A stretch of 64,000 nucleotides of DNA, from NCBI GenBank assembly GCA_000310025.1, contig FN649733.1, forward strand, positions 4,237,640 through 4,301,639. The letters run 5' to 3'. Made by a program: the position numbers and the translations under genes. The DNA comes from Ectocarpus siliculosus (Eukaryota; Sar; Phaeophyceae; Ectocarpales; Ectocarpaceae). Under the pieces are notes generated by a model. It ran no database searches, had not been told where the DNA came from, and saw nothing but the letters and a program-made list of their open reading frames with translations. This document shows, piece after piece, positions 1-64,000 of the stretch. How positions within the stretch are numbered: the first letter of the stretch is position 1; every line of letters starts with the position of its first letter.

Positions 1-148
1 GACTGGGCCTCAAGCGACACACGATGATACTGTGAACGCGTTAGCCAAACACCGACTGAGAAATCCCGATTTCCTCCTGATCCGCGGCGAGGAAAGAAAC
101 CAAATCTACTTGTTCCGCATGCTGGCTTCTTCGCAGCTCCGACCTCAC

Positions 149-3100
149 CTCTTCCAAGGGTGGACCCAATGAACAATAGCGCTGGCTTCTTGCATGCAGC
201 CGATGTACGGCTGCGCAAGTTGTCGGAGGAGCATCGCGTTGTAGTATACCCGGTTTGGGGAGAAGGTCTGCTGCACCAGGGCAGACGAAAGGGGCCAGGT
301 CGTGTGAACCTGATTGGGTTGGTTTGATGCACTCAAGATGAGGCGACATCCGACAAGATTGCCGGGCTGCGCATATAGCAAGATTGCCGGGCTGCGCATA
401 CAGCACAGGCGGGCGAAACAACGTGGAGTCAAACTCAACGAAACACTTTCATATTTGTCACAATGGAACCTACGCATCGGCGAGGTAACCGCGGGGTAAA
501 TTCAGCCGGCGATCTGGAATCGGAATGCGTAAGAAAAAAACTGGCTAGGCTAGAGTAGGCTGGCGAATAACTGTATGTTGATGGCGGTTTCTAGCAACCT
601 CAATGTACACAGAACGTCAACACCTGGACGAAGAACGATACTATGCGTACGTACCATCTCAGCTGGCTCCGGTGGCTCTTCTGGCCACAGGTGACTGCAC
701 GTTTCCGCAAACTCATTGAACTCGAAGCGAAGCTGTAAACGCACCTGGTGGGGCAGATCGAGGGGGGGGAAATCATACTGAGAAACTGATGACACCGTTC
801 AATTCAACTACCTATATGAAGCTTCGTTCTACGAACGATCCAGACGTCCAAGCGCTCACGACCGGCCTTGCGTGTCTGGACCCAGGACGATCTCGATGTT
901 GTGGCACCCCCGGTGCAGCGCGTTTCTCGGGGATATCCGTTTTGGCGTTTTCGATACTTGCCAAAGGACCCGTCTGCACGCTGAAGTCCGACACCAAATT
1001 AGTTATGCACAAATTCACCAGCCCGTTGCACTCAATTAAACTGAATATTCCGCAGGCCTTCCGACATGAATCAACAACACTATTATTCACGCACTAGTGA
1101 GTACCTGTTTTCGATGTGGAGTATGTCAAAAAGAACACGTGTGGGGCACACTATCTATCATAGTATTCGGAGGGGGGTGACCTCCTGCGGAGACTCTACA
1201 TACGGCACAACGACACGGTGGACATGCTTCCCTTGAACCCCAACAACGTTTCCCCAGTCGCACCTCTCCGAACCGCTTGCGACGAACCTCGATGCAGGCC
1301 TCGCACGATGGAGATTCCTCCCTGGGTCTGGGAGACGCACAGCGGTACAGCAGTAGCAGTACGGGGCGAGCGAGTAGGGTGGTTACGGAAGGTACTGTCA
1401 CGGCACGGGAGACATCGGTTGCGTCAGCTTGGCGGATTCTGCTGACAAACTCGAGATGCCCGAGCAAGCACGGATCGACCAACAAGGTGTAGAATCAAAG
1501 TGAACAAGACGTGAGGGCCGACATATTAGAGGGCTTCATGTCAAGGTTGGGCTTACAACCGGGATGGAGATCGGAGTGGTGAACCATGTCTCCTAAACCG
1601 CTCACACGGGCAAATTGCCGTTGATGTTCGCGGTGCCTAACAATGCCCCTTTCTTCATAGCAGATTTTGGCTATGAACACATGCAAACAACGGCGCACAA
1701 ACGTACAAGTCTTGTTGCTTGCACCTAGTAACGGGTAGACCCTTCATTATCAAGGGGGGGGCGCGAGGCAGTGCGTACCCCGTGCATGCAGCCACCGTAT
1801 TCAAACAATAATTACATGAAACGTTCCAATCCCCGCCTTCAGCAGCGAAGACAAAATGTGACATGCAATGGACCCACCCGTGATCATGATCAATTCGGTC
1901 TTCAGCAGTGGCGCCCTTTCTCCCGAGCACAGATGTCCATCTCAACGAAGAGGTCGTGGCCGACCCTCCTGAGACAATACGTGTTGTGAACATCACATGT
2001 GCTGTCAGTTGACTCTAGGCAAACTTCGCAGTTACGTAATCCTAAATAAACCTGGTGGCCAAGCATGTCGTCCACCTTCCTAGAATCTAGAATCATTCAT
2101 GTGGGAATCGAAACGAACATAACTCCTTTGTGAAGGAACCAATTCCCGTACAAATTCGAAGCCTGCCGTCGCCAGCGCACCATTGTATACCTTCTAGTCT
2201 ATTTGATGGACCATTTCCTGCAGTATTCCATGCCTGTTAGCGAGGCACTAATCGAAATCGTTATTTGGCGAAAACCAGGAAAGGCAATATGCACACACAT
2301 GACCAACATCACCGCCGGAACGAGTCGTCCACCAGCTCCGCATCAATTCCAGTCAGCAGCACGATCGGTTCCAGAGCTTGTAGATTGTTTCAACCCGACG
2401 AATAGCTCCACCAAGGTGGTATATCCTTACCTTTGCCTCCCGCCGTGGTATCCACAGCGATTTCCTCTTCCTGCATAAGTTTGGAAATGCAGTGGGCAGG
2501 AGAACCATTGTGACCCCCACTGTTGGGTTTGTCACTAACATATGTTGCACCATCCGATCGGAGCTGCATCGCAAGAGTTCTCAATTGTATATATTGAAAT
2601 GTTCCAATTGTGGGGTCGATACAGTTTACCGTATTTCTGGAGCTCGATTTGCCATCCGGCAGCATCTAAAGAACTCATTGAAGACCAATCCATCACACAA
2701 TCACTGTCCAAATTTCCGTGTAGAATTCCCCAACACAAAAACCAACCTCTTGCGTCTCTTCTTCCATCTCTGAGAAAGCTTCCAGCTCTGTCAGTCGAGA
2801 AACGTGCGCATCCGGAACCACAGATGGATCGTCATTCAAATCCCAGGGAGCGTCCAGCACGTACCACGTGTCGATTGTCTACAGCGTTTCGAATGCACAG
2901 TTTCGGGTATTTCACCAACGGAGAATCAAGGAAGGAGGGATAGGGGTTTGAGTCTGGGTTTCACTACGTGGAGGACTTGTGCCGCATCTTACCGCACGCT
3001 GGCGAAGCAGCGTTGTATTTGAAACGCTGTCCTAACCGGAATAGAAACTGATTCCAGACTGCTTGGGTTGCGATATATACATGGGATGGCTTTCCTCTTG

Positions 3101-4726
3101 GCAGCACATCCCGCTGCAGCCCCCGCACGTTCAGAAAACGTGGCTAGTCAACGGACTGTCAGCCTAAGCAACGAATGCAATCACGAGGGCGATCCACCAG
3201 GTTGTAAACAGCCTGCGGTGCCACTTGCTGATGTGACATGTGTACCGCATCTGCCTACCTTCTGTGACCGGAGTTCCTTGTCGATGCTGACCTCGACGCT
3301 GCCCAACGAATCATCGCACGAACCGCGATCCCAGTCCCAAAGCTCCACGCGAAGGACAGCCCCGGCCCTGTCAGAATAGAATGTGATCGCAGCGAACAGC
3401 AGGCACATTCCAGCAATATAATCATGTGGACGCCACACAAAGAATGGTTACCAAAAAGCCAAAGGCACACTTCGACGGACTGGCTGGGGTAGGGGGAAAT
3501 CTAAACTGCTCTGCACCCAGGGTCATTGGTATGTACGTCCGCAAATACGTCCCCCACCTTCTGACGGGCAGCGAAAAAGTTTCGTTCCAGACGGGGTTCA
3601 GGGTGTACTTGATGGTTCTCGTCCGGTCGCAAATTCGTAGCCGCTCCGACCATTCCTGGCCGGTTGATAGATACCTGGCCACAGAGATCACGCATACAGT
3701 GGCACCTCGACCAATTGTGACAGGGGCGGGCAATGTTCGCAGGTTGACCTGTAACTATGATGCCAATGGCGCGATGGCTACGTGTCCACCTTCACTAATG
3801 CAGGTATCTTCGTCTCTCTCGTGCCCACTCTGTATCCACACCGCAGGGCTTGTTATGCTTGTCACGTCGAGCTAGGCGGCATTCTGGTCGTACAGGTGAG
3901 GCATAAAATACCTGGAGTATTTGGCATGAACTTGTGACTTTCAACATGTGTTGTCCAGGAGCCATACATACCACGCCACGTACCACAACTGAAAACATGT
4001 TTATAGCGTTCATCAATAGCGCACCCGGCTACCTCAATACAAATATCTGCATACAAATAACTATAAATAGGTAGGAAATACTAACCTGCCAGTGAGGGCC
4101 AGGTTCACGTAGGGATCACTCTTCCCCAGCATGCCGTCCCTCGCCATCAGCCCCCTGGCTTCCACGACCTTCACGTGTAGAACCTGAACACATTTACATG
4201 TTCAAAGTATCGACAGCATTGTATTGGACAACGAGGTTCGGAAGCTGCGTGAGCGTATAAAGATGAAACATATTGATCCTGCACATGATGACTAGTAAAC
4301 GATGTTCGCTCATTTGGCTTTTCGCTTTTGAAACGCGTTCTCAACACGAACACCAACTGGTTTGCCAGGGAGACCATGCCCATCGCAGCATCAATATGCC
4401 AGAAGCAACGGGGAGAGCGGACGACGACCTATCGAGTCACCATACACTGTAGCAGTATGCCATTTAGGCCTCCGCTGTTGTATGCCAAAGGACTGACCAG
4501 CCCAAATGGGTGCAATGCCGTTCATGTCCAGATTCCGTTCATGTCCAGATTCTCTCTCACCCCGATTGATATTGTGGCTTTTCGTTTCGCCTTGAGCAGG
4601 ACCCGAGCGGGGAACATCCACGGGTTGATCGACCTGTAGTCCTTAACGCCATAGCGCTCCTCGTACAACTCACCCGCATTGATGCGACCGTGGGTATCCC
4701 TTGACGTGCCGGTTTGAAACGTTCTG
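149..4726 (-). CDS. C2-domain protein, spliced, 3' part only (runs off left edge)
   Basis: This is a minus-strand gene rebuilt from splice sites. The best exons, in 5' to 3' order, are about 4726-4561, 4183-4086, 3674-3558, 3367-3259, 2878-2747, 2470-2431, 744-655 and 270-149. Tentative exons at 1968-1878 and 1441-1288 would complete the phase chain. Exons 4183 to 3259 encode one C2 domain: a VVEARGL first strand, GKSDPYV, then TLNPVWNETF, then LRVELWDWDRGSCDDSLG. This fold usually binds membranes, often through Ca2+ held by Asp residues in loops like the DPY and DWD seen here. The next exon starts TWYVLD, typical of a C2 end, and continues as an acidic tail (EMEEETQE). The last visible exon (NRVYYNAMLLRQL...) resembles the helical segment before the membrane anchor in multi-C2 proteins, but this is only a resemblance. 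The start codon and further C2 units were not found. The C2 assignment is firm; the subfamily is not. Confidence 0.78.
3259..4183 (-). other. C2 domain, three consecutive exons
   Basis: Exons 4183-4086 (ends phase 2), 3674-3558 (phase 2 to 2) and 3367-3259 (phase 2 to 0) join without a frame break into one C2 domain of about 108 residues. Donors and acceptors are all GT and AG. Conserved landmarks are the GKSDPYV loop, the NPVWNE motif and the WDWD loop. The acidic loop residues are present, so Ca2+ binding is possible but not shown. Confidence 0.85.
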
Positions 4727-5397
4727 CTTAGCAATAACAGGACACATTGGCGGGAGTTGTTCGGGAAGAGCGGTGGTGCCACCCCCATTTTGAGGGTGGG
4801 TAATCCGTGAATTTTTGCACCAAAACTCTTTTGGGCATGGTCTGTTCGACGTGCGGATTTCAGGGTGCTTCTGTGCACGACCGTACGTCAGGGGCATCCA
4901 TTGTGCATGGAAACTGAAGCGCTTTCCCTCAAGTCCACCGGCAACAGGAGCGGGCGTCTTCATTTGAATACCACGGCTGCCACCAAAAGATGGAGGCCCC
5001 GACGCGCAAGTACAGTGCGAAGTTTTCGATGGCATTTAGTTAACGGGTAAAGTATATCCCCATGATTCCTCCAACAACGATGTGCGAATTTGGCTCGCTT
5101 GTGTGAACAAAGGCATGTTTGACACAACTTCCCCTCTCCATAATGATGCTTGCGTACTTGGAGCGGACCAGCGCAGTCCCGATTCGGCGAAGGCCCGGGT
5201 TTTACCAGGGGGCGTGAGCCAGAGTTCCGAGAAACAAGCACACATCTGGTCTGAGGATTAAGGGCTTCGGGCCTCCCCCTTCATCCTCCGGGACACGGGT
5301 AGGAATAATGTATAGAAGAACAGATAAATCTGCACAACAAAGTGGAGAACCAAAGATCACCAGTCAAGGCAAAACACCAACAAGAGTCGCTTGACAA
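4727..5397. other. no gene assigned
   Basis: Several open stretches lie on both strands, but none has convincing splice sites plus recognisable protein. The upstream exons of the C2-domain gene may lie here or further right. Confidence 0.4.
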
Positions 5398-5588
5398 TAT
5401 CCTTGCACCCCTGCTAGATCGGGGTGTATTCGCAGCCGGGGTTTCACCGAACCAATCTGTTCACAACAAGCACACAGAAACAATACATTATGTACGAAGT
5501 ACATTTTTTGTGTGCTTGTTGGACATGGCTTGGTATGGTGGAACCCTGGCGGCGAATACACTCCGATCTACCAAGGGGTGCAAGGATA
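5398..5588. mobile_element. 191-bp foldback/MITE-like element
   Basis: The two ends are a perfect 14-bp inverted repeat (TATCCTTGCACCCC at 5398-5411, its complement at 5575-5588). Complementarity continues inward for most of the element: the GATCGG-GTGTATTCGC and ACAAGCACACA segments are mirrored on the right arm. It has no coding capacity, so it is probably a non-autonomous DNA transposon. A target-site duplication was not clear. Confidence 0.75.
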
Positions 5589-5679
5589 GAATCAGGCAAA
5601 CTTAGAAGGTCGTCTTGGCTGGTGTCATTTGATATTTTGGCGTTCAATTGTTTTTCCTTGGCATCGCATGCCGAGCGGG

Positions 5680-5925
5680 AGCGATGGGCTCTCTCTCAAT
5701 TTTGTGTGGATCGGGCCTTCCTGACAAACATGGCGACCTCCTGGATGTTGTCCTTGACCATGCCTACACAATACAGTCCGCAGAACCCCGTGCGCTCAAT
5801 CTAATCGAGTCAGTCGCTCGGGGGTAGCGCTTTTGTAGTCGTCGACCATGCATGCAACGAAATCCCCATTCAACTCCGCGAGCCAAAAGTTGTCACGGAC
5901 GCAGAAAATATCGAAATCAACTTGC
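5680..5925 (-). pseudogene. possible GNAT N-acetyltransferase exon(s), fragment
   Basis: On the minus strand, an open segment ending near 5800 reads FWLAELNGDFVACM. This matches the central strand pair of GNAT acetyltransferases (xxWVAExxGxVVG). A second segment near 5765-5700 reads GMVKDNIQEVAMFVRKA, like the following GNAT strand that leads to the acetyl-CoA loop. The RGxGxG/A loop itself was not found, and no splice pair with matching phase could be fixed between the two pieces. The fragments may belong to a real spliced gene whose other exons I cannot see, or to a decayed copy. Confidence 0.35.
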
Positions 5926-6167
5926 CCCGTCCACGAAGTTAATATCTACGAGACCTCCGAGTTCCACCGCTTGCAGGTGGGCGCTCCGTGGTAAGGCATC
6001 GTAAAAATAATTAACTCTAACGGAAGAAAACATACGCCGTTTGACATTTTGCGTAGTTTGACCGAAGCATTTAGCGGTATCTGATCTGACCAAAGCATTA
6101 TTCTACAAATTTACAGAGTGTTTCACGAATGTCCGATATCTGGCTAGGTACTGTCCTTGGTATGCTT

Positions 6168-6381
6168 ACCTTTCGCGTTTGCGAGATGAGAAGGATGAGA
6201 GGCCGAACATACCCGGAGGGTTGTCTCCGGTGACGCTCCAGTTCACAGTCGGCACCGGTAGTTGCAACCAAATACAGCAGCAGCACTGCCGTTCGTCGCC
6301 TACTAAGCACACAAAGTCGAGGAAGGACGCGTCTTTGTCGGAGGAGGTGTGCTCTATCGGCGTGTAGAAACACAGGCCACA
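6168..6381 (-). CDS. candidate coding exon, unidentified
   Basis: This is a minus-strand open stretch of about 65 codons with coding-like third positions. It is bounded upstream by a possible acceptor (CGATAG, near 6355) and downstream by a strong donor (GAAAG|GTAAGC, near 6168). The reading PIEHTSSDKDASFLDFV...VPTVNW...PPGMFGL was not recognised. It lies upstream of the GNAT-like fragments on the same strand and could be an earlier exon of that gene. A second frame through the same DNA is also open, so the frame is uncertain. Confidence 0.3.
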
Positions 6382-8869
6382 GAACCAACGAAAGGCAGCA
6401 TGCACGATAGATGATACTCAAAAATCTCCGGAGACATGTGTGTACTTCATGCGCCATCGTTGCAGTTTCCGGCTTTGTGCATGTACAGCAGTAAGTAGTT
6501 GGATCATGTGATGTTGGCGGGAGGATGCGAGGAGACGTTCCCCCGGCACGGTACAACCATGGCTAAACTATCCTTTCACAAGTTCATAATGGGTGCGAGG
6601 ATACATAGTTCAGTCACAGTCGTGCTGCTCTGCGGGTGTTTCTACTGCGTGTAGTATTTCTTCTCCCAGCTTCCAAGTTGACTCGATGGGTTCTAGAGCA
6701 GTACACATAGATGGTTGCTGTCATACGCATACTGCGGCGCTGTATTCCAACCCGAACCCTCTTCTGCCCCATCTCGAGCTCCCCATTGCTTGTAGTATTG
6801 AAATGTTTAAATACTTGTAATTTTGAAGAGTTATGGGGCTTTCCCTGGGTGGTACCTTAAATTAGCTTCGGCCTCATCATCATCTTTGTCTCAGTCGACT
6901 ATTATATTCAGTAGGGAGGTGTTTTGGTAAAGGGGAGAAAGCACACCTTTTTTTTCGGTGCAGACGACCAACAACACGCCCAACAACCAACACATCGGAG
7001 GCTGCGCGAGCGGCGACCTATGGCATGCGGGTCCTCCATTTCCGAGACATGATCAAGTGCATCACATCAGAAATAGTTGTGGTGTGCAGGAAGCGCTCAC
7101 TGCAGTTCATCAGTAGCGGAATGCCGCTCTCACGGTGCTGTGATGTGGATGTTGAAGCGAGTTTGGGGGACTCTTGCAGCTGCTTGTACATGACGTCCCT
7201 GACAGGTTTTCTCGATTCATCCGGATTCCGAATTCCGAATAGAGCCCGATCATACGCACAGCAAATGCCGACAGACTGTGTCTATTGCTGCTCAATTTAA
7301 GCGGCTACACCACTCTCACCGTTCGCTTACGGGGTGAAGCGATCGTGCCTCCCTCCTCTCCAGCTCTCCAGGGTTAGGCAGCAGCAAATGTCAGCACATG
7401 GAAGGTCGACTTTTTTATTGACAGACCTTGCGCGGGACTGTCACATCAGGTCATATAAAAATAAAAAAGGAACGAAATGCACGCTGGCGTTTCTGTACTC
7501 GGCAGTATTTCGTGAAGGTGATCAATAGTTTTGAAGTTTTGAATGTGGTACATACGGATTTCAGCACCTCCCTTCGATAAGGGTACATATGTATATTGCC
7601 TCGAACGTGTTTGGTAGTCATTCTTCTATTCTGTATACAATATACCTTAGCCTGACGACGTGGTGTTGTACAACATCCCTCACCGGATACGCAGGATGTG
7701 TTCGCCTCTCGAAGTTGCTGCGGCGACATGGACCGCGCCGCTACATAACCTGCGACCCAATAGAGTGAGACAAATGCGGACATGTACATGTGTGCATGCG
7801 CGCGGACCTTTGTTATAAACTGCTGTTGATTGCGGCCCAACTAGAAAGACTGACGATCGGTCCAAGTGGCAAGAGCTACGCGTAGTGTACCTACATACTC
7901 CCGCATTCGCTAAGCTTGACCTGGAGGAGAGCATCTCGCAGGTTGCGTGCGCTTGAAGCACCAGTACAGAGGGTGGAAGAGATGTATTGGAATTCCATCC
8001 CAGCATCTACCACACTCAGCAAGGCAACAACCTATGGTACTGAATCTAGTCTCCACAGGTCTATTGCCAGGGGTTGGATCACCCCCGGCTCCTCTCATGG
8101 TCGAAAATTCCACTGCTGGACAGGATTGATTGCAGTTTCTCCCCCTGGGCAATGCTAGACGTACAGTCTATTTAGCTATTCCGCCTAATCCTAGGATTGC
8201 ACCTACTCTACAGCAGTAGACATATCCCCACAACCCTGTCTTGCCCTCTCCCCAGCCCCCTGCCTCTGGCTATCGCTTTAACCTAACCCAATATGCTCGG
8301 TCTCTATCCCAAAGCCCCAGCCAGGAACTTCTGATAAAAACGGTCTCACAAAATCTAGATATTATTGGCACGTTCGCAGTGACCAATCTCAACACGTCGG
8401 CCTTTTGGTATAGAGCATGCTTTCCTGCCAACCAACAGCACTCACTCCTAGTCGCGAGCCCAGCTTTGACGGCGTCTGTCACATTTGTTCCCCACATCAC
8501 TCCTTTCTCTAAGAGGCTACTGTATTGACACCTCTTGCAGGAAAATGTCTACGGATCCAAGGAAACCTTGAGACGACTCGTCGTCTTCGCTATAAACACC
8601 GTTACTGCCTCGGCGCAAGTACATGTACACACCCGACCCAACTGATGCGGATGCGTTCCGCGGTCACAGGCCAACTAAAACACCCAACAAAGGATGCATA
8701 CCTTCGAAAAATAACAAACGGACAGAAAAGGGCCCAGACAAATCACGACAAACGCGATAATGGAACATAATTGTTGTTTCCAGGAGCTCCGTTTTCGCTG
8801 CTCCTTTCAGCAGCGTCCCTCGCCGGCCCAAGCACACCCGGAAAGACTGACGCATCACACATTATTTTC
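6382..8869. other. intergenic / 3' flank of the FKBP gene
   Basis: No supported exon was found on either strand. The part adjoining 8870 should include the 3' untranslated region of the FKBP gene. Open frames here are short and lack splice context or recognisable protein. Confidence 0.5.
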
Positions 8870-11800
8870 TCAGAATATTCTTCCGTTTCCTTCCTTTGCC
8901 CCGACCATCTCCACCTCTACGATTAGGGTCTCGTCGAAGCGACGAGCCATTCGCCGCGTTGCGCCGTAGCCTACCGGCCTGGGCTCAAGTGTGAGATCGA
9001 TGCAATCTTCCACCTGAAGGGGGCGAAAACAAAACAAGCAATTCACACACGATCAGGCATTAGAGGAAGTGGAGATGATGGTGCATTCAACAGGAGAGAG
9101 GAGAGGCAATGTTATCGACCTCGCACTTGACCTGCATGAAGCAGCGTGGACCGACGCCAGCTCTATTCACCTCTGTTGTACCGATCGACATGAAGGCTAC
9201 ATACATACAGCGAAGGTCGATGGGGAAATGTTCAGGCACAGATACCATGGTAGAAGATGCCGTAAAACACCGTGGGGCTAGCAGCATCTGTTCACGAGAA
9301 GAAGGATAAACGCACGGGTTCAAGCTTTGCGCTTTGCACGGAAGAACGTTGAAGTTCCAACATGACAGTAGAGCTGCGCGACATCATTACGTACAACAGT
9401 AGTTGAATATTCACACTATAGGCAGGCTAGAGCGTCGAGCCGTATCGAAGCGCTGCGAGATCCGAAGCGCCGGCGACCATTTCGGGAAATAGCACAGACG
9501 TTCGAGGTCATATGCATAGCTCGATCCAAATTCTGCCCGAGTAAATTGAAGTACGTCCCTACCAATGAAGATTAACGCTCTGCATTAAGATCGATCTCGT
9601 CCAGCCCATAACCACCGAGGGTGGCGATGATGCACATCCACGGAACCCCCGAAAAAACGCAAAGAGGCTCGCGAAACCTGTGAAAGAGTACTAGCAACTG
9701 ACCGCTGACTAACCTTTGCTAGAGCCGCGCCAGGCACTCCGGACATAACCCCCATGTCGATCTCCGTGGCGCACTTGGGGTCTTGCTTCTTCCACCCCCT
9801 CTCCGGCCTCACCGCCACTCGCCGCACGCCCCCCACCCGCATGCCAACTACCCCCTGGAAGTCAAGTTTCCCCCAAAAGCAAAAAAGCACAGTTGGCATC
9901 AGGTATCGCACCCTTACACGTCGGCAGGGGGAGTCAAACAAACAGGTGGTAGGCAGATTCTTAACGTAGAGATCAACGTTCTGTTTTCGGCAGCGTCAAG
10001 ATTTGTTTCAGACTGCAGCGGAATTGCCGGAGGTAGGAGCAAGAGGGCCTCTGATCACCCGGTGGAACACCAGGCAACAAACAAATGACCACGCGTGTCA
10101 ATGAGAAGGGTGCCGTGCTACGGAAGATGGGTGGGATAAAAGGTTGCCCATTGGGCGTGGTCTTCAAACTTGCAAGACAACATGTTTCGGGATTCGGGGT
10201 TTGTGGCTCTACCTTCCGCTCTTCTTCGCCGTTCGTTGGCATGTTCAACAACAGCATTAATATAGGTTGATTCTCAAACCAGAACGTGGCAAAAACGGAT
10301 GATACCACCCACCGTTGCCGGCATTGTCTCGCAAGGCCAGCGGGGTGGGCAGTGAAGTTAGAACCGCGATGTCTGTGCCAAGAAAGACATCTCGAGCATT
10401 CTACCCCCTCCTCCCCCCGGGACTACTGTCAATGTGCTTGCCTCATCGACGGCGCTGATGAGCCTTCCAGAGCCAAGCGGTACCGTCAACACGTCTCCCT
10501 CCTTGTCATCATCTTCCCCGTAGCCTAGGGAAAACACCGACTGGGTCTGCAATAACACACGTGGGCGTGAGTGTTAAAGTATCTTCGCGTGAGTCCGTGG
10601 TCGAACAGCGCTGGCATCACGCCCCATGTTCATGGATTCCTCGCTGCAGCGAAGGTGCGTTTATCGCCATGTCGTCACGTGTGCCTCCACTACCTAGGGA
10701 TCCGGGCAACACAACACCCGCATTGGTTCGTGGATAAGGTGTACACGTTGGCTCGGCCCAACAGGATGGTGACAGGTTACAAAGGCTTCCTTACGCAACT
10801 ACTGAGTGACAGCAGTAGCTTTCCCAGCACATGGCAACCAAACCAAACCACGACGCATTTCAAAGGGACCAGGGTCCACTTGCTGGAAAACAGCAAAATG
10901 TACACCACTGCTGTACATATGGCGAGAGGCCTGACACCAAACGACGAGCAAGGAAATGTTTTGAAACAACAACGATCGGGTTTGGTCATACATCCCGTTC
11001 CTGGCACCCCAACCTCATATCTCCACACATTACTAAAACAACGTTGTTCTTGGTGACCCAACCGCACCTCTCCGGAGATACCGTCGTAGCTTCTCTTCCC
11101 CAGTTTCTCCACACGGTACCTCATGTCCACAACGTTTGCGGGTTTCACCTTGCGGGTTTTGAAAAAGCATGGGTAACCAAACGACGAAGGACATATCCGA
11201 GAAACATCCACGGGGCACGAACCTCGGACAAGACGCGAGGGCACCCAACACAATGTCGCGTCAATCAAACGGTGGTTGGAACTGCAGGGTGATGCGGCAC
11301 CAAGGGTAGCCCATATCCTAACACTGTTCCAAATATGCCGTTTCAGCGTCTACAGTGTGTTGATGGTGACGATTGAGAGTTGGCGATGGGCAGCAACTCA
11401 TCCGAAAACAACACGTGTGCCCATGGCTGAATGTGTCCGTGGCCCTGACTTGAAGTTGACCTGTCTAAGGGGAAACTTCAGTCGGAAGGCGGATGGCCAA
11501 GGGGAGACAAGAGACGGCTTGACATACAAAAGATACTCATATGTCAATACGACAAAAATACACCAAATCGCACCTCATGCCAATCCCACTACCTTAATGG
11601 TCTGTCGTGAAATTTTTACACTGCTGCATCACATCTGAACAATTTCACCATCACCGACGGCAAGACGAACACTCCGACAACAGTAACAGTAACGGCCAAA
11701 TACTCCACTGCGGACCCTCCCCGAATCGCGCAGTCGCCATCCAACCACCATCAGCCCCGCACCTCAGGCCCGACCCCGATCTTGAGGTCTTTGAAGCGGA

Positions 11801-14281
11801 TGCCACTAGACGTGACAGAAAAGGTCCTCGACGGGTCACTATCCTCGGGACCAGCGTCTGCCGTGGGAGTAGCCTCTGCATGCAAGGTGTGCAAACACCA
11901 CAAGAAACAACAGTGGCAGTTACATACCATTATGTATCAAGAAACTGTTGGAAATTGGCAGCACTCCCTTGCATTGCCAGCATTCAATACCCACCACTGC
12001 AGGCCACGCCATTCGAGCACGACGACATTCTCCATCAGCCAAAGCCAGCATCGTGACGAATGAAGAATGTCATTCAAACCAACGGCAACAGCAAGGCGAC
12101 GTACACGTACCACACGTCCAATCCAGGTGCTACGCCTCTTTTCCCCAGTCCTGGCTATGTTGTCGACACGATTTGTGCTTCCTGCGAGTAAAACTACAAC
12201 CCAACCAACCCTCGCACTGTCAACAACGAACTCGGTACCCCGCAGCTTTTCAAGCACTCAAACGACACGAACACCACCCCCCTGAACAGCATCCCGTCTA
12301 GACCACGAACGATCGCCGTGAGTCGGACACGGCGCAGGGGAGGCGGCACACAGCTTCGGACCAACTAATCTCTCGCTCACCTGGCTCTCCGTTACCGTAC
12401 CCGCTGCCGCGCTTCTTGTTGTACCCTGGCGGAGGTGCGTTACCCTTGACAAGCGCGCTCGCCGGGGGGGGGGCTCCCACAGTGCCGGCCGCAGACACCC
12501 CAAGCACCGCTGCAGCGGTCACGGCCGCACCCGACAGGAAATCTCCGCGGTTGGTGGACCCTCCTTCCCCTCCTTTTGGGAAAGGCGGAGAACATCAGAC
12601 ATGAGCGAAAGACGGAGTGGAGACAAAGCGGAGGGAGCCCAACATCAACTGGACCCCTGAGCAGCCGAAATGCCGCTGTCGGGGAAGAAATTAAAATCAT
12701 GCACCCAGCTTCTGCAGGGTTGGATAGGCTGCCGTGTGCCGTTTGGTGTGGAATCCACGTCCGCGAGTGTCGTGCGGTTCATTCGGGCTTGAAGTGATAA
12801 GTGTGTCCCTGTCCTGAAGCGCACGAATTCACAGCTCGCCATAGATTTCTTGTGTACCCGCAGGATCTACGAGGTACGCATGCATCTGTACCAATTACTG
12901 AAGTTCTTGAGGATCAAACGAGAGTGTTTTTCTCCCTCTGAGGCCCCGAGGCACTCCCTCCCTTCTCCGCCCACGTTCTTGCTCAAATACAGCATCAGAG
13001 CAGAGGAAATCAGCCACAGGGGTTGGCCAAAACAAGAAAAAGGCAAGAGGGAGGGTCTATACAAACGCGGTGTCGCGTTCCCTAGATAGTTGTAGGAGTG
13101 GGTATACTACTACTGCTTGTATTGTGTGTATTTTGTTGCCCCGATTGCTCAATGTAAGGACTTTGAACAGACTCCGTCAGTCTACCTTTTATTCCGCACG
13201 TGTCCTTTAACCCCCCCTGTCAAAGGCTGCCAATCATTATCCCCATTTCTCTTCCGATTTTTTATTTTTGCTTTGGATTCGGTACGTTCGACAATACGCC
13301 ATTGAAGCGATGCTATGCATACATAACATAACATGCATAAGATATCACAACCCCTGGGCCGATTTTCAAAGCTCGATTTCTCGGCAGGAAAAACAGTGAC
13401 GGCGTCGAGAGATTTCCGAAAACGTGTCATTAGAACTCGGCATGCTCTTCGTGGTCGAGTAATCGAGTTATGACAATCGATCCAGGGGGCGTGGTATCTT
13501 ACGCAACATACGGCACTACTTCACGTGTTGGGCGAATACCGCCCGATGTGTGTTGTGATTGTACTACATTCTTCATCTCGCCGCCCGGCGTTGTTGCAGC
13601 AATAACAAAATCTAACGGTCTATATGCAGTGGCAGTTGTACGGATCGTGGAAGTGTACGTGCTGTAGTAACTGCTGGCCAGAGGTCAGAGATCAGATGAC
13701 GTTGTGAGGTCGGTCTACATGTACACATGGAGATCGGCGTGTAGGCCTCATGCAAACGTACGCCTCGCGCGGCCTCATTTTGTGAGAAACCCAGAAATAC
13801 AAATCCAGCAACCCAACCAATGTTTGCACATACATATCACGTGCTGGCTGCATCACGCATGACCTACACACAACAGCGATGTGTCTACAGCGTAGCGGGA
13901 TCCGTGGCGTTCTTGAGTCAGAAGAGCCATGTGACTACTAACGATAATGAAACCAGCAGGAAGGTGTCGAGTTTTTACGAACAACGGCAGCGGCAGCCGT
14001 ATGCGAACGTCACCAACCCAAGCATAGCAGGCTAGAAGTACTCTGCCACTCTGCCGTTGCACCCCCCCCTGCATGTTGCCCTATCTGTGTGTATTTTGAC
14101 GAAACAATATGCTAGATATCTCACCGTTCCCGTGAAGAGTCTCCATCATGACAACGCCTTCGTGCCTGCCGAGCACGGATCGCTGGTTGGCATTGCAGTG
14201 GAGCACGAAAGCTCTGGTACTCCATGGAAGCAGAAGGTTCGCCACCATCAGTAGCACCTTTGCCTGCTCGTTGAACACCAT
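8870..14281 (-). CDS. thylakoid-lumen FKBP-type peptidyl-prolyl isomerase-like protein
   Basis: Seven minus-strand exons: 14281-14125, 12572-12381, 11875-11763, 11148-11068, 10546-10442, 9854-9714 and 9013-8870. They sum to 933 nt (310 residues plus TGA), and every junction is in phase. Intron 5 has a GC-AG donor (GAG|GCAAGC). Exon 1 gives a signal peptide (MVFNEQAKVLLMVANLLLPW) ending STRAF, the F-type cleavage motif of stramenopile plastid proteins. Exon 2 adds a transit region and a second hydrophobic segment (GAAVTAAAVLGVSAAG) ending PPASA, as in lumen targeting. The FKBP fold follows: SGIRFKDLKIGVGPE, VVDMRYRVEKLGKRSYDG, FSLGYG, LISAVDEGVVGMRVGGVRRV and ETLIVEVEMVG. FKBPs catalyse proline cis-trans isomerisation, but the core Trp and some pocket aromatics are missing, so activity may be weak. 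The start was chosen because this Met opens the signal peptide. The gene is head-to-head with XDH copy 1. Confidence 0.88.
12381..14281 (-). other. bipartite plastid plus lumen targeting region of the FKBP-like protein
   Basis: Exon 1 (14281-14125, ends phase 1) and exon 2 (12572-12381) together encode about 115 residues of targeting sequence before the FKBP fold. They read, in order: ER signal peptide, AF motif, transit-like segment, NRGDF, a long Ala/Val/Gly hydrophobic stretch, and a Pro-rich ASA cleavage site. A single Arg precedes the hydrophobic stretch, so it is not a clear twin-arginine signal. Confidence 0.75.
13336..13503. mobile_element. TIR element (MITE) in FKBP intron 1
   Basis: Imperfect terminal inverted repeats of about 22 bp (left end CATAAGATATCACAACCCC..., right end ...GGGGGCGTGGTATCTTACG) bound 168 bp of non-coding DNA. 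The TIR sequence and a subterminal CGATTTTCAAA block are shared with the element at 15580-15767, so they form one family. Confidence 0.6.
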
Positions 14282-14643
14282 GCTCAGCTCAGCGATCGAT
14301 CGGCTGTTGCTACGCTTCGTTGCTGACTGACAGCAGATGGAGTAGCCCGTGGAGCCAAGCGGAGGGGTGTCGCGAATAGGAATTACGTCAGTGTGCGTAA
14401 TGAGGGGGGGCTCGTGGCATGTTCTTGTTCCTCCTGGAGCCAAACACCTCTCTCCTCCTGCCACTGTTGTTGTGCTGTCGACGAGAAAGAGCAACAACAG
14501 CAGTTGGACGGTTGAGTGTACTACGACACCTTCAGGCGAGCGAGAGCATGGTGCAAGCTTCCTAGAACACACAGATTTTCGACATCCCAAGGCACCGACT
14601 GCTGACTGACTACATACAACAAGGAGGAGTTTTCCACGCGACA
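14282..14643. promoter_or_regulatory. bidirectional intergenic promoter region (FKBP / XDH copy 1)
   Basis: The start codons of the minus-strand FKBP gene (14281) and plus-strand XDH copy 1 (14644) lie 362 bp apart, so both promoters and 5' leaders must fit in or overlap this stretch. It contains a TTACGTCA motif at 14383-14390, which resembles a bZIP (CRE/ATF) site. No TATA box was obvious. Whether the two genes are co-regulated is not shown by the sequence. Confidence 0.6.
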
Positions 14644-15857
14644 ATGCCGACGGGGAATGATGATGCAGCCGGTGACACCCAGGGGACCAGAAACCACCTA
14701 GTCTTCTTCGTGAATGGAGCTAAGCAGGTGGTCAAAGATGCCCAGCCTCAGACAACACTGCTGCAACATCTCCGGGCGGCCGGCCTGACCGGGTGAGGCT
14801 GTGGCGCAAAAGAGTCGGTGTGCTTGCGGCGTGTAGAATCTGGACGCGACAAGAAGCTATAATAGCGACAAGTTGCAGTTTTGAGGGAGCCAGACGAGTG
14901 CGCAACGGTCATCGCAGTCGTATTCAGCTCGCTCTCTGATGCCCCTTTCGACGTGCGCCACTGCTTTGTGGGACGTACTACACGATCGTCCTGCCGTAAG
15001 CAGGACCAAGCTTGGATGTGGGGAGGGTGGGTGCGGGGCATGCACGGTGATGGTGTCTTCCTTCGACTCGGACAAGAAGCAGATCAAGCACGCCGCAGTC
15101 AATGCCTGCCTGGCGCCCGTGGTAGGTGCCTCTTCCTTTGCCTGCTGGAGACGTTCACGTGACAGCAGTAGTGTAGTGCTCTGTCTCTGTCTCTGTCTCT
15201 GTCTCTGTCTCTGTCTCTTGTCTCTTTCGCATTCCACACGTGAATATAATCTCTACTGCTGTATCCATATCTGATGCATATCATGATCCTGTTTTGTGTT
15301 CCCGGACGTGAGGGACCACTCACGACAAGCGGGGTGGTGGTATTTTTTAGAGATTGACATGTTCTCCTGGTTGTGCTGTTTTCCGGATGGCGTTGTCTGA
15401 AGTCGCGCATCGGGTGGTACATTCTCTCCCAATCCCTCCCTATAACGCGAGTGTGGTGAAATCTGTTTCGAGTTTTCGGGATCTTACGATCTTTAGTGAG
15501 GCCCCTTTTTTTTCGGTGTTTCATGACGTCATTTCCCTGAACATCTACGTCACGGAATCTCAGTTGGCTACCGCATATGACACAAGATAACACACCCGTT
15601 GACTGATTTTTTCAAAGCCCGATTTCTCCACAACGGGCGAAGAGGATGCATAAACGAAACTATTCGTTGTCGGAGAGCTCTCGTCAGACGGCTTCAACGC
15701 CGTTTTCGGCGCTGCCGTTGATACATCGAATTTTGAAAATCGGTCCTGGGGGTGTGTTATCTTGTGTCTTACCAAGATGGTAATCTTTGTTGTACATGGT
15801 TGTAGTTTTTTCTCTGCGCATTAAAGATCGTGCCGGAACCGTGCGGCAGAAGCAGCC

Positions 15858-15889
<32 letters not shown>

Positions 15890-18800
15890 TGATTCATGAG
15901 AGCTTCGTCCACACCACAAACACTTTCACTCGTCCCCGCGCTACTAAACAGTAGCAGTCCTGCGTACACGGCTGGTGGTGTTGGGTGAGGTGTGAGCGTG
16001 TGCAGTACCAGTGGTGACCTCTCTGTGAGGCTCCATCCATATCTATTTGCGCCTGCGTCTCTTTCTCTGCCTGTTCTTTTTCGCGCTTCGCACGAATTTG
16101 TTGGGCCTCTCTATGTATGGGCGTATGGAGTTGAGCCTAAAAATCGTTCCGATCTCTCTACTCGGTACCTCCTTCTGTCCGTAGTGGTACCACTTAACGC
16201 GGTCGATTCCCGTGGTGACAGGCTAACTTAAATCTAAAAATATGCTTCTTCGAATACTCAAAAACATAGTGGGCTCGAAGGATCCGCAAAACGATAAAAG
16301 TAATGGAGACAGAAAGTCTGGAGCGCTAGGTGAGGTGAAAATGAAACTGGTAGTCAACATCACGGGCCAGAGAGGTACATCCCCTGGTACAATCTTGGTG
16401 CCCCTTTGTAGTGCCGTCGAGGTGTTCCTTGGTCGGGTTCTCGCCGGTCAGGACGAAACGGCAAACACACGCCCCACTCGCTTTTTGCTCCCGCTCAAAA
16501 AAAGGGAGGGTCAGCAGTGTTGCATCGAAAATCGAAAATCGAAAATGCGGCTGATTGGACAACGGGACCTTGTTTCGCCGCCGGAACTTCGATATGGAGG
16601 AAGTGGGCAAATCTAAACGACAAACTGAATAGATCGAAATACAAGATCGAAAGCGTGAACAGGAACATCATGTTGCTTGCCAGCTGCTTGCCAGGCTCTC
16701 TGAATTCGGAAGCCTTCATTCCGCTACTCATCTAACCTATAGACCGCCTTGCGATGCACACTATGTGTTGGCATGTAAATTGACACCGAGAGATTAATCG
16801 ATATATCGATATACAATTGTTATTGTTTCTTCGCCAATGGCATCGTTGTCGGCTTTCCTGCATTAGACCGGAGTATTCAATTACGCAGACCAGTGCTCGC
16901 TGAGTTCGACCAAGCATTTCCAACCGCCAGATCCTGGCCGACATCCGGATCTATCGCTCGCTGTCTGCTGTGCCCTGTATCTCTCACGACTACTACTGTA
17001 CGGTGTGCATCATGCCAACGGACGCATTCAGGCCGTTTTTGTGTCATCCCTGTTGTTTGCCATTTTCGATTTGCAACAAGCCTAACATCTCCACCCGCCG
17101 CACGACTCCCCCGCCCTACACCGGAGCTGCAGACCAACTGAAGATCTACCAGGACAAGAGGCGCCCCAATCGCAACTGCCCGCGCTGCAACTGGCCCCGC
17201 AGTCGCAGCGCGGGCAGTTGCGATCGGCGCACTTCTTGTCCTGGTAGATCTTCAGTTGGTCTGCAGCTCCGGTGTAGGGCGGGCGAATCGTGCGGCGCGT
17301 GGAGATGTTTCGCTTGTTGCCATTTTGATACATGTCCATGAGCGTGTGAGTAGAGCCAATTCGAAATCTAAATCATTCGGTGTGGAGAAATCTAGTTTTT
17401 TCGGTTTGGAGTTCTCTGTATAGACTTCTACCCATCCCCGTCGACTGCTGTGGTTATCTGTCTTTGAATGCATGAGTATTTTCTCAAGAGGTCGGAGCGT
17501 GGTGTATGTCGTTTAGGGCATTGGTACCCGAAACGTCGCTGCTATTGGCGAAGTACCACGGGGCACCCATGGGTACAATTGCTTGTCCTGTTCCCAAGGG
17601 CGGTGTGCCCCCAAAGAAATACGGAAATCGTTGTTGAGTATTTGGAAATGGGAGAGGCTGTTGCGGGAGAAGTTTGTGCTCTTGGTAATTTGTTTCGTCT
17701 AGCGAAGGAGGCCCGTGACAGCAGTTAGTTCGTTGTGCCATTATTTCGTAAAATGCGAGTGCAGTGCTCTGTGGACTGGTGCCATGTGACCACGGTGGAG
17801 GGCGTGGGCACGATGCGTCAAGGGCTGCACCCGGTCCAGAAGCGGATCGCCGAGATGCACGGCAGCCAGTGTGGCTTCTGTACCCCAGGTGATTTGTTGT
17901 TGCTGCAGCTACAACACCGCTGTTTCCGTTCCTGTTGCTGCTGTTGTTTGGATATTCAAAAACGCTTTTTGTCTTTTACCCGGGCCTTGCACACTTCCTG
18001 TAAACCCAACCGCTCGAAGTAATCCATGGTGTCATCTCGGTACTACTATCTCGTCGACTTATCGGGGATGTCCTATCGTGAGTAGGGTTGTCTTATCATG
18101 ATGGCACACACGTGTCGGGAATATCGGCATCTCGATCACAGATGTTGTCGTCCCGTACACATACATAAGAGGCCGAACTGCAGGCTGCGATTGTGGTTTT
18201 GGTGTTCGAAGATTCCAATAACATAAATGCGAAGAACCACATTACGAAACACGCACGAAATATTTTTAACGCCGGTGTCAGTGTCATGATGCCCGGGCAT
18301 CAGCGTTGCACTGGGATCCACAGAGTCTCTCATGCCCATTTTTTGAATACATCTCCAGGGATCGTCATGGCGCTGTACGCCCTCCTTCGCTCCAACCCTT
18401 CGGCCACCCCTGCGGAGATCGAGGATGGATTGGACGGTAATCTCTGCCGTTGCACAGGTATAAAAACATTGAATGCCTAGTTAGGTAGATCATCTTTTGT
18501 GGTTTGCGATTGTCCGAGACGTGTACACTTTCTTTCCATCGCACTGGCGTTTCGGTCGGTATCCCCGGTTCGTCCTGCTGCTGTTTGTGACGGTTTCGAC
18601 GTTTTGCACAGCGGGTGCCCAGCAAAGTCTTGTCGCTGCACTGATGACGATTCGCGTGTGTTCATCAGGTGCAATGTAGGGTTTTGCAGATACGTGCCGT
18701 TGTTTTTAGCTTGACGGGCATTCGCTAAGATCAACGTGCTCCTCCTCGTCGTACGCCTCGGAATCCTCTATCAACCCCATTAGCGATTGATGCATTCCCA

Positions 18801-21800
18801 TCCGTCGAAAAGCCGTGGCGCGCAAGGTGGTGCGAACCCTCGCTTGCTATATTCCCCGCGGGGACGACGCCTCTTTCAAGGAAGACAGCTGATCCCCCTG
18901 CTGTCTTGTTAGTTCGGGGATCGGGGACATTCATTGCCTCTGCATGGGCCGCCTTGACCGCAGTACCAGTGAATGCTCTTGTCGAAAGCTGGAAGGCATC
19001 GCACATGATCGTTCTCATTCTGGCCATCTCCGCCATTTGTCGACGTAATGCTATATTCGGTACGCGTTCCCTGTGTGCAAGGGTGTTGTGGGCTGGTAGT
19101 TGTGAGGGCGGATGTTTGGCTGAACAATTCGGGTCTTCATCGATGGAAATGACAGCACATTTTTTTTTGTTTTTGTTTTGATCACGTGTTGTAATCATCG
19201 CTCGAAGCTTCCTCCTATCGATTGGCAGGGCTCCGATCCGGGGCCATGTAGATGGCCATGTCTTTCGCGATGCACGCCCCCATTTGCTTTTTTCGCAAGA
19301 TTGGTTCAGCAATTGAGGTTCCCGAAGCGCGCTGTATCTGGTGGTTCGTCATGTGTCTGTTGATGTTGGTCTGCTGTTTTGCTATTTGGGAGCGTGGACG
19401 GGAATGAGGTTCCGGTCCAAGACGGCGGTGGGGCTGACCAGACAAGCTGCCCATATCGTGCAACCTACGGCCTACTGTTCCGGATTGGAGAATCGAAATG
19501 TTTCAACGTAGGAAGGAAAACTGTTCCCGTGTTCGTGTTCTTGTTGGCGCAAGACGTCTTCAGCGGCCTTGCAGAGGGCAATGCCGCCTTGCTCGCCCAC
19601 ACGGTCACGGTCACATGCCCGGACCCCACGCACATCCCACGAGTCCTTATACACAGGGCATTCGGACTTGGAGGCGAACACGGTTACTTTCCTGCTCGCC
19701 GGCTCGTCTTCCCTATAGCAGGCATGGCGCAAAGCAGATTCCGCCTCTTGTACAGTACAAGTACTACTTCGTACGTGTTTTCGAGTTGATCGACTGACTA
19801 TGGACGCGACGTTTCACTTGCGTCTGAAGGCTATCGGCCTATTTTGGACGCCGCCAAAAGCCTCGGCGTGGACGGCGGAAGGCGTGCCGGGTGCTGCCGT
19901 GGGGATAGCGGCGGGTGCCCTTGCTTGGAGTCCAAGGTGGGTTACGGCAGCGGCCACGAGGTTGCACACGCTGCTATCCTTGTATATACGCCTTTCTCAT
20001 TGTTGTGTACCTAGGTTTCTTTGATTGGGTGTCGAAATTGACCCAAGCACTGCTAACTGGACACCAGTCGACGACTATCTAAAGCTGGGTGGACTGGAGC
20101 TATCTGCCCACTAACCTTAGCATTTCTTGGGCCATTTGTTGAGGTCAAAACACATGGTTTGTCGAGATGCTGGCAGCGCCAGACGGTGTGTGCATTTTGA
20201 TGTGAGGGTAATCAGACCCGCCTTCTCCAGTGGGTCCTGGTTCCGTATTTGTTTCTTCCTGATCTGGAACCGGCGTTCGGCAGATGATTACTTCAATAAG
20301 AGATTTATTTCCCCATGACGTACATGCATATGTGTCGCAAAGTCAGGTCGATCTTGGCCAGCACACGCCCTTCCCGCCTGCTGCTGCCGTTGTTTGGGTC
20401 GGTTCTGACACGGTCTTTGTCTTCCCGTTCCACCTTGGCCTGAACCCACAAGCGCCTGCCGGCTGCTTGCTAGGGTCAATGGTGTAAACTACATATCATG
20501 CCTCGCCTCATTGGTGCCCGTGGCGGTTTATGCTGCTTTTGCCACCAATGCTGATTCCGTCGTCTTTACACAGGCAGAGACCGCGAGCGCGTCCGAGGAC
20601 GACAACGACAATGATACCACTACTGTCGTCGACGACCAAGACAAGGACCAAGTGCTCTCGGAGACGTCCTCCATTCTGTCCACCGCTGCCACCGACGGAT
20701 CGGCGGTCCCTCCCAGCGGCCCTCTTTCTGTTTCCGCATCTGGTGACGACGAAACCGCCGAAAATGAGATCGCTAAAGTGGTCGGCGGTGGCCGCGGCGG
20801 CGGCAGCCGTTGCTCCGAAAAGAGGGAATGCACTACCAGCAGGGCGAGAGACTCGAGGTACGGCAGTAGTTTCCTCCTAGCCCCACGTGTTCTCACAGCG
20901 TGGGACGCGGAAGGCGGTTGATTCGAACCGAGTTTTCGCCATCTACGTACGAAAACATATATCTTGTCGTATGACCAAGAAATTCGCATTCGGCGGGGAG
21001 CCCGCAGAATTGAATTGGGCCGGGTTCCCCCCCCCCGTGTGACATGTTTGCACGCTGTCGGGTTTGTGTAGGCGTTCCGTGTGTTTTTTCACGGTTGGCT
21101 GGGCTACCGGGCGTATCGATGCAAGTACTTGCACTGCAGTGGAAGTGGGAAAGTCGGCCAACGAACACTTTCCATTCCGCGTGGGTACGCATGAACCTGT
21201 TTGTGTTTGCTTGTGGGTCCCTGTGTTCTGGTGGGTAGTGATTTGTTAATCACCCTTGAGAACCAACACCTCGGCCTGCCAATGCTTCCAGGTAGTGATT
21301 TGTTAATCACCCTTGAGAACCAACACCTCGGCCTGCCAATGCTTCCAGGTACAGCACGAGGTACACGGATGTAAGCGAGCCGATATTCCCGGCGGAGCTG
21401 ATGCTCAGGACACCGTCTGCCGTGTCCATCGTGGGAGACAGTGTCACGTGGCACTGTCCGACGTCCCTTTCAGAGCTGCTTCGGCTCAAGGCGGCGAACC
21501 CCAAGGCCAGGATCGTTGCTGGGAACACGGAGGTAATGCTGACAGGACAACATCGGTTTTGACTCGATTTGCCCGGATTGCGTCTTCTTTTGTTGCTGGG
21601 GTGATTTCGTGTTGGTCTCTTTTTAGGGTCTTTGAGTTTGCGTGGTGTTTTGCTATGTGATGGTGCGAAGGTGGCCGACTGCGACCCATAAAAACGAGCG
21701 GGTTTAATCTTTATATTCCAATTCACCTTGAAAACGATTAGGCCTTGGCATTGCAATTCAGAAGCAGTCCCTGTAAAGGGCATGTAAATGAGGCCGGTTG

Positions 21801-23273
21801 CCCTAATTAAATGCCTTGACACCGATGGATTTTGATGTGGTGTAATACATACTGATGCCAATAGTGCTGGTGCCCGGTACAAGGCAGGCTGAATCGCTTG
21901 GTACTACGCGGCGTTGTTCAGGGAGCTCTGCTGTAGCCCCTGTGGGTAACGTTTCAGTCTTGACTTGTTTCCAGTCGTAAGCAAATATGTGTGCAGGCCC
22001 ATCGTAAAGGGGCGGCACGTTTTTGCGGTTGTTTTTGTGTCAACTCTGCGCGACTTTCCGAACGTGGTTTGGGTTGACTGCTTGCCTTGCCCTTGTCGTT
22101 GGGGTTGGGTTGATATCATGTGTCTGTTGAACGTTGGCTGGTGCACGTTTGCGAAACACACATCTCTAAACTGGATTGATTTCTCGGTATTTTATTATGT
22201 TTTCATTTCTGGAGGCTTCGTTTGATTGGTGCAGTTGTGTCTCGCACGGTGAACAAGTGGGAGATCTCGGTGCGTGACAGGTGCACTGGCATGTTAATTT
22301 TTAGGTCGCTACGCTTACGTTAGGCTTTACAGAAGCAACAACAAAACCGTCACCGGCGACGACAACGACACTGATGGCACAACATTGTGCGAAAACGCGA
22401 TTTTTTGTCCAGGTTGGCATCGAGGTGAAGTTCAAAGGCATGCACTACCCGGTGCTTATCTCCCCCGCCCGCGTGCCCGAGCTACACGCCATCACGAGAG
22501 GGAGTGCAGATGACGGAGGCGTCTCTATCGGCGGGGCCGCCTCCCTGTCTTCCGTGGAGCACGCTCTCGCCGTGATTGACGGTAGGAAGAGGGGAGCAGG
22601 AGGCGGGAACGGAGGGGCAGCCGGCGCGTGCGTGGACATGTTGAGGTGGTTTGCTTCGACGCAGATCAGGAACGTGGCTTGTCTGGCGGGTAAGAAGGGA
22701 GCATTTGTCGTGGTGTGGGCGTGGTTTGAGATGTTGGTCTGCCGGTCATGGTGATCATTCTAATAACGTGGGGTTGGCGACGGCGTTGGGTTTTGAGATG
22801 GAGGGGGTGGGTGGGATGGTGATGATGGCACGTCAGCGGGTCAGAACACCATACCTCCAACATCGCGACACGCGATACGATGTGGACACCTGTACGTATC
22901 CGCGATCGCGTTTGCTTTAATTTGTTTTGGGACGCATTTTCCCTATTTTCACTTCCTACGTGGTACGCTTTTTGGGAAATTATGTATCCTGCGACGGCGA
23001 AAGGTATCGAGTCTGTTGGACCAGTACGAATGTGTGAAGGTACTGAACGGACACGGGGACGAATTTATTGATGTACAGACACCTAACATCTGCAGGAAAT
23101 CTGGCGACCGCCAGCCCAATCTCGGACATGAACCCGCTCCTAGCCGCGTGCGGTGCGGACGTCGTCCTGAACTCGATAAGGGGCGGGGAGCGCCGCATCA
23201 AGGTCCGCGATTTCTTTCTTGGGTGAGTTGGCGATCGTCGTCGTCCTCCTTCTTCTGTTAGTAGGCGGTGGTG

Positions 23274-23326
<53 letters not shown>

Positions 23327-26300
23327 AGCAGCTCTGTTGGGTGGTGTTCGTGACCGTCGTGATCCAGACCCGTCGTTCCCCTTGCGCCGCTATTCCTTGC
23401 GTGCGCGTGCTGTTGGTACTAATGTTGGTCTTGGCTGTAGGCGCTGCTGCTGTGGTTGGTGGTTACGGTTTACCTCGTTGAGGTACCATCTGGTGTCGAT
23501 TGTGAGGTGGATGCCAAATCTGGTCGTCCCTGCCTGCCGATTTCAGCCGACGCACACGCACATCCCGGGCGCCCCTATGTACCTAGGTACCGCAAGGTTG
23601 CGATGGAGGAAGACGAAGTGATTGTGGCTGTGTTTCTCCCCAACGCCGCTTCGAAGAAAGAGGATGGTGGCCAATCGTCCCCCCCGTCGACGTTCGAGTT
23701 CATTCGACCATTCAAACAGGTACGTGACGTGTGTCCGTGCACGTATTACTGTAGTCGTATTTGTGAAGAGGTGCATGGTTTCAGGCTCATGCATGAAGCT
23801 ATCCCTTCTTCCCCTCGCTGCCTCGGCAAGGTTTTGCTTAGGCATGACCCAAAGCGAGGGGGGGGGTCTTTCTAGCGAGCAGGGCTAGACTCACCCTCAA
23901 GGAACCGATAACTTCTTGCTACGGCGCACCCGCCGCGAGGCGTGCGTAGTGGTGGAGTTGGATCGGCAAAGGTGCAGATGCGCGGGCCTCGAGGCCGTCG
24001 GTGTAGGCAGCAATGCCCATCTCATCTTTGTGCGCGGAGGCAGACGCCATCAGAAAGGTGGACGGGCACTATGTACACGGCCCTAGGTTTGCTAGAGGGA
24101 GCTGTACTGTCTCAGTAACCTGATGTTGCCATCAAATGAGGAGGAGACAGGTGGTGACGAGCTGACTGGGCTGGTTGACCCTTGGGCGCGAGAATTTTTC
24201 AGACCAAGAACCCTAAGTGCAACGAGGGAGAAAGCGAGGAACCGACTGGGACGGACAGCAACGAGAGCGTGTACGAAGCGGAGCGGGTCGAGTTTGGTCG
24301 TGCTAGGACTGGCCACAGCGACACCGGAGAAGCGGCACCGGAACAGCGGCACCGGAGCAGCAGCGGAACCGGAGCATGCGGACGGCATCGAACCGTGGCG
24401 CACGGACAAACATCTCTTGTGTTGTCAAATATTTTCCGTTTTTTCCTGAATATAGGTGTTAGGTATGTGTGATGACGTCACTGGTTTTGTCGAGAGATGC
24501 GGCAGAGATGGCGCGGATAACCCGGGTGCCTTAATTGTGTACCTGCATCGTGGAAGACCCCTTCAATGTGGAACGATTCCTAGTCAGTGTCGATGTTTAC
24601 ACTGCTGTGTCTAGCACAGATGATCTGAATAGATTCGGGCGATTGTCAATTGCAATGATGGCTTTGGTTGATTGTTCTTCTTCATTGTATGTCCACGGAC
24701 CCATTCTGACAGCACTTCAGACAGCAGCTGCATGCCACGAGCTTGTTGTGTACCATACACCATGGTGTTATTTTTGTACAGACAGCACTTCAGACAGCAG
24801 TACGCTGTAGTCGACAAACATTCATTTTGGTGAAGTGCGGGACAAGGGGGGTGATGCCGCTGTTGTAGTCGAATTGTAGTGTGTGGGCGTGTAGTTCAGT
24901 TGTGAGCACGCGAACGTGCTGCAGGGATTGTAGGTGTACCTCCTCGGGCTTGTGTACCCTTTTCTTGCTAATAGTGTGCGTGTTCTTTAGATCTTCTGAT
25001 GGCTCTAGCATTTTTGTGACCACGGGCCGAGTCTTTGCTAGATTTTGGGATTAACAACTGACACGAGATTAATGTGAAGAAAACAACAACAACAACAACA
25101 ACATGAAGCAAGGCTCTCGATCAAGGGCTGATCCAAGAAGTGACTCCAATTGGTGATGGAACAGTTCGATCTGCATGTGTAGTTTCGATTGCCTTTCCAG
25201 TCGCCATCGAGTGTGAATTCATTGAGCAGTCGTGGTTCGGGATGACGCATGTTGCCTGACCGCCGGTCGGCGCAAGCGAAGATTTGTTGTAGACAGGCCA
25301 GGCGTGGGAACTATCATTGTTCTGTAGCGTTCGAATGAGTGAAAACGACTTGAATACTAGTTGCGCGCGCGGCGCTTCAAAAGTGGATGAGGCGGTGTAT
25401 TGTTTACGGTACGATAGTGCAACCTGGCGTTTCAGCCATAAGCAAGGCACCTGGGTACCGTGCAGCAGGGAGGCAGCGAGAGTGAAAACAATGGGTCCTT
25501 GTGTGAAATTTTGTCGGCTGCGGAGACCTGCACTGCCAGGCGGATTCCCTCAATTCCATAATGCGAGTGATGTATTATTGTTTGTAAATTGGACGTAGGC
25601 ATTGAGCTCCCTGGAATGTGCGTGTTCTGCGTTGTCAACATTTACCGTTCTCGAGTTTAGTCACCCAATCTTGTTTCGAGATAGTGAGTAAGCGCTTGGT
25701 TGCGTGAAACTGAGAGTGAATATTCACCGTTGCACACATGCAACAGGAGAGAGAATTATCGCTGTTGCACACACACAATAGCAACAATGCTTACTCGCTT
25801 AAGCCCTGCTCTTTTCCCACAGGCTCGTAGGCGAGAGGACGACATTTCCATCGTTACCGGCGGCATACGTCTGGTCCTAGAGCCACGAGGAGGCAAGTGG
25901 GTCGTGAAGGAGGCGTCCATGTGCTTCGGGGGGATGGCACCGACGACCGTTGGTGCCCCCCTCACCGAGGTATTTATTTTTGGTGATTTTGTCGTCTGGT
26001 CATTGTTGTTCCCTTGGTTGGCAACCGTTGTTGGTGGTGTTGGTTGTGCCTGTTGTGTCCACTTACAAACATTTTCGACTTTTTCTCGACACCTTCTAAC
26101 ATCCGCTCGGCACCTTATGACATCCGCCCAAGGGACGTGAATGCCTTCCATAGCCACCGGCCAAAAACTGCACCTTGAAAAGGTAAACATTTGGACGAGA
26201 AATCAATCTTTGGGAAAATTGCGTGCCTCAGACATTACACCGGCCGATTCCAGAAGTGAGGTGCTTCGGAGTGAATGGCGCTTCAGGTACTGTGTCTAAG

Positions 26301-29300
26301 GGAAGAAATATTGAGTTCATGTTGGAGAAACGCTACATGAGAATATGTTGCTGCCGTTGCATCCTAATGTAATTCTCCAGGTGTACCTTGTGGGCAAGGA
26401 GTGGTCGGCGGAGACCATGGGTGGGGCGTACGAGCTGCTAGCGCAGGACATGCCCCTTTCCTCCAGCGTACCAGGTAGTACTTGACACGTTTCTGTTTTT
26501 CGCTGCGGGCGGCACCGATGCCTGGCAACTTCCTTTCGCTCAGCGCTGTGGTCACACGAGCATGAAAGCAGGTTCACGTGCTCATATCCAGTCGCGGGTT
26601 GGGTTTACTCTCGTGTTGTTGGTTTCACAAACTGTTTTGCACTCTGCAAGAAACAATAGACGATAGGTTTCGCGACGATTTCCGACCGATACTCTCAGAA
26701 AGGCAGCAAATTTTCGTTAGTCGGTTGGTGTTCTTGTCTACGATCAGGAGCTCCCCGTATCCCAAGGCTTTTGTGGCGGGGGGATGACTGCCCGTGCGTT
26801 AGTGTCCAATTTACCTGGTACGTTTTCTGGGCAAGGCAAGGGACTCCGCCAATGTGTCGATGGGTCAATACGTCCAGAATCGGCCCACTCTTTTGAAGAA
26901 AAAAAAATGTAAGGAAGAAACGGGCTTCTGGTTCCCGAAAATCTGAACTCGGGGTAAAGAAAGTCAGCCCCGCGGTGAATCCTACACTACACTCTATATC
27001 GCAGTCCATGCTCGATGATCGTCGCACAAAATGAAACCGATCTATAACCTCCACCCGGATTTGACGTCGCTAAGTACTATAGCGGGCCGGTACTGTACGA
27101 TACGCACGGGTGATTCTTTCTGCATGCTCACGATGCCAATCTGGATCTACTCGGTGTTTTCTTGGGGGTGGGGGGTGGTTTCTCGTAGTCATGGGGGCTG
27201 TGTTGGAGTCGCTGTTCTGTCGCATAGTGGTCTGTCTGTCAACGCGGTCTCTTTACCATCGAAGCTTGCCCCCCACTCCACTCCGGTTTCACATGTGGTC
27301 TTCAAGGTGGACAGTGCGAGTACCGACGGGCCTTACCGCCGTCCTTCCTGTTCAAGTTCTTCATCGAGGTGTCCCTTCGGCTTGAGGCATTATCGGTGGA
27401 ATCCGACGGACAGCTTCCCCCCCCGCCGGTCATTGGAGACGCCGATAGGTTAGAACTACTGGTATTCGTTACGTGTTCGGGAAGGTTGACCAATGCATAT
27501 CCAGGTTTGTCTTCGCCATGTGGCTTCAAATGTTTTGAGTACGCCTCAGGCCGGATCTTTTCTTTGTTTCTGCGTTTACGACGTGTGTCATCCCTTCAGG
27601 TCTGCGGCAACGAACTTCGTCACCGCGCCAAAGCCCCCGAGCAGGGGAGAGCAGGAGTACACACCTCGGGTACGTGGCACGCTGCACGCTTGTCATGCTT
27701 GGCATCCTCGTCGTTGTTGTTGGTCGATGCTGTCATCGGTTGGGACCACTGGTTAACTTGTTTCTGTACCGGCAGGCAAAGGGCAAGATTACCCCGAGAG
27801 CGAGCAATATTGGGCATTCGGGGAGAAGGCGCTTTCTTAGGGGTTTGTTTCTCGGTGACGTCACTAGGCGGCAACGTCTGACGCGCGAATCCACGCTCGT
27901 TGCAGGGCAGGGAGAGTGGGGTTGGTTGAAGCACGCCGAGACAATATTAAGTTTCCAGGACTATGACCGTCGGAGCCATGTACGGTAGATTTGTCGACTA
28001 CCTAATTCATTCGCTGTTGACGTTCGTAGGAGTCGTGTCCTTCTGGAGTTGGACTATTCCGCAGACGACAACACGAGCTACGTGATATGCTGAATTTGTT
28101 CCATGAGGCCATGGGACGTCATACATCCCATTTTTCCCTTGGGGAGTTGGAGGTACAAACCTGTGCTGCTCTTGCGTTTTTCATCCATCCTGTTGTTCCA
28201 TACATTAAATATAGGACTGCAATTCAGGATCGCTTGGGGGAGAGTCAAAATACGATGAACCAGAGTTGAGCCAACCCTACGATAGATTGAAACATAAGAT
28301 CGTCGAGTTTCGGCGTCCTCCACTTGTTATCCGTTGGTGGTCGTGTACAACACGGCCGACTAACAGAGGATGCCGTAAATGCATGTTTGTACAGTCGAGG
28401 CCCGCCCTCATTCACCTTCTACATTCGATTTCATGCAGACGGGAGGAATGCAGAAGGCACGCCCACAGCCTCACACACCTGTTGTCCGCGACGAAGAAGC
28501 CACGGGCAGGACCGAAAACACCAAAACGAAGAAGGCCGCACTGGAAGGGGGTGTTGGAGACCCCGTCCCACACAAATCAGCGGATCTTCAGGTGACGTCT
28601 GTCGTTGTTGTTTTGAGTAGTGACGACGGTGATGGTGGCATTGTGCTGGGTTGTCCCGCTATTAGGGTTTAAATGGCAGTGGACGTTGGGCGGGCGAACG
28701 CACTACACAGGCCGCTCTCCTCTCTAGGCTGGTACAGTATCTGCGGAAAGATGGCGATGCTCAAGTCTTGCCGAGAATACACAAGCGTCCTCTTACACCG
28801 CACGAACCATCCGGACTTGTGCGCATCGGTGTAACAATGAATCAGGTGACGGGAGAGGCTGTCTACACGGACGACATGCCGTCCCCCGTGGGCACCCTCT
28901 TCGTCGGCCTGGTTCTCTCCACGAAACCCCACGCCAAGCTACTGGAGGTAGACGCCTCCCCGGCCCTGGAGGTGGAAGGCGTTTTGCGGTTCGTGGGTGC
29001 CGGGGACGTTACCCCGGAGCGGAACGGCATCGGTGCCGTGGTGGTGGACGAAGAAGTGTTCGCTGTTGACGAGGTTTGTATTGCTGCACCACCTTTTTGT
29101 GTGTTCAGTGTCGCCCTTGCTTGTGTCAACAACGTACAAGTTTTCAACTGGAGTACCTATTTTTTGCATTCGGTGTTTTTCCATTTTTGCGTTCGTAACA
29201 TCCAGCAGTTTTTTCATGGTGCTGCTGTGCCTTTCTCTGTGTTCGTTGTCGCCGCTTCTTTTCTTTAATCGGCGCGAAGTGGGGGCATAACCATACATGA

Positions 29301-32300
29301 CCATTTTGTGGCCACAAGTGAGATTTGTCTGCAGAATGAATTCCAGACTGTGAGGACAAATGGGCGTCCGTCGCCGTTCTCTAGTTGAAACGCTGGTCCG
29401 AATTGTGTTTCACGTGTGATAATCACGGTTTGTCCTGTGTCGGCAGGTTCACTGCTTGGGGCAGGTGATCGGAGCCGTGTTAGCGGAGAGTGCTGCAATC
29501 GCGGAAAGTGCGGCGAAACTCGTGATGGTTCGGTACGAGGAGCTTCCGTCCATAATGACTATTGAGGATGCCATCGCCGCCGATAGGCAAGTACTCCGTC
29601 CGGTTTCCGGTACAGGGTGTGGTTTGCACTTTCTTGGTTTCAATGCTCGATTGAACCTGCACGCTGGACTGTTGGTGTGAAACTACTGTAATCGTTCCCC
29701 ACAGTGGCAGTATTTTCCTCTTTCAGCTATGTGGTGGTGGGTGTATTCGCGTTTAGTCCCACTCAATTTTTTTTTTTTCTTCACTTCAAATCAGCGCTCA
29801 CAGCACTAGTACCGTTTATTCCAACCCGTGGTCACACAGAAGAGCCTCTCTCTACCCTCCCCTCCTGCGGTACTTCGCCTTCAATTTTTAATGCGAGAAG
29901 AGTTCAGCACTCTTTTCCCTCTGTGTACGTGTACACACGAACTAGCGCTATCCACTAGGCCAGGAGCGGAAGCGAGAGAAAAACTCACTTTGCAAGAAAA
30001 GCTCTCTTACGCCGGGATTCGAACCCCTGACCTGACCTCTAGAAGGTTACGAGGCTACCAACTAGACCACCGGGGCGACCGGCTATACGAAGGGATGGAC
30101 CCAGGCGCCATTCCGATGGACAACCAGTTTAGTGGCTCTCCCGTAGCGTTTCGTTCCCCTCCCTCTTGCTGCATTTCTCCCTTGTATTGTGCCACGACTG
30201 TTCGTGGCATCAACGTTCCTCTATTGTGCACGGTTGCCCCGCTTGTACAGCTACTACGGCGATAGGCACGCCATTGTGGACGGTGACGTCGACAGCGCCT
30301 TGAAGGACGCCGATGTTGTTGTCGAAGGCGAGATGGCGGTAAGCTTTTGGAGTAGCTGTTGTGGCCGTTGGGGTAAGTCTTGTCCACGAAAGAAGGAGGC
30401 AAGTCTGATGTCTCATACGATAAGGCCGGGGTACAGACTGAAAAACGGTGAAAATGGGTCGTTGATTAGAGTCATTTTCATTTGATGAGTGCTTTCGCAT
30501 TTGATGAATACGGGGTTCGGGCCTTACAGTGGGTATGCAGCGGTCCTTTTGTCACATTTGGTGAAAATTGAAATTTGGTGCTTGGGTTTGCTTCACCGAC
30601 GGACAACGAACGTCGGCAAACGGACCGTCTTTTTCCGGTCCTGGAACGACAGGCTCCAGGAGGCGATGCTCAGGCGCAGTTGACGGTGACGCATGCACCG
30701 ATTGCGTTTTACAAGCTGCAACCCAGTCGGGGGGGAGGGGGGGGTACTCATAGTCGTGCATGCCGTAGTCGTTAGATCATTGACCTCGCATCCCTACGAA
30801 GCCGGGACGGAGCACGCCGGGTTCTCACCGGACCACACTCTCACATCACCAAGCGCGAAGCGCCGTGAGGTATTCGGCGAGTCGCATGAAGGGTGCGCTG
30901 CATCCTGCTAAGGGTGTTCGGCATCTTGTGCTTACTTCCTTGCGTACGAATGACACCTGCGTATGACTTAATTTATTTTCTGGTGCTTTCACTTCCACAG
31001 ACAGTTATAAGCACAGTGTAACTGCCTCGATGATGCTTTTACCATTTTTAGCACAACGTGGTGCGATCATCCCCCTTGCGCGGAGTGAGGATTCTCGACC
31101 CCGCACAACATAATCTACTCGACCACCATTATGGTTACCGCAAAAAAAAAAACAGAGGTAAAAAGAAACCCGGTAACCTGGTTGCCGAGTTCACGAAGTG
31201 AATTGGCTTGTTTTACAACGTCGTTGCCTCGCGACGAAAACCCAATCCCGATGGCAAACACCGGAGGGGGGCGGCTTGTTTCACAACATCGTTGCCAAGC
31301 GACGAAAACCCAACGCCGATGGCAAACACCGGGGGGGGGGGGCAAACACCGGGGGGCGGCGGCTTGTTTTTCAACGTCGTTACCAAGCGACGAAAACCCA
31401 ACCCCGATGGCAAACACCGGAGGGGGAAACCCAGTCGGGGCATTAATTGGCGTTATTCAACCGCTGCACCCCACGAACTGCAAGTTTCAAGTCTTTACCT
31501 CACGCAGACTTTTGTGTTTTTCATACCTGCTTTTGCTGCCATGCCTCCATCCCACACGATATTTTCAGATCGGTGGGCAAGAGCACTTCTACCTGGAGAC
31601 GAACGCCACCTTGGCGGTGCCCGGGGAGGCGGGGTCTTTGGAAGTCTTCGCGTCCACACAGAACCCCACCAAGACGCAGGATTTCTGCTCCAAAGTGTGT
31701 GGTATCGACAAGAACAAGGTGGGTGACGTCGACGGCGCGGGCCTCTGGGGGATGAGGGGAATGGGGCAATTGTGTCTGTTGTCATGTTTTTGGTTGTGGT
31801 TGTATCGTGGATGCTCGTTGTTTTGCTTACGGATGGTGTTGTGTGGTAGATCGGCCCTTCGCGTTGTTCTCCTTGTTGATGTCGTGAGATGGTTCTGCAC
31901 GACACGAGCCGTCGCCCTTGTTGGCGTCGTGCAACGGTTAACCTCACCCTAACCGCTACGAACAACGCCGCTTTCGAACCTCGTAGGTTGTCTGCCGGAC
32001 CAAGAGAATGGGGGGAGGGTTTGGCGGCAAGGAGACTCGTTCCGTGTTCCTGTCGTGTGTGGCTGCTCTCGGTGCTCACTTGACAAAACGGTACGTACGG
32101 TACCGAGGTGACTAACGCGGTTGGGGATTCCTTTCCCCAAAACTCTAGAAATATCCATGGGATCACGCGCGTGACATGGTATTCTGACCTCCGTTTGGTG
32201 GAGACCCAATGCACTTCTCTACCAAACCTGACGGGCTTGTTGGTGCGCTCGCATTGTTTGTGGGAGGTCAATTTGACCTCTGTTCTATCTTTGGTTTTCT

Positions 32301-35300
32301 CGAGTGTTCTTGAGACTTAACGATTCCTGTGGACACGACCCATGCTACGTAGGGTTAGCTTGTACCAGTACCATCGAGCTTGTTTCCTGTGCCCGAAAAA
32401 TGTGGACCCCGCAATATCGTAACCTCTTGGCGCTACCGTTCTTGCTTGTGTGCCGCATTTTGGTCCTGCGTTGTCCCGGAAGAGTCTTTGGAGGTTCCGG
32501 CCCATGCCAACCCCATCAGGTGTCGGCGGCCCATTGGAAATCGCCAATAACCGCGATGAAGGCACCGAATATACATTTTGTCACTCGGGGTCCCGTGGTT
32601 TCTGTCATGCTTGACTTTTCACATGCGTATCTGTCTTTGTTGCTCACTCTCCCACGACTTGTTGAACATTTTCTATCTTTGCATGCTTCTTGTACCTTAT
32701 TTCCGGTATCGCTCATGACCATGGAAATCTTTGAGTTTGAAGAAGGTGGAAGAGGAGGCACTTGACACAACCAACACAACTGTTAGCTGCTGAGACCAAC
32801 CGGAATAGCAACAGCAACGATGTCTCGAGATTCTCGGGTCCCGCCGTAGGACTGTTGTCAGAAAGATTAACCTCTTGTTCATAGACAATCCGGGGAGATA
32901 TAGTGTGGTCATATGAAATGAGTTGACGTCGCCCCTTGTTTTGCTGCTTGGGATGGCATGTCACGCGTACATGGTACTCGCAGGCCCGTGAGGATCTGTC
33001 TTGACAGGGACGTGGACATGCAGATCACCGGACACCGACACGCCTACCTCGCCAAATACAAGGCCGGCGCTACAAAGTGAGGTTCTAAGAGACTTTCGAA
33101 AATTTGCTTGTTGTAAATTTTCGATTACGATATGGGTTTTCGACCATGTCTAGCATCCTCTTCGGCAGAGGCAGAAAGGTCAGGGCGTGTCGAACGATCT
33201 TGTGTCACCCGATTATTTTGGTTTGGTTTTGGTTGCTTTTGATGCGATGTACCTCCAGCCAAACGGCCTGGCACATTCGATGTCTGATGATTACTCGCAA
33301 TTGAGGTTAGGGAAAATGTTTCGCGTATTCCGTGTTTTTGCCCCTCCTGTTGGGCCGCAACGCAACACATGATTCCTGGGTGCGTCGTACGTATGTCGTG
33401 TTTCTCATTGCCTTGGCGGCTCAGGGATGGCAAACTAGTCGGCATGGACGTAACGCTGTACAACAACGCTGGCTGCAGCCTGGATCTGTCCGCTTCTGTC
33501 ATGGACAGGGCGCTCTTCCATATCGACAACTGCTACAGGTAAAGCTGGCGATGCTCGCGCTGTTATTGTCTTGCCGCTGTCGTTCTTGCCGTTTGTTATC
33601 GCGGTGTTGTACAGTAGTTGTGGAAATCAGTGACACCCACTTTATTGGCACATGTTTCGATAATTACTAATTCTGATCGCGTCAGGTAGCCTCCCTCAGA
33701 TCCACGGATTTACTCTTGGTGTGTTTTTTCGTTTTTCCGCTCTGTGAATGATCAGCTGGCCGGCTCTTCGCGCGAAGGGGTTGGTCTGCAAGACAAACCA
33801 GGCCTCTCACACGGCCTTCCGGGGCTTCGGAGGACCGCAGGTAGGTAGCCCCGCCGCGCGCGGACTTTCCAGGTGGCTTACCGCCATGCTTTGGGTACTT
33901 TTCGGCGGCGGTGGTTTGTGAAGATTCAGGAGTATCTTGCCGTACAATGCTTTCCAAGGCTTCGGAAACAGAACCTCAAGTAGGGTTTCCCCCCGCGGTC
34001 TTCTACAGCAGCAGTTCCATACCGAGGTTCACAGGTCGCTGCGCTGGGTTTCAGATCGTAGCGCTGCATTCCGTCGGCCGACAAGGAGTTTCAGGTCTGG
34101 CAACACGGACATTTTTTTGTTTTCGGGGATTGTGTGGGAGATGACCTTTTGTGCATGCTGTGGTGCCATGACGTCCGCCCGCAGAATACGCTCTTTGGTG
34201 TTTTACTCGACATTGGTTTGCCCCTGGGTAGCGACCATGGCCGCTCGCAAACGTTGTCACCCAATGCGGGACAATCGGGGTTGGAGAGTGGACAGGCACA
34301 GATTTCTGGCACACTTTTGTGGTTCTTAATGTGCAATACCTCCGCGGAAAAATCGGCGTGGTCTGCCCAAACTGTGGATCTTTTCGTGACTCATTAACCC
34401 TTGCGCACCCTTCGAGGAAGAACAAAGACCGTAGGCATCATTGCAAATTCGTGTCTTTGGCTCGGTGGTGGTGAACTGGGCTCTTCGACTCACGACGTCG
34501 GCCTGGCGGGCGATACGAGCTTGGAAAACGTCACCGCTGGCAGTCAACCTTTAAGGTTTCGTTGTCGCCTCGCATCACCCCTTTATGACACTTTCCTCTA
34601 ATGAACCCACTACGCAGGTCTTCCTTTCGTTCCTATGTTTTCTTTTCTTTTCCGCCTGATTTTGTATGCCTGACTTTGTGTGCAGGGCATGCTTGTCACC
34701 GAGACGGTGATGGACCACCTGGCCTCTTCCTTGGAAATGGACTCGTTTGTATTGCGCACGCTCAACTTGTACAAGGTCAGTGGACATTCACCTTTCTGAC
34801 GCCAATGCCACGAGATACGCCGTGCCGACTTTGGGATGACCGACGGGTAAGAATCATGATGCAGAATTCGAGGAGACTGAGGCGTAAGTTCGGGGGGAGG
34901 GATTGCTCTTGTATCGTATGTTGGAATACTCAATGTCAGTCATACGTTTTGGTACTGCTGTATTCACAGCACGTAGGTATGCACCTGAGGAGTATTACCG
35001 GAATAGTCTTCGGTAGATTATACACACCTACGGGTTATATGTTGAACCATAGGAGTAGGGTACATCGGACCATTGTCCAGTAGGATATTCTTGGATTGGT
35101 TCTATAGGCCGGATTAACCGACTGTTACCGTGACCGGTACGTTGCAGTAGTCCGTATGTGTGCATCTTTCCGTGATAGCTTGGAGGCTCGCCCCCTGTGG
35201 TGCTCGCCCCCTCTCGATCACTCTCTTTCCTTTCTCTCTTCTTCCAAGGCCCTTGGCCTCTTCCAAGTCCTTCGGGACTCTTGCGAGTCCCAGGACTCCT

Positions 35301-38300
35301 CTTCTCTTCCTTACCTTTCGGCCACATAAGCGCCAATTCAAACCATCAATCTGGTCTACAACACAAGTGTACTTTACAGTCACTCTGTGAGCCACTGCAC
35401 ACAGTGCCACGTCCAGGGATAAACCTATCACAAGGTTACATCCCAACAGGTTAGAGCCTCGAGCTTTACATCCCAACATCGTACGTGTCCTCAGTCCCCT
35501 ACTTCGTGCGGTGGACCCTCGCGTGCATGAAGACGGGGGAAACGGCAGCGCCTAGGGGTCATAGCCACATTCGAGGACTGCATGAAGGAGGAGAATAGGA
35601 AAAGCTGTGCGGGGAGAGTTGTACACCTTAGTGTGGCACGAAATATGCATAATCGGCTGATACAGAGGCTGGTACAATGACATAACCTAGCTTTCCATGT
35701 GGACCCGCCCACCGTGTAACGGACGAGGACGCAACTCGGCGACACTCGCCCGCCCCATGCCATTTTCTAGCTCACAGGTCCACCCATCCCAAACATTCTA
35801 ACTTGCCGAGGTTCATAGCCTTTCTTCCCTCCCACAATCCTCGCATTTCATTTCCCCGATGGCTGTAGCCGGAAGAGCCAACGCACTTCGGGCAGCCCCT
35901 GGAGGCCTGGAACGTTCCCGCCGCTTGGAAAGACGTGCAACAGTGGGCCGACATCGAGCGCCGCCGGAAGGAGGTGATGTGATGCATTTTGTTTTATGCG
36001 GTTCTTTTTTCTGCTCTCAAGAGAGTGCAGCAGAACCCGCCACGCGAAAGTTCTGGCAAGTCTTGTGTTTTCGATATGCCGTCCAGTCTTCAACGAGAGC
36101 AGCCAGTGTTCGCCGTTTTGAGTGCCACCAGATGACTTGCCCGCTGCGTGTTTGTGTCTTCGTGGAGCCGCCTCTTCTGTGCTCGAGTTCCAGCCATGGG
36201 AGAGGCGTATTCACTAATAACGATTGTACCATTGTTGTGTGATGACTTAGCTCCGCGGAAGGACGGGGTAACACGGAGGGAAAACTAGGCGGGTCTCGGC
36301 AGCAACGTATTGCTGTCGGGGTGTGTGCGCCAAACGCATAGTCTCCCAACACCCCGTCTGCAATTTCAGAGTTGCTTACTTGATTGGGCCGATCTTTCTC
36401 TCGTGTCGGCGTGTCAGGTGGACGCGTTCAACTCCTCCAGCCGGTACAGGAAGAGAGGGCTCGCCGTTGTTCCGACAAAGTTCGGGATCTGGTACGTTCT
36501 TGCAACGCGTTCGTGCCCATGGTCTTGGTTGTGAACTTCGCCCCGGCACCTATTTGCTTGCAACAAAAAGCCCGAAAGTAGGATGGCCTTCAAGGGAGGG
36601 ACTTTGACTGGGCTCACGGGTGGAGCTCATCATTTCCGTGTGAACTCGGCCACGACTATTGTGTAGATAGACGGACTGGTAGAAGCCCCGGGTAGCTGTT
36701 GCTACCCACGCCTGTTTCGTCTGTTTGCTCGTGAAATACACCTCGGCGGGCCAGGTGCAGCACGGCATGGTCTCTCTCCTTTTCGGCAGCGTTTCCTCCA
36801 GTGGTTTGATGTGTGTATCATTCGAACAACCCGGCGGTCCTCTCCTTCTACCCCACCCCACGATGCTATTGTATTTGTCGCAACCCCAAGCTTTTCGTCT
36901 CATTCCTTTAACGCTTGTTCAAGCTCATCCAAAGAAAGAGTCGGGTCATTTTTGTTCATATTTTTCCATACAGATCTAGTTCTTCGGTCCCCGCCCGTGT
37001 ATCACCTGCACCCTTACCCCCCCCCGCTACGTCATGCGTGTGAATGCGTCAAAAAGCTTTACGGCGGGTTTTATGAACCAGGGCGGAGCGCTCGTGCACG
37101 TGTACTTAGACGGGACGGTGCTGGTTAGTCACGGTGGGACGGAGATGGGACAAGGACTCCACACGAAGGTCTGCCAAGTCGTGGCCAACGAGTTCAACAT
37201 CGACGTGGAGAAGGTATATTCCCACTAACCACAAGCAAGTCTTTTGTGACAGTCTTACGCCCTCGTATCCTCCGTAACTTTGTGAGTGTTCAGCTGGTTC
37301 ACGCTGAGTTGTGCCTGGTTGCACAAGCTAGGGGCGCACGGCATCAGAACTCCGAGAAACGAGTGACCACGGCCGACTCATACCCTCTGATCCATCAATC
37401 TCCGCAAGTTGATCATTCATTGGTGCCCATTAGTATGCCAGCAATTTCCCTCCGTACATGTCCACCAACTCGGCTGGATACACATCTGCCCGCTCTCTGT
37501 GTGTCACCGCGGTGACAGGTACACATATCAGAAACGGCAACCGACAGAGTTGCCAACACGTCCCCTACCGCGGCATCCATGTCGACGGATCTGTACGGCA
37601 TGGCCGCCCTCGACGCGTGCGAGCAGATCACGGAAAGGCTCAGGCCCGTCATGGCAGAACTACCGGAAAACTCTCCCTTCGCAACCATCGTCAAGGCAAG
37701 CATCACGAAGTATTGGTTGCTGAACTCGAGCCAATCGCGAATAATCCAACGCTGCCCGGCTGTTTCTGCTGTACGATCTCTCCATGCTTCAAGCGACAGG
37801 ATCAGGTTGGGTATGACCGACGTCATGCGTGTGATTTTCCCTGCATGAGAAATGCCAACAGTTTTATTCCTTTTTTCAAAACAGTCCGTGGATGCTTGAT
37901 TTTGTTCACAAAGTCCAGAAAATTCCGATTTCGTACATACGAATCCAGAAGGTTCAAGCAGACCATAAAGCGGCGAACCGTGGTGGTATCATACATATAG
38001 GACCATCGTCGATGTGGCCTTCGTTGCTTGTGTGGTCGCTGCCACCGCTGTGCCTTCTTCGGTTTTCCTTCCGTTGTATTCAAGGGTGTTTTGCCTTCGT
38101 TTACGGTCGACTTTTCGACCAAACCAGCCTTGTTCCAATGCGGGACGTCTGTGAGCCGGCAGTGGTGAAGAGTGCTGATGGCTGAGGTGGATCACCGTTT
38201 GGTTGGCTTTCAACTTATCCGCACTTTAACCACCAGGCGGCGTATTTCCGGCGGATCCAACTTTCGGCCCAAGGGTTCTACACTGTTCCCGCCGCGCGAT

Positions 38301-40689
38301 GTGGGTACGATTTCGACATGGAGACCACCAACAACAGGGACAGAGGGCTCCCTTTCAACTACTTCACTCAGGTGGGGGAACGGACGGCAACGCCACGACA
38401 TGCCTCTACGGTTTCTCATTGATGTTTTCTATAAACCACTGCCGAATGAATCGAGCGTGTCTCCGACATCTACGCATCTCTGGCCACTTGGCACAATGGC
38501 CTCCATACTCTTTCTTCTGCCATAAGGCTTGCGAATGTTGGTGACACGCGCGCTGATCGCGGCGAGTTTCGCGTGCGCCTAACCACGGGAATCAGAGGGA
38601 ACATATTCTTGACAAATCGTTGTAGGGAACTCGTGGCGAATGTACCGGTAGCGAAACAAGTGTGCCCGTCCCTTCCGGCCGATTACGTCTTGCTATTGCT
38701 GTTCACAGGGTGAAATATGTAGGTTAGAACATGTTCCTCTGTGCAACTTTCTCAGCAACTGACGATGCTACCTCCACTGCTGCTTCCGTCGCTGATAAGG
38801 GTGTTGCGGCCAGCGAGGTGGAGATTGACTGTCTCACCGGAGACGCCAAAGTGATCAGGGCTGACATCCTCATGGACATCGGGACTAGCGTCAACCCGGC
38901 TATCGACATCGGTCAGATCGAGGGAGCTTTCATTCAGGTTGGCGTTCGTTGCATGTTCGATCTCGTTGCGCCTTGATCTACAGCAATGTTTTCGAACATC
39001 AAGATTCGCAATTGGCTCTATCCAACTCGATTTTCAAACTCTTCACGCACTTCATCGCATGGCACGCTACATTAGGGGGATGGTCGGGTAGATGAGACAG
39101 CCTTCTTCAATGAAAATGAATGGCGTTTTTGTTTCGAAATTGGGAAATCATACGACGAACGCCGTTGCGAGCAATGCACAGCAGTATTTGGTTTCTGTCA
39201 AGTGCCAAGCTCGCCCCAGTCTTGTGTTTTCCTCTCTTCTGTGGACTTGGGGAGTAGGGGCGGCTCTCGATCAGATGTTTTTCACTACCCTCCAGGTGTT
39301 CGTTCGTATATCGGTCATATCCGAGCGCACATCGCGCTCTTGTTCAAACGTGTTCCCAATGCTTTTCAGGGCTATGGCTGGTGTACGATGGAAGAAACAA
39401 GCTGGGGAGACTCGGAGCATCTCTGGGTAAAACCCGGGCAGCTCTTCACCAAGGGCCCTGGCACGTACAAAATCCCGTCTTTCAACGATGTGCCCTCGGA
39501 CATGAGGGTCAAGCTCATGGACAGGGCGAACGCCTTCGCAGTCCACTCCTCGAAGGTGATTAAGGCACTGCTGTACACTCGGTAATGTTTAGGTTGTTTG
39601 TCATAAGCGCGACACAACAGAGCACGAAGCCATAGGAGCTTCATCTTTGGTCTTGGTTGAGCGTGCTTCGTGCGGTGGCCGAAGCCTTTCCTCTTGCACG
39701 ATTCCCGCAAATGATGTCACGAGTAGTGTGTTCGAGATTTTCACTCCGGCCATTGGCGGCAAGACTTGGTCAATCTCTTCGTGTTGCGCCCTTCCGAGGC
39801 AGTCATGATGAATCGGGGCCTTCACATGTCGACGAGAAGGCATGTAGTGAGGCGTTCGCCTCACCTCATGATGATTTATACATAGAAGACACCGTGGTCC
39901 GCTTGAACATGATGACCGGCCCCGTAGTGTAGCTTCTGATACTAAATATTTGCAGGCTTCGTGTAAAGTGTGGTTTCCTCGTCGAGCGTAGAGGATGAAA
40001 AGCCCATGAGGGGACCACAACAGCAGTATGGTGACACAAATCCACAACGTTCAGGCTTTTCCATCTCTTTGCCCTTAGGCTGTGGGGGAGCCCCCGTTCT
40101 TCCTCGCATCCTCGGCGTTCTTGGCCATCAAGGATGCTGTGGCGTCAGCGAGAAAGGACCACAACAAAGGCAAAGCATCCTTTTTCCGACTCAACAGCCC
40201 AGCCTCTTCTGAAAGGTCGGTGGGACCCATTAGATTGTTTGGTGGAATGGTGTAAAGGTGTTTTGTGTTGATTGGCCATTGCATTTTTTGACGTTTTGGT
40301 CTTGGTTCGTCGCCCTGATGTGTAAGTTTGCAGTCAAAGTCCTACCGCGAAGGTAAGCATGCTGCTCTGCTGTCTCTTGCAGCCCAGCACATGACCACGA
40401 TGTGGGCCTGTCGATAGCGTACGCAGTATTTCGATTGTGTCTCCGTTACAACTGTTTCAGTTGCACGTGATTGTCTTTCTTGTGAGTGGGGAATTTTCCA
40501 GGTTTCTTACGCTGGGTTAGCAATATTGCTGTTTTCCACTACATACAATACCTCGCCTCCTTGCGATCGTCTTCCTTTGTTAGGATCCGCACGGCTTGCC
40601 TCGATGGCATCATGGAGCGCTCCGCTGCCGCAGAAGACGGCGAAGGTCCTGCCCACATTAGTGACTACCAGGCGAAGGGCTCGTGGTAA
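14644..40689 (+). CDS. XDH: xanthine dehydrogenase, copy 1 (complete, 33 exons)
   Basis: XDH oxidises hypoxanthine to xanthine and xanthine to urate, normally passing electrons to NAD+. Thirty-three exons join into 4515 nt (1504 residues plus TAA) with no frame break. Animal XDH is about 1330 residues; most of the extra length is the acidic linker of exon 6 and the Lys/Glu-rich segment of exon 15. Module order is canonical: plant-type 2Fe-2S, helical 2Fe-2S, FAD, molybdopterin. Conserved features include [16 protein letters not shown]...[49 protein letters not shown] and VGEPP. By motif position these carry the residues equivalent to bovine Glu802, Arg880, Phe914, Gln1040 and Glu1261, so the enzyme should be functional. 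Introns 17 and 28 begin with GC. The ATG at 14644 was chosen because it is the first in the exon encoding HLVFFVNG and is matched in copy 2. The C-terminus AKGSW is not a peroxisomal SKL signal. Exon coordinates are in the domain entries. Confidence 0.96.
15179..15218. repeat. (CTCTGT)n microsatellite
   Basis: About six near-perfect hexamer units in intron 2 of XDH copy 1; not present in copy 2. Confidence 0.9.
15580..15767. mobile_element. 188-bp TIR element (MITE) in XDH copy 1 intron 2
   Basis: A perfect 18-bp terminal inverted repeat, ACACAAGATAACACACCC at 15580-15597, is mirrored at 15750-15767. It has no coding capacity. Related elements lie at 13336-13503 and 44474-44562. The equivalent position of copy 2 intron 2 lacks it. 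Confidence 0.8.
15858..15889. repeat. (CAG)n microsatellite
   Basis: About ten CAG units inside intron 2 of XDH copy 1. It is intronic, so it does not encode a glutamine tract. Confidence 0.9.
17073..17320. repeat. large near-perfect palindrome (foldback) in XDH copy 1 intron 2
   Basis: The left arm (17073 to about 17193) and right arm (about 17201-17320) are inverted copies of roughly 118 bp with only a few mismatches and a loop of about 7 bp (GCCCCGC). In transcript form this would be a very long hairpin. Each arm read outward contains an open stretch reading [14 protein letters not shown] followed by a CPRC pair, which looks like a captured coding fragment of unknown origin. It sits in DNA (about 16863-17412) absent from copy 2. 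Confidence 0.88.
20574..20857 (+). other. XDH: XDH copy 1 exon 6: acidic linker between Fe-S and FAD modules
   Basis: This exon codes about 94 residues, starting phase 0 and ending phase 2. It is rich in Asp, Glu, Ser and Thr (for example [20 protein letters not shown]), then Gly-rich and basic. It is inserted where animal XDH has a shorter linker. The reading frame and exact length (284 nt) are kept in copy 2 (52601-52884), which supports it as real coding sequence. It is probably disordered; no function is known to me. Confidence 0.82.
21234..21347. repeat. 57-bp direct tandem duplication at the exon 7 acceptor
   Basis: Two adjacent 57-bp units (21234-21290 and 21291-21347) are essentially identical and each ends in the splice-acceptor sequence GCTTCCAG (the AG overlaps the next unit or exon). 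Copy 2 has a single unit ending at 53333. The duplication therefore creates an extra potential 3' splice site 57 nt upstream of the one used. Confidence 0.92.
23276..23330. repeat. (CTG)n microsatellite in XDH copy 1 intron 9
   Basis: About 16 uninterrupted CTG units, followed by an interrupted CAGCAG. The same site in copy 2 (near 55238) has only two to three units. It is intronic and lies within otherwise highly similar flanks. Confidence 0.93.
23800..25101 (+). mobile_element. 1.3-kb insertion with (CAA)n tail and 8-bp target duplication, XDH copy 1 intron 10
   Basis: The insertion is bounded by direct repeats CATGAAGC at 23792-23799 and 25102-25109. The corresponding place in copy 2 (near 55703-55712) runs straight through without it. 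The right end is a run of ACA/CAA units (about 25083-25101). A simple-repeat tail plus a target-site duplication fits a non-LTR retroposon, probably truncated. No reverse-transcriptase motif was recognised in it. Confidence 0.8.
27600..28591 (+). other. XDH: XDH copy 1: linker exons 14-15
   Basis: Exon 14 (27600-27669) encodes [20 protein letters not shown]. Exon 15 (28439-28591) encodes a Lys/Glu/Thr-rich stretch that ends [13 protein letters not shown], which matches the VGRPLPH segment leading into the molybdopterin domain. The 5' limit of exon 15 is the least certain boundary of the gene: an alternative in-frame acceptor lies about 30 nt downstream. Confidence 0.78.
29768..30084 (-). mobile_element. 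tRNA-derived SINE in XDH copy 1 intron 17
   Basis: On the minus strand the element starts with a tRNA-like head (near 30080-30010) that has A-box-like TGGTCTAGTTGGTAGCC and B-box GGTTCGAATCC sequences. It ends in a poly-A (poly-T on the plus strand, 29768-29778). Copy 2 intron 17 has the empty site: ACTCAAT joins directly to ACGAAGGG near 60821. Related copies lie at 43889-44211 and 45807-45992. Confidence 0.88.
30733..31440. mobile_element. 708-bp insertion with 13-bp direct-repeat flanks, XDH copy 1 intron 18
   Basis: AACCCAGTCGGGG occurs at 30720-30732 and again at 31428-31440, and the DNA between is missing from copy 2 intron 18 (near 61455-61490). This accounts for the length difference of the two introns (1230 versus 521 bp). 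The right third is a minisatellite. No protein or terminal inverted repeat was recognised, so the element class is open. Confidence 0.72.
31207..31432. repeat. minisatellite, three units of about 66-88 bp
   Basis: Three consecutive units share the core CGACGAAAACCCAA..CCGATGGCAAACACCGG followed by a G-run and GGCTTGTTT. The middle unit contains an additional partial repeat (GGCAAACACCGGGG). It is confined to the copy 1-specific insertion. Confidence 0.9.
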
Positions 40690-43600
40690 AAGGTGTTGCT
40701 TTCTCTTTCCTCAGGATGCTGCTCCTCTGCCTATTTCACTCTGTACGGAGAGGCTTGATTCACTACATATGAGCTGACGGTGATGCTTCAGACATCGAAT
40801 GGGGACTCGTGTTCACGTTGAGTTGTTTAGGTGTTGAAAATGTCGGCTACATGGTATGAACATTGGGCAAGCCTTGTTAAAATATAGCGCAGTATGCTAT
40901 GGATACTAGTTGCTGCTTTCCGTTGCTGTATGCAATGATGAATGGTTTGGTACTGTGTGTTTGTTCGTATTTCGTATGCGGAAAGTTTTATCCGCTCAAG
41001 TCAACAATCACAGGAGGAATATTGTAAGAAAGTTTTGAGTTCATGGACCGGTTCTCCGGAACATTCCCAGGAACAGCCTATTGTCTTTTAGGTAGAACGG
41101 TTCATGAAACGACTCCAGGACCGTTATGATCGTGGTTACTAAGAACGGTATTTGAGTTACGTAAGAACGGTATTCGGGTTCCGGAACGTTGCCGGACCGA
41201 TCGTTGAGTTCTTTGGGTGTGTGTCTGTCGGTAGGTACCGACGGATATATTTTGGACAGGATTAGGACGCGCTCGCCTACCGAGTTAACCCCCAACTTTC
41301 CCCCCTTTCCAAACAACCTCAACAAGTGCGTTGTAGTCCGAGCAAGGCTCACGATAAATAGTAAAACAAGTTAAAACATCATCAAAGGTCTTCACATACA
41401 CGGGTTTAATCACCAGTTGCTCCACCTCTGCACGACGAGAGTGGAGCCTGTTGTGTCAGCAGCATTGCTTCCGCCTGCTGCTGTTTTCCCGCACGCACAC
41501 AAGCAAAGTTGACACAAGCCACAACATACCGAGCCAACATCACCATCAACCATCACACATATTCTTGATTGTAATGAAACCTGTCGTTCACTGCTGTTTT
41601 GTGTGCCGTGGAAAAGCCACGCCCGTCCACGGGAGATACTCAAATCCAGGAAATCAAGATTTCGAAACGTTCCTCTAACACCCACGACGAGGAGCCATGT
41701 TGCGGCTCGAAACTAGGATCGAAGATTGAGAGGGCTCACTACATGTACTCCCCCGGCCCCGCCTGACAACGCAAACCTAGCGGCAGGTTATGGGTTCGAT
41801 TCGCTCTCCGGAGCTTTTTTTGCCGGGATGTATTTCCAGCAACCTCCCGTTGAAAGCGATCTACATAGGTCGCGAGTAAAACAACTTGGGCTTCACGGTC
41901 GACAAAGGAAAGGGGTGGCTGAGCCCTTATCGCGATAAGAACTAAGTCAAGCACCGCAGGGTACGTCCTTGCTGAGTGATTTGGGGCAAAACCGACAACA
42001 TCGAACACACGGCACTCCAAAACCAGTCCGCTCGGCGGTGACACGGTAGCACCGAGTTTCGCGCAAGGACAATTTGAACGCAATGAAAGAGCCAGGGGTA
42101 GGTCGGCCATCGCCTGTAATAGCGGATGTTGAACAGAGCACCGGCACGGGAGACCAACAACCAACCCATGAACCATCCACGGTGCCCCGATGAACAGAAA
42201 CATCGAAATGATGAGAACAGCCTTTTACGACCAGCAAGCAAAATGAAGGGAATAGTCGTGACAGAACTGCCCAATAGCGCCACGCGTGGTGCTGGCGCGT
42301 TATGTCTCAGCCGATGTGTAAAGCACGACCAGGAAAATGGACGAACGCCAGCACAGAAACGAAAACCAAGAGACAGAAAAACAAATGCGCACAGCGAAAC
42401 AAGAGCACAAAATGAATCCGGAACAACAGTGTCCACACCTGCGGAGTACGTATGGCTACGATCGTGACAAGGCCACGTATGCTCCGAGGCGGTCGTAGTG
42501 CCGGCTCTTCGTGATTCGTCCACGTTCTGTTGTGGTGGTCCTCGAGTGAGCGCCGTCATGAGACACCAGGTCTTGAACAGTGGTGTAGTGTGCGGGAGGG
42601 AAAAGAAGCTCGATGAGCATCGAGGAAGCAGACGTAGGTGTCCACGTCGTTAGGCTCGCTATCGGGAGATCTTCCCATGTAGCATCTCTGGCCTTTATCA
42701 TCAATGTGCACCCATGAGGAGTGTTTCTCCGTGGAATTTGCGAAAGCATTCATGGATATCCGGAATGGCGGACTTGTTCATCAGTATTCTACAATATTCC
42801 ACGCTCACATTCGGTACGTTCGGCACAACCCGCGGCAGCCAATATGGACAGAAACGGCATCGCGTGAAAGCGCGTGTGACAAGGGGACCCTGGCAGGCAA
42901 CAGGTTGCACCCTGCATTTGCCACGGCCGATTCTAGGCCTACAACCAAGGCACCAGCATGAAATCCTGATTGTCCGGTTCTGCGTCACGCGTAACTGGAA
43001 CAAGTTGAAAAGGGCTTGGTGAGAACTTATTCAACGGTCATTTTCTGGGTATCTACGTTGCTGAGCCCAGCACAATCGCCCGTACCCGTGCCGATTGTTT
43101 CCGAAAAGTGGGGGTGAAGCAAGATACCACGTACACTGGGATAGGGAACCCACGTGAGGCATGGTACGGTTTTAGTATCCACTAGCGTCTGACCCCCCGA
43201 AGGCGTGTCAGTGCGAAGGCATTGGGGCGCCCACCATTTCCCTAAGGCGCGAAAACCAGCAACCCAGGCGCGCACCAGAACGAGACCAATTGCATCTGCA
43301 CTCCGTAAAGCACCCAGATATCTCATCACCAAAACGATTTGTCCCAAACAAACGTATTCTTGAACCGGCGTCCTTCGCCAAAAACAGTTCTGAGGCACCT
43401 ATCGCTTGCACCTTACTACTTTTTCCATAAAAAAAATACTGCAACCGCGACTATCTGGTACAAATAGCAGCAAAGACGCCCGCATTACTCTTCGTGTCCT
43501 TCCATACATTCTGGACGCCGACGTACATTCTGGCGCCGTTCTTGTGATCATCTCGCCCGTCAGCATCCTCCGAATTGCGGCTTGACCATAGTAGCGTGGA

Positions 43601-43888
43601 TCGCTGCGATAACATTCGGCATACCGCAAGAGCAGGGGGGGGGCGCGCTTTCAGTGGGACTATGTGACTGCTGCTCCCGTACTCAGGACAGGGTTTCCAC
43701 ACGTCGAGGAACAACAAGTACATGGAGGGCCATGTAGCTCAACGCCGAAAGTCACTTTGAGGGTTGTGAAGGAAACGGACATACATTTGAATATTTCAGC
43801 TGGTGCCTCACCTAATGGCATCCCTAGGCAGCCGTGACGATCCTTGATATCCACCGCAAGCATTGACGAGTATTCTGCTGCAAAGACG
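40690..43888. other. intergenic region 3' of XDH copy 1
   Basis: No supported gene was found. Minus-strand open stretches include one of 205 codons at 41942-42559 with hydrophobic runs, and shorter ones at 42556-42753 and 43399-43863. None shows a recognised domain or a convincing set of splice sites. The first few hundred bases should contain the XDH copy 1 3' untranslated region. Confidence 0.5.
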
Positions 43889-44211
43889 TTTTTTTTTTTT
43901 TTTTGTCTTCACTTCAAATCAGCGCTCACAGCACTAGTGCCGTTTACTCCAACCCGTGGTCACACAGAAGAGCCCCTCTCTACCTTCCCCTCCTGCGGTA
44001 CTTTGCCTTCGATTTTTAATGCGAGAAGAGTTCAGCACTCTCTTCCCTCTGTGTACACACGAACTAGCGCTATCCACTAGGCCAGAAGCGTAAGCGAGAG
44101 AAAATCTTACTTTACAAGCAAGTTTCGCTTACGCCGGGATTCGAACCCCTGACCTGACCTCTAGAAGGTTTCGAGGATACCAAGTAGTCTAGACCACCGG
44201 GGCGACCGGCT
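43889..44211 (-). mobile_element. tRNA-derived SINE, full length, with target-site duplication
   Basis: Same family and orientation as 29768-30084, with the poly-T end at 43889-43904 and the tRNA-like head near 44135-44205. It is flanked by the direct repeat AAGACG at 43883-43888 and 44212-44217, a typical retroposition footprint. Confidence 0.88.
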
Positions 44212-44473
44212 AAGACGATAATGTACATTAAATCAAGGCCCGTCCGCAAACTATCACATGATCGCAGATTACGTTTTGCGGCCGTCTTCTTAGTTGCACG
44301 CAAACCCTTGAAGCCCCACAACAACGGAACAGTTGCACGCGATGAAACCCTGTGGGAATAATAGAGTTGTTACTTCAGTCGTACAGCTAGCAGTGGCTGA
44401 GGAGGTCAACCATCATATTTCTTCTGCAAGCGTTGAGCGTCGTGCTAAAAACCCCATTTGCATATTCGGAAAA

Positions 44474-44562
44474 GCACAAGATAACACGCCCCGGTGATAC
44501 GATTGTGGAGTTCAAACGTATCACCGGGTGTATGTTGCCGGAAGAGGTGTGCTATCTTGTGT
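44474..44562. mobile_element. short TIR element related to the 15580 MITE
   Basis: The outer inverted repeat (CACAAGATAACAC near 44475, mirrored with one mismatch near 44562) resembles the ends of the elements at 13336 and 15580. An inner perfect inverted repeat, CCGGTGATACG / CGTATCACCGG (44491-44501 and 44517-44527), adds a hairpin. Confidence 0.6.
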
Positions 44563-45806
44563 CACCCGTGTGATATATTTTTCAAACTGACCATATGGAT
44601 GTGCTACAATCTCGATCGCCTCACTTTTGGTATTCAACAGCGTCGCTCACAACACACAAGCAGCGGACTGTGATATTTTTTTTTCTCGCGGTTGGGACAT
44701 TCTTGGTGTCAAACCGTGAAGAGGTCAAGATTCCAGGTGAATGTTCGCAAGAGGCAGAGTCTTCACCTGAATTGCGATGCCGAGGGCACCCTGCGTCCAA
44801 TCGTTGCGATCAAGGTGCCCTCGCTTGGCTGTTCTAGCAGTTGACCCTCTAGACGCTGCAGGCGATCGAGGTGGTGGACCGTAGTCATGTATGCATGTAC
44901 AACATGGTCTACTGCTGTAGTCTACGTGCTTTCCCGCGAGCGCTGGAGATCCGGAACTATCGACTGCCGTCGGTGCAGAGGAGTGACGCGCTGGGTTCAA
45001 GTATCGGCAGCTGGTGTTGGTAGTGCGTCCAGCACGGAGCTCGGGGACCTGCGATAAGGCAAGGCTCCCTTTCTGGGGAATTTTTTCGCGCACAGCGGAA
45101 CACAAAAAATGTGGGGAGGCGTGCTTTATCAACCCCGTGGAGAAAATGAAGACAAGACGAGGGAATGATGTTCACTCGTCGCGATGATGCCCGTTTTCCG
45201 TAGGGTTTTTTGTGTTACACTCCCGGATGTGTTTGGCCGTGGTTGCGTTGAGTTCATTAAAAGCAGAAAAATGAAACGATGATTTCGCTGAAACAACAAC
45301 GCTGGCGTGGGGCACTATTATAGAAGGCAACTTTCACCCTCCGCATTTTTTTTTTCCCTTGCAAAACAATTGCCAAGATTGTCAGCCATTGGTCGAGAGA
45401 CTACAGTCCCTCTGAAGAATCTGAGCTCCTTGCCAGACAAAGGGTGACTTGTCTTCAGTAAAAAAGTACAGTAGGTGTCCCAAAAAGGTTCTCAAAGCAC
45501 GTGGGACACTTTTGATCCCTAAAAGGACAGGTCAGCAAATAATGTTTCAAGTACCACGCGACAATGCGCGATGGCAGCCGCAGCAGTTTTACGACCTAGG
45601 GGGCACGCGGGTTGGGAGATGTGTAAGCAACTATCACACAGCCTACAGCAGTACCACCTCTCACTCAGCCAAACAAGATAGACCAAGGGTTCTCACGCGG
45701 GTTGCACATAGCGGAGCCTAGGTGACTACAGCTGTATAGTAAGTGTATGGGCATGATGCAAGATTTACAGCAGTAGTACGTACCTGGCTGTTCTGGACCG
45801 AACACA
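44563..45806. other. intergenic region upstream of XDH copy 2
   Basis: No gene is supported. The promoter of XDH copy 2 must lie here or within the adjoining SINE remnant. The sequence is not similar to the upstream region of copy 1. Confidence 0.5.
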
Positions 45807-45992
45807 TTTTTTTTTTTTCACTTCAATCAGTGCTCACAGCATCATTTGTGCCGTTTGCTCTCCCCAAGGCCCGCCGACCCGCCCCTACCCACCCCTCCTG
45901 TCGTGCTTTATTGCCTTCGACTTTTAATGCGAGAAGATTTCAGCACTCTCTTCCCTCTGCTGTGTACACACGAATTACTGTAGTAGCGCTTT
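45807..45992 (-). mobile_element. truncated SINE abutting the start of XDH copy 2
   Basis: Poly-T at 45807-45817 is followed by the SINE body (TGCTCACAGCA..., AATGCGAGAAGA, GTACACACGAA) up to TAGCGCTTTCC, where the similarity stops before the tRNA-like head. XDH homology begins in the same few bases (TTTCC, about 17 bp before the ATG at 46003), so the break in the SINE coincides with the left edge of the duplicated DNA. Confidence 0.82.
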
Positions 45993-46002
45993 CCGCCCGA
46001 CC

Positions 46003-49000
46003 ATGCCGACGGAGAATGATTATGGAGCCGATGACAGCCAGAAGGGGACATGTAGGGATCACCTAGTCTTCTTCGTGAATGGGGCAAAGCAGGTGGTCAA
46101 AGATGCCCAGCCTCAGACAACATTGCTGCAACATCTCCGGGCGGTCGGCCTGACCGGGTGAGGCTGCAGCGCGAAGTAAGTGTCGGTGTACCGTTGTGAA
46201 GAATCTCGACGCGACAGTTAGTTGCAGTTTTGAGGAGGCCAGACATGAGAGGCGCAACGGCCATCGCATGTCGTCTTTCAGCTAGCCCTGTGATGTCCCT
46301 TCGACGTGCCACGCTGCACGATCATTCTGCCGCAAGCAGGACCAAGCTTGGATGTGGGGAGGGTGGATGCGGGGCATGCACCGTGATGGTGTCTTCCTTC
46401 GACTCGGAAAAGAAGCAGATCACGCACGCCGCAGTGAACGCCTGCCTGGCGCCCATGGTGGGTGCCTTTGCCTGCCGGAAACGTTCACGCTACAGAGTAT
46501 TGTGCCCTCTCTCTCCTTCAAATTGCGAATGGTACATGAAGACTGCAGCAGCACCGCGCAGCATCTACGGCACCAAATATGTATTGCGTGCTCTTGCCCG
46601 CGGACATATTTTTGCGTGCTCCTGCCCGGTAATCAATCGTCTTGTGTTTTGCTCTGTTTCTGTGATGCGATGGTTGGTGCTGCATGGCAGTGTATGTTTC
46701 CCTGCGTGCAGAGGCGAGAATACCTCCGACTACTGCACCTAGGTACATGTACTGTAGAGGGATGGAACAACAAACGAAGGGATAAAGGTGCTCCAGCTTG
46801 ACCTAAATAGTATATATTTGTACCCGTGTGAGGGCACGAACCCTTCCGACAAGCATGCGGGTGGTATATATGTTTGAGATGGATATATATATATATATAT
46901 GCTCTTGTCCTGGTTGCGTTGTTTTCCGGAGGCTTTATCTGAAGTAGTGCACCGGTTGGTACACTCGCTCTCCATCCCTCCCTACAACGCGCGTGTGGTA
47001 AACCCCGTTTCGAGTTTTCGGGATCTTATTTATTTTTATTTATTTTCTATGCGTGAACCCTGTCTTTTTTTTTGTCTGTATCTTGACGTAAGTTCCTTGA
47101 ACATCCACGTCCCGGAATTTGAGTTGACTATTGGTATTTTTTATTTATTTCGTAATATGACCCAACGAATCCATCTCTCTCTATCTTGAGGCCTACTTTA
47201 GTAGTTGTTGTTGTTGTTTTGGTTGGTGTTGTCTTGACAGTAAAAAGTGTTCTGCTCTCTCTGCCCAGTAGTACCTCCTTCAGTCCTTACTGGCTACCAC
47301 TTGACCACTTGATACGGTCGATTCCCGTGGTCACAGGCTAACTTATCCTGAAAAGATATACATCTACTCTATTTAATCAGTATTGAAGATTGGTCCGGAA
47401 ATAACGTCGATACCAATTTTTCTTCGATATTCGGAAAAAGGCTCGATAAGGCTGTTTTGGGGGTTGTTTTCTGTTTTCGGAGCAAGCAGGAGAGTAAAAA
47501 AAGATACCTCCCCACAACAGGCGGGTTTCTGTGATGAATCTTCTGCATTTATTTCCGTTCAGTCAAGTGTTGTCGACCTCTCCTGGGACAGGAAAAATGG
47601 GCACCCCGGGCGAAATTGATAACCGAACCTCCTTGTTTTTGATGTGTCGGGGGCCCCCAATGGGCCAGTATCGAGGGTATCGAATACCGATATCTCGATA
47701 CCGAAACTGATTCGTATCGAGAATATCGGCGTGGAAACCGGCGATACCGATACCGCGTATCGCTGACTATTTTCGAAATTGAATCGAAACTTGATACCCA
47801 ATCTCCAACCCTGTATTGTATTTAGTGGACTCGAAGGATCCGCAAAAAGATGAAGCAACAAAAGAGAGGCAGATCATCTGGAGCCCTCCGCTCCCCTCTA
47901 CGTGCTATAGTGAGGTGAAAATATGACTGGGAGTCAACATCACGGGCGTCCCCTGGTTCGACCATGCTTGGTGCCCGTTCGTATGCAGAGTGCCGTGGAG
48001 GTGTTCCGTGTTGGGTTCTCGCCGGTCAGGCCGGATCTGAAAACACACGATCCAGGCGGTCTTTCTCCCACTAAAAACAAGGTTGGGTCTTGTTGCCGCT
48101 GTGTTCCACCCAAAATCGAAAATCGAAAGTGCCACCCTGATTGGACATTGTTGCGCCGCCAAAAGGTCATCGATGCAAGCATGACAAACTCAATAACGAT
48201 ACAAGTGTTAATCGAAATCGAAAATCGAAAGCGTAACGGAAACATCAAAGTTGCTTGCCGGCTGCTTGCAGACTCGCTGACAGTCAGAGATGCCTTCATT
48301 TCGCTACTCATCTGCTCCTGCTGAAGCCACCTACAGACCGCTTTGCGATGCAAACTATGTACCATATACATTTCGTTGGCAAAAAGCTGGCACCCAGCCG
48401 AGCACAGCATACTTTCGTTGAGCGAGATCTGCTTTAAATTGACAGAGAGAATCATCGACGACGTGAAAAGGTGTCTTTGGCAACGGCATCATTTTCGGCT
48501 TTCCTGCATCTCTCTCTGAAAAGATTTCTACCCATCCCCTTCGACTGCTCTGGTTGCACAGTAATGCCATACTGGTACTTTTTTATGAACGTTTGCAAAT
48601 GTGATGACGTCATGAAAATCGAATGGGTAGCCCCTCCTTGATTGTATGCGTATATACATTTTCTAAACGAGTCGAGAGCGTGGTGTATGTCGTTTAGGGA
48701 CTTGCTACCTGAAACATCGCTGCTGTTGGCGACTGACCACGCGTATAAATGGGTAAGATTGCCTTTGCTGTTCCGAAAGGCGATGTGCTCGCAAAAAAAT
48801 GCGGAAAAGGATGTTGAATATTATGAAGGCGAGAGGGTGTCCCGGGAGTATTTGTGCTGTTGTTGGTATCTTGTTGAGAATCGAACGAAGGAGGTGGTGA
48901 CAGCTAATTTCCGTCGTGTCATTGTTTCGTAATATGCGAGTGCAGTGCTCTGTGGACTGGTGCCATGTGACGACAGTGGAGGGCGTGGGCACGATGCGTC

Positions 49001-52000
49001 AAGGGCTGCACCCGGTCCAGAAGCGGATCGCCGAGATGCACGGCAGCCAGTGTGGCTTCTGTACCCCAGGTGACGGTGATTGCTGCTGCTACAATACCGT
49101 TGTTACCGTCCTGTTACTGCTGTTGTTTGGATTTCAGTAACTCTTTGGCTTTTACCCAGGACTTGCGCACCTCCTGAAAACCCAAACGCTCGAAGCAATC
49201 GATGGTGTTATTTTCTCGGTACTGCTGTCTCGTCGCTTACATTTTTCTCCTTGGTTTTATCTTGCATTCGTCGCTCCATGTTTGTTTGTTGAGTGCTGGT
49301 GGATGTCCTATTTATCATGATGGCACACACGTGTCGGGAATATCGGCATCTCGATCACAGATGTAACATTCTGGTTCTAGTTGTCGTCCCGTACACATGC
49401 ATAGGCGCCATCCGCAACTGACTGTCATGATTTTTTGACAGGGGGGGGATGGCAGCTAAGGTCTGAAAAATTTATGGCATACTACCCCGAACATGTAAAT
49501 AGTGGATTCACATATAAATTTATTGTTCTACTGTTTTTCACCGGATTTCAACTCATTTTTCGATTTTTCACTAAGGAAAATCGCAAAACGCAAAGCCCGG
49601 GGATGGTCCTGACACATCCCGGCTTTTGAAAACATTGTCAGATTGATATGAGAATTTCAGGTCTGGGAAGCCTTTCGGGTGGGCATGACGAATCCGTGGT
49701 CGTTTGTTTTCAACGCCATGTTGTTTTTTTGATACAGTTTCATATGTATTTAACTGCATGGCCCAACTTCGCCTGCACTCATGTTTGAGCCCGCGCGCAC
49801 CTCAGTTTTTGTCTGATCAACTTTCTGAGTGGCCCTACCCCCCCTAAATCGCCCAAGCGGAATCGATTGCCGAGGTGTACATAAAAGCACATCCGTCGGG
49901 AATACTGCCAGAAATATTTTTGAAGGGGTTCCCGAGCCAATTTGTTGTTGTACTTTTTTAAGTGCTCCTCGGGTGGTTCTGAAAGCGATAAAAAAAACGG
50001 TTTTGGAAAATCTCTTTTTTTTCGGCTGCGCCGGGCCCATGCTCATCGGTTGCGGATGGCGCCCATAAGAGGCCGAACTGCAGGTTATTTAGGATTGTGG
50101 TTATCGTTTTTCAAGACTCCAACAACAGAAATAGGAAGAACATGCCGAGACACTGAAACACTCAAGATATAACTTGGACGCCGGTGCGTGTGTCATGGTG
50201 CCCGGGCATCTGCGTTGCACTGGGATCCACAGAGTCTCTCATGCCCATTTTTTGAATACATCGCCAGGAATCGTCATGGCCCTGTATGCCCTCCTTCGCT
50301 CCAACCCTGCGGCCACCGCTGCGGAGATCGAGGATGGATTGGACGGTAATCTCTGCCGTTGCACAGGTATAAAGGCATTGAATGCCTACTAGTTAGTGGA
50401 TCATCTTTAGAGAGTGGTTTGCGATGATCCGAGACGTGTACATTTTCTTTCCATCGCACTGGCGTTTCGGTGGGTATCCCCGGTTCGTCCTGTTGCTGTT
50501 TGTGACGGTTTAGACGTTTTGCACAGCAGGTGCCCAGCAGCATCTTGTTGCTGCACTGAGGACCATTCGCGTTTGTTCATCAGGTGCAATGTAGGGTTTA
50601 GCACATATGTGCCGTTCGTATAGGCAAGACGGGCATTCGCGGCGATCAACGTGCTCCTCCTCGTCGTACGCCTCGGAATCCTCTATCAGCCCCATTGGCG
50701 ATTGGTGCATTCCCATCTCCGTCGAAAACCAGTGGGCGCGCAAGGTGGTGCGAACCCTCGCTTGCTTTATTCCCCGCGGGGACGACGCCCCTCTCAAGGA
50801 AGACAGCTGATCCCCCTGCTGTAGTGTCTGTTCGGGGATCGAGGGCATTCGTTGCTTCTGCATGGGCCGCCTTAACCGCAGTACCAGTGAATGCTCTTGT
50901 CGAAAGCTGGAAGGCATCGCACATGATTGTTCTCATTCTGGCCATCTCCGCCATTTGTCGACGTAATGCTATAATCGGTCGTTACCTACGTGCAAGGGTG
51001 TTGTGGGCTGGTAATTGTGAGGGAGGGTTTTTTTCTGCGCCATTGGGGCCGTCCTCGATGAAAATGACAGACCGTAGCTGGCGCCGCATACATATAGATT
51101 TGACTTTTTTTCTCCTTTTGATCACGTGTTGTAATCATCGCTGGAAGCTGCCTCCTATCGATCGGCAGGGCTCCGATCCGGGGCCATACTGATGGGCATG
51201 TCGTTCGCGATGCACGCCCCCATTTGTTTTTTTCGCGACAGTGGTTCAGCGATTGCGGCTCCCGAAGCGCGCTGTATCTGGTGGTTCGTCAGTGTGTCTG
51301 TTGATGTTGGTCAGCTGTTTTTCTACAGTCATGTGGAGCCTGGACGGGCAATGCGGTTCTGGTGCAAGGCGGTGGTGGGGCTGACCAGACACGCTGCCCG
51401 TACCGTGCAATTTATGGCCTACTGTTATGAATCGTAGAATCGAAAAGCTTCCAGCGTAGGAAGGAAAACTGTTCCTGTGTTCGTGTTCTTGCTGGCGCGA
51501 GACGTCTTGCGCGGCCTTGCACAGAGCCATGTCGCCTTGCCCGCCCACACAGTCACGGTCACATGTCGGCACCCCACGCATATGCCATGTGTCCTAATAC
51601 GCGGGGCATTCGGTCTTGGAAGTGCGTTCCCGATCGCCGGCTCTTCTGCCCTGTCGCACGCATGGCGCAAAGCATATTCCGCCTCTTGAACAATACAAGT
51701 ATTTACTTCTTCGTGTTTTGAAGGTGATCGACTGACCATGGACGCGACGTTCCACTTGTTCTCCGTGTAAATCCACTCCTTACCCTACGATGGAAATTAT
51801 GGATTGCGTTTGAAGGCTATCGGCCTATTCTGGACGCCGCCAAAAGCCTCGGCGTGGACGGCGGAAGGCGTGCCGGGTGCTGCCGTGGGGATAGCGGCGG
51901 GTGCCCTTGCTTGGAGTCCAAGGTGGGTTACGGCAGCAGCCACGAGGTTGCACACGCTGCTGTCTTTGTATATACACTTTTCTCATTGCTGTGTACCTAT

Positions 52001-55000
52001 GTTTCTTTGATTGGGTGTCGAAATTGACCCAAGCACTCGGACCTGGACACCAGTCGACGACTATCTAAAGCTGGGTGGACTGGAGCTATCTGCCCACTAA
52101 CCTTAGTATTTCTTGGGCCATTTGTTGAGGACAAACACATGGGTTGTCGAGATGCTGGCAGCGGCAGACGGTGCGTGCATTTTGATGTTAGGGCAATCAG
52201 ACCCGCCTTCTCCAATGGGTTCTGGTTCCGTATTTGTTTCTTCCTGATCTGGAACTGGCGTTCGGCAGCTGATTACTTCAATAAGAGTTTCCCTCGCCCA
52301 GACTGCTTCCGTCGCTCCGGATTGTTTTCGTGATTGTCCCTTCCCCATGACATGTATGTGTGCCTTATCAGCTCGATGTTGGCCCGCACACACCCTCCCC
52401 GCCCGCCGCTACCCTTGTTTGGGTCGGTTGTGACACGGTCTTCGTCTTCCCGTACCACCTTGGCCTGAACCCACAAGCGCCTGTGCCGGCTGCTTGCTAG
52501 GGTTAATGGTGTAAACTACACCCCATGCCTCGCCTCGTTGGTGCCCGTGGCGGGATATGCTGCTTTCACCACCAATGCTGATCCCCTCGTCTTTACACAG
52601 GCAGAGACCGCGAGCACGTCCGAGAACGACAACGACAATGATACCACTACTGTCGTCGACGACCAAGACAAGGACCAAGTGCTCTCCGAGACGTCCTCCA
52701 TTCTGTCCACCGCTGCCACCGACGGATCGGCGGTCCCTCCCAGCGGCCCTCTTTCTGTTTCCGCATCTGGTGACGACGAAACCGCCGAAAATGAGATCGC
52801 TAAAGTGGTCGGCGGTGGCCGCGGCGGCGGCAGTCGTTGCTCCGAAAAGAGGGAATGCACCATCAGCAGGGCGAGAGACTCGAGGTACGGCAGTAGTTTC
52901 CTCCTAGACCCACGTGTTCCCACAGCGTGGGACGCGGAAGGCAGTTGATTCGAACCGAATTTTCGCCATCTACGTACGAAAACATATATCTTGTCGTACG
53001 AAAAGGAATATTTGCATCTTGTCGGACGACAAGGAAATTCGCATTCGGCGGGGAGCCCGCAGAATGAGTTCGCTTGGGTTTCTCCCCCCGTGTAACATGT
53101 TTGCACGCTGTCAGGTTTGGGTAATCGTTCCGTGTGTTTTTCCACGGTTGGCTGGGATACCGGGCGTATCGATGCCACTGCAGTGGAAGTGAGAAAGTCG
53201 GCCAAAGAAGACTTTCCAATTCCGCGTAACGCATGAACCTGTTTGTGTTTGCTTGTGGGTCCCTGTGCTCTGGTGGGTAGTGATTTGTTTACCACCCTTG
53301 AGAACCAACACCTCGGCCTGCCAATGCTTCCAGGTACAGCACGAGGTACACGGATGTAAGCGAGCCGATATTCCCGGCGGAGCTGATGCTCAAGACACCG
53401 TCTGCCGTGTCCATCGTGGGAGACAGTGTCACTTGGCACTGTCCGACGTCCCTTTCAGAGCTGCTTCGGCTCAAGGCCGAATACCCCAAGGCCAGGATCG
53501 TTGCTGGGAACACGAGGGTAATGCTGACAGGACAACATCGGATTGACTCGATTTGCCCGGATTGCGTCTTCTCTGTTGCCGTGGCGGTTTTCGTGATTGT
53601 CTCTTTTTAGGGTCTTTGAGTTTGCGTGGTGTTTTGCGACGTGGTGGTGGCCGACTGCGACCCATAGAAACGAGCGGGTATAATCTTGATATTCCAATTC
53701 ACCTTGAAAACGATTAGGCCTTGGCATTGCAATTCAGAAGCAGTCCCTGTATAAGCCCACATAAATGAGGCCGGTTGCCCTATTCAAATGCCTTGACACG
53801 GATGGATTATGATGTGGTGTCATACATACTGATGTCAATAGTGCTGGTGCCCGGTACAAGGCAGGCTGAATCGCTTGGTACTACGCGTCGTTGTTGAGGA
53901 ACCTCTACTGTAGCTCCTGTGGGCAACCTCCCAGTCTTGACTTGTCGACAACTGTGGGCAAGCCCATCATGAAGGGGCGGCACGTCTTCGCGTGTGTTTT
54001 TGGTTAACTCTTGCGCGACTTTCCGTACGTGGTTTGGTCGGCTGCTTGCGTTGCCCTTGTCGTTGGGGTTGGGAAGATGTCATGTGTCTGTTGAATGTTG
54101 GCTGGTGCACGTTTGGGAAACACACAACTCGAAACCGGACTGATTTTCTCGGTGTTTTGAATGCTTCATTTCTAGAGCCTTTTTTTGATTGGTGCACGTG
54201 TGTCTCTGCACGGCGAGCCAGCGCGAGATCTTGGTGCGTGAGAAGAGCACTGGCATGGTAGTTTCTTAGGTCGCTACGCTTACGTTAGGTTTACAGAAGC
54301 AACAACAAAACCGTCACCGGCGACGACAACGACACTGACGACACGCGATTGTGCCAAAACGCGATTTTTTGTCCAGGTTGGCATCGAGGTGAAGTTCAAA
54401 GGCATGCACTACCCGGTGCTTATCTCCCCCGCCCGCGTGCCCGAGCTACACGCCATCACGCAAGGGAGTTCCGACGACGGAGGCGTCTCTATCGGCGGGG
54501 CCGCTTCCCTGTCTTCCGTGGAGCACGCTCTCGCCGAGATTGACGGTAGGAAGAGGGGAGCAGGAGGCGGGAACGGAGGGGCAGCCGGCGCGTGCGTGGA
54601 CATGTTGAGGTGGTTTGCTTCGACGCAGATCAGGAACGTGGCTTGTCTGGCGGGTAAGAAGGGAGCATTTGTCGTGGTGTGGGCGTGGTTTGAGATGTTG
54701 GTCTGGTCATGGCGATCATTCTAATATCGTTGGGTTGGTTATGGTGTTAGAGATGGAGGGGGTGGGTGGGATGGTGATGATGGCACATCAGCGCGCCATA
54801 AACGCACCTCCAACATCACGACACGCGATACGATCCGGACACCTGTGGGTATCCGGATTAGCGGTTGCGTTGATTTTCTTGGGACCCCTTCTCCCTGTTT
54901 GATTTTAACTATATAATAACACATTACCCTTTTTGGGAAATGAAGTAGCCTGCGACCGCGAAAGGTGCCGACTCAGTGGGACCAGTATGAATATCTTGAA

Positions 55001-58000
55001 GGTACGGAACAGACACGGGGACGGATTTATTGATGTAAAGACACCCCAAACTTCTGCAGGAAATCTGGCGACGGCCAGCCCAACCTCGGATATGAACCCG
55101 CTCCTAGCCGCGTGCGGTGCGGACGTCGTCCTCCAATCGATAAGGGGCGGGGAGCGCCGCGTCAAGGTCCGCGATTTCTTTGGTGGGTGAGTTGACGATC
55201 GTCGTTGTGCTCGTTCTTTTTGTAGGCGGTGGTGTTTGCTGCTGCAGCTCTGTTGGGTGGTGTTCGTGACCGTCGTGATCCAGACCCGTCGTTCCCCTTG
55301 CGCCGCTATTCCTTGCGTGCGCGTGCTGTTGGTACTAATGTTGGTCTTGGCTGTAGGCGCTGCTACTGTGGTTGGTGGTTACCGTTTACCTCGTTGAGGT
55401 ACCATCTGGTGTCGATTGTGAGGTGGATGCCAAATCTGGTCGTCCCTGCCTGCCGATTTCAGCCGACACACACGCACATCCCGGGCGCCCCTATGTACCT
55501 AGGTACCGCAAGGTTGCGATGGAGGAAGACGAAGTGATTGTGGCTGTGTTTCTCCCCAACGCCGCTTCGAAGAAAGAGGATGGTGGCCAATCGCCCCCCC
55601 CGTCGACGTTCGAGTTCATTCGACCGTTCAAACAGGTACGTGGCGTGTGTCCGTGCACGTATTACTGTAGTCGTATTTGTGAAGAGATGCATGGTTTCAG
55701 GCTCGTGAATCAAGGCTCGCTATCAAGACCGGATGCAAGAAGTGACTCCAATTGGTGGTGGAACAGTTCATCTGCATGTGGAGTTGTGATTGTCTGCTTC
55801 ATCTGCCTGTGGATCGATTGTGAATTATCTATGTAGCGGTGGAGGGGTTCGGGATGACGCATGTTGCCTGACCTCCGTCGGCACAAGCAAAATGGGATGT
55901 GTTGCAGACAGGCCAGGCGTGGGACCTACCAAAATTCATTTCGGTAGCGTGCGAATCAGCGACAACGACTTGAATTCTAGGTTTGCGGGCGGCGCTTCAA
56001 AGGTGGATGTCGCGTCGTCGGTACTCTGTATCCGAATCCAGCAATAGCGCAAGCCGGCGTTCGAACCACAGTCAACGCACCTCGGGTACCGTGCAGCAAG
56101 GAGACAGCAAGAGTGAAATCACTGGGGCGTACTGTGAAGTCGTGTCAGTTGTGAGTGTCCGCAGAGCGAGGCGGATTCATTCAATTCCATAGTGCGCGTG
56201 ATGTGCTATACTCCCTCTGACCGGGATTATAAGGCCGGTTCAGACATTCGGGAAATTTAGGCCGGTTCGTAGTGTAGGTGGTTGGAAGATCGTTTTGTTG
56301 GACTTGTGTTTTTGCATGATGTTCGGATAGCATAGGCGCCTGTATTGGGAGAACAAAAACGGGGAAATATTTGTATCATCCCGGGCGACGATCTCAAGCG
56401 GTAATTGTCAGTATGGAAACATTGTGTGTTTTTTCTCCCGTACGGTCCCCAAACAGATTTGCTCTTGATTATTGTTTTGCTTAGATTAACCCGCACTATT
56501 CAATTGTTGGCGTTTGTCAATATTCTTAACCGTGAGAAAGACGTCAGGGTGTGGCGAAAATGAGACACTTGAAAGAAAAAGAAAAAATAACCGGAAGAAT
56601 ATGTTTTAAAACAATGAGTGGGGATCGAAGTTATGACCGTGTGCTTCCGAAGTCTTCGAGGTGATCCGCCTTTCCTCCGAACCTGCCTTACATTCGCGGT
56701 CAGGGGGACAATTGTACATTGGATTTTAGCTATGAATACAATGCGCGTCTTCTCCGTTGTCGACATTTACGGCACTAAAATTTCGGCACCCAAACGTCTT
56801 CTAGAGAGGGAGTAAGCGCTTGGTTGCGTGAACCTGAGAGTGAATTGTCGCTTTTGCCTGTATGGCACAGGAGAGTGAAACATCGCTGTTTCACACATAA
56901 GGAATTCTAGACAAATGTTTACTCGCTTAAGCCCTGCACTTTTTCCCGCAGGCTCGAAGGCGAGAGGACGACATTTCCATCGTTACCGGCGGCATACGTC
57001 TGATGCTAGAGCCACGAGGAGGCAAGTGGATCGTGATGGACACGTCCATGTGCTTCGGGGGGATGGCACCAACGACCGTTGCTGCCCCCCTCACCGAGGT
57101 ATGTATTTTGGTGATTTCGTCGTCTGGTCATGGTTGTTCCCTTGTCCTGTAACCGTTGTTGGTGGCCGTTGTGTCCACGTTACAAAACGTTCCAAATTGT
57201 TGTCGGTACCTTCCAACGTCCGTCCAAGTGACGTGAATGTCTTCCATAGTCACGCGCCAAGTACCTCCAAAAGGTGCACACTTCGTCGAGAAATAAATAA
57301 TTGGGAAAATCGGTTGCCTCACACATTGCACAGGCCGATTACAGAAGTGACGTGCTCCGGAGGGAATGGCGCTTCAGGTAGGACATCTATGGGAAGAATA
57401 TTCAGTTCATTTTGGAGGAACACGACATGACAATATGTTCCTGCCGTTGCGTCCTAATGTTATTCTCCAGGTGTACCTTGTGGGCAACGAGTGGTCGGCG
57501 GAGACCATGGGTGAAGCGTACGAGCTCCTAGCGCAGGACATGCCCCTTTCCTCCAGCGCACCAGGTAACATTAATACGTTTCTAGTTTTTCCTGCGGGCG
57601 GCACCGATGCCTGGCAACTTCCTTTCGCTCAGCGCTGTGGTGCCACCAGCGTGAGAGCAGGTTCACGTGCTCATATCCAGTCGTGGGTTGGTTTACTCTC
57701 GCGTTGTTGGTTTCAGAATCTGTCTAGTACTTCGTAAGAAAAATCAACCAATCACGACGGTTTCCGACTCTCAGGAAGGCAGTTAATGTTCGTTAGTCGG
57801 TTGGTATTGTTGTCTCATATCTTGAGCTCCCTATCTCCCAAAGGATTTGTGGCGGGGGTGTGAGTGCCCGTGGGTTAGTGTCCCATTTAACCCTGGTACG
57901 TTTTCTGGGCAAGGAACGGGACTCCCCCAATTTGTCGATGGGTCAATGAGTACAGAATCGGCCCAATTTATAATTAAAAAATGTAGGGGAGAATCAGGCT

Positions 58001-61000
58001 TCTGGTTCCCGAAAAATATGAACTTGGGGTTAAGAAACACAACTCCGCGGTGGATCTTACACTGCACCCTATATTGCAGTCTATTCTAGGTGATCATCAC
58101 ACGGAATGAAACCGACCTAGCCTCCACCCGGATTTGACGTCGCTAAGGACTATAGCGGGCCGGTACTGTGCTATACGCATGGGCGATTCTGTCTGCGTGC
58201 TCACGATACCGATCTGGATCTACTCGGTATCTTCTTGGGGTGTTGTATTCTCGTAGTCATGGGGGCTGTGTTGGAGTCGCTGTTCTGTCGCATAGTGGTC
58301 TGTCTGTCAACGCGGTCTCTTTACCATCGAAGCTTGCCCCCCACTCCACTCCGGTTTCACATGTGGTCTTCAAGGTGGACAGTGCGAGTACCGACGGGCC
58401 TTACCGCCGTCCTTCCTGTTCAAGTTCTTCATCGAGGTGTCCCTTCGGCTTGAGGCATTATCGGTGGAATCCGACGGACAGCTTCCCCCCCCGCCGGTCA
58501 TTGGAGACGCCGATAGGTTAGAACTACTGGTATTCGTTACGTGTTCGGGAAGGTTGACCAATGCATATCCAGGTTTGTCTTCGCCATGTGGCTTCAAATG
58601 TTTTGAGTACGCCTCAGGCCGGATCTTTTCTTTGTTTCTGCGTTTACGACGTGTGTCATCCCTTCAGGTCTGCGGCAACGAACTTCGTCACCGCGCCAAA
58701 GCCCCTGAGCAGGGGAGAGCAGGAGTACACACCTCGGGTACGTGGCACGCTGCACGCTTGTCATGCTTGGCATCCTTGTCGTTGTTGTTGGTCGATGCTG
58801 TCATCGGTTGGGACCACTGGTAACTTGTTTCTGTACCGGCAGGCAAAGGGCAAGATTACCCCGAGAGCGAGCAATATTGGGCATTCGGGGAGAAGGCGCT
58901 TTCTTAGGGGTTTGTTTCTCGGTGACGTCACTCGGCGGCAACGTCTGACGCGCGAATCCACGCTCGTTGCAGGGCAGGGAGAGTGGGGTTGGTTGAAGCA
59001 CGCCGAGACAATATTAAGTTCCAGGACTATGACCGTTGGAGCCATGTACGGTAGATTTGTCGACTACCTAATTCATTCGCTGTTGACGTTCGTAGGAGTC
59101 GTGTCCTTCTGGAGTGGACTATTCCGCAGACGACAACACGAGCTACCTGATATGCTAAATTTGTTCCATGAGGCCATGGGACGTCATACATCCCGTTTTT
59201 CTCTTGGGGAGGTGAAGATACAAACCTGTGCTGCTCTTGCGTTTTTCATCCATCCTGTAGTTCCATATATGAAATATAGGACTGCAATTCAGTATCGCTT
59301 GGGGGAGAGTTAAAATAAGATGAACCAGAGTTGAGCCGACCCTACAATAGACTAAAACATTCCCCAAACAAATCGATGGTCGAGTTTCTGCGTCCTCCAG
59401 GTGTTATGCAGTAGTGGTCGTGAACACGGCCGACTAACAGAGGATGCCGTAAATGCATGTTTGTACAGTCGAGGCCCGCCCTCATTCACCTTCTACATTC
59501 GATTTCATGCAGACGGGAGGAATGCAGAAGGCACGCCCACAGCCTCACACACCTGTTGTTCGCGACGAAGAAGCCACGGGCAGGACCGAAAACACCAAAA
59601 CGAAGAAGGCCGCGCTGGAAGGGGGTGTTGGAGACCCCGTCCCACACAAATCAGCGGATCTTCAGGTGACGTCTGTCGTTGTTTTGAGTAGTGACGACGG
59701 TGATGGTGGCATTGTGGTGGGTTGTCCCGCTATTCAGGTTTCAGTGGCAGTGGACGTTAGGCGGGAGAACGCACTGCACAGACCTCTCCTCTGTCTGCTC
59801 GTACAGTATCTGCGGAAGACGCGGACAGACGGCGATGCTCAAGTCTCGCCGAGAATACACAAGCGTCCTCCTACACCGTACGAACCATCCAGACTTGTGC
59901 GCATCGATTTAATACTGAATCAGGTGACGGGAGAGGCTATTTTCACGGACGACATGCCGTCCCCCGTGGGCACCCTCTTCGTCGGCCTGGTTCTCTCCAC
60001 GAAACCCCACGCCAAGCTACTGGAGGTCGACGCCTCCCCGGCCCTGGAGGTGGAAGGCGTTTTGCGGTTCGTGGGTGCCGGGGACGTTACCCCGGAGCGG
60101 AACGGTATCGGTGCTATTGTGGTGGACGAAGAAGTGTTCGCTGTGGACGAGGTGTGGTACAGAAAATTTCGTGTTAGGTTGTTGTCCCTGCTATATCGTT
60201 TCTTTTGATGACCTATTTTGTGTTTGCTTTGGCGCGGTTTCTTTTCTTGTGGAGGGTTTGGTACGTACCGCGATGTGTACTACTGTAACCGTTTGAAGCC
60301 ACCATTGAATTTTCACTGCAGAATTAATTCTAGACAGTTTGAGAACAAATGGATCTGGGCCGCAGTTCTCCATTTTGAAAGACTGGTCCGAATTGTGTTA
60401 CACGTGTGATAATCAAAGTGCTTCCGTCACAGTGGCGGGAACCCCTTGCCGCAGATGGTTGATGTTGATTCCTCTTTGGTTTGTTCTGTGTCGGCAGGTT
60501 CACTGCGTGGGGCAGGTGATCGGAGCCGTGCTAGCGGAGAGTGCTGCAATCGCAGAGAGTGCGGCGAAGCTCGTGACGGTTCGATACGAGGAGCTTCCGT
60601 CCATAATGACTATTGAGGATGCAATCGCCGCCGAAAGGCACGTACTCCGTTCGATTTCTGGTACTGGGTATGGTTTGCACTTTTGGTTTCAATGCTCGAT
60701 TGAAACTGCACGCTGGAATGTTGGTTTGAAAATACACTGCAATCGTTCCCTACAGTGGCAAGCAGCCTTTTCTTCTTTCTGCTATGTGGTGGTGGGTGTA
60801 TTTGCGTTTGGTCCCCACTCAATACGAAGGGATGAACCCAGGTGCCATCCCAATGGACAACCAGTTTAGTGGATCTCCCGTAGCGCTTCGTTCCCCCCCC
60901 TCTTGCCGCGTTTCTCCCTTGTTTTTTGTGCCGCGCGACTGGTTCGTGGCATCAACGTTCCTCTCTTGTGCACGGTTGCCCGGCTTGTACAGCTACTACG

Positions 61001-64000
61001 GCGACAGGCACACCATTGTGGACGGTGACGTCGACAGTGCCTTGAAGGACGCCGATGTTGTGGTCGAGGGCGAGATGGCGGTAAGCTTTTGGAGTAGCTG
61101 TTGTGTCCGTTGGGGTAAATCTTGTCCACGAAAGAAGGAGGCAAGTCTGATGTCTCATACGATAAGGCCGGGGTGCAGACTTGAAGCACAGAAAAACGGT
61201 GAAAATGGGTCGTTGATTAGACTCATTTTTTCATTGATGAGTGCTTTCGCATTTGATGAATTCGGGGTTCGGGCCTTACAGTGGGTATGCAGCGGTCCTT
61301 TTGTCACATTTGGTGAAAATTGAAAATTGGTGCTTGCGTTGCTTCACCGACGGACAACGAACGTCGGCAAACGGACGTCGTTTCCAATCCTGGAATGACG
61401 GGCTCCAGGATGCAGGGAACGGTGGCACTTGCACCGATTGCGTTTTAAGAGCTGCAACCCAGTTAGCTCAGGGGGAGTTGGGCGATAATCAACCGCAGCA
61501 CCCCACGAAGTGTGATTTTCAAGTCATTCTCACATGCAGACTTCTGTGTGTTTTCACAGCTGGTTCTGCTGCCATGCCCCCATCCCACACGATATTTTCA
61601 GATAGGTGCGCAAGAGCACTTCTATCTGGAGACGAACACCACCTTAGCAGTGCCCGGAGAGGCGGAGTCTTTGGAAGTCTTCGCGTCGACACAGAACCCC
61701 ACCTTGACGCAGGATTTCTGCTCTAAAGTGTGTGGTATCGCCAGGAACAAGGTTGGTGAGGTCGATGGCGCGGGCCCCTGCGGGATGAGGGGGCTGGGGC
61801 AAGTGGATCTGTCGTCGTGTTGCTGGTTGAATCGTTCATGCTCGTGTGTCAGTTTGAGGTTTGTGTTGGGTGGTAGATCGGCCCTTCTCGTTGTTCGCCG
61901 TGTGATGCTTCTGCACGACACGAGCGGTCGCCCTTGTTGGCGTCGTGCAACGGTTAACCTCACCCTAACCGCTACGAACAACGCCCCTTTCGAACCTCGT
62001 AGGTTGTCTGCCGCACCAAGAGGATGGGGGGAGCGTTCGGCGGCAAGGAGACTCGTTCCATATTCTTGTCGTGTGTGGCTGCTCTCGGGGCCCACTTGAC
62101 AAAACGGTACGTACGGTGCGGAAGTGGGCCGTTGGAGATTCCTTTTCCCAAAACAGTATAATCTATTGATCGGATCACGCGTGTGACACGGTGTTCTGAC
62201 CCGTTCGGTGGAGACCTCTACCAAACCTGACGCGCTTGTTGGTGGGGTCGCATTGTTCGTGGCAGACGGGTTTGGCCTCAATTCCATCTTTGATTTTCTC
62301 GAGTGTTCTTGAGACTTTACGATTTCTGTGGACGCGACTCATGCTACTGTTATTGTTTCATCCTTCTTGTACCAGTGCGATCGAGCATTGCTTCCGTGTG
62401 CCCGACAAATATGGACCCCGCGAATCGTAGCCTCGTGGCTCTTTCCGGTCTTCCTCATGTGTCCTGCCTTGTCCTGGAAGAGTTTCTTCCGGCCTATGCC
62501 AATGCCATCGGGCTTCGGCGACCCATTAGAAGTCGCCAAAAACCGCGATGAAGGCACCGAACACACATCTTGTCACTCGGGGCCCCGTGGTTTCTGTCAT
62601 GTTTGACTTTTCATGTGCATATCTGTCTGTGTTGCCCACTCTCCCAATACTTGTTGGACATTTTCTATCATTGTTTGCCTTTGATCCTTATTTCTGGTAT
62701 CGCTCATGGCCATGGAAACCGTGGAATTTGATGGTGGGAGAGGGGTCACTTGACACAAGCAACACAACTGTTAGCTGCTGAGACCAACCGGTATAGCAAC
62801 GGCAACGATGTCTGGAGATTCTCGGGTCCACGCCGTAGGACTGTTGTCAGAAAAGGGAACCTTTTGTTCATAGACAATCCGGGGAGACGTTGTGTGGTCA
62901 CATGAAATGAGTTGACGTCGCCCCTTGTTTTTCTGCTTGGGGTGGCCTGTCACGCGCACATGGTACTCGCAGGCCCGTGAGGATCTGTCTTGACAGGGAC
63001 GTGGACATGCAGATCACCGGACACCGACACGCCTTCCTCGCCAAATACAAGGCCGGCGCTACAAAGTGAATTTCTAAGAGACCTTCGAAAATTTGCGTAT
63101 TGTGAAAATTTGCTTGTTGTAAATTTTCGACTACGATACGGGTTTTCGACCATGCCTAGCATCCTCTTCGGCCGTGGCAGAAAGGTCCGGGCGTGTCGAA
63201 CGATCTTGTGTCACCCGATTTTGTCGGTTTGGCTTTGGTTGCCTTTGATGGGATTGTCCTCCAGTCAACGGCTTGGCACATCCAGTTTCTGATTATCACA
63301 TGCAATTGAGGTTGGGAAAGAAGTTTCGCGTATTCCGTTTTTGTGACGCAACGCAACACGAGCGTCCTGAGTGTTCCCACGTGTCGTACGCACGTCGTGT
63401 TTCTCATTGCCTTGGCGGCTCAGGGATGGCAAGCTAGTCGGCATGGGCGTAACGCTGTACAACAACGCTGGCTGCAGCCTGGAACTGTCCTCTGCTGTCA
63501 TGGACAGGGCTCTCTTCAGTATCGACAACTGCTACAGGTCAGGCTGACGATGCTCGCGCTGTCGTTGTCTTGCCGCTGTCGTTCTTGCCGTTTGTTATCG
63601 CGGTGTTGTACAGTAGTTGTGGAAATCAGTGACACTCACTTGTTACCCACTTTATTGGCACACTTTTCGATATTTTCTACTCGATCGCGTCCGTCAGCCT
63701 CCTTCAGATCCACGGATTTACTCTTGGTGTGTTTTTTCGCTGTGTGCATTATTAACAGCTGGCCGGCTCTGCGCGTGAAGGGGTTGGTCTGCAAGACAAA
63801 CCAGGCCTCTCACACGGCCTTCCGGGGCTTCGGAGGACCGCAGGTAGGTAGCCCCGCCACGCATGGTCTCTCCAGGTTTCTTGTCACCTTGCATCACCCC
63901 TTGATGACACTTTTCTCTCATAAGCCCACCCCGCAGATGACCCTTGCATTCCTGTGTTTTCTTTTCCGCCTGATTTTGTATGCCTGACTTTGTGTGCAGG
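46003..64000 (+). CDS. XDH: xanthine dehydrogenase, copy 2 (5' part, exons 1-23, cut by window end)
   Basis: This is a tandem paralogue of the gene at 14644-40689, about 31 kb downstream in the same orientation. Exons: 46003-46157, 46340-46457, 48946-49069, 50268-50366, 51816-51922, 52601-52884, 53334-53517, 54377-54653, 55060-55186, 55503-55635, 56952-57098, 57471-57564, 58375-58516, 58668-58737, 59513-59665, 59924-60151, 60498-60637, 60993-61080, 61602-61751, 62003-62106, 62973-63065, 63424-63537 and 63759-63843. Exon 24 begins at base 64000. Exons 2-23 match copy 1 in length and phase; exon 1 is 6 nt longer. No stop or frameshift was seen, so it looks functional this far. Intron 17 again has a GC donor (AG|GCACGT). 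Differences at conserved sites are GNTR for GNTE (exon 7), IGAQEH for IGGQEH (exon 19) and GGAFGG for GGGFGG (exon 20). Its upstream DNA is unrelated to that of copy 1. Confidence 0.95.
46882..46900. repeat. (TA)n microsatellite
   Basis: About nine TA units in intron 2 of XDH copy 2. Confidence 0.9.
47386..47818. mobile_element. 433-bp insertion in XDH copy 2 intron 2
   Basis: GTATTG occurs at 47380-47385 and 47813-47818, and the DNA between has no counterpart in copy 1 (the flanks join near 16270). Its right half is rich in CGATACC/GGTATCG-type words (47660-47770). The class is unknown and the boundaries are approximate. Confidence 0.5.
49404..50063. mobile_element. 660-bp DNA transposon (TIR element) in XDH copy 2 intron 3
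   Basis: Perfect 15-bp terminal inverted repeats, GGCGCCATCCGCAAC at 49404-49418, are mirrored at 50049-50063. They are flanked by the direct repeat CATA (49400-49403 and 50064-50067). Copy 1 intron 3 shows the uninterrupted site ACATACATAAGAGG near 18165. There is no transposase-like reading frame, so it is probably a non-autonomous element. Confidence 0.88.
52601..52884 (+). other. XDH: XDH copy 2 exon 6: acidic linker
   Basis: This is the counterpart of 20574-20857, of identical length and with few changes (for example [11 protein letters not shown] for [11 protein letters not shown] at the start). Retention of frame in both copies argues that the linker is translated. Confidence 0.82.
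62003..62106 (+). other. XDH: XDH copy 2 exon 20 with altered Mo-site glycine motif
   Basis: The exon reads [19 protein letters not shown], where copy 1 (31987-32090) and most XDHs have MGGGFGGKE. The changed codon is GCG instead of GGG. The Glu of GGKE, equivalent to bovine Glu802, is kept. Confidence 0.9.

Follow-up and report, generated by a model that had tools for sequence, protein, structure and literature searches.

Duplicated XDH genes of Ectocarpus siliculosus with a truncated SINE and unrelated DNA in front of the second copy

Duplications that alter the 5′ flanks of genes are familiar, as are mobile elements at breakpoints. The XDH gene pair of E. siliculosus described here, with its probable promoter replacement, is a clear case of this known type of event and is ordinary as an event; among the papers listed by literature searches, none was on this pair as judged by title or start of abstract. 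The closest systems come from two reports, each considered here in part. Tandem duplications in Drosophila yakuba recruit new upstream or untranscribed sequence (PMC5460883). The XDH pair is like these duplications, as far as that part of the report describes them, in that the duplication alters the neighbor of the gene's 5′ end, but the pair is old, both of its copies are conserved, and it is known here from sequence alone. The second report, on Ectocarpus itself, describes in the portion considered non-autonomous LINE-dependent elements and LINEs that are frequently 5′ truncated, as well as RTEX-N1_Ec32, an element of ∼600 bp for which no 5′ origin could be established (PMC12477816). The repeat family found at the XDH junction resembles the elements in that portion of the report (short, dispersed, non-autonomous and of high copy number), but differs from RTEX-N1_Ec32 in its length of ∼300 bp and its tRNA-like head.

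The duplicated block and its genes

The window, which is the whole stretch of 64,000 nucleotides analyzed here, corresponds to positions 4237640–4301639 of contig C8 in an assembly of 189 Mb and 492 contigs. When the window was compared by BLAST with itself and with 30 kb of downstream DNA, a duplicated block in direct orientation emerged (Table 1). The right edge of homology coincides in both copies with the edge of a dispersed repeat of ∼186 bp, at ∼41953–41961 in copy 1. Downstream of the block, further BLAST matches occur only at 80.8–81.0 kb, and these are to short stretches of the copy-1 block and not to the spacer between the copies. Near the right end of the block in copy 1, a stretch of ∼700 bp (40874–41570) has copies on other contigs with 79–86% identity and is missing from the homologous place of copy 2.

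Table 1. Coordinates of features at the XDH locus (window numbering).
Feature	Position	Strand	Remarks
Upstream region of copy 1	13000–14630		Second copy not found, save the dispersed repeat at 13334–13516
Duplicated block, copy 1	14631–41953	+	Counterpart 45990–69786
XDH copy 1, first coding exon	14644–14793	+	Codon alignment; PDB phmmer
Near-identical, conversion-like tract	27180–28640	+	Noncoding K2P 0.028; compared with 58248–59711
Full-length young SINE in copy-1 intron	29768–30085	−	Absent in copy 2, empty site near 60822
Dispersed ∼186-bp repeat, end of copy-to-copy homology	41776–41961		Counterpart end 69786
Spacer between XDH copies	41962–45989		Not found behind copy 2; second copy in the assembly not found, save dispersed repeats
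Second full-length SINE, in spacer	43896–44212	−	BLAST, consensus comparison
Dispersed ∼350-bp repeat in new upstream region of copy 2	45379–45731		Genome-wide search
5′-truncated SINE fragment, poly-T (tail) left, tRNA-like head missing	45807–45989	−	K2P 0.155 to consensus, 151 sites
13-bp overlap zone with TTTCC	45990–46002		10/13 identical to copy 1 14631–14643; alignable to older SINE copy
XDH copy 2, first coding exon, ends ...LTG	46003–46158	+	Codon alignment to copy 1 14644–14793; identity via copy-1 PDB phmmer

The exons match mammalian XDH chains, starting at the N-terminal 2Fe-2S domain and reaching almost to the C terminus (PDB phmmer with copy-1 frames, stops as X), and the 2Fe-2S, FAD and molybdopterin domains follow one another in XDH order in the copy-1 frames, to which the exon cores of copy 2 were aligned. 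The likeness to the mammalian chains holds exon by exon, and the protein parts compared show nothing unusual. MoCoBD_1 matches are present in both copies. Across the assembly, PF02738 gave 10 matches from the 12 candidates scored, every one of them in the two XDH copies of the window.

All 23 exon cores of copy 1 were recovered in copy 2. They are free of stops except in core e23, which opens in both copies with a stop triplet that is read as the acceptor AG of the preceding intron. Over 1,075 codons, within exon-core boundaries set by us and with the less conserved exons left out, the copies differ by a dS of 0.116 and a dN of 0.030 (ratio 0.26), and purifying selection thus holds for the pair jointly, not for each copy singly. 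Since the 23 exon cores are kept in both copies at this ratio, copy 2 is probably expressed from the DNA that now precedes it. The start codons lie at 14644 and 46003. Upstream of the latter, the frame stays open for 25 codons with no other in-frame ATG, which suggests that there is no ATG-started amino-terminal extension; an out-of-frame ATG is found at 45927.

The noncoding divergence between the copies (K2P 0.135, known exons left out) is uneven. It amounts to 0.185 in the 5′ part (14631–18160), 0.126 and 0.167 in two long middle parts, 0.071 at 38704–40871 and 0.187 at 41584–41775. The near-identical tract listed in Table 1, introns included, contains an identical run of up to 458 aligned bases (gaps ignored), while the other parts range from 0.07 to 0.19. 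This unevenness suggests gene conversion, likely a recent one in the case of the near-identical tract, and the 5′ part is therefore the better clock.

The original prediction named an FKBP gene as the left neighbor of copy 1, which could not be confirmed. Neither Pfam searches of 1–14.6 kb (six frames, in pieces) nor PDB phmmer searches of the three minus frames gave an FKBP match, and none of the 18 genome-wide matches to PF00254 lies on C8, although this absence is weak evidence because genes here match exon by exon. The same DNA contains a sub-threshold match to Mim2 (Pfam, E 0.014) and a short minus-strand ORF (12301–12594), which we take to resemble a plastid-lumen presequence. Farther left, C2-domain coding stretches are found on the minus strand of 1–5000 (PF00168, E 1.6e-9 in one frame).

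The junction at the start codon of copy 2

In the window self-BLAST, homology at the 5′ end of the genes begins with an alignment of 14631–15187 to 45990–46515 (79.7% identity). Upstream of the ATG, identity between the copies falls from 10/13 to 13/20, 15/30 and 53/200 as the compared stretch is lengthened. The junction just before the ATG is thus real, with homology extending over 13 bp and not the 17 bp first proposed. On its other side, the SINE fragment matches the element at 29770–29944 over 45807–45977 (74.6%, E 8e-25), and alignment with other copies carries it on through TAGCGCTTTCC to ∼45994, past the point where XDH homology starts. The SINE body therefore abuts copy 2, as had been predicted.

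The junction reads TAGCGCTTTCCGCCCGACCATG, where copy 1 has TTTTCCACGCGACAATG; the consensus of the SINE family at this point is TAGCGCTATCCACTTGGCC, and L053, a more diverged copy, has TAGCGCTTTCCACCCAGGCCAGG. TTTCC occurs in both copy 1 and L053, and the 8 bases that follow it fit SINE and XDH about equally. Since neither the L053 SINE nor XDH is clearly the better match to the full 13 bp, the edge is not sharp, and the breakpoint is to be placed within 45990–46003. The TTTCC microhomology proposed earlier is hence present in both parents and compatible with the join, but it is part of a wider 13 bp that are ambiguous between the two. End-joining with a short microhomology (TTTCC, possibly TTTCCAC) may have made the join. 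Position 45990 is the present edge of homology; it is not established as the original duplication breakpoint.

The DNA in front of the two copies is unrelated under strict scoring, in agreement with the original prediction, homology further left having been sought both locally and genome-wide without being found. The 200 bp to the left of each block align with a score of 11.0 (null mean 12.2; 225 of 300 shuffles scored as high), and the 1.8 kb left of copy 2 align with the 2.0 kb left of copy 1 with a score of 13.0 under strict scoring (null mean 13.8; 163/200). The same strict scoring gave 105 for one poorly conserved XDH intron stretch used as a positive control, for which 50 shuffles reached 18 at most. 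Lenient gap scoring of the upstream regions yielded 40.5, a value reached in 2/60 shuffles, from an alignment with 258 gaps in 909 columns that was not recovered under strict scoring. Genome-wide searches with 44220–45806, 41900–43895 and 13000–14660, which score the best candidates only so that weak copies may escape, returned only the queries themselves and scattered repeats on other contigs. The dispersed repeat at 13334–13516, upstream of copy 1, hits identical places on either strand, as a MITE-like foldback would.

The SINE fragment and its family

Complete copies of the SINE are ∼300 bp long, and those in minus orientation have poly-T at the left and the tRNA-like head at the right. With poly-T at its left and the tRNA-like head absent, the junction fragment is a minus-oriented, 5′-truncated member of this dispersed SINE-like family, which bears out the truncated SINE of the original prediction. 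A SINE pattern has 735 matches in the genome at ≤1 mismatch. The copies are dispersed and have the A-rich tail of a tRNA-derived SINE, seen as a T-rich run to the left of minus-oriented copies, and the minus strand of the consensus contains GGTTCGAATCCC, which resembles a B box. In the window, ARAGORN found no tRNA gene and Rfam gave nothing at gathering score.

Truncation is common in the family. Of 40 copies drawn, nearly in the order of the list, from the 100 listed of the 735 pattern matches, 8 stop short of consensus position 270, three of them at 171–179. The TTTCC at the junction ends at consensus position 168, so truncation at this point does not by itself indicate a duplication breakpoint. 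Target-site duplications are short at most: in the 27 of 36 copies that could be scored (9 were dropped because end motifs were not found), the mean longest match was 3.6 bp against 3.2 in controls, and matches of at least 6 bp occurred in 3/27 against 1%. The integration of the SINE in the copy-1 intron left almost no target-site duplication, as judged from the empty site kept in copy 2.

With 21 differences over the sites compared (Table 1), the junction fragment is more diverged from the consensus than the SINEs in the copy-1 intron (K2P 0.012) and the spacer (0.031), and exceeds all 22 other copies compared (0.012–0.126), a non-random set of these 2 from the window and 20 picked for similarity to the fragment. 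The consensus was built from younger copies, and part of the 0.155 may be a subfamily difference. This value is larger than half of the XDH-copy divergence in the 5′ noncoding part (0.185/2), in keeping with a SINE that was in place before the copies arose. The fragment is thus probably at least as old as the duplication and seems to have preceded the join. The SINE in the copy-1 intron most likely postdates the duplication, given that copy 2 has a clean empty site in its place.

Origin of the junction and its consequences for copy 2

After a one-step tandem duplication, copy 2 would be preceded by the end of the duplicated unit, and the same end would be expected to close copy 2 as well. Here, no such repetition of the unit end was found. 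A search of the 24 kb that follow copy 2 (a stretch that includes 100 N) did not recover the 4-kb spacer (41954–45989), and its comparison with DNA left of copy 1 or behind copy 2 gave nothing beyond two short matches (E 0.18). A simple tandem join is therefore insufficient, and an extra event is needed, either a deletion that took place later behind copy 2 or the insertion of DNA between the two copies. Pfam searches found no promoter-donor gene in six frames of 41000–45989 at E 0.01, and no gene just behind copy 2 in six frames of 4.2 kb (L001 5787–10000). Insertion of copy 2 into a SINE was considered and rejected: the SINE head sought behind copy 2 scored 15.5 (null mean 15.0; 89/200 shuffles as high).

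The account that we favor, with moderate confidence, combines an old tandem XDH duplication with a rearrangement that joined copy 2 to an old SINE and unrelated DNA. The ancestral XDH gene would have been duplicated in tandem long ago, and the rearrangement would have fused copy 2, no more than 13 bp upstream of its ATG, to an old SINE that was already there in minus orientation, with unrelated DNA behind it. The proximal upstream region of copy 1 would thereby have gone missing from the front of copy 2.

A less likely course of events is that the duplicated unit first carried the copy-1 promoter but lost it to a subsequent deletion, by which the SINE became fused to the 5′ UTR; 45990 would then be a deletion breakpoint and not the duplication breakpoint. 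An extra rearrangement is required anyway, given that the spacer is not found behind copy 2, and unaligned stretches of ∼0.3–1.3 kb are frequent between the XDH copies in the window self-BLAST; against this, searches of the spacer revealed no trace of the DNA upstream of copy 1. It is more doubtful that the 5′ UTR of copy 2 received an already 5′-truncated SINE once the duplication had taken place, with the true duplication breakpoint to the left of the SINE. The frequent truncation in the family, including the three copies that end close to the junction end, would suit such an insertion, but the fragment is old and the DNA to its left is unlike the upstream region of copy 1 under strict scoring. 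The fragment also has no clear target-site duplication, only a 4-bp match at chance level (control mean 3.2, in somewhat smaller windows), a weak point in view of the short target-site duplications of the family.

The outer left flank of a tandem duplication is normally ancestral. This makes it improbable that copy 2 retains the ancestral upstream region and that the one in front of copy 1 was replaced, as does the presence of several dispersed repeats in the flank of copy 2, although that of copy 1 has one too. An assembly error at the junction is very improbable, since despite gaps elsewhere in the assembly (e.g. 100 N at 83861–83960, window numbering), the window and nearly 20 kb of the DNA that follows it are free of N, and copies with the noncoding divergence given above are unlikely to be alleles.

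Under the favored account of duplication and rearrangement, transcripts of copy 2 that pass through the ATG at 46003 would have their initiation or an upstream exon in the non-homologous SINE and spacer DNA, because homology to copy 1 ends at most 13 bp before this ATG; the exception would be a start within these 13 bp. The claim that copy 2 has a new promoter and is regulated differently holds for the DNA, which differs up to the start codon, while the difference in regulation is one that we infer: if copy 2 is expressed, its regulation likely differs from that of copy 1. Ten of the 257 AGs in the spacer, counting those at 45983 and 45986, have a pyrimidine stretch that equals or surpasses the one at these two positions, which is suggestive of SINE exonization. 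On a speculative and rather unlikely extension, the pyrimidine stretch of the SINE together with ACTGTAG (the AG ending at 45983 or 45986) would serve as a 3′ splice site 16–19 nt before the ATG, linking copy 2 to a promoter and a first exon that lie within the spacer; conversion would keep parts of the genes alike, and one enzyme would come under two unrelated controls.

If copy 2 is expressed, the pair would constitute a natural experiment in which two unrelated upstream regions stand in front of genes for nearly the same conserved enzyme (as judged by dN over the compared codons). The boundary is placed within 13 bp of the start codon, and the effects of the promoter would then be separable from those of the protein.
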